From: Saccharofermentans sp.
GTDB lineage: Bacteria; Bacillota; Clostridia; Saccharofermentanales; Saccharofermentanaceae
Assembly (NCBI GenBank): GCA_024403715.1
Contig: JAKSRJ010000003.1
Span: forward strand, 1-64,000
Direction of reading: 5' to 3'
Length of the DNA: 64,000 nt
Shown: piece after piece, positions 1-64,000 of the stretch
Layout of the letters: the number at the start of each line of letters is the position of its first letter
How positions within the stretch are numbered: the stretch's first letter is position 1
Program-made: the position numbers and the translations under genes
The notes under the pieces: model-generated
Seen by the model: the letters and a program-made list of their open reading frames with translations, nothing else
The model's database searches: none
What the model was told of the DNA's origin: nothing

Positions 1-5
1 TAATC

Positions 6-950
6 ATGGACGCTAATATTAGTGACGTTTTGAAGAGATATGATGAGATTGCAGAATTAATCCTTGAGCAGAAGATTGATGAATTCGCTGATAAGATGGA
101 TGAGAAGCCACCTGAAGAAGATGATGTTACATATGAGCAGTACCTCCATAGAGTAGCAATGAAGGAGACTGAGGAACAAAGTCTTCTTATGGAAGAAGAG
201 CCACAGGACGCTCTTGGTGGTAAGTCTATGAACGAGTACTTTGCAGGCCTTCCTGTAGAGCAACTTATAGAAATCCTTGAGTACTCTGCTGTAGAGTTGG
301 ACAGAGGTGTTCCTCAGAGCGTAATCAATGCTCTCGTTGGCCTAGAAGATGGTTCTAAGGTTGAAGCATACGCTCGTGTTATGGTTCGTGAGGCAGCTTG
401 GACTGAAGCAGAACTTGGCAATGATGATGTAATCTTCGAGATGGAATTTCAGAAGGTTAGAGCTTCATTGAAGGTCTTAGCAGGACGCCATGATGCTACA
501 CTTATTTCAGATGTTTTGGATAGGTTTATGAGCTATCCACAGACACATAGTTTTGTTGCTGATTCTATCGCTGAGTATATTGAGTCTTTCCCTGAGGAAG
601 CTCCAGCTGAATTGATTTCAAGACTTGAAGAGCATAAGGATGATGGAATGACCGGCCCATGTGAGGATTTGGTTGTCATCCTTACAAATATTGGTAAAGA
701 GAAAAAGTCTGAAGAGATTTATAACGCTCTTCGTATGGCTTTCCGCTCTATGGAAAACAAGATTTACGCTGTTATTTGCTTCGCTGATTATGGTGATGAC
801 AGAGCAGTTAACCTCCTTAAGAACTATATCAACCGTCATCAAGACTCTATTAGCAGAGACCTCTTCTACGAGATGATGTCTGCAATCCAGAATCTTGGCG
901 GTGATATCGAAGGTGTAGAAGATCCTTTCGGAGACTTCAGAAAGAACTAA
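6..950 (+). CDS. acidic, all-helical protein of unknown function
   Basis: I do not recognise a named family. The 314-residue product has no signal peptide or membrane segment. It is rich in Glu/Asp (an EEDD/EEEP-rich stretch near residues 36-66) and then appears helical, with recurring amphipathic segments that could be HEAT-like repeats (about residues 80-300). It ends four bases before the GH26 gene, so the two are probably co-transcribed. The start is uncertain: the ATG is at base 6, no ribosome binding site can be seen, and the reading frame stays open to the window edge, so the gene may begin further left. A role as a scaffold or binding protein is only a guess. Confidence 0.75.
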   Translation: MDANISDVLKRYDEIAELILEQKIDEFADKMDEKPPEEDDVTYEQYLHRVAMKETEEQSLLMEEEPQDALGGKSMNEYFAGLPVEQLIEILEYSAVELDRGVPQSVINALVGLEDGSKVEAYARVMVREAAWTEAELGNDDVIFEMEFQKVRASLKVLAGRHDATLISDVLDRFMSYPQTHSFVADSIAEYIESFPEEAPAELISRLEEHKDDGMTGPCEDLVVILTNIGKEKKSEEIYNALRMAFRSMENKIYAVICFADYGDDRAVNLLKNYINRHQDSISRDLFYEMMSAIQNLGGDIEGVEDPFGDFRKN

Positions 951-954
951 TTTT

Positions 955-2052
955 ATGATTACAGAAAGAACTCCTGGAGTTTACGAGCTTCTTGGCAAGC
1001 TCGAGGATGTCTCATACTCTAACAACTTTATGTTTGGCCATCAAAATGCTGGTCATATCGGCGTGTCGATTAAAGAACATGATGGAACAGAGTCTGACGT
1101 TAAAAACTTAGTTGGCAAGCACCCTAAGGTTGTAGGTATTGATACATTAAGTTTCTTCGGCTACGAGGGAACTATGGATCAGTTAGTTAAGGTAACAAAA
1201 CAGCTTCATAAGGAAGGGTGTATTATTACTTTATCTTCCCATATGCCTAACTTTTCTCTAGGTGGCGACGATTACTACGATTATTCCCCTAATTTTACTG
1301 ATGGAGATATCGGCAGAAGAATTATGCCAGGCGGCGACCTTAATCCTAAGTTTTTACGCTTTTTGGACCATATTGCAAAGTTTGTAAACGAGTGCATTGA
1401 CGTTGACGGCGAGCCTATTCCAATGATTTTTAGACCTTTCCACGAGGATAATGGCGATTGGTTTTGGTGGGGACGTAAGCACTTGCCAGATGAAGATTAT
1501 AAAAAGTTGTTCCGATATACGGTGGATTATTTACAGGGTGAGAAAGGCGTTAAGAGCCTAGCTTATTCCTACTCTCCTAACGGATTTTTCAGTTCAGAAG
1601 AAGACTATATGAAGCGCTATCCAGGGGACGATTATGTTGATGTTTTGGGTATGGATATTTATCGTGATCATCCATCATCTGATGATAAATTCTTCGAGAA
1701 ACTTAAGACTTCGCTTCAGTATATTTTTGAGTGCTCTATGCAGCATGGTAAGACTTATGCGATTACTGAGATTGGTATGCGTGTATTAGATACACCAGAA
1801 GGTTACTACGAAGGATTATCTCCTTCACATAACGTGATTAAGAATTTTTATACAGAGTTATTATCAAGTTTGTCTTCATATGAAGCAGGATCTAGATGTG
1901 CGTATATGCTTGCTTGGGCTAATTTCTCAGATCAGCAGTTCTGGGTCCCATATCAGATTGTAGGGGATAATGGCGAAGTTAAGTTCCGTCACGAGATGTG
2001 TGATGACTTTGAAGCATTCTGTAAGGACACAAGGATAATTCTGGCTGATTAA
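955..2052 (+). CDS. glycoside hydrolase family 26 (beta-mannanase-like), cytoplasmic
   Basis: A 365-residue GH26-type TIM-barrel hydrolase, expected to cleave beta-1,4-mannan or related beta-glycans with retention. The general acid/base is Glu164 in FRPFHED, followed by an aromatic WFWWG patch that fits the sugar-binding subsites. The nucleophile is Glu272 in the ITEIGM motif. An early FGHQNAGH segment matches the family's N-terminal strand. There is no signal peptide, so the enzyme should act inside the cell on imported oligosaccharides rather than on polymeric mannan. It starts four bases after the upstream acidic protein and is followed one base later by a HAD phosphatase, indicating one operon. 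The exact substrate cannot be read from the sequence. Confidence 0.88.
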   Translation: MITERTPGVYELLGKLEDVSYSNNFMFGHQNAGHIGVSIKEHDGTESDVKNLVGKHPKVVGIDTLSFFGYEGTMDQLVKVTKQLHKEGCIITLSSHMPNFSLGGDDYYDYSPNFTDGDIGRRIMPGGDLNPKFLRFLDHIAKFVNECIDVDGEPIPMIFRPFHEDNGDWFWWGRKHLPDEDYKKLFRYTVDYLQGEKGVKSLAYSYSPNGFFSSEEDYMKRYPGDDYVDVLGMDIYRDHPSSDDKFFEKLKTSLQYIFECSMQHGKTYAITEIGMRVLDTPEGYYEGLSPSHNVIKNFYTELLSSLSSYEAGSRCAYMLAWANFSDQQFWVPYQIVGDNGEVKFRHEMCDDFEAFCKDTRIILAD

Positions 2053-2053
2053 T

Positions 2054-2698
2054 ATGAGTAAGTATGATCTAATTCTCTACGACTTAGACGGCACCATCTG
2101 GGATTCTGTCGGCGTAATCATGGATTCGTTTAAGGCTTGTTACCAAGAAGTTTTGGGCTCATGTGACAGAACCGATGAGGATCTTATGAGCTATATCGGT
2201 CGTCCATTAATAGATACTTTCGAAATGCATGACGCTATTACAGCACAAAAACTTTTTGATGCATACTTAGTTATTAACGAGCGCTATTTACGTGCAGATG
2301 CTCTGCAGCTTTTCCCTAATGTTATGGAAGATTTGACTTCGATTAAGAAAATGGGGATTAAGCAAGGGGTTGTTACTTCCAAGAAGGAAGATTCAGCATC
2401 AATTACTTTGGAACTTCGAGGTCTTGATAAGTTTTTTGATGTCTATGGTTTTAAGGAGTCAACTTCTAAGCATAAGCCTGATGCTGAGCCTTTAATTTGG
2501 GCTGCTTCACAAGTAGGAGTTACCGATATGAGTCGCGTGTTATATGTCGGAGACGCGATGCCAGACTGCCTATGCGCCAAAAATGCTGGTGCAGACTTCG
2601 TATTAGTATCCTGGTCTAAGATGGATAAAGAAGCGATTATGGCTTCTGCGCCTAGTAATTCAAGAGTTATCGACCGAATTATAGAAATAGTAAAATAA
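2054..2698 (+). CDS. HAD-superfamily hydrolase (phosphoglycolate phosphatase-like)
   Basis: A 214-residue HAD phosphatase. Motif I is YDLDGT with nucleophile Asp10 and acid/base Asp12; a helical cap lies at about residues 15-80; motif II is the TSK near residue 113; motif III is the KHKPDAEPL lysine; motif IV is YVGDAMPDC. This order and the small alpha-helical (C1) cap match the phosphoglycolate phosphatase/Gph and pyrophosphatase PpaX group, which dephosphorylates small phosphorylated metabolites. It begins one base after the GH26 stop, so it is translationally linked with that gene and may serve sugar-phosphate housekeeping. The exact substrate is not predictable. Confidence 0.88.
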   Translation: MSKYDLILYDLDGTIWDSVGVIMDSFKACYQEVLGSCDRTDEDLMSYIGRPLIDTFEMHDAITAQKLFDAYLVINERYLRADALQLFPNVMEDLTSIKKMGIKQGVVTSKKEDSASITLELRGLDKFFDVYGFKESTSKHKPDAEPLIWAASQVGVTDMSRVLYVGDAMPDCLCAKNAGADFVLVSWSKMDKEAIMASAPSNSRVIDRIIEIVK

Positions 2699-2701
2699 TG
2701 T

Positions 2702-2731
2702 GTTGACAAAATAGGGGTGTGCTCCTATAAT
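2702..2731 (+). promoter_or_regulatory. sigma-A type promoter of the tRNA-Gly gene
   Basis: A perfect -35 TTGACA (2702-2707) and a perfect -10 TATAAT (2726-2731) are separated by 18 bases. Transcription would begin near 2738, four bases before the mature tRNA. The -35 starts only four bases after the stop codon of the HAD gene. Confidence 0.9.
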
Positions 2732-2741
2732 AATCAAGCAC

Positions 2742-2816
2742 GCGGGATTAACTCAGTGGTAGAGTGTCACCTTGCCAAGGTGAAAGTCGCGAGTTCAAGT
2801 CTCGTATCCCGCTCCA
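2742..2816 (+). tRNA. tRNA-Gly (anticodon GCC)
   Basis: A full cloverleaf can be drawn. The acceptor stem GCGGGAT (2742-2748) pairs with ATCCCGC (2806-2812). The D loop contains GTGGTAGAG. The anticodon stem TCACC/GGTGA encloses the loop TTGCCAA with anticodon GCC at 2774-2776. The T loop TTCAAGT follows. The discriminator is T2813 and CCA is encoded at 2814-2816. GCC reads the glycine codons GGC and GGU. It is a single-gene transcription unit with its own strong promoter and terminator. Confidence 0.96.
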
Positions 2817-2818
2817 CT

Positions 2819-2845
2819 AACCGGAACTAATGTTCCGGTTTTTTT
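2819..2845 (+). terminator. Rho-independent terminator after tRNA-Gly
   Basis: A nine-base-pair stem AACCGGAAC (2819-2827) / GTTCCGGTT (2832-2840) with loop TAAT is followed by TTTTT. Confidence 0.93.
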
Positions 2846-2868
2846 ATGTCGTTTTAATATGCTTGTTG

Positions 2869-2890
2869 TATAATCAAATCATCTAAGGAG
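2869..2890 (+). promoter_or_regulatory. -10 box and ribosome binding site for the SGNH-protein gene
   Basis: TATAAT lies at 2869-2874 just after the tRNA terminator; no convincing -35 was found about 17 bases upstream. AAGGAG at 2885-2890 is seven bases ahead of a GTG start at 2898, which supports that start. Transcription from here could run into the glycan locus, because the next gene follows after only seven bases. Confidence 0.55.
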
Positions 2891-2897
2891 ACGGTTT

Positions 2898-3608
2898 GTG
2901 AAGATTTTAAGATTATTATTAGCAATTGTTTTAATGGCGAGTACTTCTCTCGCTGTTTGTTGTTGCGATATTATGGATATCTTTCCAACACCTCCTACAG
3001 AGACATCGATAGTTTATGTTCCAGTGTATGTAACGCCTACTCCTAGTGTTAGTGAAGAGGCTGTTGAGTCTGGTGATCCAACTGAGACAACACCATTGTA
3101 TATGGCGGTAGAAGATGTAGATTTTAGTACATTCTTATTTGTCGGTGATTCCCGTACAGTTGGGATGGCTACTTATGTACCAATGAATACGATTGCTGAA
3201 GTTGGTGTCGGATATAATTTCTTGATGCAACATCGAAGTGAGATTTTGAGGATGGAAAATATGAATATTGTTTTCAATCTTGGCGTTAACGATCTCACTA
3301 ATTTAGATAACTATATTGAATTTTTCCAATCATTACCTGAAGAATTCACTTGGAATAACAATTTGTATGTAGTATCAGTTAATCCCTGTTCTGGAGAATA
3401 TGCTTACAAAAATGATGAGATTAATTATTTTAATGTCCAGCTATCAGACAGCCTTCCATCCTTGGTTAGATATATTGATACGAATTCATATTTAACTGAA
3501 GTTGGGTTTGAATCTCCAGATGGACTTCACTATTCTGCATCTACATATCAAACCATAGCTGTACTAATATATAATAATATAGAGTTCTACCAGTATCAGG
3601 GATATTAA
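2898..3608 (+). CDS. secreted or membrane-anchored SGNH/GDSL hydrolase-like protein
   Basis: A 236-residue protein with an N-terminal hydrophobic signal (about residues 4-20) ending in a CCC cluster at 21-23. This may be a lipoprotein site, although LAVC is not a classical lipobox. A Thr/Pro-rich linker follows (about 30-65). The SGNH-type catalytic domain has the GDSR motif with Ser85, a FNLGVND segment (block III Asn) and a C-terminal DGLH motif with Asp208 and His211. Such enzymes add or remove acyl (often acetyl) groups on extracellular glycans. It reads GTG as start, preceded by AAGGAG. It sits directly upstream of the sugar-phosphate transferase, so it probably edits the same surface glycan. 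The acyl group is unknown. Confidence 0.82.
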   Translation: MKILRLLLAIVLMASTSLAVCCCDIMDIFPTPPTETSIVYVPVYVTPTPSVSEEAVESGDPTETTPLYMAVEDVDFSTFLFVGDSRTVGMATYVPMNTIAEVGVGYNFLMQHRSEILRMENMNIVFNLGVNDLTNLDNYIEFFQSLPEEFTWNNNLYVVSVNPCSGEYAYKNDEINYFNVQLSDSLPSLVRYIDTNSYLTEVGFESPDGLHYSASTYQTIAVLIYNNIEFYQYQGY

Positions 3609-3615
3609 GTATTAG

Positions 3616-5106
3616 ATGGATAAGCGCTATAAAACATCAGAAAACAGTCCGATAAAGCATTTGGATTTTATGCTTTTTGATTATGTGTTGTTGGCAATTT
3701 CTTTTGCTGTTGCTTATTACATAAAATTCTTGGACATGGGATTTATTACTGAGTTCAAGTGGCGAGGCTTATTTATTACTATATGTTTAATCAATCTTGG
3801 TGTTGTAGTAATTACCGGTGCTTATAACGGAATACTCGAGAGAACTCCTAGTGAAGAGTTGCTTAAGACTACTCAGCAAGCTTTCCTTAATTTTATTACT
3901 ACGAGTATAGTGTTCTATGTTTTGAAAATTGGTGCAGAGTATTCAAGAACTACCAATATCCTTTTACCTGTATTCTTCTTGGCATCTTCCTTTACATTAA
4001 GATTGGTTTATAAAGAATATCTTAGAAGGAAAAATATTCAGCTTTTTTCTGATAGTGAGAAGAGCATTTTTGTTATTGGTAGAAGTAGTGATATTCCTCA
4101 TCTTATTAGGAGTATAAATTCTGGTTTTTTCAAGGAATATTCTATCAGTGGCTTGTGCGTAGTAGATTCTCCTTTGGGAGCTAGTTTTAGTTCTGATATA
4201 GATACTATAGACGAACAGGGTAAAGCGGTAAAAGTTAGACTTGATTTTAAGAATAATGTCGAGTTGTCTGATGTCCTTAGATTTGTTCTGGAGAACAGAA
4301 TTGATGAAGTGTTTGTAGGTGTTGAGCCTTCAATGATAACACCTGGCGTATATAAAGCATTGATTGAGAATGGTAAAGGAATACACATTGATATCGAGAG
4401 TATGCTCGGTATTCCTACGGATAATCAGTTGATAACAACTATTGGTACTAACAAAACTGTCAGCGTTGGAGTGTATTCATTTACTGGTAAGCAGCTTGTT
4501 TATCTTGTTGTAAAAAGAATTATCGATATTATGCTGAGCATATTTGCTTTGTTATTCTTGATACCAGTTTTATTTGTTGTTAAATTGTGTTATTTATTCA
4601 CTGGTGATTTTGCATCTATTTTTTATACTCAGACGCGTGTTGGACTTAATGGTAAACCTTTTAATTTGCTTAAGCTACGCTCAATGGTTCATAATTCCGA
4701 TGAGGTTTTAGAAGAATTGTTGAAGATAGATTCTTATAGATCTGAGTGGGAAGCAAATCAGAAATTTGCAAACGACCCTAGAATTACAAAGGTCGGTAGT
4801 TTTTTAAGAAAAACATCTCTTGATGAAGTTCCTCAATTTATTAACGTGCTTAAGGGTGAGATGTCATTGGTTGGACCTCGTCCGCTTGTCGAAGGTGAGC
4901 TCGAGAGCCATAATGGACTTCAGTTATATAATCAGCTTAAGCCTGGTATCACAGGTTGGTGGGGCTGTAATGGAAGATCTAATACTACTTATGAAGAGAG
5001 ATTAGAGCTAGAGTATTACTACATTAAGAATTGCTCATTATATCTTGATGCACTTTGTATATTTAAGACTATTGGTGCTATTTTCAGCCAGTCCGGGGCT
5101 CAGTGA
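3616..5106 (+). CDS. initiating polyprenyl-phosphate sugar-1-phosphate transferase
   Basis: A 496-residue membrane enzyme of the WbaP/EpsE-type family that transfers a sugar-1-phosphate from a nucleotide sugar to undecaprenyl phosphate, the first step of surface-glycan assembly. Four N-terminal membrane segments (about residues 20-135) are followed by a soluble CoA-binding-like domain (about 150-280), one more hydrophobic segment (about 298-320) and the catalytic bacterial sugar transferase domain. The last contains FNLLKLRSM, DPRITKVGSFLRKTSLDE and MSLVGPRPL motifs, then KPGITGWWG. It is the first cytoplasm-facing biosynthetic gene of the locus and overlaps the next gene by four bases. The sugar (Glc, Gal or a diamino sugar) is not predictable. 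Confidence 0.93.
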   Translation: MDKRYKTSENSPIKHLDFMLFDYVLLAISFAVAYYIKFLDMGFITEFKWRGLFITICLINLGVVVITGAYNGILERTPSEELLKTTQQAFLNFITTSIVFYVLKIGAEYSRTTNILLPVFFLASSFTLRLVYKEYLRRKNIQLFSDSEKSIFVIGRSSDIPHLIRSINSGFFKEYSISGLCVVDSPLGASFSSDIDTIDEQGKAVKVRLDFKNNVELSDVLRFVLENRIDEVFVGVEPSMITPGVYKALIENGKGIHIDIESMLGIPTDNQLITTIGTNKTVSVGVYSFTGKQLVYLVVKRIIDIMLSIFALLFLIPVLFVVKLCYLFTGDFASIFYTQTRVGLNGKPFNLLKLRSMVHNSDEVLEELLKIDSYRSEWEANQKFANDPRITKVGSFLRKTSLDEVPQFINVLKGEMSLVGPRPLVEGELESHNGLQLYNQLKPGITGWWGCNGRSNTTYEERLELEYYYIKNCSLYLDALCIFKTIGAIFSQSGAQ

Positions 5107-5948
5107 TTTTGAGTATGGTACGGATTGGTTTTGTCATTCTTACATGGAATTCTGAAAAGGTAATCGATAGATGCCTTAATTCAATTGTTAAGCTTAAGCA
5201 AATTAAGCCATATGTAGTTGTAGTTGATAATGGTAGTGTGGACAATACTAATACTATAGTTGATGAGTATTCAACAAAGTATCCAGATGCATTTAAGTTA
5301 ATTCGATACAAAGCTAATAGGGGAACTACAGTATCACGTAATGCTGGAATTAGAGCATTAAGTGAATTTGAGTTGGATTATTATTGTATTCTTGATAGCG
5401 ATACTATAATCAGCGATGGTGCTTTTTTAAAACTAGCTCATGAGATGAATAGCAATCCTTCTTACGGTATCATTGGTCCTAAAATGGTTTCTTCTTCTGG
5501 TGTCGAACAGATGTCAGCAAGAGCTTTCCCAACTTTGATTGAGAAATTATATAAAGCGTTGCCTTTTAAATCATTGCAGAAAAAGGGCGAAGAAATAGAA
5601 CGTCAGTTGCCACCGAATGAGGAAATGGAAAGTTATCCTGTCGATTATTTGATGAGTGCTTGTTGGTTAATTCGACCACAAGTTATCCATACCGCAGGTT
5701 TATTGGACGAAAAATTATTCTACGCACCAGAGGATGCAGAATACTGTATCTGTGTTTGGAAGAGCGGCTATCAGGTTGCTTTTTGCTCATCTGCTCAAAT
5801 AACACATGAGTGGCAAAGATTAAGCAAAAAGAAGCTAATTAGTAAAATCAATTACGAACATATAAAGGGTTTGATTTATATGTTTTGGAAACATCAATAT
5901 CTGTTTTCTACAGCAAAATTGAAGAAAACGTTTAATGGAGACAAATGA
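5103..5948 (+). CDS. glycosyltransferase family 2
   Basis: A 281-residue GT-A fold glycosyltransferase. The N-terminus has VRIGFVILTWN, then VVVDNGSVDNT for nucleotide binding and ILDSDT as the metal-binding DxD-like motif; a later APEDAEYC segment resembles the catalytic-base region of rhamnosyltransferase-like GT2 enzymes. It should add a sugar to the lipid-linked intermediate. The reading frame begins with GTG at 5103, overlapping the upstream stop, with GGGG five bases before; an ATG at 5115 is the alternative. It ends inside the next frame's first codons. Donor and acceptor are unknown. Confidence 0.9.
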   Translation: MILSMVRIGFVILTWNSEKVIDRCLNSIVKLKQIKPYVVVVDNGSVDNTNTIVDEYSTKYPDAFKLIRYKANRGTTVSRNAGIRALSEFELDYYCILDSDTIISDGAFLKLAHEMNSNPSYGIIGPKMVSSSGVEQMSARAFPTLIEKLYKALPFKSLQKKGEEIERQLPPNEEMESYPVDYLMSACWLIRPQVIHTAGLLDEKLFYAPEDAEYCICVWKSGYQVAFCSSAQITHEWQRLSKKKLISKINYEHIKGLIYMFWKHQYLFSTAKLKKTFNGDK

Positions 5949-5949
5949 A

Positions 5950-7416
5950 ATGAATGTATTATTCATAAATCCACCATTTAAGGCAGAATATGGAAAGTTC
6001 TCTCGTGAAGCTCGTAGCGCGATGATAACAAATAGTGGAGTTGTATATTATCCACTATGGCTTTTATATGCAGCAGGAGTGACACAGGATGCTGGTTTTG
6101 AGGTCGATTTTCTAGATGCACCATCAAAACCTATGAATAAAGAGCAGAGTCTCGAATGGATTAAGAACAAGAACAAAGCCTATAGGTTAATTGTTTTGGA
6201 TACCAGTACTCCCTCTATTTATAATGATGTTGATTTTGGAGCTTCGTTAAAAGATGTTTTCCCTGATGCTTTTGTTTTGCTTATGGGAACACATCCAACC
6301 GCTTTGCCTTACGATACATTAAGTCTTAACAGTAAAATTGATGGAATAGCAAAGGGCGAAGCTGATTACATAGTGAGAGATTTAGCAAAAGCTCTTAATG
6401 ATAATGCGCCTCTTAGTGAGGTTAAGGGTTTGATTTATAGGAATGGCGATGAGGTTGTAACAAACGAACCTATGCCATTAATTACAGATATTGATTCTCT
6501 TCCATGGGCCTCGAAACTTATAAAGCAATTCTTAGAGCCAGAAGATTATTTCTTCGCTGCTGCTAGCTATCCTGAGATTCAGATTTTTACTGGAAGAGGT
6601 TGTCCTGCAAGATGCTACTTCTGTGTATTCCCTCAAACAATACATGGTCATAAATATAGAGTAAGAAGTTCTAAGGATGTAGTAGATGAATTTGAGTATA
6701 TCGTCAATAATTTTCCTAAGGTAAAGGAAGTTGTAATCGAGGATGATACATTTACTATTAACAAGGAAAGAACACAAGAAATATGTAGATTGTTAATAGA
6801 TAGAGGAATTAACAAAAAGATTAAATGGCTTTGTAATGCGAGAGTAAACCTCGATTATGAAACGATGGTCCTCATGAAGAAGTCAGGCTGTTCTTTAATC
6901 ATACCTGGAATCGAGAGTGGTAGTCAGGAATTGCTTAACAATATGAGAAAAGGAACCAAGATTAGCCAGATTGAAGATTACGTTAAGAATGCCAAAAAAG
7001 CCGGCTTGTTGATACATGCGTGCTACATGGTTGGCAATAAGGGTGAGACACGTGAGACCATGGAACAGACATTGAAGTTTGCAATTAAGCTTGATACAGA
7101 TACTGCACAATTCTATACATTGCACCCATATCCTGGAACAGAAGCATATAACTGGGCTGTGGAAGCGGGCTATCTCAAAAATGATAATTTTGAAAATTGG
7201 ATAAAAGAAGATGGAACTCATAATTGTGTAATTAATCTAGATAACATTTCAGCAAGTGAATTGGTTGAATTCTGTGATTACGCACGTAAAAAGTACTATT
7301 TAAGACCTAAGTATATTTTCAGAAAAGGTATTCAGTCTTTAACTAATAAGGATGAGTTCGTTAGAAATGTTAAGGGTTTCTTAAACATTGCACCTAAGCT
7401 TTTCAGGAAGGGTTAA
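5950..7416 (+). CDS. B12-binding-domain radical SAM protein of the glycan locus
   Basis: A radical SAM enzyme of about 488 residues. The N-terminal half (about residues 1-145) looks like the cobalamin-binding Rossmann domain, with the LMGTHPTALP segment typical of this class. The radical SAM core carries the cluster motif CPARCYFC (Cys218, Cys222, Cys225), then a VIEDDTF segment and an IPGIESG segment. I place the start at 5950 because GGAG at 5937-5940 lies nine bases ahead; an in-frame ATG at 5935 overlaps the upstream gene and lacks this spacing. Family members methylate, rearrange or cyclise many substrates. In this locus a sugar or lipid carrier modification is the likely job, but this is inference. 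No DxHxxG cobalamin-ligand motif is obvious. Confidence 0.87.
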   Translation: MNVLFINPPFKAEYGKFSREARSAMITNSGVVYYPLWLLYAAGVTQDAGFEVDFLDAPSKPMNKEQSLEWIKNKNKAYRLIVLDTSTPSIYNDVDFGASLKDVFPDAFVLLMGTHPTALPYDTLSLNSKIDGIAKGEADYIVRDLAKALNDNAPLSEVKGLIYRNGDEVVTNEPMPLITDIDSLPWASKLIKQFLEPEDYFFAAASYPEIQIFTGRGCPARCYFCVFPQTIHGHKYRVRSSKDVVDEFEYIVNNFPKVKEVVIEDDTFTINKERTQEICRLLIDRGINKKIKWLCNARVNLDYETMVLMKKSGCSLIIPGIESGSQELLNNMRKGTKISQIEDYVKNAKKAGLLIHACYMVGNKGETRETMEQTLKFAIKLDTDTAQFYTLHPYPGTEAYNWAVEAGYLKNDNFENWIKEDGTHNCVINLDNISASELVEFCDYARKKYYLRPKYIFRKGIQSLTNKDEFVRNVKGFLNIAPKLFRKG

Positions 7417-7419
7417 TTA

Positions 7420-8130
7420 ATGATATCTGTTGCAATGGCGAGCTTTAATGGCGAAAGATACATCAAAAATCAAATAGATTCAATTTTAATGAATCTAAAT
7501 GATACTGATGAGCTTGTTATTAGCGACGATGGTTCAACTGATAATACGATTGACATTATTAATAGTTACAATGACAAAAGAATTCATTTGATTAGCGGCC
7601 CCAAAAAAGGTATTAATAAAAATTTCGAAAACGCAATAATTCATTGTAATGGTGACATCATTTTTTTATCAGATCAGGATGATGTCTGGTATGAGGGAAA
7701 AGTCACAACTGTTCTTGAGGCATTCAATAAATATGATTGTTTGCTTGTTCAACATGATGCTGTTGTTAAAGATGGTGAAGGAAATGTTTTATATGATTCT
7801 TTTGCCAATCACAGAAGAGTAAGATGTGGCGTATTTAAGAATTGGCTTAGGAATTCATACCACGGATGCCTTATTGCTTTTAAAAAAGAATTGGTAGAAA
7901 GTGTTGTTCCATTTCCTAGTACTGGTTGTTTTCATGATCAATGGATTGGTATTATCTCTGATTCTCACAAGAAGAGTGTATTCATAGATGAGGTGCTAAT
8001 GGAATATAGAAGATATGGTAGTAATGCTTCTAGTTTTGTACATGAACCATTTTTTACGCAGTTGAAGAAAAGAATTATACTTTTGGTAAATCTAGTTTTT
8101 TATTTTGTTGGTTCAGGACGTCGATGTTAG
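7420..8130 (+). CDS. glycosyltransferase family 2, short (rhamnosyltransferase-like)
   Basis: A 236-residue GT2 enzyme. It opens with ISVAMASFNGE, followed by LVISDDGSTDNT (nucleotide binding), FLSDQDDVW (metal-binding motif) and CFHDQWIG, a pattern shared with alpha-1,3-rhamnosyltransferases and similar enzymes. It is shorter than the roughly 300 residues common in this group. It ends abruptly after a hydrophobic segment (about 220-232), so it may lack a C-terminal extension, but no frameshift remnant is visible downstream. AGGAAGGG precedes the ATG. Three bases separate it from the radical SAM gene. Confidence 0.87.
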   Translation: MISVAMASFNGERYIKNQIDSILMNLNDTDELVISDDGSTDNTIDIINSYNDKRIHLISGPKKGINKNFENAIIHCNGDIIFLSDQDDVWYEGKVTTVLEAFNKYDCLLVQHDAVVKDGEGNVLYDSFANHRRVRCGVFKNWLRNSYHGCLIAFKKELVESVVPFPSTGCFHDQWIGIISDSHKKSVFIDEVLMEYRRYGSNASSFVHEPFFTQLKKRIILLVNLVFYFVGSGRRC

Positions 8131-8157
8131 ATTGTCATATTTGCATAAGGGGATAGT

Positions 8158-9267
8158 ATGAAGAAAGTAGGCATATTTTCACGAAGAAATGTAAAATCTG
8201 CATATTCGTGTTTGTTATATCTTAAAGAAAGTCTTGAGAAGAAGTATGAAGTGCATTTATGGGCATTCACTGAGAAAAAAGATGTACCATCGCGCTATAA
8301 CTTGAATTTCCATTCGTTTGTAGAGAAATGGTATGGAAAAATCCGTTTAGCAAGAACTTATATAGCTAAGATAGAAATGTATTTTGAAGCTAAGAAATAC
8401 GATGTAATTATTATTAATGATTTGGATTTTTTCCGAATGGGATATTGGATTAAGAAAAAGCATCCTGACAAAATCGTTGTACATTACAATACTGAAATTC
8501 ATGGTATGGATGTTAGATATCCATGGCATACAGTGCATTTTTATAATGAACACGCAGATTATCCAGATATGATAATTGAATGCTTACAGGAGAGAGCAGA
8601 TTATAGGAGGAAAACGTTTAATATTCAAAAGCCGATTTACACAATCAATAACACATTGCCTAATCGAGATTTGGAGGAGTCTTTATCACATGATTTAGAC
8701 GTGGGCCAATATGTAAATTTTGATAATAGTAATCCTATAGTTGTGTACGCAGGTGGGTGCTATATGTCTCGATGTTTAGGAGATATTATTAAAGCTTCCT
8801 CGCATTTTGAAGGAATGCTTAATTTTTTGTTTTTTTGTTATGGTAAAGAAAAGGATTTCAATGTGGTAAAGATAGAATGTGCGAAACATAGTAATTGTCG
8901 CGTATTTTCTGCGGTGTCTAAAGATGTTCTATTTAATGTATTAAATAAATGTGATATTGGAATACAGTATTATGATCCTAGCATAAGTGTTAATCATTTA
9001 TATGCTTCGCCATCAAAATTTTATGAGTATATAGGATTAGGTTTGAATGTACTTAGTTCTAACAATATAGGAATTAATAGAATAATAAGTAATAATAATT
9101 TTGGTGTTTGCCTTGATAGTAATAGAACAATCCTTGACGGATTGAACGAATTGTTAGAAAAAGGATTAACAGATAAAGATAAGATAAAGAAGGCTTTCAA
9201 GGAAAAGTACTCATACGAAGTTAATGCACAGGCTTCGCTTGATAGGTTGTTTGAATTGATAGATTAA
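8158..9267 (+). CDS. glycosyltransferase, GT-B fold (family 4-like)
   Basis: A 369-residue protein that looks like a GT-B glycosyltransferase of the family 1/4 type. An N-terminal Rossmann half opens with KKVGIFSRRN. A linker and C-terminal half contain the VVYAGGCYMSR region and a SPSKFYEYIGLGLNVLSS stretch that corresponds to the donor-binding KxxEYxxxGxPV motif of such enzymes. No membrane segment is seen. AAGGGG precedes the ATG at 8158. This gene begins the visibly more AT-rich part of the locus. The donor sugar cannot be assigned. Confidence 0.82.
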   Translation: MKKVGIFSRRNVKSAYSCLLYLKESLEKKYEVHLWAFTEKKDVPSRYNLNFHSFVEKWYGKIRLARTYIAKIEMYFEAKKYDVIIINDLDFFRMGYWIKKKHPDKIVVHYNTEIHGMDVRYPWHTVHFYNEHADYPDMIIECLQERADYRRKTFNIQKPIYTINNTLPNRDLEESLSHDLDVGQYVNFDNSNPIVVYAGGCYMSRCLGDIIKASSHFEGMLNFLFFCYGKEKDFNVVKIECAKHSNCRVFSAVSKDVLFNVLNKCDIGIQYYDPSISVNHLYASPSKFYEYIGLGLNVLSSNNIGINRIISNNNFGVCLDSNRTILDGLNELLEKGLTDKDKIKKAFKEKYSYEVNAQASLDRLFELID

Positions 9268-9338
9268 TTTATTATTTTAAAGAATAGTATATCAATGACG
9301 AATTGGTTTATTATACGAATGAGGAAAACTGATATCAA

Positions 9339-10526
9339 ATGAGAGTAGGTATTTTTGGAATTCTAGGAGTCTATAATTTTGGCTGTGAAGCAATAGTAAG
9401 AGGAGCATGTCAGTTTATAAAAGATGTGTATCCTGATAGTGAGATAGTTTATTTTTCACGTTCTATACAATATGACTCAAAAGTATTATCAGATTTAAAT
9501 ATTACAATTGAACCTGTGATAGAAAGTAAATCGATACTAAAAAGAATTAGCAATAAAGCCAGTCAGTTTTTTTGCTATAACAAAAGATTTTTATTATTTG
9601 ACTATAAAAGAATAATTGATAATGTTGATGTCATTGTGTCTGTTGGTGGAGATATCTATACAATACCTCAAAAGGTGAGGCAGAATAGTAGATATCAATA
9701 TTACAATTATTTGGTGGATTTTTGTGATAGGGCAATTTCAAAAGGCAAACAAGTGGTAGTGTATGGAGCCTCTGTTGGGCCATGGGGTAATTACAGGAAA
9801 GCTGTAGATTATTATGTAAATGCTTTAAACAAGTATAAATTCATTTTGTGTAGAGAGGAAGAAACTATCAAGTATCTGCAGAAGTTGGGTTTACATAATA
9901 CTATTTTTTTTCCAGATCCGGCATTTCGTATACGTAAAGTTAATCCAACATCGGATAAAAAATATATAGGTATTAATCTATCACCTCTATCTTTTAAAGA
10001 GTTTTTTGGAAACTATGGAAATCATTATGTTAATAATTTAGCAAAAATAATAGATCTTGTTTATGAAAAGACTGGCAAAAGAATTCTTTTTATTCCTCAT
10101 GTTTTATCGCCAGATGAAAGTGACAATGATAGTTTGTTTTTAGAAAAAATTAAATCCTATATGCAATATGCTGATAAGGTGTTATTTGCAGATACAACTC
10201 GTGGTTTTATCGGGGTGAAGGACATGATGTCACAATGTTACTTGGTTGTGGCTGCAAGAATGCATTGTGCAGTGAATGCTATTGATGAAAATATACCTGC
10301 AATCTTTTTGTCATATAGTCAAAAAAGCATAGGAATGTGTAAATATGTTTATGGAGATGATACTTTTTTAGTCGGGCTTGATGATATAGATGATAAGTTA
10401 ATAGAAACAATAATGGCAATGCTTAATCAGCAAGATGAATTAATAAGAAGAATAACTAGTAGAAATATTGAAATTGAAAATTACTACTACGATAACATCG
10501 AGAAGATAAAAGAATTAATCAAATAG
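9339..10526 (+). CDS. polysaccharide pyruvyl transferase family protein
   Basis: A 395-residue protein of the CsaB/WcaK-type polysaccharide pyruvyltransferase family, which places a pyruvate ketal on a glycan sugar using phosphoenolpyruvate. Recognisable features are the N-terminal GIFGILGVYNFGCEAI segment, SVGGDIYT, YGASVGPWG, ILCREEETI and the AARMHCAVNA segment near residue 310. Some members instead act as glycosyltransferases, so the reaction is not certain. The 71-base gap upstream is the longest in this part of the locus. It holds GAGG at 9321-9324, fourteen bases from the ATG, which is a poor spacing and suggests weak translation. Confidence 0.87.
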   Translation: MRVGIFGILGVYNFGCEAIVRGACQFIKDVYPDSEIVYFSRSIQYDSKVLSDLNITIEPVIESKSILKRISNKASQFFCYNKRFLLFDYKRIIDNVDVIVSVGGDIYTIPQKVRQNSRYQYYNYLVDFCDRAISKGKQVVVYGASVGPWGNYRKAVDYYVNALNKYKFILCREEETIKYLQKLGLHNTIFFPDPAFRIRKVNPTSDKKYIGINLSPLSFKEFFGNYGNHYVNNLAKIIDLVYEKTGKRILFIPHVLSPDESDNDSLFLEKIKSYMQYADKVLFADTTRGFIGVKDMMSQCYLVVAARMHCAVNAIDENIPAIFLSYSQKSIGMCKYVYGDDTFLVGLDDIDDKLIETIMAMLNQQDELIRRITSRNIEIENYYYDNIEKIKELIK

Positions 10527-10543
10527 TATAAGAAAGAAGTTAT

Positions 10544-12082
10544 ATGAGAAACGATAGTCAAAGAATTGCTAAAAATACATTGTTTTTGTATTTTCGTATG
10601 CTTCTTATTATGGTTGTCAATTTATACACTTCAAGAGTTACCCTAAATGTTCTTGGAGTTGATGATTTTGGTATATACCAGACTGTTTGTGGCGTTGTGA
10701 CATTTCTTGCTTTTTTAAGTAATGCACTTGGAAGCGGAACATCAAGATTCATTACTTTTGAAATGGGAAAGGAAGAACCAAGGCTTAAAGAGCTTTTTTC
10801 TACAGTGAGAATAGCACACCTTGTATTAGGCGTAATCATTGTAATATGTGGTGAGTTAATCGGTTTGTGGGCAATTAATAACAAGTTAGTTATTCCAGCT
10901 GAAAGGTTAAATGCTGCTATTTTTGCTTTTCATTTTTCTATGGTGGCAACTTTTTTTCAAATTACTCAAGTGCCATATAATGCCATTATCATCGCATATG
11001 AAAGAATGAATGTATATGCATATGTAAGCATTTTAGAGGCTATTGGAAATCTTGGGATAGTTTATTTGTTAGATATACTATTTTTTGATAAGTTAGAGCT
11101 CTATTCAGTTTTAATGTTTATTGTAATAGTAACCATTATGATGACCTATAGAATATATTGTAGAAAGCAGTTCGAAGAAGTACGATCAAATTTGGTATTT
11201 GAAAAAGATTTGTTTAAAAGTATAGCTTCATTTGCTGGTTGGAATTTATTAACAAGTTCAGCGAGCTCTTTGGCAAATCAGGGCGTGACAATAGTAACAA
11301 ATGTATTCTTTAACCCTGCTGTAGTTACGGTAAGAACTCTAGCCTTAAAGATAAATAATATAATTAATACTTTCATAGGAAATTTTAGAACAGCAGTCAA
11401 TCCTCAGATAATTAAAAAATATGCTTCAGATGATTTTGAAGGTTCAAAGAAGCTGGCTTTAGAATCAACGAAATATACTTACTATCTTATGTTGGTAATT
11501 GTAATGCCAGTATTTTTTCTTGTAGAGCCTGCCCTTAAGATTTGGTTAGGAGAGGTGCCAGAGGGCCTAGAATTATTTGTAGAACTTACTTTGATACAAG
11601 GATTATTTCAAGCAATAGATACTTCTTTGTATGCTCCAATTTATGCAAAAGGAAGAATAAAAGAAAACGCAATTATATGTCCTTTATTTGAGTCATTGCA
11701 GCTTCCAATAATCTATTTTCTATTCAAAAGAGGGGCTCCACCAATAACCTTGGCTTGGGTTGAACTTGGAGCATATATTATTCTAGCTGTCGTCATAAAG
11801 CCAATTTTGGTTCATTTAATAGCAAAGTATAATTATTGGGATACTATTAAGATGTTGATTTCTTGTGGTGTTATTACAGTAGTATCAATTATTATTCCGG
11901 TTCTTGTTAGAATAGTATTAACTCCGAATACTGTTATTGGTTTTATTTCAATTGGATTCGCGTGCGAGCTTTCCTTAGGATTAGTTATATGGTCAATTGG
12001 TTTAGATAAAAATATGAAGGTCATGCTGATTCAGATTTTAAAGCATAAGTTAAATAGTAAAGGTGTTGGATTTTATGATTGA
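10544..12082 (+). CDS. Wzx-type oligosaccharide flippase (MATE/PST superfamily)
   Basis: A 512-residue polytopic membrane protein with about 12-14 hydrophobic segments spread over its whole length. The N-terminus has NTLFLYFRMLLIMVVNLYTS and a GVDDFGIYQTV segment, a typical RfbX/Wzx opening. It should move the undecaprenyl-pyrophosphate-linked repeat unit across the membrane. It lies between glycosyltransferase-type genes and modification genes, and its end overlaps the start of the next gene by eight bases. No Wzy polymerase or Wzz-like regulator is nearby, so what happens after flipping is unclear. Confidence 0.9.
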   Translation: MRNDSQRIAKNTLFLYFRMLLIMVVNLYTSRVTLNVLGVDDFGIYQTVCGVVTFLAFLSNALGSGTSRFITFEMGKEEPRLKELFSTVRIAHLVLGVIIVICGELIGLWAINNKLVIPAERLNAAIFAFHFSMVATFFQITQVPYNAIIIAYERMNVYAYVSILEAIGNLGIVYLLDILFFDKLELYSVLMFIVIVTIMMTYRIYCRKQFEEVRSNLVFEKDLFKSIASFAGWNLLTSSASSLANQGVTIVTNVFFNPAVVTVRTLALKINNIINTFIGNFRTAVNPQIIKKYASDDFEGSKKLALESTKYTYYLMLVIVMPVFFLVEPALKIWLGEVPEGLELFVELTLIQGLFQAIDTSLYAPIYAKGRIKENAIICPLFESLQLPIIYFLFKRGAPPITLAWVELGAYIILAVVIKPILVHLIAKYNYWDTIKMLISCGVITVVSIIIPVLVRIVLTPNTVIGFISIGFACELSLGLVIWSIGLDKNMKVMLIQILKHKLNSKGVGFYD

Positions 12083-13895
12083 GATAAAGGACAAAAAGGA
12101 TTGTTGTGGCTGTAATGCTTGTGGTGATATATGTCCCAATAATGCTATTGATTTTTCAACAGATATAGAAGGTTTTTGGTATCCTACAGTTAATCAATCT
12201 AAATGTATAGGATGTGGACTGTGTAATAATATTTGTCCGGTAATTACTCAATGCAAATCGAAAAATGTGAATGATAAAAAACCAGTGTGTTATGTGGCTG
12301 AGCATAGAAGTGTGGAAGTAGTTTTTTCAAGTACTTCAGGAGGTATGTTTTCTGCCTTAGCAGAGTATATGTACAGCCATAATGGTTATGTTGGTGGTGC
12401 AGTTCATAATGAGGATTTTTCTGTATCGCATTTTATTTCTAATTCTAAAGCTGACTTAAAGAGACTTAGAAGATCAAAAGATCTTCAGAGTAATGCTGAA
12501 GGTTTCTATAAGGAAGTTAAGGGAATACTAGATGCTGATAAAGGGGTGCTTGTTTGCGGAGTTCCATGTCAGATAGCAGGATTAATTAATTATCTAGGCA
12601 AGGATTACGATAATCTAGTTACGATTGACTTAATATGTGCGGGGGTTAATTCACCGAAGGTATGGCGTAAGTACTTGGATTATATTGAAGAACTTAATAG
12701 TTCCCATATTATTTGGACTGAGAATAAATCAAAGGAGTACGGCTGGAATAATCTTACCCAGAAATTTATCTTTGAAGACGGAAAGGAGTATTTTGATACT
12801 CGAAAAACTAGTTTATTTACTCATGGATATATAGAGTCACACTTATACTGTCGACCATCCTGTTATGATTGCAGGTTTAAAGGGTTTCCAAGAGTATCAG
12901 ATATTACAATTGGTGATTTTTGGGGGATAACAAATTACAGCAATAATTACAATTCCGATATGGGCACATCTTTGGTGTTGATTAATTCAAAAAAAGGAAA
13001 GGATTACTTTGAATTAATCAAAAAGAGAATTAACTACGAAGACGCTGATTTAGATTGGGCTTTATCAGGAAATCCCGCGCTTAGTAGTTCAATATCTATT
13101 CTTTCTGATAAAAGAACAGAATTCTTCTCTGATTTAGATAACTTACGATTTGATCAATTGATTGAAAAATACTCGGTTAGTAAGAAATCTCATATAAAAA
13201 CTTACTTAAGGAAATTAAAAAAGAAATTGGGGTTTATTAGACGTGTAGTCAATACAACTCGTTTAAATCCAGTTGCTTTGTATCAAACTATTAAATATAG
13301 TGGCATTAAGAATTTACTTAAGGGAAAAGGTATTCTTTGTGGTACGAACTCTCATATTAAGATTGATAAAACCGCTGATCTGGAATTTGAAGGTGTTTTG
13401 ACTTTTGGAAGAAAAGAGAAGTTCGTTAGAAGCAAACAGGAATCAAGATTATTTGTTGGGAAGAATGCTACCTTTAAGGTGCTTGGAGACTTTGAAATTG
13501 ATTCTGATTGTGAATTAGTTGTCTTTGAAAATGCAGAGCTAATAATTCATGGTGGAAAGCATAGTGGAAGTGATGCCAATACGGGGTTATGCATAATATG
13601 TGGTGAAAAAATAGAAATACTGAGCGATGTTGGAATTGGAAGAAAAGTTACAATTCGTGATACCAATGGTGCTAGTCATTATATTAATACAACTGGATAT
13701 AGACCATCACGACCGATAGAAATAGGGGAAAAAGCATGGATTTGCGAAGCTGCAACAATTATGCCTGGTGTGAAAATTGGGCGAGGTGCTATTGTAGGTG
13801 GGTGCTCTATGGTAACAAAATCTGTCCCAGCGCATGCTATGGTTTCAGGTATCCCTGCTTGTGTAGTTCAGGAAAACGTTTTATGGAAATGGTAG
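12075..13895 (+). CDS. fusion: ferredoxin/FrhB-type oxidoreductase plus hexapeptide acyltransferase
   Basis: A protein of about 606 residues joining two activities. The N-terminal part has two 4Fe-4S ferredoxin motifs (CCGCNACGDICP and CIGCGLCNNICP) followed by the coenzyme F420 hydrogenase/dehydrogenase beta-subunit domains, with VCGVPCQIAGL and CYDCRFKG cysteines (to about residue 340). The C-terminal part (about 390-606) is a left-handed beta-helix acyltransferase ending in the GVKIGRGAIVGGCSMVTKSVP pattern typical of WbbJ/maltose acetyltransferase-like enzymes. The start is ATG 12075, with GGTG nine bases ahead; a GTG at 12063 is less likely. FrhB-like proteins are common in glycan loci with unclear redox roles. 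A fused acyltransferase suggests consecutive steps on one sugar. Confidence 0.85.
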   Translation: MIEIKDKKDCCGCNACGDICPNNAIDFSTDIEGFWYPTVNQSKCIGCGLCNNICPVITQCKSKNVNDKKPVCYVAEHRSVEVVFSSTSGGMFSALAEYMYSHNGYVGGAVHNEDFSVSHFISNSKADLKRLRRSKDLQSNAEGFYKEVKGILDADKGVLVCGVPCQIAGLINYLGKDYDNLVTIDLICAGVNSPKVWRKYLDYIEELNSSHIIWTENKSKEYGWNNLTQKFIFEDGKEYFDTRKTSLFTHGYIESHLYCRPSCYDCRFKGFPRVSDITIGDFWGITNYSNNYNSDMGTSLVLINSKKGKDYFELIKKRINYEDADLDWALSGNPALSSSISILSDKRTEFFSDLDNLRFDQLIEKYSVSKKSHIKTYLRKLKKKLGFIRRVVNTTRLNPVALYQTIKYSGIKNLLKGKGILCGTNSHIKIDKTADLEFEGVLTFGRKEKFVRSKQESRLFVGKNATFKVLGDFEIDSDCELVVFENAELIIHGGKHSGSDANTGLCIICGEKIEILSDVGIGRKVTIRDTNGASHYINTTGYRPSRPIEIGEKAWICEAATIMPGVKIGRGAIVGGCSMVTKSVPAHAMVSGIPACVVQENVLWKW

Positions 13896-13902
13896 GTTGA
13901 GC

Positions 13903-15048
13903 GTGAAGGTACTTATTATTGGCGGTATGGGGCTTATTGGCGGTGCAATATCTAGAGCTGCAGTCAGAAAACAGCTGGATGTTTATATCGTAAGCAGAAG
14001 AAAACTTTTTGGCGAATGGCTGGGTGGTGGCATTCATGAACTGTGTGGTGATTGGAAAGACGATTCATTTGCTAAAAGTGTTGTAGAGGTTGGATTTGAT
14101 GTTATTGTTGATACACAGATATTTACAGAAAAGCAGTTAGAGCGAGCTGTGCGTATTATTGATGGTCATTGTAAGCATTTTATTTATATTTCTACAGACT
14201 CTGTTTATATCCATCCAGCAGATAATATTGATGAAGACAACGCTATTAATCTTTCAGAATTAAAATGGAAGTACGGGTATGATAAGAGAAAAGCTGAGTT
14301 GTTTTTATTTAATCATGGTTCAGAATATAGTTTTATGTGGTCAGTAATTAGGCCAACTATTACTTTTGGCGAAACAAGGATTCCTGTAGGTTTTTCTTCT
14401 AAGAGAAATACATATACAATTGCTAAACGTATAATTGATGGGAAACCGATTGTTTGTTTTGATGATATGAGTACTAGACATTCAGTGTGTCACGAATCGA
14501 TTTTTGGTGCGGCAGCTGTCGAATTATTTTTAAATGAGAGCGCATACAATCAATGCTATCATATTTCCGATGATTACTCTTTTACATATTCAGAAATTTT
14601 TGAAGCGATAGAGAACGTATTAAATGTAAGAGGAATTTATATAAAATGTGATACTGCTATACTTAAGAAGTATAGCAAAAATATTTACGAAGAGATGATA
14701 TATGATAAAAACCCTCATTTTACTCTTAATAATAAAAAGATAAAATCAATTGCGCCCGACATAAGTTTTCATATTAATATTGAAACTGTTATGAAAGCTA
14801 CGTTAGTACATCTAGCGTGTGAATCAAATGAGGATCAAGAGTATAATTTACTTACAGATTGTATTCTCTTGCATGTATATAAAAGTCATAAAACGGAGGA
14901 TACACAACTTGCAAAGTATATTGAAGGATTGAATGAATCTTATGTCATTCAACTTAAAAAGTTTGAGAGACAAATGATTATAAAAAATATGGTTGATATA
15001 GCCAAGGGGGCGTTAAGGCCGATTAAACGACTAATAATGCCATATTAA
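13903..15048 (+). CDS. NAD(P)-dependent sugar epimerase/dehydratase-like SDR
   Basis: A protein of about 381 residues with an extended-SDR fold. The dinucleotide-binding motif GGMGLIGG is near the N-terminus. FIYISTDSVYI supplies the active-site Ser/Thr strand and YGYDK the Tyr-xxx-Lys catalytic pair; VIRPTITFG follows. It probably oxidises, reduces or epimerises a nucleotide sugar. The tail beyond about residue 290 is longer than usual and not recognised. I choose GTG at 13903, six bases after GGTAGG; a TTG at 13897 is adjacent to that site and less likely. It lies directly upstream of the carrier protein gene. Confidence 0.83.
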   Translation: MKVLIIGGMGLIGGAISRAAVRKQLDVYIVSRRKLFGEWLGGGIHELCGDWKDDSFAKSVVEVGFDVIVDTQIFTEKQLERAVRIIDGHCKHFIYISTDSVYIHPADNIDEDNAINLSELKWKYGYDKRKAELFLFNHGSEYSFMWSVIRPTITFGETRIPVGFSSKRNTYTIAKRIIDGKPIVCFDDMSTRHSVCHESIFGAAAVELFLNESAYNQCYHISDDYSFTYSEIFEAIENVLNVRGIYIKCDTAILKKYSKNIYEEMIYDKNPHFTLNNKKIKSIAPDISFHINIETVMKATLVHLACESNEDQEYNLLTDCILLHVYKSHKTEDTQLAKYIEGLNESYVIQLKKFERQMIIKNMVDIAKGALRPIKRLIMPY

Positions 15049-15067
15049 TGGTAAAGGGGAAATAATA

Positions 15068-15292
15068 ATGGTTACTTCTGAGCAGTTTTTAAAAGATTTT
15101 AAAAGTTTATTATCTACAAATGAGGATATCACTTTTGATACAGATTTACTTGAAATTGATGGTTGGGACTCCTTTAGTGCCATGGCATTTTTAGCCATGA
15201 TAGACGAGAAATATGGCATAAAGGCTGAACCTTTTGCAGTTGCAGAATCAATATTTGTGGAAGATTTATATAGTATTGTATCAAATACCTAA
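15068..15292 (+). CDS. acyl/peptidyl carrier protein of the glycan locus
   Basis: A 74-residue four-helix carrier protein. Ser35 in the GWDSFSAM motif is the expected phosphopantetheine attachment site; the following acidic helix (MAFLAMIDEKYG) is typical for docking to partner enzymes. It would carry the acyl or aminoacyl group activated by the adenylation enzyme encoded directly downstream. Its neighbours (adenylation enzyme, type II thioesterase, membrane acyltransferase) argue against a fatty-acid-synthesis role. No phosphopantetheinyl transferase is encoded in the window, so a house enzyme must modify it. Confidence 0.92.
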   Translation: MVTSEQFLKDFKSLLSTNEDITFDTDLLEIDGWDSFSAMAFLAMIDEKYGIKAEPFAVAESIFVEDLYSIVSNT

Positions 15293-15311
15293 TATCAATG
15301 GAGGAAATGTT

Positions 15312-16826
15312 ATGAATCGTCTTATAACTGAATATTTGGAAAAGACTGCTGTAACTTTCCCTGATAAGATTGCATTCATTGATCAGAATAGAGAGATTAC
15401 ATTTTCCAATTTACGGAAAGAGGCGTTAAGTATCGCAGGAAAACTTATAGAAAAGGGATATTATAAGCAACCAGTATTACTGTTTATGGAGAAGAGTATC
15501 TCATTAATAAGTTGCTTTTTAGGAGTAGCGTATTCTGGTAATTTTTATTCACCAATCGATACTAAAATGCCTACCGCGAGAATAGAAAAAATAATAGCCA
15601 CCTTAAAGCCTGCTGTAGTAATAACAGATAACAAGCATAAAGATCAGGTGGTTCAGTTTGTCTCTAATTGTGATGTTTGGCTTTTTGAAGATATGATTGA
15701 AAAACAAGTTGTGGATGTATCATCTGTCTTTTCTATCACCAATAGGATAATTGATACAGATATTTTGTATGTTCTTTTTACTTCAGGTTCAACAGGGATA
15801 CCCAAAGGAGTGATTATTAATCACAAAGCAGTGATTGATTTTGTTGATTGGATATCTGATTGCTATGGTTTTGATGAGACAACGGTTTTAGGAAATCAAG
15901 CACAGCTATACTTTGATTTATCTATTCAGGATGTTTATGTTCCTATAAAAACAGGTGCTACAACAGTTTTAATCTCGAATAGAATGTATACGGCTCCTGT
16001 AAGAGTTTGGAAAACTATATTGAAATACCAAGTTAATACTTTAGTTTGGATTCCTTCAATGCTAAGCTTATTTGCTAATCTAGATATACTTAGAAATGTT
16101 GAGAAGGGCAAACTTAAAACGGTTCTATTTTGTGGCGAAGTAATGCCTATGAAGCAGTTAAATTATTGGATTAAAGAATATCCTGATGTAGTTTATGGTA
16201 ATCTATATGGTCCTACTGAGTGCACGGAAGCATGCACATATTACACTGTTGATCGTGGCTTTAGTGACGATGATGTTTTACCAATAGGAAAACCATGTGA
16301 GAATTCCGATGCCATGATAATTGCTGACGATGGCAGAATAATTGATTCTCCAGGCGAGATAGGTGAACTTTACATAAAGGGAACTTGCTTGAGCAGTGGA
16401 TATTATGGAGATTGGGATAAAACAAATGAGGTTTTTGTTCAGAATCCATTAAATAACCAGTATCCAGAGATGGTATATAAAACTGGAGATTTGGTGTGCC
16501 TTAATGAGTATCATGAGCTCGTCTATGTAAGTAGAAAGGATAATCAAATTAAAATTAGAGGATATAGAGTTGAGTTGGGGGAAATTGAGGCGGTTGTGTC
16601 TTCAATGCCTAATATTAATTATAACTGTTGTTTGTTTGATTCCATAGATGAAAAGATAATTCTAGTGTATACAGGTGATGTAACTGAAGAGGAGTTAAAT
16701 TCTAGCTTAGAAAAAAAACTTCAACATTATATGATTCCTTCTCAATATATTAAGCGGGATGAAATGCTTTTTAATATCAATGGAAAAGTTGATAGACAAG
16801 CATTGGCCAATATGTATTTATCATAA
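15312..16826 (+). CDS. stand-alone adenylation enzyme (DltA/NRPS A-domain-like)
   Basis: A 504-residue ATP-dependent adenylating enzyme. Core motifs are FTSGSTGIPKG (phosphate-binding loop), QLYFDLSIQDVY, NLYGPTECTE, KTGDL, KIRGYRVELGE and the C-terminal NGKVDRQAL lysine. It should activate a carboxylic or amino acid as an adenylate and load the carrier protein upstream. Cys274 in LFCGEVMP appears to correspond to the Cys that helps DltA prefer D-alanine, so D-alanine or a similar small amino acid is a plausible substrate (inference). The ATG at 15312, after a GGAGG-type site (15300-15304), is preferred over a longer frame that would overlap the carrier gene. Confidence 0.88.
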   Translation: MNRLITEYLEKTAVTFPDKIAFIDQNREITFSNLRKEALSIAGKLIEKGYYKQPVLLFMEKSISLISCFLGVAYSGNFYSPIDTKMPTARIEKIIATLKPAVVITDNKHKDQVVQFVSNCDVWLFEDMIEKQVVDVSSVFSITNRIIDTDILYVLFTSGSTGIPKGVIINHKAVIDFVDWISDCYGFDETTVLGNQAQLYFDLSIQDVYVPIKTGATTVLISNRMYTAPVRVWKTILKYQVNTLVWIPSMLSLFANLDILRNVEKGKLKTVLFCGEVMPMKQLNYWIKEYPDVVYGNLYGPTECTEACTYYTVDRGFSDDDVLPIGKPCENSDAMIIADDGRIIDSPGEIGELYIKGTCLSSGYYGDWDKTNEVFVQNPLNNQYPEMVYKTGDLVCLNEYHELVYVSRKDNQIKIRGYRVELGEIEAVVSSMPNINYNCCLFDSIDEKIILVYTGDVTEEELNSSLEKKLQHYMIPSQYIKRDEMLFNINGKVDRQALANMYLS

Positions 16827-16841
16827 GTGGAGCTAGATGAT

Positions 16842-17531
16842 GTGAAAAAGAGAATTCAATTATTTCTTCTTCCTTTCGCTGGGGGAAGTTCGTTATCTTT
16901 TATGCGTCTGACAAGGTTTTTAGATCCTTCTATCGAAGCGATTACAATTGAGTATTCTGGAAGGGGTACACGCCGAGATGAGAATTGTATTGCTGATTAT
17001 TGGATGTTTGTAAATGATGTTGTACTACAAATAAAAAAGAACAGGAATACGAGCATTCCTTATGCAATTCTTGGCTATAGTATGGGTAGTGTAATTGAAT
17101 ATGATATTTTACGTAATTGTGATTTCGACCAAGGTCCCAAGCATTGTTTTTTTTGCGCCGAAGGTGGTTTGATTGAGCCGAGTAAAGTTAGGCAAATAAG
17201 CGAGTTGGATGATAATGATTTTTTGGGGATTATTCGTTCTCTTGGAGGAATAGATGACAGATTGTTTTGTAATAAGGATGCATTTGATGAGTATCTTGAT
17301 TTGATAAGAAATGATTTTAATATATTGCGTCAATTCAAATATGACGGAGGTCAGATAAATCACGACATAACTGTTATTTATGGTGATAATGATGGAACGT
17401 GTGTCAATATGGATGATTGGGAGAAAGTAACAACAGCTAGCGTAGAACTTGTTGTTGTTGAAGGTAATCATTTTTTTATTAATCAGAGATATAAAGAGAT
17501 AGCACAAATGATTAATGAAAAAATAGTGTGA
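16842..17531 (+). CDS. type II thioesterase (alpha/beta hydrolase)
   Basis: A protein of about 229 residues related to the GrsT/SrfAD external thioesterases that clear wrongly loaded carrier proteins or release their cargo. The opening LLPFAGGSSLSF forms the oxyanion region. The nucleophile Ser lies in GYSMGS, where the usual GHSMG has Tyr for His. The acid is in IYGDNDGT and the His in VEGNHFF. I choose GTG at 16842, nine bases after GGAG; an in-frame GTG at 16827 abuts the previous stop. Its place next to the carrier and adenylation genes supports a role in carrier-bound cargo editing or transfer. Confidence 0.86.
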   Translation: MKKRIQLFLLPFAGGSSLSFMRLTRFLDPSIEAITIEYSGRGTRRDENCIADYWMFVNDVVLQIKKNRNTSIPYAILGYSMGSVIEYDILRNCDFDQGPKHCFFCAEGGLIEPSKVRQISELDDNDFLGIIRSLGGIDDRLFCNKDAFDEYLDLIRNDFNILRQFKYDGGQINHDITVIYGDNDGTCVNMDDWEKVTTASVELVVVEGNHFFINQRYKEIAQMINEKIV

Positions 17532-17565
17532 ATGAATAAAAGATTCGTTAAATACGGAGAAAAGA

Positions 17566-18621
17566 ATGACATTAAATATATTTTTAATGCTACTGTTTGG
17601 ATTAATACTATATAGCTGCTTAAAGAATTGTTTGTTTAATAGTAGTGAATGCAATTCTTTCTCGATAGAAAGTACAGAATCTCTTCGTGGAATTGCAACA
17701 GTGATTATAATAATGTCTCATATTGCTCAATATGAGACATCATTTGAGAACGTAGTAATCGGAGGAGAGATAACTAGAAGTTTTGTTCTGACATGGGGTG
17801 GTGTAGGGGTTTCTCTCTTTTTTTTGCTTTCTGGATTTGGTTGTTACTTGTCTATTAATAAATCGTCAGCACCACTAATTTGGAGTGTAAAACATGCAAT
17901 AAGGGTAATATTTCATTTTATAGTAGTATATATTATAGTCATTCTCTCCTCGGTTTTATTTTTGAAAGAAGAGAAAAATATAGGAAGTATACTCGTTAAT
18001 TTTCTTTTATTGAGAATACCCAACTCGACAACCTGGTATCTTAAGGCTCAAATTCTTTTTTATCTAATACTTGGAGTAAGTGTAGTGATATCTAGAAAAC
18101 AGTCACATACATTAGTAATATTAGGTGTCACCCTTTATGCTTTGATAGGTAAATTTTTATTATGCTTATCTGATTTTTGGTGGAAAACCTCATTATGTTT
18201 TGCAGCTGGCTGTTGTATTGCTAAATACAAGGTTGTTTTATTAAGTTGTATCAGTAAGATATATGTAAGAACCATCATTGTTTTGCTAGGCGCAATCGCT
18301 TATGTTTGTGTTATAAACGATTATCAATACAGGTTGCTTATTCAATTGCCAGCGTATGTGTTAGTAGCTTTCTCGATTGTTGAGTTATGGAATTGGATTG
18401 GAAGAAAAAGTGAATTTTATAGCAAAACAGGTCAAATCTCACTTGATTTATATCTCGTTCATATAGCTTATGTTGAAGCTGTATTTGGATTAAACATTAA
18501 TGTAAATATCAAATTTTTGTTTTTTTTATTGTTAATAATTGTTGAGTCCGTGATATCGTATTGTATCTCAGAGAAACTATATAAATTTTTCAATAGCAAA
18601 CTTATAACACTCAATAGTTAG
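17566..18621 (+). CDS. membrane acyltransferase, Acyltransferase-3 family
   Basis: A 351-residue integral membrane protein with about ten hydrophobic segments, of the family that acylates surface glycans (for example O-acetylation of O-antigen and Nod factor). The motif ESLRGIATVIIIMSH carries the conserved Arg and the His proposed to be catalytic. A cytoplasmic donor usually supplies the acyl group. Here the carrier protein, adenylation enzyme and thioesterase next to it suggest a carrier-bound rather than CoA-bound donor, which would be unusual. It is the last gene of the AT-rich island. GGAG precedes the ATG. Confidence 0.87.
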   Translation: MTLNIFLMLLFGLILYSCLKNCLFNSSECNSFSIESTESLRGIATVIIIMSHIAQYETSFENVVIGGEITRSFVLTWGGVGVSLFFLLSGFGCYLSINKSSAPLIWSVKHAIRVIFHFIVVYIIVILSSVLFLKEEKNIGSILVNFLLLRIPNSTTWYLKAQILFYLILGVSVVISRKQSHTLVILGVTLYALIGKFLLCLSDFWWKTSLCFAAGCCIAKYKVVLLSCISKIYVRTIIVLLGAIAYVCVINDYQYRLLIQLPAYVLVAFSIVELWNWIGRKSEFYSKTGQISLDLYLVHIAYVEAVFGLNINVNIKFLFFLLLIIVESVISYCISEKLYKFFNSKLITLNS

Positions 18622-18676
18622 TGTATTGGATAAATGCGATGAAATTAGCTGGGAAATGCTTGTGAGGTATAGCGTT

Positions 18677-19780
18677 ATGAAGAAAGTGATGTTGGTTTTT
18701 GGCACTAGACCTGAAGCTATCAAAATGTGTCCACTCGTAAACGAGTTAAAAAAGAGAGAAACAATTGAAACTATTGTATGCGTAACTGGTCAGCACCGTC
18801 AGATGTTAGATCAGGTTCTCGATACATTTCATGTTGTTCCAGATTATGACCTTTCTATTATGAAGAGTGGTCAAACTCTTTTTGACATTACAACAGGAAT
18901 TCTTGAGAGTATTAAAATGGTTCTTGAAGAGGTCAAGCCTGATGTATGTCTTGTACACGGCGATACCTCCACAACATTCGTGACTGCACTAGCAAGCTTC
19001 TACCTGCAGATTCCTGTAGGCCATGTTGAAGCAGGCCTTCGTACATATAATATTTACTCGCCATATCCGGAAGAGTTTAACCGTCAGGCTGTTGGCATCA
19101 TAAGCAAGTTCAATTTCGCTCCGACTGAGCTTGCAAAGAAACACCTTCTTGATGAGGGGAAGAATCCTCAAAGTATCTATGTAACTGGTAACACAGTTAT
19201 CGATGCTATGCAGCATACTGTAGTCGAAGATTATCATCATCCGGAACTGGATTGGGTTGGTGATGGAAGAATGATTTTTATTACTGCTCATAGAAGAGAG
19301 AACCTTGGGGAGCCGATGCATAATATGTTTCGTGCAATCCGTCGAGTTCTTAACGAGCATCCTGACGTTAAGGCTATTTATCCAATCCATATGAATCCTG
19401 AAGTTCGTAAAGCTGCAGATGAAGAACTGGGCGACTGCGATCAGATTCATATCATTGAACCGATTGAAGTATTCGATTGCCACAACTTTGAGGCAAGATG
19501 CCATTTGTGTCTGACTGATTCAGGTGGAATACAGGAAGAGTGCCCTTCTTATGGTAAGCCGGTTCTAGTTATGAGAGATACCACAGAAAGACCGGAAGGT
19601 GTAGAAGCAGGCACATTAAAGCTTGTTGGAACAAGCGAAGATACCATCTATGAATGGTTCACTAAGTTACTCGATGACGAGAAAGAATATGCAAAGATGG
19701 CTCATGCAGCCAATCCTTATGGTGATGGTCATGCATGCGAACGTATCGCAGATATTCTGGAAGAGCAATTGAATAAGTGA
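18677..19780 (+). CDS. wecB: UDP-N-acetylglucosamine 2-epimerase (non-hydrolysing)
   Basis: A 367-residue GT-B fold epimerase interconverting UDP-GlcNAc and UDP-ManNAc, which feeds ManNAc or ManNAcA into surface glycans. Recognisable segments are LVFGTRPEAIKMCPLV, VTGQHRQMLD, VHGDTSTTF, VEAGLRTYN, FITAHRRENLG and LTDSGGIQEE. The family length matches. I choose ATG 18677, with GAGG nine bases upstream; the longer frame from 18626 starts at a TTG and adds a non-conserved stretch. Base composition here returns to that of the housekeeping genes, so this gene may belong to the stable flank rather than the exchanged island. Confidence 0.95.
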   Translation: MKKVMLVFGTRPEAIKMCPLVNELKKRETIETIVCVTGQHRQMLDQVLDTFHVVPDYDLSIMKSGQTLFDITTGILESIKMVLEEVKPDVCLVHGDTSTTFVTALASFYLQIPVGHVEAGLRTYNIYSPYPEEFNRQAVGIISKFNFAPTELAKKHLLDEGKNPQSIYVTGNTVIDAMQHTVVEDYHHPELDWVGDGRMIFITAHRRENLGEPMHNMFRAIRRVLNEHPDVKAIYPIHMNPEVRKAADEELGDCDQIHIIEPIEVFDCHNFEARCHLCLTDSGGIQEECPSYGKPVLVMRDTTERPEGVEAGTLKLVGTSEDTIYEWFTKLLDDEKEYAKMAHAANPYGDGHACERIADILEEQLNK

Positions 19781-19794
19781 GTTAAGTGAATTGA

Positions 19795-20718
19795 TTAGTC
19801 TGTCTTAAACTCCGGCAGCAACTCATCTCCCGAAGCGTCATCTTGAAGAAAGGCGTTTTCCTGATCAAGTAGCATTAGATATTCGGAGGCCGCGTTATAG
19901 TGGCCTGCTGGTACTTTGCGCTTCATGAATTCTGGGAGCTTCATTTGAGGGTATTTGTACTCGAATGGTGTGTACTGATTCATGAGGCTGATGTAGATGT
20001 TATTGCCATATGTCGTGCATAAATAATCGAGGACTTTTTTGGTGTCAAATAGCTGACCAGGAAGCATCAGATGGCGAACAATTAAGCCGCGCTTCATAAG
20101 CCCGTCTTCGCCTATTACTGCAGGTCCTACTTGCCTATACATCTCGGCAATAGCCTTGCATGCTACTTCGTAATAATCTGGAGCATTACAAAGCTCCTTC
20201 GAAAGTTTATTAGAATAGAACTTTAAGTCAGGCATGTATATGTCTACAAGACCATCCAGAAGCTTCAAGGATTCTACGCTCTCATAACCTCCAGAATTAA
20301 CCGCTACTGGTATTGTTAATCCTGTATTTTTAGCGATTTTGATGGCTTCGGCAACACTGGGAATAAAGTGCCCTGGAGTGACTAGATTAATGTTATGTGC
20401 GCCTTGGCTTTGTAGCGATAAAAAAGCTTGCGCAAGTTCATCGGGAGACATAGTTTTACCACATCCAGTCGCGCCTCTAGATACGCTAAAATTTTGACAA
20501 AAACAGCATCCGAGAGAGCACCCCTCAAAGAACACAGTTCCACTACCTCGAGTGCCTGTAATTATAGGCTCTTCACCGAAATGCAGCATGCATAAATTTA
20601 CGACAGGAATGTCACCCATCTTGCAAAAACCACGTTGGTTCAAAGATCGGTTAACACCACATCGTCTAGGACAAATTATGCAGTTTTCATACATTCTATT
20701 ATTATAATATTCGCGCAT
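19795..20718 (-). CDS. radical SAM protein, pyruvate formate-lyase activase-like (PflX type)
   Basis: A 307-residue radical SAM protein. The cluster motif is CSLGCCFC (Cys67, Cys71, Cys74). An extra N-terminal cysteine group (CIICPRRCGVNR, and Cys32) is characteristic of the PflX/YgiQ-like putative activating-enzyme relatives. The segments LVTPGHF, NSGGYES and IYMPDLKF are typical. The family is widespread in anaerobes; related proteins sit near amidases or AmmeMemoRadiSam genes, but the substrate is unproven. It is convergent with wecB and divergent from the transglutaminase operon. A TATAAT on the minus strand (complement of 20728-20733) could serve its transcription. Confidence 0.86.
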   Translation of the reverse strand: MREYYNNRMYENCIICPRRCGVNRSLNQRGFCKMGDIPVVNLCMLHFGEEPIITGTRGSGTVFFEGCSLGCCFCQNFSVSRGATGCGKTMSPDELAQAFLSLQSQGAHNINLVTPGHFIPSVAEAIKIAKNTGLTIPVAVNSGGYESVESLKLLDGLVDIYMPDLKFYSNKLSKELCNAPDYYEVACKAIAEMYRQVGPAVIGEDGLMKRGLIVRHLMLPGQLFDTKKVLDYLCTTYGNNIYISLMNQYTPFEYKYPQMKLPEFMKRKVPAGHYNAASEYLMLLDQENAFLQDDASGDELLPEFKTD

Positions 20719-20793
20719 ATGTATATTATTATAAGCGCCTTTTTGCGAAATGCGTGATAAAATCTACAAGGCAAACTATTTTGAGGTGGAAAA

Positions 20794-22131
20794 GTGAAAA
20801 GTCACGGTAACGTACAACAGCGTAATCACAAGGTTCGCGGAATAACAGAAAAGAAGGGTAGCCTTGCAGCTATCGTTGTAGTTTTAATCGTAGCGGCAGT
20901 AATCGTTGGCTCATACTTTTTCTACAAACATTACCTCACAGAGAAGATTATTCCTGAGGTTACTATCGAGTCTGGTACTCCAATCGATATCAATTCATTT
21001 ATTACTGAGCAGCGCGCAGATGCTTTCTTTGTAACTGATGTTACTCAAATAGATCCCAATATTCCTGGAAGCTACGGAATTAAGGTTAGTGTAGGTGATA
21101 TCGTGGTTGTTACTAGAGATGTAATTCTCAATATCGTGGATACTACAGCACCTACAGCAAATCCAGTACCACAGACCATTTTTACTGACACTATTCCATC
21201 CGCTGATACAGTAGTTACAGATATTGTTGACCTAGCTTCTGTTACTATCGAATATGCTGAGCCTATGGGCGAGACAATCGAAGCTGGCGAGCGCGATATT
21301 CCTGTAAGAATCACAGATGCTTATGGCAATGAGAACATCATTTATGTGCCTTTCGTAATTATCGAAGATTACGAAGCTCCTGTAATTAATGGTGCACATA
21401 ACTTCGAGTCGTTTATCGGCGAGCCGATTATGTATTTTGACGGTGTAACAGCTACTGATAACTATGATCCTAATCCTACGCTCGATGTTGATAATTCTCA
21501 GGTAGTTGTTACTGAAGAGGGTACATATCCTGTAACTTATACTGCTACTGATGCTCATGGTAACCAGAGCGAAGTTACCATTAAGATTACACTTAGAATC
21601 AGACCTGAACGCTACTACGAGCCAGAAGAAATTTATGAACTTGCTCGTGAGACAATCGAACTCTATGACATCTGTGATGAATCCATGTCTGATTATGAGA
21701 TTACAATGAGAATCTTCGCATGGGTAAGCCAGAATATCAGATACCAGATGGACTCTGATAAGTGTGACTGGACTGCAGGCGCTTATGACGGACTCGTCAC
21801 ATTAAGAGGTGATTGCTATAACTATATGGCTGTATCTCGTGCGATGTTGGGGGCTATGGGAATTGAATCTATCACTATCGAGCGCTATCCGATTAATGTT
21901 TCTTCACACTATTGGAACTTAGTAAATATCGATGGACAGTGGTATCACTGCGATGCATGCGTATTCCTCAACATGACGGACATTACTTATATCTGCTGTA
22001 GAACAGATGCTGAACTTGATCCAGGTAACAATAGTTACGATGTAGAGACTTTGCCTGAAGGCGTTGTAGTTGCAACTGAGTCCATTCAGGACATGTTTGA
22101 TTTTGAAAACCTAAGCATGAGAGTTCAGTAA
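20794..22131 (+). CDS. membrane-anchored transglutaminase-like protein with Ig-like domains (copy 1)
   Basis: A 445-residue protein with a basic N-terminus and one membrane anchor (about residues 28-47), so the rest faces outside. Residues about 55-270 contain repeated beta-sandwich segments with DxTAP/DYEAP-type joints similar to bacterial Ig-like or HYR domains. The C-terminal transglutaminase-like domain has a Cys-His-Asp triad: Cys341 in RGDCYNYM, His372 in SSHYWNL, Asp387 in WYHCDACV. The GTG start is preceded by GAGGTGG at 20783-20789. It is followed without a gap by a paralogue. Such proteins cross-link, cleave or bind peptides at the surface; here the link to the Dlt-like genes suggests a wall-polymer or peptidoglycan partner. 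Confidence 0.87.
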   Translation: MKSHGNVQQRNHKVRGITEKKGSLAAIVVVLIVAAVIVGSYFFYKHYLTEKIIPEVTIESGTPIDINSFITEQRADAFFVTDVTQIDPNIPGSYGIKVSVGDIVVVTRDVILNIVDTTAPTANPVPQTIFTDTIPSADTVVTDIVDLASVTIEYAEPMGETIEAGERDIPVRITDAYGNENIIYVPFVIIEDYEAPVINGAHNFESFIGEPIMYFDGVTATDNYDPNPTLDVDNSQVVVTEEGTYPVTYTATDAHGNQSEVTIKITLRIRPERYYEPEEIYELARETIELYDICDESMSDYEITMRIFAWVSQNIRYQMDSDKCDWTAGAYDGLVTLRGDCYNYMAVSRAMLGAMGIESITIERYPINVSSHYWNLVNIDGQWYHCDACVFLNMTDITYICCRTDAELDPGNNSYDVETLPEGVVVATESIQDMFDFENLSMRVQ

Positions 22132-23493
22132 ATGAAGAAGCATAGTGAGAACAATACTAAGCCTTCAGCTACTCGTCGTAAGGTGAAAAGTAATAAGCGA
22201 TCCAAAACTAAAAAGACACGTATTATCGTGTACTCAATAGCAGGCATCCTTGCAGCTCTTTTAATCACTACAACAATTTGTATTAATTACCTTGGTAAGC
22301 AGCGTGATAAGATTATTCGCGAGGTTACAATCGAACTTCAAGACCAGATTAGACTCGAAGATTTCTTTACTGAGATGCTTCCAGATGCGAGGTTTTATAC
22401 TGATGTTTCTGGAATAGATACAAGCATTCCAGCTTCATATCAGCTCATTGTGGAGGCTAAGGAATTCCGCTATATCTCTATTCGTCAGCCAGTTGTTCTT
22501 AATGTAGTGGATTTGGTTGCACCAACTGGTGAAGCGGTTCCACAGCGTATTTATACTTATAATCTTCCTGATGTTAACGATGTAGTGACTAACGTTTATG
22601 ATTTAACACCAGTTACTATTGCTTATGTAGGTGAACCAGATGTAAGCAGAAGTGGTTCATATGAGATTCCAGTTTCTCTTACAGATACTTCAGGGAATGT
22701 GACTATTATTAATGTTCCTTTTGAGATTATTGATGATCATATCGCGCCACTTATTAGAGGTGCACATGATTTTGAGGCTTTCATTGGCGACCCAATTCAG
22801 TACTTAAATGGAATCACGGTTACTGATAATATCGATCCTAATCCTGATCTTTATGTAGATACTTCTAACGTTAATACTCATATCTCATCTACATTCCCTG
22901 TAACTTATATCGCTACAGATGAGAATGGTAATACCTCTTCTGTTACTGTTAACATGAGACTTCGTGTTAAGCCTGAGCGTTACTATGAGCCAGAGGAAGT
23001 TTATGATTTGTGCCGTCAGGCTATCGAGATTTATCACATCTTTGATGAGGATATGACAGATGTAGAGAAGGCGTTCCGAATAGTTGATTGGTGCTACAAC
23101 CATTTAAGCTTTATTGGAACTTCTGATAAGTCTCACTGGACTACAGCAGTCTATGATGGACTAACTACACTTCAGGGTGACTGCTTTACATATTGGGCGA
23201 TTGTTAAGGCAATGCTTGATGTGTGTGGCATTCCTAATTATCAGGTTACACGTAACCCAATCACATGGTCACCTCATTACTGGAACTTGGTTTATCTTGA
23301 GGGCCAGTGGTACCACTGTGATTCCTGTTATGCATACTATCACGAGGGATATTTCTTTATGTATTCTGACTCAGATTTGCCACCAGGATCTCATACATAT
23401 GATCCAGCAGATTTGCCAGCTGGTATCGTACCTGCAACAGAGTCAATTCAGTACAGAGTTAATTACACGACATTGGAGGTAGCAGACACATGA
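22132..23493 (+). CDS. membrane-anchored transglutaminase-like protein with Ig-like domains (copy 2)
   Basis: A 453-residue paralogue of the preceding gene, with the same plan: a Lys/Arg-rich start, a membrane anchor (about residues 30-50), Ig-like segments and a transglutaminase-like domain. The triad is Cys351 in QGDCFTYW, His382 in SPHYWNL and Asp397 in WYHCDSCY. The spacings (31 and 15 residues) are the same as in copy 1. Shared segments such as the RPERYYEPEE/KPERYYEPEE joint confirm duplication. The start codon directly follows the stop of copy 1, and its stop overlaps the adenylation gene (ATGA), so all are translated from one message. Confidence 0.88.
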   Translation: MKKHSENNTKPSATRRKVKSNKRSKTKKTRIIVYSIAGILAALLITTTICINYLGKQRDKIIREVTIELQDQIRLEDFFTEMLPDARFYTDVSGIDTSIPASYQLIVEAKEFRYISIRQPVVLNVVDLVAPTGEAVPQRIYTYNLPDVNDVVTNVYDLTPVTIAYVGEPDVSRSGSYEIPVSLTDTSGNVTIINVPFEIIDDHIAPLIRGAHDFEAFIGDPIQYLNGITVTDNIDPNPDLYVDTSNVNTHISSTFPVTYIATDENGNTSSVTVNMRLRVKPERYYEPEEVYDLCRQAIEIYHIFDEDMTDVEKAFRIVDWCYNHLSFIGTSDKSHWTTAVYDGLTTLQGDCFTYWAIVKAMLDVCGIPNYQVTRNPITWSPHYWNLVYLEGQWYHCDSCYAYYHEGYFFMYSDSDLPPGSHTYDPADLPAGIVPATESIQYRVNYTTLEVADT

Positions 23494-24989
23494 TGAGAAG
23501 TGTAGTCGAATATCTAGATATAACAGCTAAGAAATATCCAACTAAGGTTTGCTATCGTGATGAGAAGACCGCGTTAACCTTTGAAGATGTTTATAATCAG
23601 TCTCGCCTTGCAGGTTCTTTCTTACTTGGCGAAGGACTTTGCCGTGAAGCTGTAGCAGTTTATATGTCCAAGACTCCAAGCGAGCTTGCAGCTTTTATTG
23701 CTGTTCTTCAAGCGGGATGTTTCTATGTACCTATCGATGATGAGATGCCTTCAAAAAGAATCGAGCTTATCTTCGATAACTTAAAGCCACGTGCTGTTAT
23801 CTGTGATGAAGAGACACGTGAAAACGCTTCTAAGTTTGCAGGTAGCGCGAAGGTTTATTCTTGGGATGAGATTAAGAATTCTGCTATTAATGAAGAGGCT
23901 TTAACTCAGGTTCAGAAAACTAGAATTGATACTGATCTCGCATATATTATGTATACTTCAGGTTCTACAGGTATTCCTAAGGGTGTTGCAGTTTGCCACA
24001 GAAGCTTAATTGATTATATTGAGTCCTTCTGTGATGTTATGAAGTTTGATGAGGAGACTATATTTGGTTCCCAGACACCATTTTATTTTGACGCTTCTTT
24101 GAAGGATATTTACCCAACGCTTAAGTGTGGTTGCGAGACTGTAATTGTTCCTCATAGCCTTTTTATGTTTCCTATTAAACTCACAGAGTTTTTGAATGAA
24201 TATAAAATCAACACTCTTTGCTGGGTAGTATCTGCGCTTACTATGATTTCAGCATTTGGCGTTCTCGATGAGAATCCACCTAAGTATTTAAAGATAGTTG
24301 GCTTCGGAGGCGAAGTTTTCCCTATCAAGCAGTATAAGAGATGGAAGAAAGCTCTCCCTGATGTTAGATACATAAACCTCTATGGCCCAACTGAGACTAC
24401 TGGTGTATCTATGTACTACGAGGTTGACAGAGACTTTGAAAAAGATGAGGCTATCCCTCTTGGTAAGGCATTTGAGAACGTAGATATTTTCCTTTTGGAT
24501 GAAGATAACAAGCTTTCTACAGAAGGTGAGATTTGCATGCGTGGAACCGCAGTTACTATGGGTTACTATAATGACTTCGGTAGAACTAGCGAAGCCTTCG
24601 TTCAGAACCCACTTAACGACAAGTATCCTGAGATTATCTACCGCACAGGCGACCTTGCTCGTATTAATGAGAGAGGCGAGATGGTATTTGTCTCACGTAA
24701 GGATTTTCAGATTAAGCATATGGGACACAGAGTTGAGTTAGGTGAGATTGAAGCTGACGTTAACTCTATCGAGGGCGTGTCTGCATCCTGCGCAGTGTAT
24801 CTTAAGAAAAAGGACCGAATTGAGTTATACTATGAAGGTGGGCCTGAGGAAGGTGACTTAACTAATATGCTTAAAGAGAGACTTCCTCGATATATGGTTC
24901 CAACTAAGGTTAATAAGATGGATAAGCTTCCACTAACACCTAATGGTAAGCTTGATCGTAAGGGTTTAACTGCTCTATCTGAAAAGTAA
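23490..24989 (+). CDS. stand-alone adenylation enzyme of the Dlt-like operon
   Basis: A 499-residue adenylating enzyme of the DltA/NRPS A-domain class. Motifs are MYTSGSTGIPKG, FYFDASLKDIYP, NLYGPTETTG, RTGDLARI, KHMGHRVELGE and NGKLDRKGL. It should load the carrier protein encoded ten bases downstream. At the position where DltA-like enzymes have Cys in FCGE (Cys274 in the adenylation enzyme at 15312-16826), this protein has Gly273 in GFGGEVFP, so its substrate may differ from D-alanine (inference). The start ATG overlaps the upstream stop and has GGAGG ten bases ahead. It is similar in length and motif order to DltA but should not be named dltA without a test. Confidence 0.88.
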   Translation: MMRSVVEYLDITAKKYPTKVCYRDEKTALTFEDVYNQSRLAGSFLLGEGLCREAVAVYMSKTPSELAAFIAVLQAGCFYVPIDDEMPSKRIELIFDNLKPRAVICDEETRENASKFAGSAKVYSWDEIKNSAINEEALTQVQKTRIDTDLAYIMYTSGSTGIPKGVAVCHRSLIDYIESFCDVMKFDEETIFGSQTPFYFDASLKDIYPTLKCGCETVIVPHSLFMFPIKLTEFLNEYKINTLCWVVSALTMISAFGVLDENPPKYLKIVGFGGEVFPIKQYKRWKKALPDVRYINLYGPTETTGVSMYYEVDRDFEKDEAIPLGKAFENVDIFLLDEDNKLSTEGEICMRGTAVTMGYYNDFGRTSEAFVQNPLNDKYPEIIYRTGDLARINERGEMVFVSRKDFQIKHMGHRVELGEIEADVNSIEGVSASCAVYLKKKDRIELYYEGGPEEGDLTNMLKERLPRYMVPTKVNKMDKLPLTPNGKLDRKGLTALSEK

Positions 24990-25004
24990 AAAGGAGATAT
25001 GACT

Positions 25005-25232
25005 ATGGAAGATTTAATTGAGATTTTGAAGGACCTTCATGCTGATGTTGACTACGATACATGCGAGACATTGATTGACGACAAGATTCTTGATTCTTTT
25101 GATATTGTTTCTATCGTATCTGAAGTAGATGACAAGTTTGACGTGGCTATCCCCGCTAAGGAACTTATCCCTGAGAACTTTAATTCTGCTAAGGCTCTCT
25201 GGGCATTAATCGAGAGACTAATGGAGGACTAA
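25005..25232 (+). CDS. carrier protein of the Dlt-like operon (DltC-like)
   Basis: A carrier protein of about 75 residues. The phosphopantetheine Ser is in LDSFDIVSIV (Ser31 from this start), with an acidic docking helix after it. The motif DSFD resembles DltC. I prefer ATG 25005, eight bases after AAGGAG, over ATG 24999, which is only two bases from it. The stop overlaps the first base of the MBOAT gene, so the two are translationally coupled. It should hand the activated group to the MBOAT protein. Confidence 0.92.
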   Translation: MEDLIEILKDLHADVDYDTCETLIDDKILDSFDIVSIVSEVDDKFDVAIPAKELIPENFNSAKALWALIERLMED

Positions 25233-26812
25233 TGCTTTTTACCTCTCTGAAGTTTGTATTATTTATCGTAGTATTATTTGTACTCTACTACACAGTTGCA
25301 AAGCATGATCAATGGCCACTTTTGCTTGTAGCCAGCTTGGTATTCTATTACATGCAGGATTATCGATTCCTGTTATTCATTGTAATTACTGCTGTTACTG
25401 CTTATATACTTGCTATAGCTACTGAAAACTTTGCAGCTAGGCGTAAGGCATATCTTAAAGAACATAAGTCCGAGATGGACGATACAAAGAAGAAAAAGTA
25501 CAAGAATACAACTAAGCGTGTACAGGCCTTGTATCTCGCTATTGCTTTGCTTATTAATCTCGGTATACTAGCTACAACTAAATACACAAACTTCATTATT
25601 GAGAATATTAATGCTTTAAGATCTGAGCCATTATCTTTTGCAAATCTAATTGTACCTATGGGTATAAGCTTTTATACATTCCAGACCGTGTCTTACTCTA
25701 TCGATGTATCTCGTGGTACCGTAAAAGCTCAGCGTAATTTCTGGAAGTTTTTACTCTTCGTATCTTTCTTCCCACAGCTTGTTCAAGGTCCTATCAGCAG
25801 ATATGGAGACTTATCCCAGACTCTATATGAGGAGCATAAGTTTAACTATAAGGAAGTATCCTTAGGTTACATCAGAATTCTCTGGGGTTACTTTAAGAAG
25901 CTTGTTATCGCCGATAGATTAGTTGTTGCCTTGAAGGTATTGGTAAGCGACTCCGAAATGTACCAGGGTGGCTTTGTATTTATTGTAATGATGCTCTATG
26001 CAGCTCAGCTTTATTGCGACTTTACGGGTGGTATTGATATTACTATCGGTATTGCTCAGATTCTTGGAATTAAGATGGCAGAGAACTTCAATCTTCCTTA
26101 TTTTTCCAAGAATATCAAGGACTACTGGAATCGTTGGCATATCACAATGGGTTCATGGTTTACAGATTATATTTTCTATCCACTTTCTGTATCACCTACT
26201 ATTTTGAAGCTTTCTAAGTGGTCTCGTCAGCATCTAGGAAATGCTATTGGTAAGCGTATACCAGTTTATGTCGCATGCTTTTGTGTATGGCTTACAACTG
26301 GTATTTGGCATGGCGCTGCTTGGCATTTTGTAGTATGGGGTCTTATGAACTTCGCAGTTATCATGATTTCTCAGGAGTTAGAGCCACTTTACGCTAAGTT
26401 CCATGCTAAGTTTGGTCTCAAGGAAAAGGCAGGATATAAGGTGTTTGAGATTGTAAGGACATTCTTCCTTATGTCTTCTTTAAAGCTCTTTGATTGCTAT
26501 AGAGATGCTGGTCTTACATTTAAGATGTTTGCTACTATGTTCTATAAGCCTGGGTTTGGAAGTCTAGGTTCATCCGAGCTCTTAAATCTTGGACTTACAT
26601 CAAGCGATTACATTGTTGCAGGAATTGCTATCGTAATAGTGTTCCTAGTTAGCCTTTATAAAGCTTTGAAGGGAAGAGAACTTCGTGAGTTCTTATTTGA
26701 GAAGTATCCACTTTTCCTAGTAGCATGTACAGTTTTGGTCATTGTGATAGCGGTATTTGGCGCTTATGGCGTCGGTTTTGATGCTTCGCAATTTATCTAC
26801 AATCAGTTCTAA
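25232..26812 (+). CDS. MBOAT-family membrane O-acyltransferase (DltB/AlgI-like)
   Basis: A 526-residue polytopic protein with about 11 membrane segments. MBOAT signature regions are PMGISFYTFQT, FPQLVQGPI, DFTGGIDITIG, YWNRWHITMGSW and TGIWHGAAWHF, where His360 is the expected catalytic His and the WH of NRWH is the second conserved one. DltB moves D-alanyl groups from carrier-bound pantetheine to the outside; AlgI-like relatives move acetyl groups. The adjacent carrier protein favours the DltB mode. A charged soluble stretch (about residues 70-95) lies between early segments. Its product should act with the SGNH-like protein downstream. Confidence 0.92.
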   Translation: MLFTSLKFVLFIVVLFVLYYTVAKHDQWPLLLVASLVFYYMQDYRFLLFIVITAVTAYILAIATENFAARRKAYLKEHKSEMDDTKKKKYKNTTKRVQALYLAIALLINLGILATTKYTNFIIENINALRSEPLSFANLIVPMGISFYTFQTVSYSIDVSRGTVKAQRNFWKFLLFVSFFPQLVQGPISRYGDLSQTLYEEHKFNYKEVSLGYIRILWGYFKKLVIADRLVVALKVLVSDSEMYQGGFVFIVMMLYAAQLYCDFTGGIDITIGIAQILGIKMAENFNLPYFSKNIKDYWNRWHITMGSWFTDYIFYPLSVSPTILKLSKWSRQHLGNAIGKRIPVYVACFCVWLTTGIWHGAAWHFVVWGLMNFAVIMISQELEPLYAKFHAKFGLKEKAGYKVFEIVRTFFLMSSLKLFDCYRDAGLTFKMFATMFYKPGFGSLGSSELLNLGLTSSDYIVAGIAIVIVFLVSLYKALKGRELREFLFEKYPLFLVACTVLVIVIAVFGAYGVGFDASQFIYNQF

Positions 26813-26823
26813 GGAGGAATGAC

Positions 26824-28095
26824 ATGAAGAAGATTTCTGACAATGACAATGCTCCTAGAATGAGAGTTCCAGAATTAAGCATTCAATCACAATCTGTAGA
26901 ATCTAGTGATGAGAAGATTCCAGTAAATATTGAACCAGTCGAAGAACCTATAGTTAAAGAAAAAACTGTTACTGAGCTTTTGTCTTTAGTTTTCAAAAAG
27001 TTATTCACTAGCCGCAGATTTATAGCAATCTGTTGCTGGATATTGACGATAGTTTTCATTGCTTTAACTGTCTTTGGTTTATATGTAGCCCAACGCTTAG
27101 TTATGCCAAAGTATCAGCATGGTATTGTTGAAGGTTCAATGATTGAAGAGTACTACCAAAGTGGAGTTCCACATGAAGTATTATTCCTCGGAGACTGTGA
27201 GGTGTACGAGAATATTTCGACAGTTACTCTTTATGAGAACTATGGAATTTCTTCGTATATAAGAGGATCTGCTCAGCAGCTTACATGGCAATCTTATTAT
27301 TTACTCGAGGATACTCTTCGTTACGAGACTCCTGATGTTGTAATTTTTAATGTCTTGGCTTTGAAGTATGGTGAACCACAAAGTGAGTCTTATAACAGAA
27401 TGACTCTAGATGGTATGGAGTGGTCTTCTACTAAGTGGGATGCTATTAACGCTTCCATGACTGAGGGGGAGAATATGTTAGATTATATTTTCCCAATTCT
27501 TCGTTATCATTCACGCTGGAGCGAGTTAACTCAGACTGACTTTGATTGCCTATGGGAAAAGAATAGAGTTACTGTAAACGGCTATTATATGAGAGCTGAT
27601 GTTAATCCTGAAGGTGAATTTCCGCCAGCGATGCCTTTGACAGACTACCGTCTTCCAGAAGCTTCAATGGACTATCTAGCTAGAATCGCTCAGCTTTGCC
27701 GTGAGAATGATATCGAATTAGTTCTTATCAAAGCACCAACACTTTATCCTTACTGGTACGAGGAATGGGACTCTCAGGTAAGACGTTTTGCGAATACTAA
27801 TAACATTCCTTATATTAACTATATATATTTAAGGGATCAGATTGGCCTTGATATGACTGTAGATACTTATGATGCAGGCTTACATCTTAATGTAACAGGT
27901 GCAGAGAAGTGGGCAGATTATATCGGAGCATATCTTGTGCGTAATTTTGAGCTTACTGACTATCGTGAGGTTCCTGAAGTAGCAACAATATGGGATCATG
28001 ATGTTGAATTTTATAATAATTTAAGAGACGCTCAGCTTGCCGAGATTGAACAGTATGGTGAGTTAATGTCTTGGGGCGTCAACGCTATAGAGTAA
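26824..28095 (+). CDS. membrane-anchored SGNH-like protein with Cys at the nucleophile position (DltD-position)
   Basis: A 423-residue protein with a long acidic cytoplasmic start (about 1-60), one membrane segment (about 66-90) and an outside domain of SGNH-like plan. The first motif reads FLGDCEVYEN, with Cys125 where SGNH enzymes have Ser. A C-terminal DAGLH motif supplies Asp350 and His354 and is followed by LNVTGAEKWADYI. DltD-like or AlgX/PatB-like proteins take the group exported by an MBOAT and place it on the polymer. Position and topology fit that role, but the Ser-to-Cys change makes direct transfer from DltD unsafe. AAGGAGG lies six bases before the ATG. Confidence 0.82.
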   Translation: MKKISDNDNAPRMRVPELSIQSQSVESSDEKIPVNIEPVEEPIVKEKTVTELLSLVFKKLFTSRRFIAICCWILTIVFIALTVFGLYVAQRLVMPKYQHGIVEGSMIEEYYQSGVPHEVLFLGDCEVYENISTVTLYENYGISSYIRGSAQQLTWQSYYLLEDTLRYETPDVVIFNVLALKYGEPQSESYNRMTLDGMEWSSTKWDAINASMTEGENMLDYIFPILRYHSRWSELTQTDFDCLWEKNRVTVNGYYMRADVNPEGEFPPAMPLTDYRLPEASMDYLARIAQLCRENDIELVLIKAPTLYPYWYEEWDSQVRRFANTNNIPYINYIYLRDQIGLDMTVDTYDAGLHLNVTGAEKWADYIGAYLVRNFELTDYREVPEVATIWDHDVEFYNNLRDAQLAEIEQYGELMSWGVNAIE

Positions 28096-28107
28096 ATGGA
28101 GGTATTT

Positions 28108-28683
28108 ATGAAAAGAAAGATTTTAGCAGCTGTTTTGGCAGCTAGTATGTGCATGGGTATGGCTGCTTGTGCTAAGGAGGAAGAGGATACAGCTCCTGTT
28201 GTAATATCTGGTGGTGAAGCTGTAGCTACTACTGTTGCTGAAGGTGATGAGGCTGTATCTGAGGCTGAAGTATCATCATCTTCTGATGCTTACTATGTTC
28301 GTTATAACGGTATGGAGATTCACATGAATCAGCCATCTGATGAAGTGATTTCTGCATTAGGTGACGATTATTCATACTTTGAGGCGCCATCTTGTGCTTA
28401 TGAAGGTATGGATAGAATATATACATACAGCTCAATTGCTGTATATTGCTACACAATGGATGGTGTAGATTACATCTCTTCTGTACAGCTCCGCGACGAT
28501 ACAGTGGCTACTGTAGAGGGCATCAGAGTTGGTGATTCATCTGATTCTGTATACGCTACTTATGGCGAAGATGGCGTGCAGGGTACTTCAGGAGTGGAGT
28601 TCTTTAAGGGTGATTCCATCTTAGCTTTTGTATTTGAAGGCGGAAATGTTATCGGAATTACTTACACTGCTATTGTAGGATAA
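28108..28683 (+). CDS. small lipoprotein of the Dlt-like operon
   Basis: A protein of about 191 residues with a lipoprotein signal: a KRK start, a hydrophobic stretch and a lipobox-like MAAC followed by an acidic linker rich in Glu, Val and Ser (to about residue 55). The mature domain (about 60-190) is beta-rich, contains two similar blocks (GMEIHMNQPSDEVISALG and GIRVGDSSDSVYATYG) and may be related to SmpA/DUF4309-like folds, but I cannot name it. The start is ATG 28108, five bases after GGAGG (28098-28102). As the last gene of the operon it is probably an accessory outside component. Confidence 0.78.
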   Translation: MKRKILAAVLAASMCMGMAACAKEEEDTAPVVISGGEAVATTVAEGDEAVSEAEVSSSSDAYYVRYNGMEIHMNQPSDEVISALGDDYSYFEAPSCAYEGMDRIYTYSSIAVYCYTMDGVDYISSVQLRDDTVATVEGIRVGDSSDSVYATYGEDGVQGTSGVEFFKGDSILAFVFEGGNVIGITYTAIVG

Positions 28684-28745
28684 TAGAGAATTAAGCCGAA
28701 TATGCGCGATTTTTGGAGAATTAAAAACTTTTTTCGCGTAGAGTA

Positions 28746-28814
28746 TTGACTTATATAAGGCCAGCAAGTATTATACTTGAGCGCTAAAAAGAGCGCCTTA
28801 ATAAAAGATAGGAG
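28746..28814 (+). promoter_or_regulatory. promoter and short leader of rplM-rpsI
   Basis: TTGACT (28746-28751) and TATTAT (28769-28774) are 17 bases apart; TATACT at 28772-28777 is an overlapping alternative. The message would start near 28781. Its first bases GCGCT (28781-28785) can pair with AGCGC (28792-28796) around AAAAAG, giving a small 5' hairpin of the kind seen in L13 leaders. AGGAG at 28810-28814 is the ribosome binding site, ten bases before the ATG. The regulatory role is inferred. Confidence 0.6.
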
Positions 28815-28824
28815 TTAAAGTCAT

Positions 28825-29259
28825 ATGAAGACATTTGTTGCTACACCTTCAAATATCGAGAGAAAATGGCTTGTTATCGACGCTACAGGTAAGACACTTG
28901 GTCGTCTTGCTACTGAGGTTGCTAAGCTTCTCAGAGGTAAGCATAAGCCAGTTTATACACCTTTTGCTGATACAGGCGATTATGTAATCGTACTTAACGC
29001 TTCTAAGATGGTTCTTACAGGTAAGAAGCTTGATCAGAAGTACTACCGTCATCACTCTGGTTTCCCAGGTGGAATGAAGGAGACAGATTATAAGACAATG
29101 ATGGCTAAGAAGCCTGAGATGGCTTTGGAGCTCGCAGTTAAGGGTATGCTCCCTAAGAACTCCCTCGGCCGTCAGATGTTCAAGAAGCTCCACGTATACG
29201 CTGGTGCAGAGCACAATCACGCAGCTCAGCAGCCTGTTGAGTACACATTTGAGCAGTAA
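28825..29259 (+). CDS. rplM: 50S ribosomal protein L13
   Basis: A 144-residue protein with the L13 signature features: [14 protein letters not shown] at the start, [53 protein letters not shown] and [15 protein letters not shown]. It is an early-assembly protein of the large subunit that binds 23S rRNA. It is paired with rpsI in the usual order, nine bases apart. Codon use is strongly biased, as expected for a highly expressed gene. Confidence 0.98.
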
Positions 29260-29274
29260 TTCGGAGGAATGACA

Positions 29275-29682
29275 ATGGCTAAGAAATCTAACAAAGTTTA
29301 TTTCTACGGCACAGGCCGCCGCAAGGATGCTACTGCTTGCGTTCGCCTCGTACCTGGTAACGGTAAGATCACAGTTAACGGTAAGGATATCGACGAGTAC
29401 TTCGGTCTTGATACATTGAAGCTCATCGTTCGTCAGCCACTCGTTGCTACAGAGACATCCGATAAGTTCGACGTAATTGCTAAGGCTATCGGTGGTGGTA
29501 TCTCCGGTCAGGCTGGTGCTATCCGTCACGGTATCGCTAGAGCACTCGTTGAGGCAGATGCTGATGCTTATAAGGCAACACTTAAGACAGCTGGTCTTCT
29601 CACAAGAGATGCTCGTATGAAGGAGCGTAAGAAGCCAGGTCTCAAGAAGGCTCGTAAGGCTTCCCAGTTCTCAAAGCGTTAA
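29275..29682 (+). CDS. rpsI: 30S ribosomal protein S9
   Basis: A 135-residue S9 protein. It has [15 protein letters not shown], the glycine-rich [19 protein letters not shown] and the basic C-terminal tail ending SQFSKR, which reaches the tRNA in the P site. I choose ATG 29275, seven bases after GGAGG (29263-29267); an ATG at 29269 is too close to that site. It is followed by a strong terminator. Confidence 0.98.
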
Positions 29683-29712
29683 TCAATCGGTTATATTGGT
29701 TTACTTTTCAAG

Positions 29713-29743
29713 ACCCTGTGGTTATCCACAGGGTTTTGTTTTG
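29713..29743 (+). terminator. Rho-independent terminator after rplM-rpsI
   Basis: ACCCTGTGG (29713-29721) pairs with CCACAGGGT (29726-29734) around loop TTAT, followed by a T-rich tail TTTTGTTTTG. It isolates the ribosomal operon from the next one. Confidence 0.9.
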
Positions 29744-29745
29744 CG

Positions 29746-29775
29746 TTGGAAATTACTTAACACGTGTTTTATAAT
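29746..29775 (+). promoter_or_regulatory. promoter of the amidohydrolase-tsaE-tsaB-rimI operon
   Basis: TTGGAA (29746-29751) and TATAAT (29770-29775) are 18 bases apart. The predicted first transcribed base falls on the A of the ATG at 29782, so the first gene would be translated from a leaderless message. No Shine-Dalgarno sequence is present ahead of that ATG. Confidence 0.65.
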
Positions 29776-29781
29776 GTACCG

Positions 29782-30582
29782 ATGCAAAAGATTATTAACG
29801 CACATTGTCATATATATCCTGAGAAGGTAGCAGCTAGAGCGACTGCTGGTATTCGCGAGTTCTATGGACTTGATCGTTCATTAAATGGTATGACTGATGA
29901 TCTCATAATGGATGGCTCTAAGGTAGGTGTTACACACTATCTAGTGCACTCAGTGGCAACTAAGCCAGAGCAAGTTAATTCTATTAATGAATTTATATCT
30001 TCTGAGGTTAATTCTCATCCAGGTGTATTTACTGGATTTGGTTCTTTGCATCCTGAATCTACTGATATCGAAGAGGATATGAAGCATCTAGTTGATTTAG
30101 GCCTAAAGGGCGTTAAACTTCATCCTGATTTCCAGAATTTTTCGCTTGATGAGAAGCGAGCATGGGATATTGGAAACTTGATTAAGGAATACGATATTCC
30201 AGTTTTGCTTCACTGTGGAGATCCACGATATGAGCGCTCAAATCCAGCTCAGCTTGCTAAGTTTATTGAACATACGCCCGGACTTAAGATTATCGCAGCG
30301 CATCTAGGTGGATGGTCAAAGTGGGAAGATGCAGAACAGCTAATTGCTGGTAAGTTTGATATCTATGTCGATATGAGTTCATCACTAGCGTGGCTTACAC
30401 CAGAAGATGCTGTTAGAATAATTCGTAAGTATGGAGTTGACCACGTAATGTGGGGGTCAGATTATCCTATGTGGGAGCACGAACCTGAGATGGCGTATTT
30501 CGAGATGCTTCCGCTGACAGACGAAGAGAAGCAGGCCGTGCTATATAGCACAGCGGCAAAGCTGTTAGGAGTAAATAACTAA
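29782..30582 (+). CDS. amidohydrolase-2 family metal-dependent hydrolase
   Basis: A TIM-barrel hydrolase of about 266 residues. Metal-binding and active-site segments are INAHCHIYP (HxH), GVKLHPDFQ, VLLHCGDPR, AHLGGW and MWGSDYPMWE (Asp). The family includes decarboxylases and hydrolases of small ring or acid substrates; the substrate here is unknown. I choose ATG 29782; a longer frame from GTG 29764 lies inside the promoter's -10 region. Its stop overlaps the tsaE start by one base. Co-transcription with tRNA-modification genes appears incidental. Confidence 0.84.
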   Translation: MQKIINAHCHIYPEKVAARATAGIREFYGLDRSLNGMTDDLIMDGSKVGVTHYLVHSVATKPEQVNSINEFISSEVNSHPGVFTGFGSLHPESTDIEEDMKHLVDLGLKGVKLHPDFQNFSLDEKRAWDIGNLIKEYDIPVLLHCGDPRYERSNPAQLAKFIEHTPGLKIIAAHLGGWSKWEDAEQLIAGKFDIYVDMSSSLAWLTPEDAVRIIRKYGVDHVMWGSDYPMWEHEPEMAYFEMLPLTDEEKQAVLYSTAAKLLGVNN

Positions 30583-31013
30583 TGCCAAGCTATAAGACAA
30601 CATCTTATGAGGAGACAGAGAACATCGGCATAGAGCTAGGCAAAAATGCAAAGCCTGGTGATGTTATCGCGCTTGATGGTGACCTCGGTGCTGGTAAGAC
30701 AGTAATGACTCGCGGTATTGCCAAGGGTATGGGACTAATGGATGAGGATGTTTGCTCTCCTACGTTTACTATTGTTAACGAATATATAGATGCAGTTGAT
30801 GGCTCAAAAGCCGAAGTACCACTTTTTCATTTTGATACGTATAGACTTAGTGATAGCGAAGATTTTATTAACGCTGGCCTTGATGAGTACTTTTATCGTG
30901 GTGGAGTTTGCGTTATCGAGTGGAGTTCCGTAATCGAGGATATACTTCCTCCTAATACTATTAAAATAAGAATTACAGGCAGTGGCTTAGAGCGACTAAT
31001 TGAGGTGACATAA
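30582..31013 (+). CDS. tsaE: tRNA t6A biosynthesis ATPase TsaE
   Basis: A 143-residue P-loop ATPase. The Walker A motif is GDLGAGKTVMTRG; CSPTFTIVNEY and FHFDTYRL are typical TsaE segments, and VCVIEWS closes the nucleotide site. It drives the TsaB-TsaD complex that adds threonylcarbamoyl to A37 of ANN-reading tRNAs. It overlaps both neighbours by one base and lies next to tsaB and rimI in the standard Firmicutes order. tsaD is not in this window. Confidence 0.96.
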   Translation: MPSYKTTSYEETENIGIELGKNAKPGDVIALDGDLGAGKTVMTRGIAKGMGLMDEDVCSPTFTIVNEYIDAVDGSKAEVPLFHFDTYRLSDSEDFINAGLDEYFYRGGVCVIEWSSVIEDILPPNTIKIRITGSGLERLIEVT

Positions 31014-31702
31014 TGAGGATTCTAGTTTGCGATACATCTAACTCTACATGCTGTGCCGGAGTATATGAGGATGGCAAAGAATTGGCATACGAGATATCTT
31101 TGGAAAAGAAGACTCACTCAGAGACATTTATGCCACTTGTTATGCGCGTAGTAAAACAGGCTGGGCTTACGCTTCAGGACATCGACGTCTTAGCATCAAC
31201 TATTGGTCCAGGCTCTTATACCGGAATCCGTATTGGTTTATCTGCGGTTAAGGGTATGGCGCTAGCTTTAGGTGTTAATGTAATCCCAGTATCTTCTTTG
31301 AAGGCACTTGCTATGAGTGTTGATAGTGTAATCTCTGAACCTAAGAATACCATTTTGGTTCCTTGTTTCGATGCTCGTAATGACAGAGTATTTGGAGCTG
31401 CTTTAGCGGGTGACACTTACGAAAATTTAATCGAAGATGGCGCTTATTCTAATGAAGAATTTTCTGATTTACTTAAAAATATCGCAGATATAACTAATAA
31501 GCAGATTATAGTAATTGGAGATGGCGCTCCTGTGCTTCAGAAGGTGCTTGATTGGGCTCCTAATACACAATATGCAAATGGATGCGTAATTCTGCCTAAG
31601 GGAGTATATGGCGCATCTAATGGTACTGAAGCGATAGATGGAGCGACTATAACCGCAAGCTACTGCTCAGGAACTAGAGCGGATAAGTATTCTAATAAAT
31701 GA
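31013..31702 (+). CDS. tsaB: tRNA t6A biosynthesis protein TsaB
   Basis: A 229-residue ASKHA-fold protein. It opens with RILVCDTSNSTCCAG and has the family motif TIGPGSYTGIRIGLSAVKGMAL; VPCFDARNDRVFGA follows. It is a non-catalytic partner of TsaD in t6A synthesis. It overlaps tsaE by one base and rimI by four, showing translational coupling. Confidence 0.96.
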   Translation: MRILVCDTSNSTCCAGVYEDGKELAYEISLEKKTHSETFMPLVMRVVKQAGLTLQDIDVLASTIGPGSYTGIRIGLSAVKGMALALGVNVIPVSSLKALAMSVDSVISEPKNTILVPCFDARNDRVFGAALAGDTYENLIEDGAYSNEEFSDLLKNIADITNKQIIVIGDGAPVLQKVLDWAPNTQYANGCVILPKGVYGASNGTEAIDGATITASYCSGTRADKYSNK

Positions 31703-32139
31703 TTGTACGAGAAGCTCGCCAAGAAGAAGTTCATATTATTATGGAAATAGAGTCCAGTGGGATTAGACATCCATGGACTTATGATTTGATTGAGAGCTTA
31801 ATTACTAGCGATAAGAAGGTGGCGTTAGTTGCTGCGGATGAAGATGATATTCCACTAGGATATGTAGGCGCATCTTTTTTGTTCGAAGAAGCAGAGATTG
31901 GAAACATCTGCGTATTGCCTGAAGCTAGAGGTAAGGGTATAGGTCAGCTATTAATGATAGCCATGGATGACTTTATGAGAGCTCATGGTGTTGAGAAGAT
32001 TTTCTTAGAAGTTGAGTCTGATAATATTCCTGCAATCAGCCTTTATGAAAAAAGTAATTACTCAAAGTATAATGCCCGCAGCAATTACTACGGGCAGGGA
32101 TTAGATGCGCTTTTATACGTAAAGAATCTTAACGGTTAA
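31699..32139 (+). CDS. rimI: ribosomal protein bS18-alanine N-acetyltransferase RimI (GNAT)
   Basis: A 146-residue GNAT acetyltransferase. The acetyl-CoA-binding loop is LPEARGKGIGQLLM, with EIGNICVLP before it and FLEVESDNIPAISLYEKSNY after it, as in RimI. It acetylates the N-terminus of S18 or other proteins. It starts inside the end of tsaB and is the last gene of the operon. Its tail overlaps the convergent DUF2298 gene by 11 bases. Confidence 0.93.
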   Translation: MIVREARQEEVHIIMEIESSGIRHPWTYDLIESLITSDKKVALVAADEDDIPLGYVGASFLFEEAEIGNICVLPEARGKGIGQLLMIAMDDFMRAHGVEKIFLEVESDNIPAISLYEKSNYSKYNARSNYYGQGLDALLYVKNLNG

Positions 32140-34762
32140 TTTTAATAACGAACAAGTTGTCTTGATTAAATGCAATCTCACCTAGAGATGCTATTATTCC
32201 TGTATTATCGACACCATACTTCTCGAATTCTAGATCACCTATAATTACATACTCGACGTTATAGAAGTCCAAAATATCTCGGATTTCTTCTGCATCAGTT
32301 GAAGTGTAAACAGTATCTATATCGTTATATCTAGGGGTTAGATATAGCTCCCATACATCGTTATTTGGGTCAGAAACTAATATGTTAGTTTCTGGATCGA
32401 CTACACCGTGGAAACGCCAGAGCCACTCGTGTGTTTGCCATCCACAAACTGTAGGAAGTCCAGTGTATGCAGATATCATATTGTAGTCCGTATAGCTAAG
32501 TCCATGTGCTTCCATGATGACTGGGGAACCATCTACTTCGTTGTTGAACCAGTCGATGCATGCCTGATATTCGCGCATGTTTCCATAATTATAATCGCTT
32601 GGAATATATGAGCTAGCGTGGTTTTCAAGATAAGCTGTACCATCAAGTGTTATATAGTTATCTTTTTTAAGCGAGCCATTACGTTGTTCTAGAGAAACGA
32701 GAGTGTAATGAGCAGGTACTAATAGCATTACTACGAAGATAATTGATAATACAAATGCTGAAGTAGAATATCCTTTTTTGTCGTTACGCTCCATGAACAT
32801 CAATCTTACGATGGAATAAATCATTGATATAGACAACATGATAAATCCCGCATAAGTGAATTTAAACATCGTATTAGATCTTAAGTATCCTCCTGTATAG
32901 ATATCTCTGACATAGAAGACCTCAGGAAAGAGCAATAAAAGAATGCCAACAACAATTACTCCGCATACAAATACATCCATGATATTACGTTCTCCAAAGA
33001 ACTGCTGGATAGGATTGTCATAGGTAGCTGTACGACTTTTTGAAGCGGCTTTGTGCTTAGAGGTATTGGCTTCTAAGCCTGTGTTTTTATGGGTGATAAC
33101 AAATAACAAGAAGGCAACATTAATAATTACATGTGTCCCCCACAAAATGTAAAGCTGGTATATAGAAGAGTGATTTACGGAAAGAGCCAAAGAGTTTGAC
33201 ATCATGTCGAAATTCAAATTAAATGGCAGAGCAATCCATGATGCAATCGCGAAGAATGCACTCATTCCGGTCGCTGTTCTAGTAAGTGCACAAGTAATTT
33301 GTGCACTGCTAGCAAGTAAAGCTACAAATATAGCGGTTTGAAGAATTGAATGAATAAGTGGATGGCTGGCTGTAAGAAGATATATTGCTAAAATCGCTAT
33401 TACTCCGGAACCAAACACAATCGCACCTGTGACAGTAGAAAAGTCTTTTGTAGTTCTCGTGTTGATTACAAAGAGCAACATAGAGCCAAATATAAAGTAT
33501 ATTAGGAAGTCCCAGTAATTAGTCATCTGAGCAACGCCTAATAATACTGCTATAGCTATAAGCTCTGGATGAATCAGATTTTTAAATTCGAATTTAAATC
33601 TAATATCGAAGTCATTAGATGAACAGTTACGGTTAGAAGGGTAAGATCCAATCTTATATACCAGAGCCACTGCTAGAGCAAAGATTAAGAGCACTACCAT
33701 CGTAGAGCATACATGTGCGTGCAAGTCACCAATTAGATAAGAATAAAAAGGGAATTCCTCAATCGTATAATCTCCACCGTTCTTTATACCTTCAATCAAT
33801 GAAGAATCAGGATTATAGCCTATATAACGAGTACTATCAGGATAGAAGAACTTTGAAGTATCTCCAACACGTGCACCTAAATTTTTAAAAACTTCAAGGA
33901 AATTATTACCTATGCTTTCTGGATCATAGAAAAAAGAATGTGAGTTACCAAAAATCATAGCTGCAAGTCCAGTAAATAGGCCTACGATTATTGATAAATA
34001 CTTTGGCATTTTAATACCAAATTCACGCGCACTATCAATTAACATTCTTCCTATAGAGATACACATTGAGAATGGAAGTGCTATTGAGCAGCACATGGAT
34101 ATGTTATAAGCGACGGATGGTTCAACTGTTGATATTTTTGTAAGTAACGCGTATATAAACTGACCAAAGTAATAATAGTTGATGGACTTACCAGCCATCC
34201 ACATATCATTAGCAGGAAGCTGCGGATTACGAAGCATAGATAACATATAACCATAATCCATGAATTTTTCCTGACCATTTATCTGCGGTAGGAAACCTTT
34301 GAAAAAACATAATGTAGTAAGAGCTATAGCGAATATTGTTTCTTCAAGTAATATATTCTCAAGTACACCATCACGTGAAATAGTATTAATAACGTTTTTT
34401 CTTAAAGCTGTTATGAACCAAGATGCTGCTAGCCCTAAAAGGACCAAGAGTACAATAACGTATGTAAACTTAAAAACTCTAATATAGGTTAATTCCCAAA
34501 CAACTAAGCAAACACTTAAGATACCTATCGGTTTTGCAAGAATAAAACCTGCACTTTTTGTGTGGGGGAAAATACTAGCTGAAATAGGAAAAGCGGCTAG
34601 ACCAAAAAACATTATTGTCAGATAAAACCTGATAACTGACAATGTATCAACTAATCCCATTGTAGAATAGCCGAACAAGAACATGACTACAAAAGGGACT
34701 AACAGGTATAAAAGTTTAAAATAATTAAATCGCTGTAATGATTGTTGATTCTTCGTGCTCAT
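32129..34762 (-). CDS. DUF2298 large polytopic membrane protein
   Basis: An 877-residue membrane protein with about 15-20 hydrophobic segments. The segment MWMAGKSINYYYFGQFIYALLTKI is the hallmark of the DUF2298 (Chlor_Arch_YYY) family; a DLHAHV motif near residue 350 is also typical of it. These proteins have the look of GT-C glycosyltransferases using polyprenyl-phosphate sugars, but no activity is proven. A soluble C-terminal part (about 700-877) with several Trp/Tyr motifs lies outside. It overlaps the upstream FAD oxidoreductase gene by 38 bases, so the two should be translated together. Confidence 0.87.
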   Translation of the reverse strand: MSTKNQQSLQRFNYFKLLYLLVPFVVMFLFGYSTMGLVDTLSVIRFYLTIMFFGLAAFPISASIFPHTKSAGFILAKPIGILSVCLVVWELTYIRVFKFTYVIVLLVLLGLAASWFITALRKNVINTISRDGVLENILLEETIFAIALTTLCFFKGFLPQINGQEKFMDYGYMLSMLRNPQLPANDMWMAGKSINYYYFGQFIYALLTKISTVEPSVAYNISMCCSIALPFSMCISIGRMLIDSAREFGIKMPKYLSIIVGLFTGLAAMIFGNSHSFFYDPESIGNNFLEVFKNLGARVGDTSKFFYPDSTRYIGYNPDSSLIEGIKNGGDYTIEEFPFYSYLIGDLHAHVCSTMVVLLIFALAVALVYKIGSYPSNRNCSSNDFDIRFKFEFKNLIHPELIAIAVLLGVAQMTNYWDFLIYFIFGSMLLFVINTRTTKDFSTVTGAIVFGSGVIAILAIYLLTASHPLIHSILQTAIFVALLASSAQITCALTRTATGMSAFFAIASWIALPFNLNFDMMSNSLALSVNHSSIYQLYILWGTHVIINVAFLLFVITHKNTGLEANTSKHKAASKSRTATYDNPIQQFFGERNIMDVFVCGVIVVGILLLLFPEVFYVRDIYTGGYLRSNTMFKFTYAGFIMLSISMIYSIVRLMFMERNDKKGYSTSAFVLSIIFVVMLLVPAHYTLVSLEQRNGSLKKDNYITLDGTAYLENHASSYIPSDYNYGNMREYQACIDWFNNEVDGSPVIMEAHGLSYTDYNMISAYTGLPTVCGWQTHEWLWRFHGVVDPETNILVSDPNNDVWELYLTPRYNDIDTVYTSTDAEEIRDILDFYNVEYVIIGDLEFEKYGVDNTGIIASLGEIAFNQDNLFVIKINR

Positions 34763-35798
34763 TAACCTTTTGCTCTTCCTTTGTGATTATTCTTTGACAG
34801 ATGGAAGTCGCCAAAACAACTACGCCATCCATATGGTTTTCTGGAACCTCAGTTGTAGCACTTTTTGTAAGGGCAGAAGAACATACATATACGTCTTCAA
34901 GTGGTTCAGTAAGATCTTGACTAGGGTAAGCATCAGACACGGCATACCTAACTTTGTTAAGTCTCCATGATTTGATATCAGACTTACGGATAAGTGGGTA
35001 TATTTTTCTGTATGCAGTGACATACTCATTCATTACTTCTGCATCAGAAGCAACCCAGAGTGGGTCAGAAATCGAGCATGATCCTACAAGATAGATTATT
35101 TCTCCACCATAATTCTTATCCTTAAAGCAAGCGCTGTGATTTACCACCCTCTCGAAAGGCAGATTAGACTTAGAGGAGAACTTCTTCTGAATATAAGCGT
35201 CATTAGGAAGTTTTTTGACTAATAAACCAAGACACATCTTCGATATATAAGTGATATTCATAAGCTGATCTCTTACATTCATAGTGAGAGGTAGACCGTG
35301 GCTTACGTTAACAAAGGATCTAGCAGATCCAGTGAAGATTACATAATCGCTTAAAACTTCATATTTCTGCGTGTCTGATAAAATGGCAGATGTTTTATAT
35401 CCGCTTTCTGCTTTTGTAATCTCAGATACATTCGCGGAGTAAGTAATACGACCACCGTTATCGGTGATTTCTAATATCAATACGTTAATTAAAGATGCAA
35501 ATCCACCATCAAAATAGCCAAGCTTTTTACGTGAAGCACGGCCATACCAAAAACTATCGTACCACTTGATGCTAGAATCTAATCCAAGCTCTTTACTTAA
35601 GGAGAGAAGAGCTCTATCTGTTCTTCTTAAGTGGTGTGGAATGAGTTCAATATATTCAGTGCCACGACGCGCTGATTGAAGCATGCCACCAGGCATATTG
35701 AGAGCCTCTAAAATCTCAACTTCAAAACCGGCCTTGCTTAAACGCATGCCACATACAAGTCCTGAAAGACCAGCGCCGATGATGGTTACTTTACTCAT
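34725..35798 (-). CDS. FAD-dependent oxidoreductase (phytoene desaturase/amine oxidase-like)
   Basis: A 357-residue flavoprotein. The dinucleotide motif GAGLSGLVCGMRLSKAG and the ADP-ribose-end EILEALNMPGG identify the NAD(P)-binding FAD superfamily that includes protoporphyrinogen oxidase, phytoene desaturase and UDP-galactopyranose mutase. The C-terminus carries VYVCSSAL and MDGVVVLATSIC segments in place of the usual FAD-capping motif. It is one of two such flavoproteins in this window that sit next to large membrane proteins. Coupling to the DUF2298 gene suggests a lipid or sugar-lipid substrate (inference). Confidence 0.83.
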   Translation of the reverse strand: MSKVTIIGAGLSGLVCGMRLSKAGFEVEILEALNMPGGMLQSARRGTEYIELIPHHLRRTDRALLSLSKELGLDSSIKWYDSFWYGRASRKKLGYFDGGFASLINVLILEITDNGGRITYSANVSEITKAESGYKTSAILSDTQKYEVLSDYVIFTGSARSFVNVSHGLPLTMNVRDQLMNITYISKMCLGLLVKKLPNDAYIQKKFSSKSNLPFERVVNHSACFKDKNYGGEIIYLVGSCSISDPLWVASDAEVMNEYVTAYRKIYPLIRKSDIKSWRLNKVRYAVSDAYPSQDLTEPLEDVYVCSSALTKSATTEVPENHMDGVVVLATSICQRIITKEEQKVNEHEESTIITAI

Positions 35799-37042
35799 AA
35801 TGTGATTTTACGAGCCTCGAGGTAGAAGCGTTTCTCAAAAGCTTCACCCATCGAGAAAGTCTTTCTTGGAAAAACACCTTCAGTCTCTATTGTATTGAAG
35901 AATGTATCCTTAGAAATACCAGGAACGAGGATTCCAATTGCATTTCCAGTTCCTAACTTACGTGTAGAATCTTCACCATGGATATAGTCACACTCTAATC
36001 CTAAGTCATCAATCATTTTCTGAACGGAACCTACAGCCAAAGTGTGTGGAGGATTTTTAAGAGTAACAGTAATATCTTCAGAATCAGATACAACTACAAA
36101 AGACTGACCTTCTGTATCGTCTGTCGAGTAGCCATTATCTTTAAAATATTCCTGTGCCTTTGTCATGAATTCGTCCTTAGATATACCAAATATAACTCGG
36201 TGGATAGGCTCAAAATCAAGTCCCTTATCGTGAATGTTAACAGCTTCAGCAAGTGCGAATCTTGCAGGATGATTATTAAGCTCATCTCCAGATAGTGTCT
36301 TTTTGATGTTATCCCAGTGTGCCTTAGCAGAAGCAAGAGAGTGGTTACCATCGCCTACTGCAAAGAGCAAGCCGTCGCTGCTGATAAGTGATGCGAAGTC
36401 TTCAATAATCATATCTGCTGCAGGTGTGCCTTCAGGAATAAACTTGCCAATAATATGACCAGAACCCTGCATGAGGTCTGTGTCGTAGATAATCTTAGGA
36501 TTAGATGCGAGTGCGTTAGTTAAAACCTTATCCTCAGGATCGTTATAAAGAAGCATGATGTGAGGAAGTTCCACTTCAGCATTAGCTCTAATCTTTACTC
36601 TTGGTGGGATTCTAGAGAGTACAGTACCTTCAGTGGCACGAATCATAGCCTTGTCTTCTGGAACAAAACTATACTGTTCGAGATCTACAGCGAGCATAAT
36701 GCCTTTACGAGAAGGGTGAAGGGATGTAGCTCTATCAGTTAAGATATAACCGCAGATTGGTTCGTTCCAAATCCCTTCGTTTGTATACTTAGTGATATTC
36801 TCAGCGATGAGCTTTAACTCTTCGTCAATCTGATCTGGAGTATGTGTTCCAAGCTTAACTTCTGGAAGAACAATTTTAAGTGCTGATGGTGCATCACCTA
36901 CATAGTTATAACATCTATCCCAATATTCAGGCTCAGATGTATACTGGTCGCAGGCGATAACTGCCCACTTTGACATATCTGTTCCTTCCTTAGGGAGAAG
37001 AATTTTTGGTGCTCCTATAGCTGATAAATTTGTAATCTTCAT
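35795..37042 (-). CDS. DUF1015 family protein
   Basis: A 415-residue cytoplasmic protein of the DUF1015 family. Recognisable segments are VIACDQYTSEPEYW, LPEVKLGTHTPDQI, VGDGNHSLASAKAHW and FEPIHRVIFG. The family is common in Clostridia and some anaerobes and its function is unknown; the DGNHS motif suggests a catalytic or binding site. It is the first gene of a three-gene minus-strand operon and overlaps the FAD oxidoreductase gene by four bases. AAAAGAGGA precedes the ATG. Confidence 0.9.
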   Translation of the reverse strand: MKITNLSAIGAPKILLPKEGTDMSKWAVIACDQYTSEPEYWDRCYNYVGDAPSALKIVLPEVKLGTHTPDQIDEELKLIAENITKYTNEGIWNEPICGYILTDRATSLHPSRKGIMLAVDLEQYSFVPEDKAMIRATEGTVLSRIPPRVKIRANAEVELPHIMLLYNDPEDKVLTNALASNPKIIYDTDLMQGSGHIIGKFIPEGTPAADMIIEDFASLISSDGLLFAVGDGNHSLASAKAHWDNIKKTLSGDELNNHPARFALAEAVNIHDKGLDFEPIHRVIFGISKDEFMTKAQEYFKDNGYSTDDTEGQSFVVVSDSEDITVTLKNPPHTLAVGSVQKMIDDLGLECDYIHGEDSTRKLGTGNAIGILVPGISKDTFFNTIETEGVFPRKTFSMGEAFEKRFYLEARKITL

Positions 37043-37136
37043 ACAATCCTCTTTTATTAATAAATATACGCGTTATTTTAGCACGGTATAAAGAATCTAT
37101 CGACTGTAAATTTGTGTTTTTGATATCTGTGGGAAC

Positions 37137-37163
37137 TTTGTCGTTATTTGTCGTTATTTGTCG
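37137..37163. repeat. ten-base tandem repeat in a divergent intergenic region
   Basis: TTTGTCGTTA occurs at 37137-37146 and 37147-37156, with a partial third copy TTTGTCG at 37157-37163. The period equals about one helical turn. It lies between the divergent DUF1015 gene and the 37242 gene, so it could be a protein-binding site. A fourth TTTTGTC follows at 37169-37175. Confidence 0.7.
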
Positions 37164-37241
37164 ATTTTTTTGTCCCAAATTTAAGTGTATTTGTTGTAGC
37201 CTTTAGTTGCCGGCGTAATAATGGAATTAAGGAGATTAAAA

Positions 37242-37697
37242 ATGGAAAACGAAGAGACGAATTTTGATAATCAGGTTCCACCTTCTGAGCCTGCTGAGAA
37301 TTCAAATAACACTCAGAATCATGAACGTCTTAGCTTGAAGGATATGTCTAATAACTTCAATCTAGTAAATTACGAATACGTTAAGGCTCTGAAGATTGCT
37401 GGACATACATCTATTGCCGACATGATTTTTAAAGAAGCGATGGCTTTGTGCTGTGCCGCTAATCTGTCTTCTGATGCGATTGGTAGAAATCGCTTTGTAG
37501 AGTTTTTGGAAAATGGATATTACTCTTCAGGCAAACTCCTAATGCTTTATGAATTTAGTAAAAGTATTGGAGTAGAAGACAATGTTCGCGAGGGCTTAGT
37601 TGATTCTGTTACAGGAATGCATAAGATTTTTGCAGCTTCGATTAAGACTGTTCGTGCTAAGGCTGCTAAGGTTCAGTCGGAGCAAGTAAATTTCTAA
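37242..37697 (+). CDS. small helical protein of unknown function
   Basis: About 151 residues. The N-terminal 25 residues are acidic and Asn/Pro/Ser rich, likely disordered; the rest (about 30-140) appears as four helices. The segment NRFVEFLENGYYSSGKLLMLYEFSKS faintly resembles four-helix-bundle proteins of the 23S rRNA intervening-sequence type, but the match is too weak for a name. The start is ATG 37242, seven bases after AAGGAG; the frame opens earlier at 37221. It is a single-gene unit with a terminator after it and a repeat-containing region before it. Confidence 0.75.
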   Translation: MENEETNFDNQVPPSEPAENSNNTQNHERLSLKDMSNNFNLVNYEYVKALKIAGHTSIADMIFKEAMALCCAANLSSDAIGRNRFVEFLENGYYSSGKLLMLYEFSKSIGVEDNVREGLVDSVTGMHKIFAASIKTVRAKAAKVQSEQVNF

Positions 37698-37748
37698 TGC
37701 ATGGGATTTGAGTTAGGTATTGAAGTGATGTAGTATCTAGATACATCG

Positions 37749-37777
37749 GGCCCGTCAGGTAACTGATGGGCCTTTTT
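37749..37777 (+). terminator. Rho-independent terminator
   Basis: GGCCCGTCAG (37749-37758) pairs with CTGATGGGCC (37763-37772, one G-T pair) around GTAA, then TTTTT. It ends the 37242 gene; the next gene's ribosome binding site follows closely. Confidence 0.9.
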
Positions 37778-37793
37778 GTATCAGGAGATATTA

Positions 37794-38345
37794 ATGCTTT
37801 ATATAATTCGTCACGGAAAAACTGACTGGAATGCGAGACATAAACTTCAGGGAAGAACTGATATCCCGCTTAACGATGAGGGAAGAGCGATGGCTTTGAA
37901 GGCTGGGCAGGATAATAGGGATGTGCATTTCGACGTGTGTTATTGTTCTCCGTTAGTAAGAGCTAGGGAGACGGCGGAGCTTTTTCTGAAGGACCGCGAT
38001 GTGCCAATTTTTACAGACGACCGCCTGGTTGAGATGAGTTTTGGAATTTACGAGGGCGTGGAGGAGAGTTTTTCAAAGCCTGATTTGCCAGTAAATGTTA
38101 TTTTTAAGAACCCAGAGAACTACAAAGAACCGATAGAGGGCGCTGAGAGCTGGGATGATTTGTTCAGCAGAACTGGTGAGTTCTTAGATGAAGTCGTGGA
38201 GCCGCTACTTAAAGAGGGCAAGGATGTGCTGATTGTTGGCCATGGCGCGATGAATTTGAGTATAATTAATCGGGTTTGGGGCATTCCACTCAAAGATTAT
38301 TGGAGTACAGGAATAGAGAACTGCAAACTCTATAAGCTAAAGTAA
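37794..38345 (+). CDS. histidine phosphatase family protein (phosphoglycerate mutase-like)
   Basis: About 183 residues. The catalytic motif is IIRHGKTDWN, with phosphorylated His in RHG; YCSPLVRARETAELF, MSFGIYEG and VGHGAMN complete the family pattern. It dephosphorylates small metabolites such as alpha-ribazole phosphate or phosphosugars; which one is not evident. ATG 37794 is seven bases after AGGAG; the longer frame from 37776 starts within the terminator tail. Its stop overlaps the next start by one base. Confidence 0.9.
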   Translation: MLYIIRHGKTDWNARHKLQGRTDIPLNDEGRAMALKAGQDNRDVHFDVCYCSPLVRARETAELFLKDRDVPIFTDDRLVEMSFGIYEGVEESFSKPDLPVNVIFKNPENYKEPIEGAESWDDLFSRTGEFLDEVVEPLLKEGKDVLIVGHGAMNLSIINRVWGIPLKDYWSTGIENCKLYKLK

Positions 38346-39013
38346 TGACTAAGACAAAATTCAACAAAGCCTACTTACTGCGCTGCATAGCATTTATCAT
38401 CGGCCTTTTCTTCTCAGGCCTTGGCGTAGCTATAACCAAGAAGGGCGAACTAGGTGTATCGCCAGTATCTTCTATCGCTAATGTAATGAGCATCAGGTTC
38501 GACGCCTTAACTATTGGCAACTGGCTCATAATCACTAATTGCATTTTAATCCTGGGGCAGGCGCTGATTTTACGTAAGAATTTTAAGTTGTTCCAGCTCC
38601 TGCAGATCCCACTGTCAGTGCTGTTTGGATATTTCACAGACTTTGGAGTGTGGATGATTAAAAACATCCCGGTCAGCGTCTACCCGGCAAGACTTGTATG
38701 CGTAGTACTTGGAACCGCGGTGCTGGCCTTCGGTATTGTTATTCAGATCAAGGCTGACGTAATCATGAATTCAGGTGAGGCGTTTGTTAAGGCAATTACC
38801 GATACATATAACAAGGAATTCGGTACAGTTAAGGTGATTTTTGACGTGACTTATGTATCGCTGTCAATCGTAATCTCATTAATTCTTTGTGGCGGTAAGG
38901 TAGTTGGAACCCGTGAGGGAACGGTCATCGCGGCAATTATTAATGGTCTGTTTATAAAGCTTTATTTGAAGCTAATCAATGCATATCAAAGTGGAAAGAA
39001 AGCTAATGCTTAA
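38345..39013 (+). CDS. YczE/YyaS-type integral membrane protein
   Basis: A 222-residue protein with five or six hydrophobic segments. The opening LRCIAFIIGLFFSGLGVAIT followed by KKGELGVSPVSSIANVMS is typical of the YczE/YitT-like family, and DVIMNSGEAFVKAI also matches. Function is unknown; members are often near regulators or drug-resistance genes. It overlaps the phosphatase gene by one base. Its stop is separated from the convergent YfhO-like gene by a single base. Confidence 0.84.
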   Translation: MTKTKFNKAYLLRCIAFIIGLFFSGLGVAITKKGELGVSPVSSIANVMSIRFDALTIGNWLIITNCILILGQALILRKNFKLFQLLQIPLSVLFGYFTDFGVWMIKNIPVSVYPARLVCVVLGTAVLAFGIVIQIKADVIMNSGEAFVKAITDTYNKEFGTVKVIFDVTYVSLSIVISLILCGGKVVGTREGTVIAAIINGLFIKLYLKLINAYQSGKKANA

Positions 39014-39014
39014 T

Positions 39015-41042
39015 TTATTTTTTATTCTTGGATATGTATAAACCTATTCCAGTCATAATTAAGATACTACAAGCTGAGATCAAGCAACATGCATAAAAAG
39101 TTTTATCCTGATACTTGAACTCGACCGTGTGTTCTCCAGCTGGAACATCAACTGAAATGGTGTTGTATGTGTTTTTGTTAATTGGAATAATATTTCCATC
39201 ACAAGTTGCTACAAAATTACTGTCATAACTGAACATAACTAATACTTCGCCACCCTGGTAATCAGAGGTGGTCTTAATCTGTAAATTGTTGATATCAAAA
39301 CTGTAATCGATAGGGTTATTATCGGATGTTCTGGCAACTGGCAATGCGTCGAAATTTTTATAAACAGTCCATTCTCCATTGTCGAAACAACTTTCAAGAT
39401 TACAATTTATGAGAATATCAGGATTATCAGTCGCCCAATCATTTTCAATTACCAGTGTATCAACTCCGAGAAAGTTTAGTTGTTCAATAAAATTTGATGC
39501 GGATGGGTTAGCCAGACCAGCGGTAAATATACGAGAAGTATCAATTAATCTGTCTGCAGACTCCATTGGAGTTAAGACGTCATATCCTAAAACATTTGAA
39601 TATTTAAAATACAAGGATACGTCACTTGTCATCTGGTATATATCTAAGCCATAAGTCTGATTTTGATTCTCATCGTATGAATAAGTGTTTTCTCCAATGC
39701 ATAAATATCTGCTGGTTAAGTAGGTATCATCGAGATAATCAGGAACATCCCTAAGGTTGCTTCTCATAATTAATCCAAAGTAGTTAAGAGGGACAAAGCA
39801 GCAGATAATTACTATATTGATAACTGATATGCCTACTGAAGTATAAGCAAGAACATTTTTAGCTTTTTGTGATAATCTCCAGCTACTAATTAGCATATTG
39901 AGCACTAGTGTTGAAATGAGTACAGCAAAAAATGGAAACCATAAATAATACTTAAAAGGCCATCTGAATCGATTCATAATCGGAATCAGATAAATCAGAC
40001 GGCAGACAGTCTCTGAAGAAGAAGACAAAAGTACGATTAAAGAAATAGTGTAAAGTGCGATAAGTCTATTTCTGGATAATCCTTTCTTCATTTTAAAAAT
40101 AAGTACTATACCACAGATATATGCGCCGATGAGTAAATATGTAAAATGTCCTGATCTGTTAATGACAGAACGAAGATTATCAGGATCTATAAATGGATAG
40201 AGAACACCAGTTAGAAGACTTTTTATACTAAATCTTGGATTTGAAAAAGTAGCGAAATCAAATGCTCCGGTACGTGACGATGAGATTTGCATAAGATTCC
40301 ACATAGGACCTATAAGAGGTAAACAAAGCACAATAACAGGAATAAAACTTAAGAAATATAGCGCAATGAACTTTTTGTTTTTTTGATTCTTACTATCAGT
40401 TAAAACATAATACAAAATGGCAGTAAGGACATCAAAAATCATACCCCATATGAAAAATTGAGGGTGTCCATAATAGAATAAAAGAACCTTTGGGATGGCA
40501 GAGAAGATTATGCTTTTATAGGATAAATGATCATAAAGATAAGTAGTTCCTAAGAAAATCCATGGCACCATTGCAGAAACAAGAATAACAATAATCCAAC
40601 TTCTTCCGATGAAAATATTGAATGTATTATAAGACCAGGCAAGAGCGCCTATAATTGCTAGTATGCGATTGTTTATTAATTTTTCTAACACATAAAACAT
40701 ACCTATAGCTGCAATCAGAATATTAGCAAAAGCTACGATTTCAATTATGTATACAGAATCCTTTAAAAATACGTTGCTGATAAAGCAACACAGCATGATT
40801 ATCGGGCTAAGAGCACCTGTTTGTCCTGTGGCAAAGAACGGGGCACCAAGAAAATGGTTAAAACAATATAATGGGAACGAGCCACCGGCTATGCACCTGT
40901 AGCTATACTCAAAATAGTATATGTATGCATTTTGATTATCGTCACATAAAAAAAAGAAGGGATGAGAAATCTCCAATATTAAGAATAATAGTGCTACCAA
41001 AGCTGTTAATGAAATAATGCTAATAGAATTACTTTTTCTCAC
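39015..41042 (-). CDS. YfhO-family polytopic membrane protein
   Basis: A 675-residue membrane protein with about 12-13 hydrophobic segments and a C-terminal outside domain (about 430-650) before a last membrane segment. The N-terminal loop GGSFPLYCFNHFLGAPFF matches the YfhO family. In Bacillus subtilis YfhO, together with a CsbB-type glycosyltransferase and a GtcA-type flippase, decorates lipoteichoic acid. Here a similar GT-C role is likely, but its partner would have to be encoded elsewhere, for example the GtrB-like enzyme at 49-50 kb. The start is GTG with GAGG eleven bases ahead. Confidence 0.86.
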   Translation of the reverse strand: MRKSNSISIISLTALVALLFLILEISHPFFFLCDDNQNAYIYYFEYSYRCIAGGSFPLYCFNHFLGAPFFATGQTGALSPIIMLCCFISNVFLKDSVYIIEIVAFANILIAAIGMFYVLEKLINNRILAIIGALAWSYNTFNIFIGRSWIIVILVSAMVPWIFLGTTYLYDHLSYKSIIFSAIPKVLLFYYGHPQFFIWGMIFDVLTAILYYVLTDSKNQKNKKFIALYFLSFIPVIVLCLPLIGPMWNLMQISSSRTGAFDFATFSNPRFSIKSLLTGVLYPFIDPDNLRSVINRSGHFTYLLIGAYICGIVLIFKMKKGLSRNRLIALYTISLIVLLSSSSETVCRLIYLIPIMNRFRWPFKYYLWFPFFAVLISTLVLNMLISSWRLSQKAKNVLAYTSVGISVINIVIICCFVPLNYFGLIMRSNLRDVPDYLDDTYLTSRYLCIGENTYSYDENQNQTYGLDIYQMTSDVSLYFKYSNVLGYDVLTPMESADRLIDTSRIFTAGLANPSASNFIEQLNFLGVDTLVIENDWATDNPDILINCNLESCFDNGEWTVYKNFDALPVARTSDNNPIDYSFDINNLQIKTTSDYQGGEVLVMFSYDSNFVATCDGNIIPINKNTYNTISVDVPAGEHTVEFKYQDKTFYACCLISACSILIMTGIGLYISKNKK

Positions 41043-41115
41043 AGTTAGTAGACCTCACTTAATATTTAAATTGCTTAAAAGTATATAAGAAATACTACCT
41101 ATATTAAAGGTGACT

Positions 41116-41124
41116 TGCTATAAT
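41116..41124 (+). promoter_or_regulatory. extended -10 promoter of the methyltransferase gene
   Basis: TGC followed by TATAAT (41119-41124) forms an extended -10 element; no clear -35 is seen. Transcription would start near 41131, giving a leader of only about 11 bases before the ATG at 41142. Confidence 0.55.
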
Positions 41125-41141
41125 ATTAACAGGTAAATTGT

Positions 41142-41834
41142 ATGATAACTAGATTCGATGTATTTGCTGATGACTATAGAGAAATTCACACTAACAACGT
41201 AATGGGTGTTAGTGGTCAGGATAGCGATTATTTCAGTGAGTATAAAATTGTTGAACTAAAGAATCGTGGCTTGTTGAAGGAAAGCGATTTAATACTTGAT
41301 TTTGGTTGTGGAGATGGAAATACATCAAAATTTGTTAAAAAGCACTTTTCCAATGTCAGCTATTATGGAATCGACATATCCGAAGAGAGTATTGCTGTTG
41401 CCAAGAAGAAAAATGGTGAAAATGGAACTTTTAAACTGTTCGATGGTAAAAGAGCGGTCTTTGAAGATAATTCATTTGATGTAATCTTCATGGCATGTGC
41501 GTTACACCATATAAAAGTCGATCAACGCGACTCTGTTTTAAAAGAATGCTTTAGACTTCTTAAACCAGAAGGAAGAATCATTATTTTTGAGCATAATCCT
41601 TATAATCCAGTAACTATTAATCTAGTCAATACTTGTCCTTTTGACAGTGATGCTGTATTAGTATCTCCTCATAAGATGAGAAAATTTTTGAAGAATTTTG
41701 ATTGTAACTATGAAATTAGATATACAATTTTCTTCCCTCGTAAAGGCTTATTCCTTAAACTGGTACCTTTGGAGAAAGTGCTGGCAAAAATCCCAATTGG
41801 TGGTCAGTACTATGCTGTAATAAGTGAAAAATAA
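41142..41834 (+). CDS. class I SAM-dependent methyltransferase
   Basis: A 230-residue methyltransferase. Motif I is ILDFGCGDGNTS; YGIDISEESIAVAK is the acidic loop; FDVIFMACALHHI is motif II/III and LKPEGRIIIFEHNP is the post-motif strand. It is of the Methyltransf_11/UbiE type that methylates small molecules. The hydrophobic C-terminal half could point to a lipid-linked or aromatic substrate. It is a single gene between the YfhO-like and GH3 genes, with its own promoter and a terminator shared with the convergent GH3 gene. Confidence 0.88.
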   Translation: MITRFDVFADDYREIHTNNVMGVSGQDSDYFSEYKIVELKNRGLLKESDLILDFGCGDGNTSKFVKKHFSNVSYYGIDISEESIAVAKKKNGENGTFKLFDGKRAVFEDNSFDVIFMACALHHIKVDQRDSVLKECFRLLKPEGRIIIFEHNPYNPVTINLVNTCPFDSDAVLVSPHKMRKFLKNFDCNYEIRYTIFFPRKGLFLKLVPLEKVLAKIPIGGQYYAVISEK

Positions 41835-41837
41835 ACA

Positions 41838-41870
41838 AAAGCCCCGTGGAACCAGCAACCACGGGGCTTT
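41838..41870. terminator. bidirectional terminator between the methyltransferase and GH3 genes
   Basis: A perfect 12-base-pair stem AAAGCCCCGTGG (41838-41849) / CCACGGGGCTTT (41859-41870) encloses AACCAGCAA. The T tract is longer in the minus direction (CTTTTGTTT), so it should mainly stop the GH3 transcript. Confidence 0.88.
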
Positions 41871-41893
41871 AACATTGTTAAATACTCACTCTA

Positions 41894-44425
41894 TTACTTA
41901 AAACACTTAACTGTGATTCGTAGTACATTAGTAGCACAGAACTGAAGGTCACCAAGTCCGATTGAACCCTTCTTTACGCCCTCCAAGATTTCCTTAACGT
42001 CGTTTGCACAGCCTGGCATTATTAGGTCATTACCAGCCTTAACGCAGAGGTCGGAGTAGGATCTTGGGTTCTTACACCTAGATGGTTCCATTGTTGTACA
42101 CCAGTCGGTCATTACTACACCCTCGAAGCCCCACTCATCACGAGCTGCATACTGAATCAAATCTACATTGTTTGCAGCATGTACGCCGTTAACTAGGTTG
42201 TAGGATGTCATGATTGAGTATGGCTGAGCTTCTTTAATCGCCAGCTCGAAGCCTCTTAAGTACAAATCACGGAGAGCTCTCTCTGATGCGTGAGAGTTGG
42301 AGAACATTCTGTTGTCTTCCTGATTGTTCAAAGCAAAGTGCTTGATTGTTGTACCCTGACCACCATGAGCCTGTACACCCTTGGTATCAGCGGCAGCGCA
42401 GCGACCTGTAAGAAGTGGATCCTCAGAATAGTACTCGAAGTTACGTCCACAGAGTGGGTTTCTGTGGATATTCATACCTGGAGCGAGCCAGTAGTGTACA
42501 TAATATTCTTTCATCTCGACGCCAACGATGTTACCAGCCTCGTAAATCAAATCCATATTCCAGGACTGAGCAAGAGCAGATGCAATCGGGATAGCTGTGC
42601 AGTACTGATAGTAATCAACAGCTGTCTCAGGCAAATCATCTGGGAATGGGAATGTAGTTAATCCGAATACCTGACCACCTGGGAGGAGTTTTCCGTCGTA
42701 ACCATCAGCCTTGAAGTGTGGCTGCAAACGAAGTCCTGCAGGGCCATCAGCAAGGATTGTAAAAGGAATCTTACGGTCTTCTTCGCAGAAAGTTGTTGTC
42801 TCGGCAGCGGCTCCTGGAACTTTAGCAGAAGAACATCCGATAACCATAGTATCCATGCCGTTTGAGAAACCACCAGTACAGAGGTGAGCGAGCTGCTCCT
42901 CGTTAAGCTGAGCAACTAACTCCTCAACTGAAGCAGTACCAGCAAGCACATCGTCAAAAGTAATGAAATCTTCGCGCTTGTTCTCGATAACTGGGCGCTC
43001 TTCCTGATAGGAAATCTCCTTACACTCGACATCGTCAGAACTCAAAGTAAGCTTAATAGCACCTGCAAGTTCAGCGTCGTCATTACAGAAAGATGGCTTC
43101 CTGCCTGGCGCCTTATACTCTTCGAAAGTAACCTCATCCTCAAAAAGCTTCTTAAGCTGCTCTGTAGCGGCTGTCTCATCAAGAGTAATTACTGCCACAG
43201 CCTTTGTAGAACGGGAATTCTTACCAACACGAACGATATAATCGCCATCTTCAAGTAAGCGTGCAGATGTATATACGTCGTAAGAAGAAACCTGCTTTAA
43301 GTCAAAAGTCATTGTAACTGTAGCTGTAGCTCCAGCGTCAATCACAGGAGTCTTGGCAAAAGCTACTAGTTCCTGATATGGCTTGTCGATGGCGCCGAGA
43401 GGAGCTGATACATAAACCTGAACAACTTCCTTACCAGCTACATCGCCAATGTTCTTAACAGTAGCAGTAACAGTAACTACTGTACCCTCGATAGTAACGG
43501 AGTTTGTTGTAATCTCGTGCTTTGAATAACCAAGTCCATATCCGAATGGATACAAAGGCTCAACATCAAAAGTATCAAAATATCTATAACCTACATAGAT
43601 ACCTTCGTAGTAAATCTCATCTAATACATCGTTATTGTTGTGGCTGAAGTTCTGCCAGTTAGGATAATCCTCATAAGACTTGGCCCATGTATCAGTAAGT
43701 CTTCCGGATGGCTCAACAATACCCATAAGTACATCAGCAACAACATTGCCTCCGATGTTACCTAACTGGGAGACGTTCATAATAGCGTTGATTCCAGGAA
43801 TTGCCTTAAGCTCGGTAACATCAAGGATTCCACCTACATTAAGGAGAACGATAGTCTTCTTATATGTGGAAGCAACCTTGGTAATAACTGCGATTTCTTC
43901 CTCAGATAAGAGATAGTCGCCTCTCTTGTAGTTACGGTCGCCGCCCTCACCAGAGTCTCTGGCAATTACATAGATAGCGAGCTCGCAGTCTTCAAAAATA
44001 TCAGATTCGTCAATTGGAGTAATAGGAGCTAACTGTAATGGATACATGAACATAGTACCAATCTCGTTCATGCCAGTCTCCTTCATCTTCTCCTTGATGA
44101 ACTCCTTGTAATCTTCCTGATGCTTCTTAACACCAGCGTCAAATTTATCAAGCCAGGCTGTAGTAGGAACAGTAAAGCCAGCTTCTACCAGACCCTGCTC
44201 GATATTTACAACTGATCTGGAATTAACATCACCAGAACCTGTACCACCCTTAACGGTCTGTCTTGCACCATTACCATAAAGTGCTACCTTACAAGGATTC
44301 TTAACAGGCAGAATACCGTCGTTCTCGAGTACTACGCAGCACTCTCCAGCAAAGGCTCTGACCTTCTGCTGATGGTCTAATTCCATCTGAGTAATTTCAT
44401 TAGATTTTAATGCGTGAAATCCCAT
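41894..44425 (-). CDS. glycoside hydrolase family 3 beta-glucosidase with permuted domain order
   Basis: About 843 residues. The domain order is swapped: the part equivalent to the usual C-terminal GH3 domain comes first (about 20-260, with VVLENDGILPV and the DSGEGGDR region), then a fibronectin-III-like domain (about 290-400, EVVQVYVSAP), and the catalytic TIM barrel is last (about 500-840). The nucleophile is Asp774 in VVMTDW. HFALNNQEDNR and GRNFEYYSEDP are substrate-pocket segments. This order is known from Ruminococcus and Butyrivibrio enzymes. No signal peptide, so it acts on imported cello- or gluco-oligosaccharides. ATG 44425 follows GGGGAGG at five bases; the frame opens 18 bases earlier. 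Confidence 0.94.
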   Translation of the reverse strand: MGFHALKSNEITQMELDHQQKVRAFAGECCVVLENDGILPVKNPCKVALYGNGARQTVKGGTGSGDVNSRSVVNIEQGLVEAGFTVPTTAWLDKFDAGVKKHQEDYKEFIKEKMKETGMNEIGTMFMYPLQLAPITPIDESDIFEDCELAIYVIARDSGEGGDRNYKRGDYLLSEEEIAVITKVASTYKKTIVLLNVGGILDVTELKAIPGINAIMNVSQLGNIGGNVVADVLMGIVEPSGRLTDTWAKSYEDYPNWQNFSHNNNDVLDEIYYEGIYVGYRYFDTFDVEPLYPFGYGLGYSKHEITTNSVTIEGTVVTVTATVKNIGDVAGKEVVQVYVSAPLGAIDKPYQELVAFAKTPVIDAGATATVTMTFDLKQVSSYDVYTSARLLEDGDYIVRVGKNSRSTKAVAVITLDETAATEQLKKLFEDEVTFEEYKAPGRKPSFCNDDAELAGAIKLTLSSDDVECKEISYQEERPVIENKREDFITFDDVLAGTASVEELVAQLNEEQLAHLCTGGFSNGMDTMVIGCSSAKVPGAAAETTTFCEEDRKIPFTILADGPAGLRLQPHFKADGYDGKLLPGGQVFGLTTFPFPDDLPETAVDYYQYCTAIPIASALAQSWNMDLIYEAGNIVGVEMKEYYVHYWLAPGMNIHRNPLCGRNFEYYSEDPLLTGRCAAADTKGVQAHGGQGTTIKHFALNNQEDNRMFSNSHASERALRDLYLRGFELAIKEAQPYSIMTSYNLVNGVHAANNVDLIQYAARDEWGFEGVVMTDWCTTMEPSRCKNPRSYSDLCVKAGNDLIMPGCANDVKEILEGVKKGSIGLGDLQFCATNVLRITVKCFK

Positions 44426-44515
44426 AAAAACCTCCCCGAACATTTATGAGAACTATTTTAAATCAAGTCGGAGGAGGATTATTTTATATTTGTGTAAAAA
44501 TTGTCAGAATTGAGA

Positions 44516-45310
44516 TTACTTTGGGTTATAAGCTCCAAATAAGTTCTTGAATAAGATCTTCATAAGCTCGCTGTTACCCTTAAAAAAGCTAATCTTCGTT
44601 GGTGTTTTACCAGTAGCTGGGTAGGCTCTTCGAACAGGAATCTCACATGCCTTCATCTTAAGCTGAGTCGCACGGACTGATAGATACGCCAAAAGCTCAT
44701 AAGTCATGAAAATATCGCGAAGTGGCTGTACGCGCTCATCCTTAAGGTATCTCATCGAGTACGCGCGGTAAGCATTAGTAGTATCGGTAAACCACTGTCC
44801 CGCTGTAAGAGAAATAACTGGAGCGTGGATAAGTCGAACTGCGATTGTTCTTACCCATGGAGTATTAACAGCAACTCCGCCTTTGACAAAGCGTGAACCC
44901 TGAATTAAGTCGTAACCTTCCTCTAATTTGGAGATAAAAGATGGTACGTCTTCGATACTGTCTTTGTCGTTACCGTCGATTGTAATTACGCCCTTATATC
45001 CGCGGGAAATAGCAAAGCTTATGCCCATTCTAAGCTGCGCGCCCTGCTTTCCGACGTCGTCTTTTATAAGCAAAGTGTTTACATCAAAAGACTTCAAAAT
45101 ACTCTCTTCAGTAGATCCGTCCTTGGAGCCTCCGTCGCAGATTACGATATCGGCATAATACGATACGCCTGCTTCCTTAGCGCGGCGAAGTTCATTATGA
45201 ATTCGCTCGCCCTCGTTAATAATTGGAATCAAAACAACATAGTCCTTCGACTTAGGCGCGAACTCGTTACAAATATACTTAGGAACACCAGGCTTTTTCT
45301 CAACTATCAT
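44516..45310 (-). CDS. glycosyltransferase family 2 (dolichyl-phosphate-sugar synthase-like)
   Basis: A 264-residue GT-A enzyme without membrane segments. VLIPIINEGERIHNEL, VICDGGSKDGSTEES and TIDGNDKDSIEDV (DxD region) match the DPM1/polyprenyl-phosphate sugar synthase branch, and an unusual TTNAYRAYSMRYL segment follows. It probably makes a polyprenyl-phosphate sugar or adds a sugar to a lipid. It is the last gene of the six-gene minus-strand operon and its start overlaps the isomerase stop by four bases. A large gap and composition change separate it from the GH3 gene. Confidence 0.87.
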   Translation of the reverse strand: MIVEKKPGVPKYICNEFAPKSKDYVVLIPIINEGERIHNELRRAKEAGVSYYADIVICDGGSKDGSTEESILKSFDVNTLLIKDDVGKQGAQLRMGISFAISRGYKGVITIDGNDKDSIEDVPSFISKLEEGYDLIQGSRFVKGGVAVNTPWVRTIAVRLIHAPVISLTAGQWFTDTTNAYRAYSMRYLKDERVQPLRDIFMTYELLAYLSVRATQLKMKACEIPVRRAYPATGKTPTKISFFKGNSELMKILFKNLFGAYNPK

Positions 45311-46107
45311 GCAAAAATACCCTTAACATAATCTATGGAGTCGTAGACAGTACTAACCTCGTTCTTTGAGTCCATCTCTATCGAAATGTACTTGTCATAA
45401 CCGCCATCTTCAAGCACAGCCTTAAGCTCTTTGTGTAAATCCCTCGCTACGATTGGATTTAAAAATGGCTCGCTGATATGTACATGATTAATGAGATGAA
45501 TATGCCCCTTCAAATCACTGGCTGCTTCGCCATTTTCAACCATGGTTCCGACATCTAAGTTAAGCATACAGCCCCTGGAATCAACCTTAGCTATCATCTC
45601 TATAGCCTCGCGGGTAGTATTCATAACATTAGTGTTATAAATAGGCGGGTTTGCCTCGAGTGCGATAATTGTACCCTTCTCATAAGCGTAATCTGAGATT
45701 TCCTTAAAAAATGGAATCAAAATATTATCTGCCTCAGCTACACTCATTCCTTCAGGAATTGCTCTGTGTCTTGGGCAGCCAAATACGATATTAGGGCACT
45801 TAACAACGCTTGCAAAATCAATTGCCTTCTTTGTGTAATCAAGCAAAAATTCGCGCTCTTCGTTAGAACCTAAAATCTTCTCATTATGTCCAAACCACAT
45901 TGACTGAATTGATGGAATATCAAAGCCGTAGTTAGAACGAATCTCTTCATACCAGGACTTCGCGCGGCTTAAATCCTCATAAGGATTTCTAGATACAACT
46001 CTTGTCGGAGCAATCTCTAATCCTTCAAATCCACTATTTTTCATATACTCATAAACTGCCAGGTCATTCTCAGGAACCCAGCCGATATTTGAAATAGAAA
46101 ACTTCAT
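45307..46107 (-). CDS. sugar phosphate isomerase/epimerase (xylose isomerase-like TIM barrel)
   Basis: A 266-residue protein of the AP endonuclease 2/IolE-IolI type. Metal-ligand segments are IALEANPP (Glu), MLNLDVGTM (Asp), NHVHISEP (His) and YISIEM (Glu). Such enzymes isomerise or epimerise small sugars and inositols. Here it lies between a nucleotide-sugar-type oxidoreductase and a glycosyltransferase, with four-base overlaps on both sides, so it probably helps make an unusual sugar for the same glycan. The substrate is unknown. Confidence 0.86.
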   Translation of the reverse strand: MKFSISNIGWVPENDLAVYEYMKNSGFEGLEIAPTRVVSRNPYEDLSRAKSWYEEIRSNYGFDIPSIQSMWFGHNEKILGSNEEREFLLDYTKKAIDFASVVKCPNIVFGCPRHRAIPEGMSVAEADNILIPFFKEISDYAYEKGTIIALEANPPIYNTNVMNTTREAIEMIAKVDSRGCMLNLDVGTMVENGEAASDLKGHIHLINHVHISEPFLNPIVARDLHKELKAVLEDGGYDKYISIEMDSKNEVSTVYDSIDYVKGIFA

Positions 46108-47033
46108 CTTAAAGCTCCTTCCACAAATGTCTTAATATCATCCAGTACCTCTATCGATGACATAAGATATCCATCCTTACCTCCGAAGATTTCTGCATAC
46201 TTAGTTTTATAGTCATAGTAAACAGGGGCAGGGGAGATCTCGTTAATAAAATCAGTGCCTGTTAAGTGCTTATAAACATCTGAAGCAGACAGAGGACTAG
46301 TTGCCGGGTGCCACATCAAAAGTCCATTATCCATCGCGGTATTAATGTCATCCCATAATCTGCTAAGTGGGTAGAACTGATATACATTACGGCTGTCAGT
46401 AAAGTTCAAAGCTGTAAATCCCAGAGTCTTAAACTTAGCCTTTAAAACTTCCTTCTCATCTTCAGAAATAGTGTTTAGCTTATAAAAACCATTAGCCTGC
46501 AAAGTATAGAAATTATGTAAATCAGAATCAATCGAACTTAACTCATCAAACTTACTTTCCTTAAGCATAAAAGGAATTACATTAATGTAGTCGTAGATGA
46601 AGTTTTTCTTAATATTAATTCCATAAAGACCAGGTAGTCTGATGATCAGGCTGTCTGGATAATTAACGCGAACCCACTGCTCTAATCTGTAGCGATTAAG
46701 GCCGTAAGCGTGAAGATCTTCAGTATCAATAAATGCATCTTCATCCTTGCCATTAGGCTCTTTTAAAACATCGATTGTAGAAATCAAAACAAGCTTTTTT
46801 GGATTGATTTTTCTGATATTATCCTGCGCCTGTAAAACTAACTCCATGTCAGCTTCAGGATCGTTATTTGCTAAGTATTTTTCAGCTCTCATTCCAGAGT
46901 AAATCAGAAGGTCTGGGTTAGTGCCAAAAGCTTCGCTGATATTCTTGGAATTATAAAGTCCGGTGATTTTATCTCCCACCCTGGCGAGAATATTACTGCC
47001 TACATAACCTGTGTAGCCTACAAGTGAAATCAT
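46104..47033 (-). CDS. NAD(P)-dependent sugar reductase/epimerase (RmlD-like SDR)
   Basis: A 309-residue SDR. The N-terminal VGYTGYVGSNI is the dinucleotide-binding loop, LVLISTIDVL is the active-site strand and YGLNRYRLEQW gives Tyr-xxx-Arg where Lys is usual. RLPGLYG closes the pocket. The departure from the YxxxK pair may reflect altered or lost catalysis. It overlaps the isomerase start by four bases and follows the 697-residue membrane protein after two bases. A nucleotide- or lipid-sugar substrate is likely from context. Confidence 0.82.
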   Translation of the reverse strand: MISLVGYTGYVGSNILARVGDKITGLYNSKNISEAFGTNPDLLIYSGMRAEKYLANNDPEADMELVLQAQDNIRKINPKKLVLISTIDVLKEPNGKDEDAFIDTEDLHAYGLNRYRLEQWVRVNYPDSLIIRLPGLYGINIKKNFIYDYINVIPFMLKESKFDELSSIDSDLHNFYTLQANGFYKLNTISEDEKEVLKAKFKTLGFTALNFTDSRNVYQFYPLSRLWDDINTAMDNGLLMWHPATSPLSASDVYKHLTGTDFINEISPAPVYYDYKTKYAEIFGGKDGYLMSSIEVLDDIKTFVEGALR

Positions 47034-47035
47034 GG

Positions 47036-49129
47036 TTAGTTTTCTGCCTTTCGATTAGTAAATAAGTTCACGATTTTATCCAGGATTACGTAGAGGCAGA
47101 CCTGAACAAAACCGAAGTACCACATTACAAAATTCATGTGCGTGTGGATGTAAGAATGGTTTTTTGCAAGCACAAACCAAGAGATGCTTGTGAGAAATGT
47201 AATTGCATATAGAAAAGTATTCTCGATATCAAGTTTTTTCTTAAAGTAGTCGTAGATGAAAATGACAATAGGAAGAATAATTAAAGTTATAAACTGATTA
47301 GAATCGATGCCAGCGATAATGTCTGTTTTAAAGTGGAAATACAAGCTGAATGTCTCGTATATAGACGCGTTAATTGAAGGCCAATACATAGCCTCAAAAT
47401 CATTAAGTCCACAACCGCCAACGCGACGTAAAACATCTCGTTCAATTATGCTTTTGATTCCTTCAATAATGCTACCATCTCCCCTTAGATTAGCGTGCAA
47501 AGCAATTGCAGTGAAGAATCCGAGAAGGGCTGCTATACCAATAATCACAGTAGTCCTAAAAATTAGTAATGCACTTTTTTTATCCCCTTGAAATAGTGCC
47601 TTAAAGAGGTCGACCAGAATAAATGAAATAAGTCCTAGCATAACTGCGGTTATAAACTCATATCCGCATAATGACTTAATCATAACAGAACCAAAGGCTA
47701 AGAGATATGAAACAATTCGTATAACTTTGTTGTTAATCCAAATCGAACAAATAAGCCCCACCACCATTGGTAAGAACCATGTGAATTCTACCCAGTAAAC
47801 GCTATTTGAGTAGTTTACAATCCATGGAGAAAGGAGGAAAGTCAACCCAAAGCATAAAGCCATAAGGAAATTATATTTGCGGTTGATAAGGATAACAATT
47901 ACTGATAATACGATTCCTAGCGTAAGTGAGCATACCATCCATAGATTAAGTTCAATTTTTTCCTTTTCCCAACCATTAGCGAGGTGTCTGAATACCTTAC
48001 CCTGAAGACCAAGACTTGAAGTATATCCTTCATATACTCCTGGTAATAGTGGTGTGCCATCTTCCGCTAAAAATGTAACGTTTCTTAGGTTTCCGTGCTT
48101 GTATAAGCTGAAATTTTCTGGGGAATCCAAAGTGAGGACGTAAGCGCCATCTTTATCAACTACATCGATAATTCGGTATTGCTGGCCTTTTTCAAAGCGA
48201 ACCACATTACCAAGCTGTGCTAAAGCTTCAGTACCTTCGTTTTTATTAATGATAATAGCTGGACTGAATCTATTAAAACCTTCATTCCAGTCAAGGTCAG
48301 ACCTGTATGACCAGTATTGGTGATATGTACCAAGACCATACTGGGAAAGTTCCACCCCGGCCTCCATAGCGCTGAATCCATCCATTACAAGGTCGTCAGA
48401 ATCATTCTGAAAACCAACAAAAGCACTGTTCTCACTATCAATTGAATTGAACATAAATGTCCAAGTTAATACAGTTGTTATTGCAAGTAATACAGAAAGA
48501 GTTCTAGTAATTCTTAAAGCCTTATTCTTTATGAATAATTCTCCTGCTAGAAATAACAAGAAAGCAATTAAAAATAGTGTAATAAGTGTTTTTTCATATG
48601 GTGAGAATGTGTCATGATAGATTCCAAGTGCAGCCAAGACGTTACAGTCGATTAGGTTGTTTGAAATATAATTATTGTCAATGCCTTGAAGTGAAGGAGC
48701 AGTGTCACAATTGCTTCCGTCGATAGTAACAGTATAAACAGATGCGATTTCATATTTACCACTGGTTTCAAAAATATACCAGTCCTCAGGTTTTATGTCT
48801 TGTGCATTAAAATCGAATGAATCAATTATTGTGTTACCATTCGAAATAGTTAGATTTACTATGTCATTACTGCCATTATCTGCAAAGAAGAGAGCTATAC
48901 CATTAAATTCCTTTTTTGTTACTTCGAATTGAAAAGTATAAGGTTCATCCAGTTGAATAGGTTCGTGCCAATCTTCAGAAGGTACTTCGATTTTTTCTGC
49001 AGCAGTGAAGTAAAATCCATGTTTAAATGAATTCAAAGGAATGAGCATAACCAAGAATACCGATATTATGGCAACAGCAACGGCAAAGATTATGCTTTTA
49101 CGATTAATAATGGATTTCTTAGAAGCCAT
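47036..49129 (-). CDS. large membrane protein of unknown family (possible GT-C glycosyltransferase)
   Basis: I do not recognise the family. The 697-residue product has one N-terminal membrane segment (about 12-30), an outside beta-rich domain of about 130 residues (binding-module-like), then a membrane segment, another outside domain (about 225-385) and about eight further hydrophobic segments to the end. This alternation of membrane and outside domains resembles GT-C glycosyltransferases and Wzy-type polymerases. It sits between GtrB-like GT2 and sugar-tailoring genes, so transfer or polymerisation of a lipid-linked sugar outside the membrane is a reasonable guess only. Confidence 0.78.
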   Translation of the reverse strand: MASKKSIINRKSIIFAVAVAIISVFLVMLIPLNSFKHGFYFTAAEKIEVPSEDWHEPIQLDEPYTFQFEVTKKEFNGIALFFADNGSNDIVNLTISNGNTIIDSFDFNAQDIKPEDWYIFETSGKYEIASVYTVTIDGSNCDTAPSLQGIDNNYISNNLIDCNVLAALGIYHDTFSPYEKTLITLFLIAFLLFLAGELFIKNKALRITRTLSVLLAITTVLTWTFMFNSIDSENSAFVGFQNDSDDLVMDGFSAMEAGVELSQYGLGTYHQYWSYRSDLDWNEGFNRFSPAIIINKNEGTEALAQLGNVVRFEKGQQYRIIDVVDKDGAYVLTLDSPENFSLYKHGNLRNVTFLAEDGTPLLPGVYEGYTSSLGLQGKVFRHLANGWEKEKIELNLWMVCSLTLGIVLSVIVILINRKYNFLMALCFGLTFLLSPWIVNYSNSVYWVEFTWFLPMVVGLICSIWINNKVIRIVSYLLAFGSVMIKSLCGYEFITAVMLGLISFILVDLFKALFQGDKKSALLIFRTTVIIGIAALLGFFTAIALHANLRGDGSIIEGIKSIIERDVLRRVGGCGLNDFEAMYWPSINASIYETFSLYFHFKTDIIAGIDSNQFITLIILPIVIFIYDYFKKKLDIENTFLYAITFLTSISWFVLAKNHSYIHTHMNFVMWYFGFVQVCLYVILDKIVNLFTNRKAEN

Positions 49130-49140
49130 ATAATATACCT

Positions 49141-50079
49141 TTATTTAGTTAATTTATCGATGCTCTCGAAGTTGTAACTCTTACGTTTAAAGATGAGATT
49201 TACGATAATCTGGAGATACTTAATGATGATGGTAAGAATTCCAAATAGTCCAAAGAAAGCAAATGCTAAGAAAAGAATCGTTGTTGTCCAACCTTCAACT
49301 GGGGTTCCTACCAAATAAATTGTAATCGAATATAGTGCTACAAAAATGGTAGCGAGAATCATGATTAGAGTCATGCCTTTAGCGAATGTATAGCCAATAT
49401 CTGTAAAAAGTATGAGTGAGTCAACTGCAAGGGCAGAACGATAACTCTTTTCTAAATTATCTGTATCAACGATACTGCTATCGATTATTTCGTAGTTTAT
49501 GTTGTCAGTTTTTAGACCGCAATTTGCATAAATAGCTTTACGATAAGGTGTGGTCTTGTTCATACTGGCTATACGATTAATAACTCTGCGACTTAAGATC
49601 CTAAAACTCTCAGTTTTCATCTCATATTTGATATTGGAAAACTTGGCGAATGCGTAATAGAAAAAATTAGATGTCCTTTTTTGCTTTTTATTAGGAGAAG
49701 CACTAACAATGTCATATCCTTCAAGGGATCTGTTGTAGACTTTCATAATTTCAGCTTTTTCAAAATCTAAAACTGTATTATCAAACTCAAATACAAAATC
49801 ACCTATAGCTAGATCCACTCCGGCTTTCATTGAAACCTCTAATCCATGAAAATAGCTCATATTAACAACTGATACACTAGTACAGGTGGCGAGCTTTGAT
49901 GCGACCTTAATAACATCAACGCTACCATCTGAAGAGTAGTCATTAACAAGTATGATTTCTGAGTTTTCGAAGTTCTCTTCAAACGTCTCGATTAATGCCT
50001 TAAGGAATTTTTCTATTCTGTTCTGAGCATTATGGACATACACCACTGCAGATACGAAGTTTTTCTCTTTATTACTCAT
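49141..50079 (-). CDS. GtrB/CsbB-like glycosyltransferase family 2 with two C-terminal membrane segments
   Basis: About 312 residues. The N-terminal GT-A domain has VSAVVYVHNAQNRI, EIILVNDYSSDGS and FVFEFDNTVLDF (DxD-like), and the C-terminus has two membrane segments (about 230-290). This plan is that of GtrB/CsbB, which make polyprenyl-phosphate sugars on the inner face for export and transfer. Start ATG 50079 has GAGG eight bases ahead and overlaps the end of the upstream flavoprotein gene by eight bases; the longer frame from 50094 is less likely. It should supply the membrane protein encoded next. Confidence 0.86.
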   Translation of the reverse strand: MSNKEKNFVSAVVYVHNAQNRIEKFLKALIETFEENFENSEIILVNDYSSDGSVDVIKVASKLATCTSVSVVNMSYFHGLEVSMKAGVDLAIGDFVFEFDNTVLDFEKAEIMKVYNRSLEGYDIVSASPNKKQKRTSNFFYYAFAKFSNIKYEMKTESFRILSRRVINRIASMNKTTPYRKAIYANCGLKTDNINYEIIDSSIVDTDNLEKSYRSALAVDSLILFTDIGYTFAKGMTLIMILATIFVALYSITIYLVGTPVEGWTTTILFLAFAFFGLFGILTIIIKYLQIIVNLIFKRKSYNFESIDKLTK

Positions 50080-51202
50080 CGCTAAGCACCTCATCTAAAT
50101 CATAGACGGTATTAATTTTTCCCGACAAAACTCCAACAAAAGTTGGCTTAGTCGAGTAGGTTCTTATAACTGTTGGTCTGGAATCATCAATCTCAGAGCT
50201 TACAAGAATAGGCTTCATAGAAAATAGAGATTCCTTATATTCGAACTGATATTCGTCGCGCAAATACTTACGTGCTAAAGAAGACATATACGGATAAGCG
50301 CTCAAAGGTTTGGCAGGGCAATTATTACAATTGCCTAGCTTATTTGGATTACAGTAACCTTGACTTAATTCCTGACAAGAAAAAGTTGGAAGCGCATCAT
50401 AACTTGTAGTATGCGGCGTAAATGTTACTGATGTAAGAGAATGAAGACCAGTCTTTCCGAAAGGCATAATAGAAAAGAATGGTCCATCCATTATAGTGAA
50501 GCCGTATTTCTTTAACTCTTCGTTTACCTCGCAAAGAATTATTTCGCAAAGCTCATACTTGATTCCGAATTTATCGTATCCGACCATATCTAGAATCTGA
50601 TTGGTGCTCGCGTATGTTGAATTAAGGACAAAGGCTGATGATACATCTTCTTGGTCTTTTAAATAAATAAGGTAGCAATCATCGAGCTTGTCGATGGAAG
50701 TAATATCTGCACCGAATTTGATTGTTACATTCTTGTAGTCTTCTAGTTTGGTTAAGAAATAGTCCCTTAGAATTTTAGCGTCGTATGTATACTCACGAGT
50801 CAAAAAGGCGCCATCGCACATATTATCCCTAAAGTACTTACTGGCATTTAACTCTTCGCACATAATATTTCCAGCTTTACAGAAGCTTTTAAATTGTTCT
50901 CCTGAAGTCCATGAGTACTCAGAAGATGTAGCATAAATCTTGTCGAATTCTTTGTTGATACAGAATGCGTAATCTTTGTTAAATCGCTCAAAATAATAAG
51001 CGGATTTCATTGCGGTCGATAGAGATCTTGGGTAGTGATAACCCTGATGAACTCTTGCTTGATTTATATAAGTGGCGCGACCAAAAGCTTTCTGATCACA
51101 TTCTAAAATCAGGACACTTTGTCCTTTCTTGCCACAGAAGAGCGCAGAATATAAACCGTATAATCCAGCGCCAATAATGATTTTGTCGTACTTTATAGCC
51201 AT
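50072..51202 (-). CDS. FAD-dependent oxidoreductase (DAO-like)
   Basis: A 376-residue flavoprotein. GAGLYGLYSALFCGKKG and LILECDQKAFG are the FAD-binding start; INQARVHQGYHYPRS is a conserved loop seen in glycan-linked members of the DAO superfamily. A cysteine-rich LGNCNNCPAKP stretch lies near residue 290 and could bind metal. It is the first gene of a six-gene operon of glycan functions, which suggests oxidation or reduction of a sugar or lipid carrier. It is divergent from the WYL regulator with about 106 bases between them. Confidence 0.83.
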   Translation of the reverse strand: MAIKYDKIIIGAGLYGLYSALFCGKKGQSVLILECDQKAFGRATYINQARVHQGYHYPRSLSTAMKSAYYFERFNKDYAFCINKEFDKIYATSSEYSWTSGEQFKSFCKAGNIMCEELNASKYFRDNMCDGAFLTREYTYDAKILRDYFLTKLEDYKNVTIKFGADITSIDKLDDCYLIYLKDQEDVSSAFVLNSTYASTNQILDMVGYDKFGIKYELCEIILCEVNEELKKYGFTIMDGPFFSIMPFGKTGLHSLTSVTFTPHTTSYDALPTFSCQELSQGYCNPNKLGNCNNCPAKPLSAYPYMSSLARKYLRDEYQFEYKESLFSMKPILVSSEIDDSRPTVIRTYSTKPTFVGVLSGKINTVYDLDEVLSDE

Positions 51203-51247
51203 AATAAATCTAATAAAAATAATAGCATATGTATTATTAATTTAATA

Positions 51248-51278
51248 TTGCAGGTTTATTATAATTATGGTGTACAAT
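51248..51278 (+). promoter_or_regulatory. possible promoter of the WYL regulator gene
   Basis: TTGCAG (51248-51253) and TACAAT (51273-51278) are 19 bases apart, a long spacing. A TATAAT at 51260-51265 is an alternative -10 without a good -35. The region also separates the divergent glycan operon, so it may hold sites for both. Confidence 0.35.
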
Positions 51279-51308
51279 AAATAGGACAGAATTTATGGAG
51301 GTGAACTA

Positions 51309-52364
51309 ATGGCTAATACTGAGAATGCTAAGCTTAAGCTATTGCTTATTTACGATTATTTTTTAAATCATGCTAGCTCAGATAATAATGACGACGGCGT
51401 TTCTATGCAGGAGATTTTGTCTTTTTTAAATGAAAAAACTGGCACAGATTTTGAACGTAAATCCATATATTCCGATATAGACAGGGTTAATGACTTTGCT
51501 CGTAAAGTCGGTATGGTTGGACCAACAGAGGATTGGATTGAACTTGTTGGAAAACGTTATATGAGAGGCGATATTAACGGCGAGATTACACTCGATGAGG
51601 CGAGATTAATTGTTGATGCTATTAACACTACAGAGTTCACAGATTCTGGTCTTTGCGACAAGATAAAGACAAAGTATCCAACATATTTTAGAAATGGGTA
51701 CACACCTCTCGTGTCTCATAATAACAAGGCAATTCAAAAGCCTCTGGCTCTTGTTAACGTCATTAGAAGTTGTATCGAAGATCAATCTGCTATGAGCTTT
51801 AAGTATGGTTATGTTGTAGCAGGCGGTATTAGAGCAGCAGAAGATAAGCTTGTATCTCCAGTCGCTCTTGATTTTGAAAAGTCTCACTACTATTTAATTG
51901 CTGTAGATAACAATGAAGTCGCTAAGGGTAAATCTAAGGAAGATTCGATGAAGCGCTATAGACTTGATCGAATGAAATACTATAAATTCGAGCTTAACGA
52001 GAAGTACTTAAGTCTTGGTAAGAATCGTGATCAGATTGTTGAGAAATATGTTAAAAATTCATTTGAAGCTTATTCTTCCAACAATACTGAGAGAATAGTA
52101 CTTACCATGAGATGCCCTTCAGAAAAAGAACTATTAAAGGCATTTACAGGTTTTACTGAGAATATGAAGCCAATGATTATTTCTGATAAGACTCACGATG
52201 GTTACATCAGATTTAGTGTTGATACTGGTATTGTGCCGCCATTTTTCAGTAAGGTTTTCCAGGTTAATTTGTATAAAGATGTTACTCTTAAGATTGAAGA
52301 TGAAGCAGTACGAGAAAAATACCGTGAGTATCTAGTAGCTGCCATGAACAACCTTGATGATTAA
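51309..52364 (+). CDS. WYL-domain transcriptional regulator
   Basis: A 351-residue DNA-binding regulator. The N-terminal helix-turn-helix region (about 8-75) contains KSIYSDIDRVNDF. The WYL domain (about 145-260) has SHYYLIAVDNN and SMKRYRLDRMKYYK, and a WCX-type C-terminal extension follows (about 275-345). WYL proteins sense ligands, often nucleic acids or metabolites, and can activate or repress. It sits divergently from the six-gene glycan operon and upstream of alaS. Control of the divergent operon is possible but not shown. Confidence 0.9.
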   Translation: MANTENAKLKLLLIYDYFLNHASSDNNDDGVSMQEILSFLNEKTGTDFERKSIYSDIDRVNDFARKVGMVGPTEDWIELVGKRYMRGDINGEITLDEARLIVDAINTTEFTDSGLCDKIKTKYPTYFRNGYTPLVSHNNKAIQKPLALVNVIRSCIEDQSAMSFKYGYVVAGGIRAAEDKLVSPVALDFEKSHYYLIAVDNNEVAKGKSKEDSMKRYRLDRMKYYKFELNEKYLSLGKNRDQIVEKYVKNSFEAYSSNNTERIVLTMRCPSEKELLKAFTGFTENMKPMIISDKTHDGYIRFSVDTGIVPPFFSKVFQVNLYKDVTLKIEDEAVREKYREYLVAAMNNLDD

Positions 52365-52393
52365 TTGCATTACGCTTCTAATCGTTTTATAAT
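52365..52393 (+). promoter_or_regulatory. promoter of alaS
   Basis: TTGCAT (52365-52370) and TATAAT (52388-52393) are 17 bases apart, right after the WYL stop. The leader would be only about 27 bases, so there is no room for a T-box. Confidence 0.75.
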
Positions 52394-52427
52394 TCATAGG
52401 TTTATTAAATAAGGAGATTTTATCTAT

Positions 52428-55097
52428 ATGGAACCATTAGGTTTAAATGAAATCAGAGAAAGATATTTGTCGTTCTTTGAATCTAAGGGACACTTGAGAC
52501 TTCCATCATTCTCATTAGTTCCTAAGAACGACCCTTCCATTTTGCTTATCAACGCTGGTATGACACCATTAAAGCCATACTTTACAGGTGCCGAGACTCC
52601 TCCATGTAAGAGAGTTACTACATGCCAGAAGTGTATCAGAACTCCTGATATCGAGAACGTTGGTCATACATCAAGACACGGTACATACTTTGAGATGATC
52701 GGTAACTTCTCCTTCGGTGATTACTTTAAGAATGAAGTTATTCCATGGGCTTGGGAGTTCTTGACAGAGAACCTCGAGATGCCAGCTGAGCTTTTGTATC
52801 CTTCTGTTTATGAAGAGGACGATGAAGCTTTCGAGATTTGGAATAAGGTTGTTGGCGTACCTGCTGAGAAAATTACAAGACTTGGTAAGGCTGACAACTT
52901 CTGGGAGCATGGTACAGGTCCATGTGGCCCTTGTTCTGAGATTTATTTCGACCGTGGTATCGAGCATGGCTGTGGTAAGCCAGATTGCCGTCCAGGCTGC
53001 GAGTGCGACAGATTCGTTGAGATCTGGAACCTCGTATTCTCACAGTTCGACCGTCAGGAAGATGGTTCTTACTTAGAGCTTGCTCAGAAAAATATCGATA
53101 CAGGTGGTGGACTCGAGAGATTTGCCTGCGTAATGCAGGGTGTTGAGAACCTCTTCGAGGTAGATACAGTAAGAAGAATCCTTGATACAGTTTGTCAGAA
53201 GGCTGGTAAGGAATACGGCGTTAACGCTAAGGATGACGTTGCTATCCGTGTCATTACTGACCATATGCGTTCTTCTACAATGATGATTTCTGATGGCGTA
53301 CTTCCATCTAACTCAGGTGCTGGTTACGTTCTTCGTCGTCTCATGAGAAGAGCTGCAAGATTTGGTAAGCTCCTTGGAATCGACGGTAAGTTCCTCGCAT
53401 CTATCGCTGAGGTTGTTATCGAGCAGAACAAGGATGCATATCCTGAGCTTGTACAGAAGTACACAATGATCATGGCTGTTATCAACAAGGAAGAGGATGA
53501 CTTCCTCCGTACAGTTGAGGCTGGTACAGCTATCCTTAATGACATGATTAGTGCAGCTAAGGCTGAGGGCAAGACAGTACTTAGCGGCGAGGATGCATTT
53601 AAGCTTCATGATACATATGGTTTCCCTCTTGATCTTACTAAGGAAATCGCTGCAGACAGTGGTCTCACAGTAGATGAGGACGGCTTCAAGGCTGCCATGA
53701 AGATTCAGAAGGAGACAGCTCGTCAGGCTACTAAGGAGAATGTTTCTAACACTGCATGGGGTGGAAACAAGCTTCCAGATGAGCTCTTGAACGATAAGTC
53801 TGCTACAACTTTCGAAGGTTATGAGAAGTTCGAGACAGACGCTAAGGTTATGTACGTTCTTAAGGTTGACGAGGATGGTGCACTCCAGATTGCTTCTGAA
53901 GTATTTGCTGGCGACAAGGCTATCGTAATCTTAGATAAGACAACACTTTACGCTACTATGGGTGGTCAGGTTTGCGACAATGGTAAGCTTACAAACGATT
54001 CCTTAGAGGCAGTTGTTACTAATGTTGAGAAGGATACAGCTTCCAAGTACCTCCACTCTATCGAGGTAGTTTCCGGCTCTATCAAGGCTGGCGACGACGT
54101 TAAGGTTACAATCGACAAGGAAAGAAGACTCTCTACTTGTCGTAACCACTCTACAACTCATATGCTCCAGTCAGCACTTCGTTCTGTCTTAGGCGACCAC
54201 GTAGAGCAGAAGGGTTCTTATGTTGATTCTGAGAGATTAAGATTTGACTTCACACACTTCTCCGCTATGACAGCTGAGGAAATCGCTAAGGTTGAGGACA
54301 TCGTTAACAGCGTAATCTTGGAGGATATGCCTATCGTAACTCGCGAAATGCCAATCGACGAGGCTCGTAAGCTCGGTGCTATGGCCCTCTTCGGCGAGAA
54401 GTATGGCGCTACAGTAAGAGTTGTATCCATTGGCGATGGTTACTCCGTAGAGTTCTGCGGTGGTACACATTTGACACAGTCTTCACAGGCTGGCCAGCTC
54501 AGAATTATCTCTGAGGCTGGTGTTGCTTCTGGTGTAAGACGTATCGAGGCTGTTACAGGTAAGGCAGCTTATGAACTTATGAAGGCTGACAGAAGCACAA
54601 TCTCTGATATTGCTTCTACACTTAAGGTTAATAAGGATCAGATTGTTAAGAAGTCTGAGTCTTTGTTAGGTGATATCAAGGCTTTGGAGAAGGAAATTGC
54701 TTCCATTAAGAAGGCTGCAGCAGGTAATGTTGCTGATGACCTTATTAAGGGGGCTTCCAAGGTTGGTTCCGTAGATGTTGTATGCGCTAAGGTTGATGCA
54801 GCAGATGCAGCTGAACTTCGTGATATGGCTGATGGAATCAGAGACCGCCTGGAAAATGGCTTCGTATTCCTGGCTGCTCCAAGTGGTGATAAGGTTCTCT
54901 TTATCGCTATGGCTTCCAAGAACGCAGTAGCTGCTGGTGCTCATTCCGGTAATGTTATCAAGGAAGCAGCTAAGGTAGCTGGTGGTGGCGGCGGTGGCCG
55001 TCCTGATATGGCTCAGGCTGGTGGTAAGGACGCATCCAAGGTTGATGACGCACTTGCTAAGGCTCTTGAGGTATTGAAGGCTCAGATTGGAGGCTAA
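52428..55097 (+). CDS. alaS: alanyl-tRNA synthetase
   Basis: An 889-residue class II synthetase of typical length. The catalytic core starts with GLNEIRERYLSFFESKGH; motif 2 is RTPDIENVGHTSRHGTYFEM and motif 3 is in the GAGYVLRRLMRRA region. The editing domain has the zinc-type HSTTHM and CGGTH motifs. The C-Ala domain ends with the glycine-rich KVAGGGGGGRPDMAQAGG. It charges tRNA-Ala and clears mischarged Ser and Gly. It begins an operon with a HIT protein, the methionine synthase pair and trmB; its end overlaps only the extended frame of the HIT gene. Confidence 0.98.
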   Translation: MEPLGLNEIRERYLSFFESKGHLRLPSFSLVPKNDPSILLINAGMTPLKPYFTGAETPPCKRVTTCQKCIRTPDIENVGHTSRHGTYFEMIGNFSFGDYFKNEVIPWAWEFLTENLEMPAELLYPSVYEEDDEAFEIWNKVVGVPAEKITRLGKADNFWEHGTGPCGPCSEIYFDRGIEHGCGKPDCRPGCECDRFVEIWNLVFSQFDRQEDGSYLELAQKNIDTGGGLERFACVMQGVENLFEVDTVRRILDTVCQKAGKEYGVNAKDDVAIRVITDHMRSSTMMISDGVLPSNSGAGYVLRRLMRRAARFGKLLGIDGKFLASIAEVVIEQNKDAYPELVQKYTMIMAVINKEEDDFLRTVEAGTAILNDMISAAKAEGKTVLSGEDAFKLHDTYGFPLDLTKEIAADSGLTVDEDGFKAAMKIQKETARQATKENVSNTAWGGNKLPDELLNDKSATTFEGYEKFETDAKVMYVLKVDEDGALQIASEVFAGDKAIVILDKTTLYATMGGQVCDNGKLTNDSLEAVVTNVEKDTASKYLHSIEVVSGSIKAGDDVKVTIDKERRLSTCRNHSTTHMLQSALRSVLGDHVEQKGSYVDSERLRFDFTHFSAMTAEEIAKVEDIVNSVILEDMPIVTREMPIDEARKLGAMALFGEKYGATVRVVSIGDGYSVEFCGGTHLTQSSQAGQLRIISEAGVASGVRRIEAVTGKAAYELMKADRSTISDIASTLKVNKDQIVKKSESLLGDIKALEKEIASIKKAAAGNVADDLIKGASKVGSVDVVCAKVDAADAAELRDMADGIRDRLENGFVFLAAPSGDKVLFIAMASKNAVAAGAHSGNVIKEAAKVAGGGGGGRPDMAQAGGKDASKVDDALAKALEVLKAQIGG

Positions 55098-55101
55098 TAC
55101 T

Positions 55102-55443
55102 ATGTGCTTATTCTGTGAGATTATTAAGGGTAATATTCCTTCAACTTTAGTTTATGAGGACGATATGACATATTGCTTCAGAGATATTAATCCTGTTGCA
55201 CCAACTCACGTTCTTGTAGTTCCTAAGAAGCACTTTGATAACATCAGAGATATCGCTGCAGCAGCTGATGGTGCACAGTATTTATCAGCTTGCTCCAAAG
55301 CTATTGATGAAGTAGCAAAGCTTGAAGGCTTAGACTCTGGATTCCGAGTAATTAATAACTGTGGTGAAGATGGTGGCCAGACTGTTATGCACCTTCACTT
55401 CCATGTTATTGGTGGAGTAAAACTTACGGAGAAGATGATTTGA
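55102..55443 (+). CDS. HIT-family nucleotide hydrolase (HINT-like)
   Basis: A 113-residue HIT protein. It has CLFCEIIKGNIPS, PVAPTHVLVVPKKH and the histidine triad GQTVMHLHFHVIGG. Such proteins cleave purine phosphoramidates and aminoacyl-adenylates. Its place directly after alaS is common and agrees with removal of aminoacyl-AMP by-products. ATG 55102 lies nine bases after GGAGG (55088-55092); the frame opens 15 bases earlier inside alaS. Its stop overlaps the next start. Confidence 0.94.
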   Translation: MCLFCEIIKGNIPSTLVYEDDMTYCFRDINPVAPTHVLVVPKKHFDNIRDIAAAADGAQYLSACSKAIDEVAKLEGLDSGFRVINNCGEDGGQTVMHLHFHVIGGVKLTEKMI

Positions 55444-55997
55444 CAGAAGAACCAATTTCAAAGCTTGAGAAGCGAACACTTGCTTATCTTGGTACAGGTA
55501 AAGAAGCGTCCGAGGCTCAGCTTGGTCTGGTTCGTCAAGCAATAGAAGACGTTAAGAGGCTGTCGCGACCTATGTTTGCGACAGCTTTTTATTCTATAAA
55601 AGACTGTCCGATAAGGCTCCAGTTTTCATCTTTGCAGAAGTTGTTTGAACTGGGAGAATCAGACTCTGTCTGTATAATTATCTCGACGATTGGTCCTGCG
55701 ATTGACGCTCGAATGGAAGTTTTAAATCAAAGAGGCGACTATTCAAAATCCTTATTAATCGATGCAGCTGCTAATGCTTATGTTGAGCAAATCACAGATG
55801 ATTATCAGGAGAGTCTTAATTTAAAAAATCCTACCTTTCGATTTGCTCCAGGTTACGGAGACGTGCCGCTTGAGTTACAAAGAGAAATCTTTGACAACGT
55901 TCCAGGAAGCGGCAAGACGGGCGTTAAGCTTGACGACAACTACCTGATGCATCCATGGAAGTCGATGACGGGAATTATAGGTTTTAAGGGAGAATAA
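55440..55997 (+). CDS. stand-alone methionine synthase activation domain (split MetH)
   Basis: A 185-residue protein corresponding to the C-terminal activation domain of MetH, which binds SAM to re-methylate oxidised cobalamin. FRFAPGYGDVPLELQ matches the SAM-binding RxxPGYxxxP motif, and KSMTGIIGFKG matches the end of the domain. In Escherichia coli this domain is fused to MetH; here it is separate and encoded directly upstream of the rest. The start is TTG at 55440, overlapping the HIT stop, with GGAG eight bases ahead. Confidence 0.9.
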   Translation: MTEEPISKLEKRTLAYLGTGKEASEAQLGLVRQAIEDVKRLSRPMFATAFYSIKDCPIRLQFSSLQKLFELGESDSVCIIISTIGPAIDARMEVLNQRGDYSKSLLIDAAANAYVEQITDDYQESLNLKNPTFRFAPGYGDVPLELQREIFDNVPGSGKTGVKLDDNYLMHPWKSMTGIIGFKGE

Positions 55998-56000
55998 AGA

Positions 56001-58412
56001 ATGGATATCAGAAGCGTATTAGGAAAAGAACTGCTTGTTTTTGACGGCGGTTTTGGATCACAGCTTCAGGCAAGAGGCGTAAAGCCAGGCACAAACAGCG
56101 CTGATATTAATATTATGAATCCTGAACTTGTGTATGCAATTCACAAGGACTATATCGACGCGGGAACTAACTGTATTGTTACTAATACTTTTGGCGCGGA
56201 CAGATTCCATATTGAAGACTATGAGAAGCTTAAAGCCAATATCCTTGCTGCCTGCGACAATGCAAGACGCGCAGCAAAAGACGGCGACCACGAAGTAAAT
56301 GTCTTTTACGATATGGCTCCTACAGGTAAGCTTTTAAAGCCATTAGGTGACCTCGATTTTGAAGATGCAGTTGAGTGCTTTAAGGAGCAGGTTTTAATTG
56401 CCCGCGACCACGTTGATGGATTTATTATCGAGACAATGACAGACCTCTACGAGGTTAAGGCTGCAATCTTAGCTGTTAAGGAAAATACTGACAAGCCGCT
56501 TTTCTGCTCAGTAACATTCCAGGAAAACGGCAAGATGCTTACAGGCGCTTCTCCTGTTCAGGCAGTAACGTTAATGGAAGCTTTGGGCGTAGATATGATT
56601 GCTATTAACTGCTCCTTGGGCCCTAAGGAATTAGAGCCAGTAATTATGGAGATGCTATCTGTTGCTACAAAGCCAATGCTTGTTCAGCCTAATGCAGGAC
56701 TTCCGGTTTTTGTTAATGGTGAGACTTCTTATAATGTAACAGCAGAGGAATTTTCGCAGTATATCGAGAAGTTCTTCGAGGCTGGTATTAGCGCTTTTGG
56801 TGGATGTTGTGGAACAACACCAGAGCATATAAGACTTTCGTATGAGAAGGTTAAGGGTCGTGAGCTTAAGTTTAAGCCTGCGCCAGTTGCTACAAGAGTT
56901 ACAGGTACTACAACTTATGTTGAGTTTAAAAACAGAGTAGTAAGATGCGGCGAGAGATTAAATCCAACTGGTAAAAAGAAGATGAAGCTCGCGCTTCAGG
57001 AGGGAAGACTTTACGATATCGTCGACGAAGGCGTATTACAGGTTGAAGCTGGAGCTGATGTTTTGGATGTAAACGTAGGTGTTCCAGGTATTGATGAGAC
57101 AGCGGTAATGACTGAGCTTATTTTAAATCTTCAGGAAGTAATTGACGTTCCTTTGCAGATTGACAGCTCAAATCCTGAGACACTCGAGAAGGCATGTCGC
57201 CTGTATAACGGTATCCCGCTCATTAACTCCGTTAACGGTAAGCAAGAAGTAATGGATAATGTTTTCCCTATTGTTAAGAAGTATGGTGGCGTTGTTCTTG
57301 GACTTTGTATCGGCGAGGATGGTATTCCTCCAACGGCAAACGAGCGTTTTGCTATCGCGAATAAAATCGTTAACGAGGCAGCTAAGTACGGTATCTCTAA
57401 AAACCGCATAATTATTGACTCTCTCGTATTAACTGCAAGCGCACAGCAAAAGGAAGTAATGGAGACAATCAAGTGCGTTAAGCTTGTAACTGATGAGCTT
57501 GGTTGCGGCACTGCATTGGGACTTTCTAATGTATCCTTTGGTCTTCCTAATAGACCATTAATTAACAGAACATTCCTCGTAATGGCATTGCTATCTGGCT
57601 TGAAGCTTCCTATTTTAAATCCACTTGATAAGGAACTGATGGGCGCTATCGACGCTTTCGAAGTGCTTAACTTCACAGATGAAAACGCTGCTGATTATAT
57701 TATGAGACACAGCTCTGATGTGGTGGCTTCTGCATCTGCGGCTCCTAAGGCTGATGCTCCTGCTTCTGCTTCGGAGGAGTTAGACGGAAGCCCACTTTAT
57801 AAGGCCGTAGTTAAGGGCCAGAAGCACCAGGCTGTAGATATCGTTCGCGCCATGACTGACGAGCCTCTGGCAATCGTGTCTGACCACATCATTCCAGCAC
57901 TTGATACAGTAGGCAAAAACTACGACACAGGTAAAATTTTCTTACCTCAGCTCATGATTGCAGCCGAGACTGCGAAATTAGTTTTTGACGAGATTAAAGG
58001 TAAGCTTGTATCTGATTCTGGCGCTACTAAAGGACCTGTAATTATCGCTACAGTAAAAAATGATGTTCATGATATCGGTAAAAATATAGTTAAGGTAGTA
58101 CTCCAGAGCTACGGCTTTGAAGTAGTAGACTTAGGCAAGGATGTTGATCCTGAAGTTATCTATCAGGCTGTATGTCAGTATAAGCCAATCGCGATAGGTC
58201 TTTCTGCGTTGATGACTACAACAGTTATCTCGATGGCAGATACAATTGATTTCTTGCGTAAGCGTAAGGTGTCTATTCCAGTTTTCTGCGGTGGCGCTGT
58301 TGTTACAGAAGAGGTTGTAAAAAATATCGGAGGCGATTACTATACAGCGGATGCGATGGAGTCCGTAAGAGTATGTGAGGAACTTCAGGCAAGAGTAGAA
58401 GAGGCAAAGTAA
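56001..58412 (+). CDS. metH: cobalamin-dependent methionine synthase, without the activation domain
   Basis: An 803-residue enzyme moving a methyl group from methyltetrahydrofolate via cobalamin to homocysteine. Domains in order: homocysteine domain (about 1-290, GGFGSQLQARGVKPG and zinc ligands including GGCCGTTPEH), pterin-binding domain (about 310-575, VRCGERLNPTGKK and DVNVGVPGIDE), then the B12-binding module (about 595-800) with DVHDIGKNIV giving the cobalt-ligating His. The activation domain is encoded by the preceding gene, three bases upstream. A Pro/Ala-rich linker lies at about residues 575-592. Confidence 0.95.
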   Translation: MDIRSVLGKELLVFDGGFGSQLQARGVKPGTNSADINIMNPELVYAIHKDYIDAGTNCIVTNTFGADRFHIEDYEKLKANILAACDNARRAAKDGDHEVNVFYDMAPTGKLLKPLGDLDFEDAVECFKEQVLIARDHVDGFIIETMTDLYEVKAAILAVKENTDKPLFCSVTFQENGKMLTGASPVQAVTLMEALGVDMIAINCSLGPKELEPVIMEMLSVATKPMLVQPNAGLPVFVNGETSYNVTAEEFSQYIEKFFEAGISAFGGCCGTTPEHIRLSYEKVKGRELKFKPAPVATRVTGTTTYVEFKNRVVRCGERLNPTGKKKMKLALQEGRLYDIVDEGVLQVEAGADVLDVNVGVPGIDETAVMTELILNLQEVIDVPLQIDSSNPETLEKACRLYNGIPLINSVNGKQEVMDNVFPIVKKYGGVVLGLCIGEDGIPPTANERFAIANKIVNEAAKYGISKNRIIIDSLVLTASAQQKEVMETIKCVKLVTDELGCGTALGLSNVSFGLPNRPLINRTFLVMALLSGLKLPILNPLDKELMGAIDAFEVLNFTDENAADYIMRHSSDVVASASAAPKADAPASASEELDGSPLYKAVVKGQKHQAVDIVRAMTDEPLAIVSDHIIPALDTVGKNYDTGKIFLPQLMIAAETAKLVFDEIKGKLVSDSGATKGPVIIATVKNDVHDIGKNIVKVVLQSYGFEVVDLGKDVDPEVIYQAVCQYKPIAIGLSALMTTTVISMADTIDFLRKRKVSIPVFCGGAVVTEEVVKNIGGDYYTADAMESVRVCEELQARVEEAK

Positions 58413-58413
58413 T

Positions 58414-59061
58414 ATGGCAAGAATGAGAGCAAAAAAGCATCTTCCAGAGAGAATGGCAAGATGCACTGAGAGATGGTTTGAAGACCCTAAGGCAAACAAA
58501 GGTAAGTGGAGAGAAGTCTGCGGCTTTCCTAGTGATTGTGAAGTTTTCTTAGAAGTTGGATGTGGTAAGGGTAAATTCTGTACTGAGATGGCACCAAGAT
58601 TTCCTAATGCTCTTTATATTGCTTTGGAAAGAGATCCTTCAGTTTGCTTGCTTGCAATTGAAAAAGCTCATAGAGCTGAGATTCCTAATCTTTTCTTCAT
58701 TCAGGCAGATGCCAATTTCTTAGAGGAGTATTTTGAAGAGGACGAGCTGAATCGTATTTACTTGAATTTCTCTGACCCATGGACTAGACAAAACAAGCCT
58801 AAGAGAAGACTTACTTATAGAACATTTCTAGAGCAGTATAAAAAACTCATGAAGAAGGGAGGAAGCGTCCTATTTAAGACTGATAATGACGAATTATTCG
58901 ATTTTTCAGTTGAAGAATTTAAGGAATGTGGCTTCGAGCTTTCTGAATATACACGTGATCTTCATAACAGTGAATGGGATAAAGACAACGTAAGAACAGA
59001 GTTTGAACAGAAGTTTGCTGATCAGGGAATTAATATCAAGCGAGTAGTTGCTACTTATTAA
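58414..59061 (+). CDS. trmB: tRNA (guanine-N7-)-methyltransferase
   Basis: A 215-residue SAM-dependent enzyme making m7G46 in tRNA. EVGCGKGKFCTEMA is the SAM-binding loop; YIALERDPSV, YLNFSDPWTRQNKPKRRLT and FKTDNDELFDFS are TrmB signatures, as is the C-terminal VRTEFEQKF. It begins one base after metH and is followed by a terminator, so it is the last gene of the alaS-led set. Confidence 0.96.
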   Translation: MARMRAKKHLPERMARCTERWFEDPKANKGKWREVCGFPSDCEVFLEVGCGKGKFCTEMAPRFPNALYIALERDPSVCLLAIEKAHRAEIPNLFFIQADANFLEEYFEEDELNRIYLNFSDPWTRQNKPKRRLTYRTFLEQYKKLMKKGGSVLFKTDNDELFDFSVEEFKECGFELSEYTRDLHNSEWDKDNVRTEFEQKFADQGINIKRVVATY

Positions 59062-59099
59062 TAAAACTCGAACAAAAATCATTTGAAAGAAAATTTGGT

Positions 59100-59132
59100 G
59101 AAATTGGTGTTTTTGACACCAATTTCCTTTTT
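59100..59132 (+). terminator. Rho-independent terminator after trmB
   Basis: GAAATTGGTG (59100-59109) pairs with CACCAATTTC (59117-59126) around TTTTTGA, then C and TTTTT. Confidence 0.88.
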
Positions 59133-59158
59133 GTTACAGTTTTTTTGCATTTGATTTG

Positions 59159-59229
59159 TTGTAAAGGCAAAAATATAGTTGTATATTTTTATAGGTACAT
59201 TTCGTACGAAGTAACAGAATTTTCAGGAG
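59159..59229 (+). promoter_or_regulatory. promoter and leader of gap with an internal palindrome
   Basis: TTGTAA (59159-59164) and TATATT (59182-59187) are 17 bases apart. The predicted leader holds a perfect ten-base palindrome TTCGTACGAA at 59201-59210, which could be an operator. AGGAGG near 59225-59230 is the ribosome binding site. Confidence 0.5.
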
Positions 59230-59239
59230 GAAAATTAAA

Positions 59240-60241
59240 ATGGCAGTTAAAGTTGCAATTAACGGTTTCGGTCGTATTGGACGTCTTGCTTTCAGACAGA
59301 TGTTTGGTGCTGAGGGTTATGAGGTAGTAGCAATCAACGATTTGACAAGCCCTAAGATGCTTGCTCATCTTTTGAAGTATGACTCTGCTCAGGGTAAGTA
59401 CGCTCTCGCAGATAAGGTTTCTGCAGGTGAGGATTCCATCTGTGTTGATGGTAAGGAGATTAAGATCTATGCTAAGGCTAACGCTGCTGAGTGCCCATGG
59501 GGTGAGCTCGGTGTTGACGTAGTTCTCGAGTGCACAGGTTTCTACACATCTAAGGAGAAGGCTTCTGCTCACATCACAGCAGGTGCTAAGAAGGTTGTTA
59601 TTTCTGCTCCAGCTGGTAACGATCTCCCAACAATCGTTTACAACGTAAACCATGAGACACTCAAGCCAGAGGATACAATCATCTCTGCTGCTTCTTGTAC
59701 AACAAACTGCTTGGCTCCTATGGCTAAGGCTCTTAACGATCTCGCTGGTATCAAGTCTGGTATCATGTCTACAATTCACGCTTACACAGGTGATCAGATG
59801 ATCCTCGACGGCCCACAGAGAAAGGGTGACCTCAGAAGATCTAGAGCTGGTGCTGTTAATATCGTTCCAAACTCTACAGGTGCTGCTAAGGCTATCGGTC
59901 TTGTTATCCCAGAGCTCAACGGTAAGCTCATCGGTTCTGCTCAGCGTGTTCCAACACCTACAGGTTCTACAACAATCCTCGTAGCTACAGTTGAGAAGAC
60001 AGTTACAAAGGACGAGATCAACGCTGCTATGAAGGCTGCTGCTACAGAGTCTTTCGGTTACAACGAGGATGAGATCGTTTCTTCTGATATCGTTGGTATG
60101 AGATTTGGTTCCCTCTTCGATGCTACACAGACAATGGTTGGTGAGGATAACCTCGTTCAGGTTGTTTCCTGGTACGACAACGAGAACTCTTATGTTTCTC
60201 AGATGGTTAGAACAATCAAGTACTTCGCAGAGCTTGCATAA
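59240..60241 (+). CDS. gap: glyceraldehyde-3-phosphate dehydrogenase, type I
   Basis: A 333-residue glycolytic enzyme converting glyceraldehyde 3-phosphate to 1,3-bisphosphoglycerate with [19 protein letters not shown] is the NAD-binding loop, [15 protein letters not shown] has the catalytic Cys, and [11 protein letters not shown] and [13 protein letters not shown] complete the pattern. It is a single-gene unit with its own promoter and strong terminator, and its codon bias indicates very high expression. Downstream glycolytic genes such as pgk are not adjacent. Confidence 0.98.
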
Positions 60242-60264
60242 TTCTAGCTTAGAATTGATTTATG

Positions 60265-60296
60265 AGCCTCTCGGGATTTCCCGAGGGGCTTTTTTT
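60265..60296 (+). terminator. Rho-independent terminator of gap
   Basis: AGCCTCTCGGG (60265-60275) pairs with CCCGAGGGGCT (60280-60290, one G-T pair) around ATTT, followed by TTTTTT. Confidence 0.95.
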
Positions 60297-60328
60297 ATGC
60301 TCAATTTAAAATAGTATCAAGGCAAACT

Positions 60329-60585
60329 AAAAGAGGCAGTCTTATAATGAAATGTACCACCTTTGTTTGCTTATTTTGACTTAAATTCAGAATTTGAATA
60401 GTCAGGGTCATGTTGATTCATCTACTTGTTCATAATTTAAGAATTAGGTGGCTACTTAGATGAATATAAGCCATTTCATTCATCTCTTCGTTCACCTAAT
60501 CAACCAAACATGAACAGCCAGATGAACCCAGCCACCCAAAACACCAACAAAACCAAGGTCATCTCATTTTGTGGTCGCCTCTTTT
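60329..60585. repeat. 257-base imperfect palindromic element with 9-base terminal inverted repeats
   Basis: In the 413-base gap between gap and hpf no gene is seen. AAAAGAGGC (60329-60337) is repeated inverted as GCCTCTTTT (60577-60585). Inside, four further inverted pairs are in nested order: TTCATCT (60417-60423) with AGATGAA (60520-60526), TGTTCAT (60427-60433) with ATGAACA (60510-60516), ATTAGGTG (60443-60450) with CACCTAAT (60493-60500), and AGATGAAT (60458-60465) with ATTCATCT (60478-60485). The whole could fold into a long broken hairpin. It may be a MITE-like repeat or a structured RNA. No clear target-site duplication was found. A TATAAT lies at 60343-60348. Confidence 0.75.
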
Positions 60586-60595
60586 GTTGTATTTG

Positions 60596-60622
60596 AAAGG
60601 GGCTGTTTTGAGACAGCCCCTT
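60596..60622. terminator. terminator hairpin downstream of hpf
   Basis: AAAGGGGCTGT (from 60596) pairs with ACAGCCCCTT (60613-60622) around TTTGAG. In the minus direction, which is that of hpf, the stem is followed by CCCCTTTC; the T tract is short. It can act in both directions. Confidence 0.65.
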
Positions 60623-60654
60623 CGCGTTTTTATTAGAGGAGTTATTGTTTGTAA

Positions 60655-61200
60655 TTAATATTCTGGTTCGAGTAAACCATAGTTGCCGTCATTTCTCTTA
60701 TATACAACGCATACTGAGTTTGTATCAGCATCTAAGTATACGAGGAAGTTATGGCCTAACATCTCCATCTGGAGGATAGCATCTTCTGATGTCATAGGAC
60801 GAAGCTCAAATGTCTTACGACGTGTGATGCTTTTATCAGGTTCTTCAACCTCATAATCGAAGTCGGAACCATGATCCTCTTCGAGGAAGCTAACAATCTG
60901 TGTGTATTCCTTCTTCTTCTTCAAGAACTTAGTCTTATTACGTCTAATCTGAGATTCGAGCTTGTCAATTGTTCTATCAACAGCTGTCAAAATCTCTTCG
61001 TCACGAGCCTCAGCTCTGTAAATCTTATTGTCTAACTTAAGAGTAACCTCAACGACCATTTGACTTCCTTCAGGTCTAATACGGATGTTGAAAGTACCCT
61101 CGTCACCGAAATACTTATCGAATTTGCTCATCTTGTCGGTGATCTTAGCTTCGAGTCTGGCACCAATCTTGATACCCTTTCCCTGTGTTGTGATCTTCAT
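60655..61200 (-). CDS. hpf: ribosome hibernation promoting factor, long form
   Basis: A 181-residue long-type HPF. The N-terminal S30AE domain (about 1-100) opens with MKITTQGKGIKIG and has RAEARDEEILTAVDRTIDKLESQI. The C-terminal dimerising domain (about 120-181) contains TSEDAILQMEMLGHNFLVYLDADT. It joins idle 70S ribosomes into 100S dimers in stationary phase. A GGAAG site precedes the ATG. It is divergent from the zinc-ribbon gene, and a TATAAT on the minus strand (complement of 61262-61267) could serve it. Confidence 0.96.
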   Translation of the reverse strand: MKITTQGKGIKIGARLEAKITDKMSKFDKYFGDEGTFNIRIRPEGSQMVVEVTLKLDNKIYRAEARDEEILTAVDRTIDKLESQIRRNKTKFLKKKKEYTQIVSFLEEDHGSDFDYEVEEPDKSITRRKTFELRPMTSEDAILQMEMLGHNFLVYLDADTNSVCVVYKRNDGNYGLLEPEY

Positions 61201-61319
61201 GAAATCACTTCCTTCCGTTTTGAAGTTCTAAGGATTTCTCCTTACCTAAATTCTAAAATAAATTATATTAATTTACTGTTAAACATTTGCGAATAAGATA
61301 CATTTGAGGTGTTTTAATG

Positions 61320-61350
61320 TATAATCTCATTGAGTTAAATAAAGGGAGGT
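61320..61350 (+). promoter_or_regulatory. -10 box and ribosome binding site of the zinc-ribbon gene
   Basis: TATAAT lies at 61320-61325 without a good -35. GGGAGGTG at 61343-61350 is eight bases before ATG 61359 and decides that start over the ATG at 61317, which lies upstream of this promoter element. Confidence 0.5.
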
Positions 61351-61358
61351 GCACTAAC

Positions 61359-61802
61359 ATGGCATTGTTTGGTGATCCAAAAGCTAAAAAAATTAGCGAG
61401 TATGAAAAGAAGATTGGTGAGTGCAACGCATCCATTAGAAAGTATTACGATGAAATCGGTCGTCTATATTATTTCCAGTATAAGGACATGAACACTGACA
61501 ATACTAAGGATATCAACACACGTTGCGAATCCATCACAAAGCTTGGTATTCAGATTGAGGATTTGGGCCTTAAGATTCTCTATGAGAAGGGTCTTAAGCG
61601 TTGTAGCGCTTGTGGTACAGAGAACAGCCTCCAGTATGGCTTTTGTTTCTCTTGTGGTGCTAAGTTCCCTGAGGGTTCTGATAAGGAACCATCTTATACA
61701 GCTCCTGTAGACGATATTGCTCCTGTTGAAGAAGTAACAGAAGAGGCTACTCCAGCTGCAGAAGAGGTGGCTCCAGCTACAGAGGAGACTCCAGCAGAGT
61801 AA
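61359..61802 (+). CDS. zinc-ribbon protein of unknown function
   Basis: A 147-residue cytoplasmic protein. A helical or coiled-coil start (about 1-75) is followed by a zinc ribbon (CSACGT, then CFSCGAKF, about residues 83-105) and a disordered acidic tail (about 110-147) rich in Glu, Pro, Ala and Thr. Its role is unknown; such proteins often bind other proteins or nucleic acid. It is a single gene with its own -10 element and terminator, divergent from hpf. Confidence 0.82.
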   Translation: MALFGDPKAKKISEYEKKIGECNASIRKYYDEIGRLYYFQYKDMNTDNTKDINTRCESITKLGIQIEDLGLKILYEKGLKRCSACGTENSLQYGFCFSCGAKFPEGSDKEPSYTAPVDDIAPVEEVTEEATPAAEEVAPATEETPAE

Positions 61803-61823
61803 TTCTTAACTATTAGAATTAAG

Positions 61824-61853
61824 AAAGCACCGCCTGCATTGGCGGTGCTTTTT
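61824..61853. terminator. bidirectional terminator between the zinc-ribbon gene and the ABC transporter operon
   Basis: AAAGCACCGCC (61824-61834) pairs with GGCGGTGCTTT (61841-61851) around TGCATT, followed by TT A. The A-rich left side gives a T tract in the minus direction. Confidence 0.85.
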
Positions 61854-61858
61854 ATTGC

Positions 61859-62416
61859 TTACAAATCAATACGGATAAACCCTGGTAGTTCATCAAATAT
61901 GTGACTCGTGATTATTAACATTCGTCCATCTTGATTTGTTTTTATAAACTCTAGAGTGTTATCAATTGACTGTGTATCAAGCCCTGTGAATGGCTCATCC
62001 ATTATTATCACATTAGACTTAGAAAGCATCGCCCTAGCTATTGCTATTCGTCTTTTCATGCCTCCTGAGAATGTAGAGACTGGCTTTGTAATATCACATC
62101 CAGGAATAAGTAAAGATAATTCAGAAGATATAGTCTGTACGTCTAACTCTTTATTGGCAAATCTTAGGTTATCGATAGCAGAAAAGTCTTCGAGTAATCT
62201 GTCTTCTTGGAATACCACTGCATACTTGTTAGTTCCACTAATTGTTCCAGAAGATACTTCAGATAGACCAAGTATTAGGTTGATTAATGTAGTCTTACCG
62301 CTTCCAGATTCACCTTTAATTAAATAATTATTTCCATCTTCAAAAGTATAGGAAAAATTAGAAATAACGCTTTTAGAACCATAATTCTTATCTACATCAC
62401 AAAGGGCAATATTCAT
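61859..62416 (-). CDS. ABC transporter ATP-binding protein (SsuB/ThiZ-like), short
   Basis: A 185-residue ATPase. All core motifs are present: Walker A GESGSGKTTL, Q-loop VFQEDRL, signature TFSGGMKRRIAIARAM, Walker B VIIMDEPFTGLD and switch His in ITSHI. At 185 residues it is well below the roughly 240 usual for this family because both ends are trimmed. It should energise the permease encoded next to it, whose stop overlaps its start by one base. A bidirectional terminator follows. Confidence 0.9.
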   Translation of the reverse strand: MNIALCDVDKNYGSKSVISNFSYTFEDGNNYLIKGESGSGKTTLINLILGLSEVSSGTISGTNKYAVVFQEDRLLEDFSAIDNLRFANKELDVQTISSELSLLIPGCDITKPVSTFSGGMKRRIAIARAMLSKSNVIIMDEPFTGLDTQSIDNTLEFIKTNQDGRMLIITSHIFDELPGFIRIDL

Positions 62417-63183
62417 TATGCTTTTCCTCCTGGTGAGTTACCTGGGATGAAGCTTAAAAGTAAAAGAAGAAGTTTCTCGAATACAAATGCAAGAAGAACT
62501 GTGGCTACAGTCCAAGCAAGTAAATCTGAAGTTAAGAGATTAATTTTAGAGCGATAAAGTCCATTACCAAGTGAATTTGTAGTCTGGTCGATAAGCTCAG
62601 CAGCGATACCACTTTTCCATGCCATGCCAGCAGCAAGAGATACGCCACTTAGTAAGAATGGCTTAATCGAAGGCAAGTAGATGTAAAAAAGTTTATCAGT
62701 AAAGCTAGATTTATATACCAGGCTCATCTCTAAAAGCTTCTTGTCAGTTGCTTTAAGGCCGTGAAGTGTGTTAAGGAAAATGATAGGGAAGACCACGAGG
62801 CTACTAATTACAGTAGCAACCGTAGGTCCTGACCAGATTAAAACGAGGATAATAAAACTCACCACAGGCACCGCCTTAATGACAGTGACAAGTGGTGAGA
62901 AAAATTCTTCGATAATAGTAAAGCGATAGGACAAAATCGCGAGGACAAATCCTACTAAGGAACCAATCAAAAAGCCTAAGCAAATGCGCCCAATAGATGC
63001 TATTACAGCTAATCTGAAGGCACTATCTCCTAGAAGCATCATCAAGGATTTAAATACTTCGATAGGACCTGCGAGTAGAATTTTGTTGTTAACGCAGATT
63101 GATACGACCTGCCAGATAACAAGCCAAATAATTGCAAAAAGTATCTTGCGTATTACTTTACTGTGCGATGTAGTAGAAGTCAT
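62416..63183 (-). CDS. ABC transporter permease (SsuC/TauC/ThiX-like)
   Basis: About 255 residues with six hydrophobic segments. The cytoplasmic coupling loop is in the EMSLVYKSSFTDKLFYIYLPSIKPFLLSG segment, followed by GMAWKSGIAAEL, a typical arrangement for sulfonate, taurine, nitrate or thiamine-precursor permeases. I prefer ATG 63183 (AGGTGGAG about 12 bases ahead) over GTG 63201; either overlaps the end of the binding-protein gene. The ligand cannot be told from the sequence. Confidence 0.88.
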   Translation of the reverse strand: MTSTTSHSKVIRKILFAIIWLVIWQVVSICVNNKILLAGPIEVFKSLMMLLGDSAFRLAVIASIGRICLGFLIGSLVGFVLAILSYRFTIIEEFFSPLVTVIKAVPVVSFIILVLIWSGPTVATVISSLVVFPIIFLNTLHGLKATDKKLLEMSLVYKSSFTDKLFYIYLPSIKPFLLSGVSLAAGMAWKSGIAAELIDQTTNSLGNGLYRSKINLLTSDLLAWTVATVLLAFVFEKLLLLLLSFIPGNSPGGKA

Positions 63184-64000
63184 CGCCTGGGATAGCTCCA
63201 CCTACAGAAGTTGGATCCTGGTTAAATAAAACTTCAAGGTATCCATTAATTGCAGATATAATACCATCACCTGTAATACAAACGATGTTGCAGTTAGGAA
63301 TAGCATTTGTAGCTACTGGGACTGCACCAACAATACCCTGATCTACAACTAACTGAGCAGTTGTAGCGATATCATTATTTGCAGCAAGTACACTCTCGGT
63401 ATGAGCTTCGATAAATGCGTTAACAGCGATTGGATGGTTCTCAATGAATTCTCTTCTAGCGACAGTAACACCAGTTACCATCATAGAGCCATCACTTACT
63501 GCATCCCACTCATCGTTTAAGGAAAAAACAATTAATAAAGAGTCATTTTGAGCACATGCGACAGTTACAAAAGGCTGTGGAAGAACAGCTACCTGTGAAG
63601 GATCCTCGGAAAGAAGAGCAGCAATCTCAGTTGCTTCTGACTTAAAATCCAACTCATAATCAGTAACGCCGTTTGCTTCTAGAATATAGCGAAGTGTGTA
63701 CTCAGGTGTTTGGCCCTGACCTGTGGTAAGAATTGTTCTGCCTTCAAGGTCTGCTGCACATGTAATGGAACTATCTCCTGATACACAGTAAAGAACACCT
63801 AAAGTATTGATGTCGATTACCTGAATGTCAGCGTTGCCTGTGTTATAAAGCTTAGCTGCAAGATTAGCAGGGATTAATGCGATATCTAATGTACCTGCGT
63901 TAAGTGAAGCTGCAAGCTCAGAAGCTTCTGTAACCATTGTGAATTCGTACTGTGAATTCTCTTCGTTTATCATATTTACAAGACCAATTGTTGTAGGTCC
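63158..64000 (-). CDS. ABC transporter substrate-binding protein (SsuA/THI5/NMT1-like), partial
   Basis: The 5' end lies beyond the right edge: the frame is open to base 64000, where it reads GPTTIGLVNM, the usual start of the mature ligand-binding domain. The visible part (about 280 residues) contains SLNAGTLDIALIPANLAAKL, ILTTGQGQTPEYTLRY and VAVLPQPFV segments of the NMT1/SsuA family, so only a short signal or lipoprotein region is missing. An ATG at 63973 is internal. It overlaps the permease start, so the operon is binding protein, permease, ATPase. Ligand: sulfonate, thiamine precursor or similar, not determined. Confidence 0.88.
   Translation of the reverse strand, partial: GPTTIGLVNMINEENSQYEFTMVTEASELAASLNAGTLDIALIPANLAAKLYNTGNADIQVIDINTLGVLYCVSGDSSITCAADLEGRTILTTGQGQTPEYTLRYILEANGVTDYELDFKSEATEIAALLSEDPSQVAVLPQPFVTVACAQNDSLLIVFSLNDEWDAVSDGSMMVTGVTVARREFIENHPIAVNAFIEAHTESVLAANNDIATTAQLVVDQGIVGAVPVATNAIPNCNIVCITGDGIISAINGYLEVLFNQDPTSVGGAIPGDDFYYIAQ

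Follow-up and report, generated by a model that had tools for sequence, protein, structure and literature searches.

Alm-type systems transfer a carrier-bound amino acid to a sugar of the cell surface. AlmEFG, responsible for the glycinylation of lipid A in Vibrio, comprises an adenylation enzyme, a carrier and a transferase for a surface glycolipid and, by description, is set apart from the locus reported here by its transferase family and its acceptor. The Dlt D-alanylation system (DltA, DltC, DltB, DltD) shares with our locus a stand-alone amino-acid adenylation enzyme and a separate carrier, both in a pathway for a polymer of the cell surface, together with the Asp and Cys of the DltA pocket (the correspondence of positions is our own); the DltA Cys selects D-Ala (accessible part of PMC8972799). 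It differs in that our adenylation enzyme falls below the DltA cut-offs, that DltB- and DltD-like ORFs are lacking in nine orthologous loci (BLAST found neither MBOAT nor DltD-like ORFs there), and that our enzyme is accompanied by an FrhB-hexapeptide fusion and a short-chain dehydrogenase/reductase (SDR). In Vi antigen, the LPLAT-type VexE carries out an ACP-dependent acylation of a capsule sugar from beta-hydroxyacyl-ACP, its acceptor being the sugar nucleotide (PMC9597891, text available in part); our locus would share the carrier-bound acyl donor, but pairs a dedicated carrier with an amino-acid adenylation enzyme, and its transferase would be of a different class. Lincosamide synthetase, likened here by description, uses elements of nonribosomal peptide synthetases (NRPS) to help join an amino acid to an amino sugar, in this case in an antibiotic pathway (available text of PMC4351081). 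As for Acyltransferase-3 (AT3) membrane proteins such as OafA/B, OatA and ExoZ, the available part of PMC9558356 describes an R/K-X10-H motif in TM1, VxxFFx[IVL]SG[FWY] and, in studied members, RxxR; the donors shown are acyl-CoA, and the evidence given favours acyl-CoA over ACP.

The locus and its gene families

The window is the whole stretch of 64,000 nucleotides that was analyzed. Its features relevant here are as follows.

10544..12082, + strand: Wzx-type flippase, first gene of the conserved module (name from reading the sequence)
12063..13895, + strand: FrhB_FdhB_C/ferredoxin protein fused to a left-handed beta-helix (hexapeptide) acetyltransferase domain (PF04432, PF00132)
13897..15048, + strand: extended SDR, sugar-nucleotide epimerase/reductase-like (PF01370)
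15068..15292, + strand: carrier protein (PF00550)
15312..16826, + strand: stand-alone amino-acid adenylation enzyme (PF00501, TIGR01733)
16827..17531, + strand: type II thioesterase (PF00975)
17566..18621, + strand: AT3 membrane protein (PF01757)
18626 or 18677 to 19780: UDP-GlcNAc 2-epimerase gene, directly after AT3
23490-28095: Dlt-like second operon, including the window's own MBOAT and DltD-like genes

The four genes from carrier to AT3, which a first-pass annotation had placed in a glycan locus, were correctly named, every family score being above its curated cut-off. The carrier reached 22.2 bits (cut-off 20.8), the adenylation enzyme 207.5 bits with PF00501 (29.9) and 333.1 with the amino-acid adenylation model TIGR01733 (317.4), the stand-alone 234-aa thioesterase 87.8 (26.4; nucleophile motif GxSxG as GYSMG at residue 83) and the AT3 69.2 (31). 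All four are open, tightly packed and on one strand; the thioesterase start codon, GTG, abuts the adenylation stop (gap 0), and the AT3 starts 34 bases past the thioesterase stop. Since GC3 is low (0.22-0.27) over 8158-18621, rising to 0.31-0.51 from wecB onward, all four belong to a low-GC glycan island. Two points of the annotation need correction: the UDP-GlcNAc 2-epimerase gene comes immediately after the AT3, and the Dlt-like operon begins ca. 4.9 kb past the AT3 end instead of the 3 kb given. Promoter-like sites were no commoner than in shuffled sequences, and six terminator-like sites (one within the thioesterase gene, 16866-16888) were found against 4.1 expected; no operon boundaries were drawn from these scans.

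A conserved five-gene module

A conserved glycan module closes with the carrier and the adenylation enzyme; its order is Wzx, FrhB-hexapeptide fusion, SDR, carrier and adenylation enzyme, and it is present at nine further places in eight genomes of the same genus. Adenylation-enzyme orthologs (58-65% identity, with the next best match at 43%) were found at these nine places in 8 of the 187 other genomes of the order, and the loci read at full length have all five genes in identical order. A Wzx ortholog (BLAST, 60-64% identity) was present in all but L027, a contig of 3,080 bases that is too short for the whole module and shows the SDR, carrier and adenylation enzyme. The fusion has eight other full-length orthologs (64-68%) in 188 genomes, every one in an adenylation-enzyme locus, and the close orthologs of the SDR (44-50%) are in the same eight places. 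Carrier orthologs (60-71%) were recovered in seven loci by BLAST on the carrier and in two more by translation, and the phosphopantetheine attachment Ser is present in 10 out of 10 loci. A contig scan with the adenylation alignment and two short generic motifs gave no A1-clade member among the matches listed (best, 46%); because the motifs are generic and only listed matches count, it sets no bound on the range of the module outside the order. Our literature search, in which few subscription papers were covered, found no description of an FrhB-hexapeptide/SDR/carrier/adenylation module.

The unit of carrier, adenylation enzyme, thioesterase and AT3 is, in contrast, not conserved, and we find the five-gene module of greater interest. 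The thioesterase, assumed in the first-pass annotation to be part of the set, is present in none of the nine orthologous places. No AT3 follows the adenylation enzyme in eight of them, although two of these eight are on contigs that end soon after; at the ninth, L057, a PF01757 protein (96.4 bits) begins 6 bases past the adenylation enzyme, with no BLAST similarity to the window AT3 at E<=1e-3. We also surveyed the ORFs of 91 loci, i.e., 90 adenylation-enzyme loci (L027, L054-L062 and L070-L149) plus L069, with a home-made AT3 profile (18 of 30 AT3 loci), which is weaker than that of Pfam and may miss AT3s, and a thioesterase profile (13 proteins). AT3 matches appeared in 5 of the 90 (L057, L062, weak, L076, L086 and L108), that of L108 being on the opposite strand and that of L086 incomplete, at the end of a contig and preceded by MBOAT and DltD-like genes; thioesterase matches appeared in two, L136 and L149, both actinobacterial records. 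The neighborhood survey that had been proposed for the four genes thus gave no other locus, among 90 with a related adenylation enzyme, in which these profiles matched both AT3 and thioesterase. Carrier genes without the acyltransferase, which had been anticipated beside peptide synthesis if the original idea was wrong, do occur, but in glycan loci and in no peptide-synthesis cluster.

Predicted activities of the module proteins

The adenylation enzyme scored below both DltA cut-offs (NF003417, 303.2 of 476; TIGR01734, 290.0 of 559.85), so that it may work like DltA but has not been filed as DltA. Its pocket residues, D L Q W L C L E A K, are kept by 8 of the 10 members of the clade, in a count made on 60 proteins plus the two window enzymes from which ORFs of at least 700 aa were dropped, leaving the 80 scan loci incompletely represented. 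L061, kept in this count as a gap, lacks ca. 16 residues around the pocket Cys, and its adenylation gene may be broken or misassembled. From the DltA-like pocket, with an amino-binding Asp and a Cys although other positions differ, we infer that the enzyme activates a small amino acid. In the tree, the nearest adenylation enzymes to the clade are L077, L081, L087 and L092 (supports, 0.85-0.86), whose loci have other partners, either a DltB-like MBOAT or a ketosynthase III.

The fusion matched PF04432 (75.9 bits) and PF00132 (28.1 bits), and the best PDB match of its C-terminal domain was the galactoside O-acetyltransferase 1kqa. H539 is invariant (9/9); the AlphaFold model was poor (pLDDT, 53.8) and was left out of the analysis. 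The hexapeptide domain is possibly the soluble acyltransferase of the module, although its similarity to acetyl-CoA-type enzymes (galactoside and maltose acetyltransferases, Vat) makes it a not obvious user of a carrier-bound donor. The thioesterase has homologues (E<=1e-8) in 9 of 115 genomes of the family, its own included, and in none of the eight other module genomes.

As the link of adenylation enzyme and carrier with a glycan locus is conserved, a carrier-bound supply of aminoacyl groups to the glycan is likely. The first-pass proposal of glycan acylation from a carrier-bound donor gains from this link at nine further places; a role of the AT3 as the carrier-fed transferase is not supported. 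We hold, with moderate confidence, that the module aminoacylates the glycan, with the thioesterase proofreading the carrier and the AT3 acylating separately from acyl-CoA. The adenylation enzyme would activate a small amino acid and load the carrier. Transfer of the aminoacyl group, perhaps by the hexapeptide domain, would most likely precede export and take place in the cytoplasm, with a sugar, lipid-linked or not, as acceptor. The NRPS-type thioesterase, added in this genome, would, judging from its family, hydrolyze the wrongly loaded carrier; the AT3, also added in this genome, would use acyl-CoA, and not the carrier, to O-acylate the glycan after export. If it works as proposed, the module is a further gene arrangement, beside the Dlt and Alm types, for moving a carrier-bound amino acid onto a surface sugar.

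The AT3 and alternative functions

Like OafA/B, OatA and ExoZ, the window AT3 has PF01757, a glycan-locus position, R-X10-H (at 41) and VxxFFx[IVL]SG[FWY] (as VSLFFLLSGF, residues 82-91), but, unlike them as described in the available text of PMC9558356, it has carrier genes as neighbors and lacks RxxR in the first cytoplasmic loop, which is also absent from the AT3s of L057 and L069. Judged by these motifs, it is a PF01757 protein, a label kept because the Pfam score stands despite the missing RxxR, and not a typical OafA/OacA-type member. No homologue was found at E<=1e-15 in the 187 other genomes of the order, and a single one (L069) at E<=1e-12 in a sample of 397 other genomes of the phylum, too few for a wider survey of this subfamily; the L069 homologue sits in a polysaccharide cluster without BLAST matches to the carrier, adenylation enzyme or thioesterase. 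A PDB sequence search gave nothing at E<=1.

The carrier could instead hand its (amino)acyl group to the AT3, which would move it across the membrane onto the glycan, with the thioesterase proofreading. The order of the four genes in the window, the short gaps between them, their similar base composition and the position of the PF01757 protein in L057 favor this, as do L077 and L092, which are among the closest adenylation enzymes outside the clade and pair with a membrane acyltransferase, there of the MBOAT class. Yet eight of the nine orthologous places have no AT3 behind the adenylation enzyme, the L057 protein is not linked to that of the window by BLAST, and AT3s are generic in these genomes, with 7 to 13 matches each; at an assumed density of ca. 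one gene per kb, chance would place an AT3 next in roughly 0.5% of cases, but this estimate leaves out the AT3 enrichment of glycan loci, and the L057 position cannot for this reason be called significant. The published donors are acyl-CoA (PMC9558356, accessible part), and a carrier-fed AT3 was described nowhere in our literature search, again with few subscription papers covered. An AT3 fed by the carrier thus appears rather unlikely, and that such an AT3 provides a DltB-independent route by which amino acids reach an exported glycan from a dedicated carrier in place of acyl-CoA, with L057 as a second, independent case, we consider unlikely. Two of ten module loci with an AT3 behind the adenylation enzyme may still reflect a functional link. 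The window AT3 is probably a separate, optional add-on to the module and not a user of the carrier. The natural occurrence of the module with and without AT3 allows a clean test of carrier-bound donor use.

The amino acid might also leave the carrier by reduction, if the SDR (PF01370, 43 bits; T100, Y126 and K130 invariant, 9/9) served as a thioester reductase with the aminoacyl-carrier as its substrate, and the product would be an amino aldehyde or amino alcohol instead of an aminoacyl ester or amide. In every locus read, its gene immediately precedes that of the carrier, strand 2 ends with R or K in 8 of 9 sequences (with R in seven), which suits NADPH, and the AlphaFold model (pLDDT, 88.4), which has a helical C-terminal extension, retrieved in Foldseek the terminal PKS-NRPS R domain of myxalamid at ranks 1, 2 and 4 (best E, 7.5e-15; TM, 0.59-0.61). 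However, epimerases equalled or surpassed the R domain in TM (0.62-0.64), the best VIA-align rows were sugar-nucleotide enzymes (Z, 25.9-27.3), headed by the UDP-GlcA 4-epimerase 6zl6_A (Z, 27.3; rmsd, 2.5; 280 aligned), PDB sequence-profile matches were mostly to sugar-nucleotide epimerases, and there was no NAD_binding_4 Pfam match. The 50 best VIA-align rows include no thioester reductase, which does not exclude an R domain. We regard the reductase role as distinctly improbable. Synthesis of a small, diffusible nonribosomal product by the adenylation enzyme, carrier and thioesterase, whose genes would then lie in a glycan locus by coincidence, seems very improbable. Relatives of the thioesterase do adjoin multimodular synthetase genes in L153, L154, L155 and L019, and in L015, one comes after an AMP-binding enzyme, but no multimodular synthetase is among the ORFs listed for window positions 1-42000, and the orthologous loci retain the association of carrier and adenylation enzyme with the flippase, fusion and SDR.

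The four genes and the edge of the glycan island

The carrier protein, adenylation enzyme, thioesterase and Acyltransferase-3 (AT3, a PF01757 membrane acyltransferase) described in the first-pass annotation are all present, each with a family score above the curated cut-off. They are packed like an operon, with the thioesterase start abutting the adenylation stop and AT3 following 34 bases after the thioesterase. Between 8158 and the end of AT3, third-position GC is 0.22-0.27; wecB, which comes next, and the genes after it have 0.31-0.51, and because of this rise we place the end of the glycan island at AT3. The Dlt-like operon, thought to lie 3 kb away, actually starts about 4.9 kb beyond AT3. 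The features are as follows.

10544-12082, Wzx
12063-13895, FrhB-hexapeptide fusion
13897-15048, SDR
15068-15292, carrier
15312-16826, adenylation enzyme
16827-17531, thioesterase
17566-18621, AT3
23490-28095, Dlt-like operon (adenylation enzyme, carrier, MBOAT, DltD-like)

Two transglutaminase-like genes precede the adenylation enzyme, carrier, MBOAT and DltD-like operon (20794-28095 together), and such a gene is also found upstream of the Dlt-like operon at the compared loci L062, L070, L074, L078 and L111. A B12-binding radical SAM protein (PF02310, PF04055) is encoded within the glycan cluster at 5935-7416. A single candidate phosphopantetheinyl transferase (PF01648, 63.9 bits) is encoded in the genome.

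A conserved five-gene module

Among the 187 other genomes of the order, eight carry orthologs of the adenylation enzyme (58-65% identity), at nine places in all, and the next class of matches is at 43% or less. We read the neighborhoods at all nine. The order Wzx, FrhB-hexapeptide fusion, SDR, carrier, adenylation enzyme is kept in eight, with two other ORFs between Wzx and the fusion in L057 and a carrier detected by translating the gap in L058; L027 is a 3,080-base contig on which the SDR end, carrier and adenylation enzyme are visible. The fusion has full-length orthologs (64-68%) at eight places, all with the adenylation enzyme, and close SDR orthologs (44-50%) are found at the same eight. 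Judged by gene order and orthology, the conserved unit is thus this five-gene module, which differs from the four-gene set proposed before. Among the module loci the thioesterase is found in this genome only, and no homologue was detected at E<=1e-8 in any of the other eight module genomes.

The adenylation enzyme and its relatives

The enzyme passed the amino-acid adenylation model and failed both DltA models. With positions numbered as we take the pocket code to run, eight of the ten clade members share the pocket D L Q W L C L E A K, with an acidic residue close to its end; L060 has D A Q W L C L D A K, and L061 a gap at the Cys position. In this last ortholog (L061 2239-3693) some 16 residues are missing at and beside the pocket Cys; the gene may be broken or the assembly wrong. 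In our own alignment, the pocket Asp matches the DltA residue that binds the amino group, and the Cys the one that excludes L-Ala (PMC8972799). Since both match, our guess, by analogy, is that the substrate would be a small amino acid.

A FastTree phylogeny of 62 sequences recovers the module clade with support 1.0 and joins to it first L081, then L077, L087 and L092 (0.85-0.86). The loci of these nearest enzymes have MBOAT genes (L077, L092) or ketosynthase III genes (L081, L087), which shows, at the level of gene neighborhoods, a wider stock of predicted carrier-loading enzymes paired with various downstream enzymes. The related adenylation enzymes that share a locus with ketosynthase III genes (PF08541/PF08545) are at L087 3417-11829 and L081 7621-10578, and L087 additionally has an SDR (PF13561) and FrhB-like and pyruvyl-transferase-like ORFs; this content suggests that a carrier-bound amino acid is extended there before transfer to a sugar. 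In L092, a formyl transferase gene (10559-11425; PF00551, 73.1 bits) follows an adenylation enzyme 46% identical to that of the window, upstream of the carrier and MBOAT gene.

Candidate users of the carrier-bound group

The first-pass interpretation, that AT3 acylates the glycan from a carrier-bound donor, was half right: a carrier-bound aminoacyl supply to the glycan is likely and conserved, and the comparison does not support AT3 as its user. AT3 taking the aminoacyl group from the carrier is still a live alternative, in that L057 has a PF01757 protein (96.4 bits) at the same place behind the adenylation enzyme. However, this is the only ortholog locus with such an arrangement, and the L057 protein had no BLAST match to the window AT3 at E<=1e-3. 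L055 has a pyruvyl transferase there, and at the remaining module loci the following ORFs look unrelated or lie on the opposite strand, the contigs ending ca. 0.9 kb (L027) and ca. 0.45 kb (L059) from the adenylation gene. The window AT3 is a family member by PF01757 score, with the R-X10-H and VxxFFx[IVL]SG[FWY] motifs and without RxxR, and each of the nine module genomes has 7-13 PF01757 matches. The sole homologue found outside the window (33% identity) is in a polysaccharide cluster (L069) that gave no BLAST hit to the carrier, adenylation enzyme or thioesterase. In vitro work, as presented in a review (PMC9558356), supports acyl-CoA, and not ACP, as AT3 donor. Given the motifs, the number of AT3s per genome, the locus of the homologue and this literature, AT3 is most simply read as an ordinary O-acyltransferase at the island edge.

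Only one acyltransferase-like part is retained across the full-length module loci, the hexapeptide domain of the fusion, which has an invariant His (H539); from its sequence we consider it a candidate for the module transferase. Its best structural relatives, however, are acetyltransferases, which take acetyl-CoA as donor. VexE is known to acylate a capsule sugar in a carrier-dependent manner (PMC9597891). Alternatively, the aminoacyl-carrier may be reduced by the SDR, whose model (pLDDT 88.4) resembles sugar-nucleotide epimerases and, by Foldseek, has thioester-reductase R domains as near as these. At E<=1e-20, 124 of the 188 genomes of the order hold matching SDRs. A second SDR, with about 27% identity to that of the window, is located at G000:C30:3029-4021 (L187 2512-3525).

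The thioesterase, a stand-alone protein of PF00975, carries GYSMG. The suggested proof-reading of the carrier is plausible and is supported by the coupling of its gene to the adenylation gene, although the other module loci do without it. Some relatives adjoin multimodular synthetase genes (L019, L153-L155), that of L015 directly follows an AMP-binding enzyme, and a GNAT and a PglD-like protein are encoded close by, and others are found at loci without an obvious synthetase.

Follow-up and report, generated by a model that had tools for sequence, protein, structure and literature searches.

The pairing of an MBOAT with an SGNH protein is the rule among the known systems of this class: PatA acetylates the tyrosine of an FXYXXF motif, DltX bears the same motif in Dlt, and MBOATs with the motif fused to them use an acyl-CoA donor and no carrier (PMC12148441). 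MBOAT-SGNH pairs modify wall polymers on which interactions with antibiotics, antimicrobial peptides and the host depend. Here, we describe an operon in which a carrier protein and a fused tail occur together. We propose that the whole is best explained as carrier-dependent MBOAT-SGNH envelope aminoacylation with dedicated transglutaminase partners, a reading in which we have moderate confidence. In the open literature we found no published description of such a gene set (one elsewhere is possible), nor anything linking dltD or MBOAT with transglutaminase, or D-aspartate with MBOAT or teichoic acid.

The operon lies in a stretch of 64,000 nucleotides from Saccharofermentans sp. (the window), part of a MAG that is 83% complete. 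Seven ORFs, overlapping or nearly gapless, span positions 20794-28683:

20794-22131, + strand: TG1, transglutaminase-like protein (PF01841, 38.7 bits; AF2 model; triad C341, H372, D387)
22132-23493, + strand: TG2, transglutaminase-like protein, paralogue of TG1 by alignment (PF01841, 34.9 bits; same triad)
23490-24989, + strand: A, stand-alone adenylation enzyme (AMP-binding, 219.7 bits; pocket D201-A202-K205; placed in a tree)
24999-25232, + strand: CP, carrier protein (phosphopantetheine Ser33 in DSFD; weak DltC/ACP matches)
25232-26812, + strand: MBOAT (PF03062, 58.4 bits; H303/H360; C-terminal FIYNQF)
26824-28095, + strand: SGNH protein (AF2 fold; Cys125 in GDCE, D347/D350/H354)
28096-28683, + strand: LP, small predicted lipoprotein, partner gene of SGNH (lipobox-like start MAAC, Cys25)

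The preliminary description had reported seven tightly packed genes at these positions and an order, A-CP-MBOAT-SGNH, unlike that of dltXABCD. Both points hold: TG2 and A overlap by 4 nt and CP and MBOAT by 1 nt, TG1/TG2 and SGNH/LP abut (0 nt), and the family scans agree, with PF01841 above cut-off in both transglutaminases, AMP-binding in A, MBOAT above cut-off and a weak PP-binding match in CP (all Pfam). The SGNH protein and LP of the window gave nothing over cut-off in Pfam or NCBIfam. A purine-rich ribosome-binding site stands 5' of most of the seven genes, and a sigma-70 scan showed no excess of promoter-like sites over shuffled sequence. Elsewhere in the window, a polysaccharide gene cluster ends at 15234-18621 with genes for a thioesterase, an Acyl_transf_3 protein and a second adenylation enzyme of the stand-alone type (pocket DLQ..C..), and we saw no carrier protein gene beside them; at 12063-13895, an iron-sulfur domain of FrhB/FdhB type and a hexapeptide acetyltransferase domain are joined in a single protein.

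Relatives were gathered with the SGNH protein as the sole query, ignoring the other genes, which gave 66 loci with record titles including Saccharofermentans sp., Blautia, Pseudobutyrivibrio, Anaerocolumna and Lachnospiraceae. The protein is present in 37 of the 200 genera sampled from one Lachnospiraceae-type family, and close matches are rare across the phylum. Counting linkage only in the 39 loci whose flanks exceed 6 kb upstream and 5 kb downstream, we found TG and CP in 37 each and A, MBOAT and LP in 36 each, most commonly in the order TG-(racemase)-A-CP-MBOAT-SGNH-LP and mostly with MBOAT directly 5' of SGNH. Nine loci (L061, L094, L068, L071, L076, L081, L083, L086 and L091) have a rearranged order, and a gene set that is reordered yet linked argues for functional and not merely inherited linkage. 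PF01841 matches number 4-17 per genome of 2-7 Mb, so that adjacency of a transglutaminase by chance would be expected in about a few percent of cases; the presence of TG beside the Dlt-like genes in 37/39 loci is thus not chance, and the conservation of this neighbourhood on which the preliminary description depended is found in related genomes. The CP serine, the MBOAT histidine pair, the SGNH Cys/Asp/His and the TG Cys/His/Asp are near-invariant in the relatives.

The AF2 model of the SGNH protein (pLDDT 88.4) shows, besides a single transmembrane helix, an extracytoplasmic SGNH domain whose fold matches TesA (Z 12.4) and DltD (7dxm; Z 11.3 over 244 residues). This fold, along with the Lipase_GDSL_2 match of 40/52 relatives (the window copy has no Pfam match), confirms that the protein is SGNH-like, as first suggested; a DltD profile built from two sequences only did not match it. 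The residue after strand 1, normally serine, is cysteine in 62/64 relatives, with serine only in L078 and L082, both of which also have a variant A. Asp347 and His354 are conserved, and Asp350 is conserved at 98%. Placed by alignment and modelled fold, Cys125 is the candidate nucleophile, and we regard this protein, with Cys for Ser, as a variant and not as a standard MBOAT-SGNH member.

TG1 is modelled (AF2, pLDDT 90.7) with an N-terminal transmembrane helix, three Ig-like domains and a C-terminal TG domain, its best fold match being Streptococcus pyogenes TglA (9crn, Z 15.4; next match Z 10.9). TG2 has 45% identity to TG1 and the same architecture, and both exceed the PF01841 cut-off of 23 bits. 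Beyond the close clade TG identity is only 23-35%, and the Cys-His-Asp triad is intact in all untruncated copies, including those of clusters with up to six TGs. Seven clusters of this kind, in sister species (L115-L117, L120-L122 and L126), combine TG-SGNH(Cys)-LP-TG with one or two GT2 genes, have as many as six TG genes surrounding the others, and are without A, CP and MBOAT; the MBOATs elsewhere in these genomes adjoin an FkbH-like gene, away from TG and SGNH. Loss of the cysteine in these clusters, indicated by a regex scan, was dropped as a candidate, as alignment gives GDCD and intact TG triads.

In light of these clusters, TG, SGNH and LP may form a core served by interchangeable donors, and SGNH may not need a window-type MBOAT. 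The three could then constitute an independent envelope machine for a glycan or glycoprotein, for which A-CP-MBOAT would be just one of two alternative donor modules, and the MBOAT shuttle would not have SGNH as its acceptor. Locus L077, which holds SGNH and LP alone, is consistent with this as are the seven GT2 loci, but A and MBOAT accompany SGNH in 36/39 loci, MBOAT usually stands directly before SGNH, and even the TG-less L173 pairs its MBOAT with an SGNH gene, as known systems do as a rule (PMC12148441). We consider an independent machine unlikely.

The second alternative, a divergent but ordinary Dlt system that D-alanylates teichoic acid, bears on the adenylation enzyme, the carrier and the MBOAT. 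In its favour, all three weakly match Dlt equivalog models, the SGNH fold resembles DltD, and no true DltA turned up among 35 genomes sampled from the genus and the order. However, every equivalog cut-off is missed: A scores 284.8 bits against TIGR01734 (cut-off 559.85) and 293.7 bits against NF003417 (cut-off 476), and MBOAT scores 152.6 bits against the DltB equivalog TIGR04091 (cut-off 375). In a quick tree, a fully supported branch separates the system's A from DltA, which falls on the NRPS side; in a separate tree of the MBOATs, those of the system form one clade (100/99) apart from the DltB group (100/100), from which they lie 4.5 changes per column away. Neither protein groups with its Dlt counterpart, in keeping with the distinct system of the preliminary description. 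The A pocket also differs from that of DltA. Positions 235/236/239 (GrsA numbering) are D-A-K in every standard A, the window's included (D235/A236/K239), where three DltA proteins have D-L-M or D-L-L. Position 301 is Gly (Ala in two loci) as against the Cys of DltA; position 278 was left out because its alignment to DltA is ambiguous. No small ORF ending F.Y..F, and hence no DltX-like microprotein, occurs within 20000-29200. With an Asp-type racemase in the relatives (see below) and Cys for Ser in SGNH as further departures, ordinary D-alanylation appears very unlikely to us.

The window MBOAT itself ends in FIYNQF, with Tyr523 in the motif. S. aureus DltX ends in FIYNEF, and S. aureus DltB has no such tail. 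A C-terminal FXYXXF, as FIY[NS][QR]F, is present in 56/57 MBOATs (L092, the exception, has FIYIKY), and H303/H360 are invariant among relatives. The nearest MBOAT relatives are those of the carrier-type loci L172-L174. A Metabacillus plasmid has CP-A-MBOAT followed by one further gene, so the joint presence of carrier and fused tail is not unique to the window-type system. Separately, in sister genomes L180 (4592-8246) and L181 (11697-15293), an MBOAT ending FIYARI adjoins an FkbH-like protein, so that a glyceryl carrier may be the donor to this MBOAT.

If not D-alanine, what might the exported group be? Lys239 is a residue found in glutamate-activating A domains, and our reading of the pocket's specificity is based on this. 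Most relatives (26/39 loci) encode an Asp/Glu-type racemase (about 240 aa) in the interval from TG to A, and 28 of its 31 copies immediately follow a TG gene. Four copies score 188.8-205.8 bits against TIGR00035 (cut-off 93.1), the model of the cysteate racemase CuyB is partly matched too, and a linked racemase matches the Pyrococcus horikoshii Asp racemase (1jfl) at E 2e-45. Both catalytic cysteines are kept in 31/31, as are an Arg and a Lys that align to R48/K164 in the P. horikoshii enzyme, residues that presumably serve the substrate carboxylate. From sequence, we infer that pocket and racemase linkage agree on an acidic amino acid; the exported group is probably a D-amino acid, D-Glu or D-Asp. 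The window operon has no racemase gene, and in its clade (G000, G012, 99% complete, and G014) no Asp-type racemase was found, only a MurI-like match. MurI supplies D-Glu for peptidoglycan, and a D-Glu substrate would explain the missing racemase; this clade may draw on MurI for D-Glu as its substrate, or may use an L-amino acid instead. As a separate observation, the variant A of L083 (8698-10236) and L086 (11576-13087), with FAAANH, has no amino-group-binding Asp and may activate a non-amino acid.

To the observed anatomy, conservation, motifs, fold and phylogenetic separation, carrier-dependent aminoacylation adds a substrate, a direction and order of transfer, an acceptor and a TG role that we infer. 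A would activate the acidic amino acid, likeliest D-Glu or D-Asp, and load it onto Ser33 of CP, which is invariant among relatives; pocket, racemase linkage and Dlt precedent point to this step. MBOAT would then move this group through the membrane and onto Tyr523 in its tail, a step modelled on PatA and DltX. Cys125 of the SGNH protein, which is anchored in the membrane, would take the group over from the tail and hand it on to an outer acceptor. The TGs and the lipoprotein, given their linkage and the intact triads, would be dedicated partners on the outer face, where the TGs might use the new aminoacyl group for cross-linking, cleavage or attachment.

The preliminary description had the same general outline. 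Its export of a carrier-bound group by MBOAT and SGNH is well supported by the anatomy and by known systems (PMC12148441), but the action of the transglutaminases on the acylated product, which it assumed, is no more than a possibility in view of the clusters without A, CP and MBOAT. Beyond that description go these clusters, the linked racemase of the relatives, the acidic-looking A pocket, the shuttle motif fused to MBOAT and the SGNH Cys. In one version of such action, which we find quite doubtful, the acidic amino acid, esterified via its alpha-carboxyl, would equip a surface polymer with free amines (or with carboxyls of the side chain), and the TGs would use those groups to join proteins or peptides covalently to the polymer, in an aminoacylate-then-cross-link wall assembly via the Cys-type SGNH. 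At the other extreme, the TG genes might be mere bystanders, without catalytic activity or without any connection to the acyl module. This would suit their rapid divergence (23-35% identity beyond the close clade) and the lack of a mechanism tying TG to acylation, but is scarcely credible with linkage in 37/39 loci that survives operon reordering and a triad intact in untruncated copies.

An acidic amino acid in place of D-Ala, Cys for Ser and a near-constant TG would amount to a new surface chemistry among common Clostridia of gut and rumen. It is testable in culturable hosts such as Pseudobutyrivibrio ruminis and Anaerocolumna sedimenticola.

How, then, does the system compare with those already known? 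It is like Dlt in having a stand-alone A, a carrier, an MBOAT and a membrane-anchored SGNH protein, the FXYXXF shuttle motif, and a Glu after the SGNH nucleophile (GSSE in Dlt, GDCE here). Unlike Dlt, it has the motif fused to MBOAT and no DltX, scores under every Dlt equivalog cut-off, with A and MBOAT in separate clades, has Lys in the A pocket and an SGNH Cys (vs the Ser of S. aureus DltD GSSE), and adds TG partners and, in relatives, a racemase, in the gene order A-C-B-D. With PatA/PatB peptidoglycan O-acetylation and AlgI-type pairs it shares a C-terminal FXYXXF on a longer MBOAT and a separate SGNH partner, but those systems use acyl-CoA, without a carrier or adenylation enzyme (PMC12148441). 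The Ig-like and TG domains recall S. pyogenes TglA, a likeness to TG1 in fold only.

Closest in MBOAT and A are L172 and L173 (A/PLP-decarboxylase/CP/MBOAT/SGNH) and L174 (A/CP/MBOAT), which share the Lys at pocket 239 and the combination of carrier and fused tail. In contrast to our system they have no TG, in L172 and L173 a LysA-like decarboxylase takes the place of the racemase, and the SGNH protein of L173 has Ser. L172 (7262-11786) and L173 (6975-12466; with the Ser-type SGNH) apparently represent a further MBOAT system that depends on a carrier, and the group it exports may be a decarboxylated amino acid.

Of the general features of the MBOAT-SGNH class, the catalytic His, the C-terminal FXYXXF and an adjacent membrane-anchored SGNH fold are present and the Ser nucleophile is absent, Ser being the rule in described members but no requirement for such a pair. 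Thus, the system is like Dlt and PatA/PatB in transfer logic but falls outside Dlt, and we file it as carrier-dependent MBOAT-SGNH acylation that differs from the described forms.
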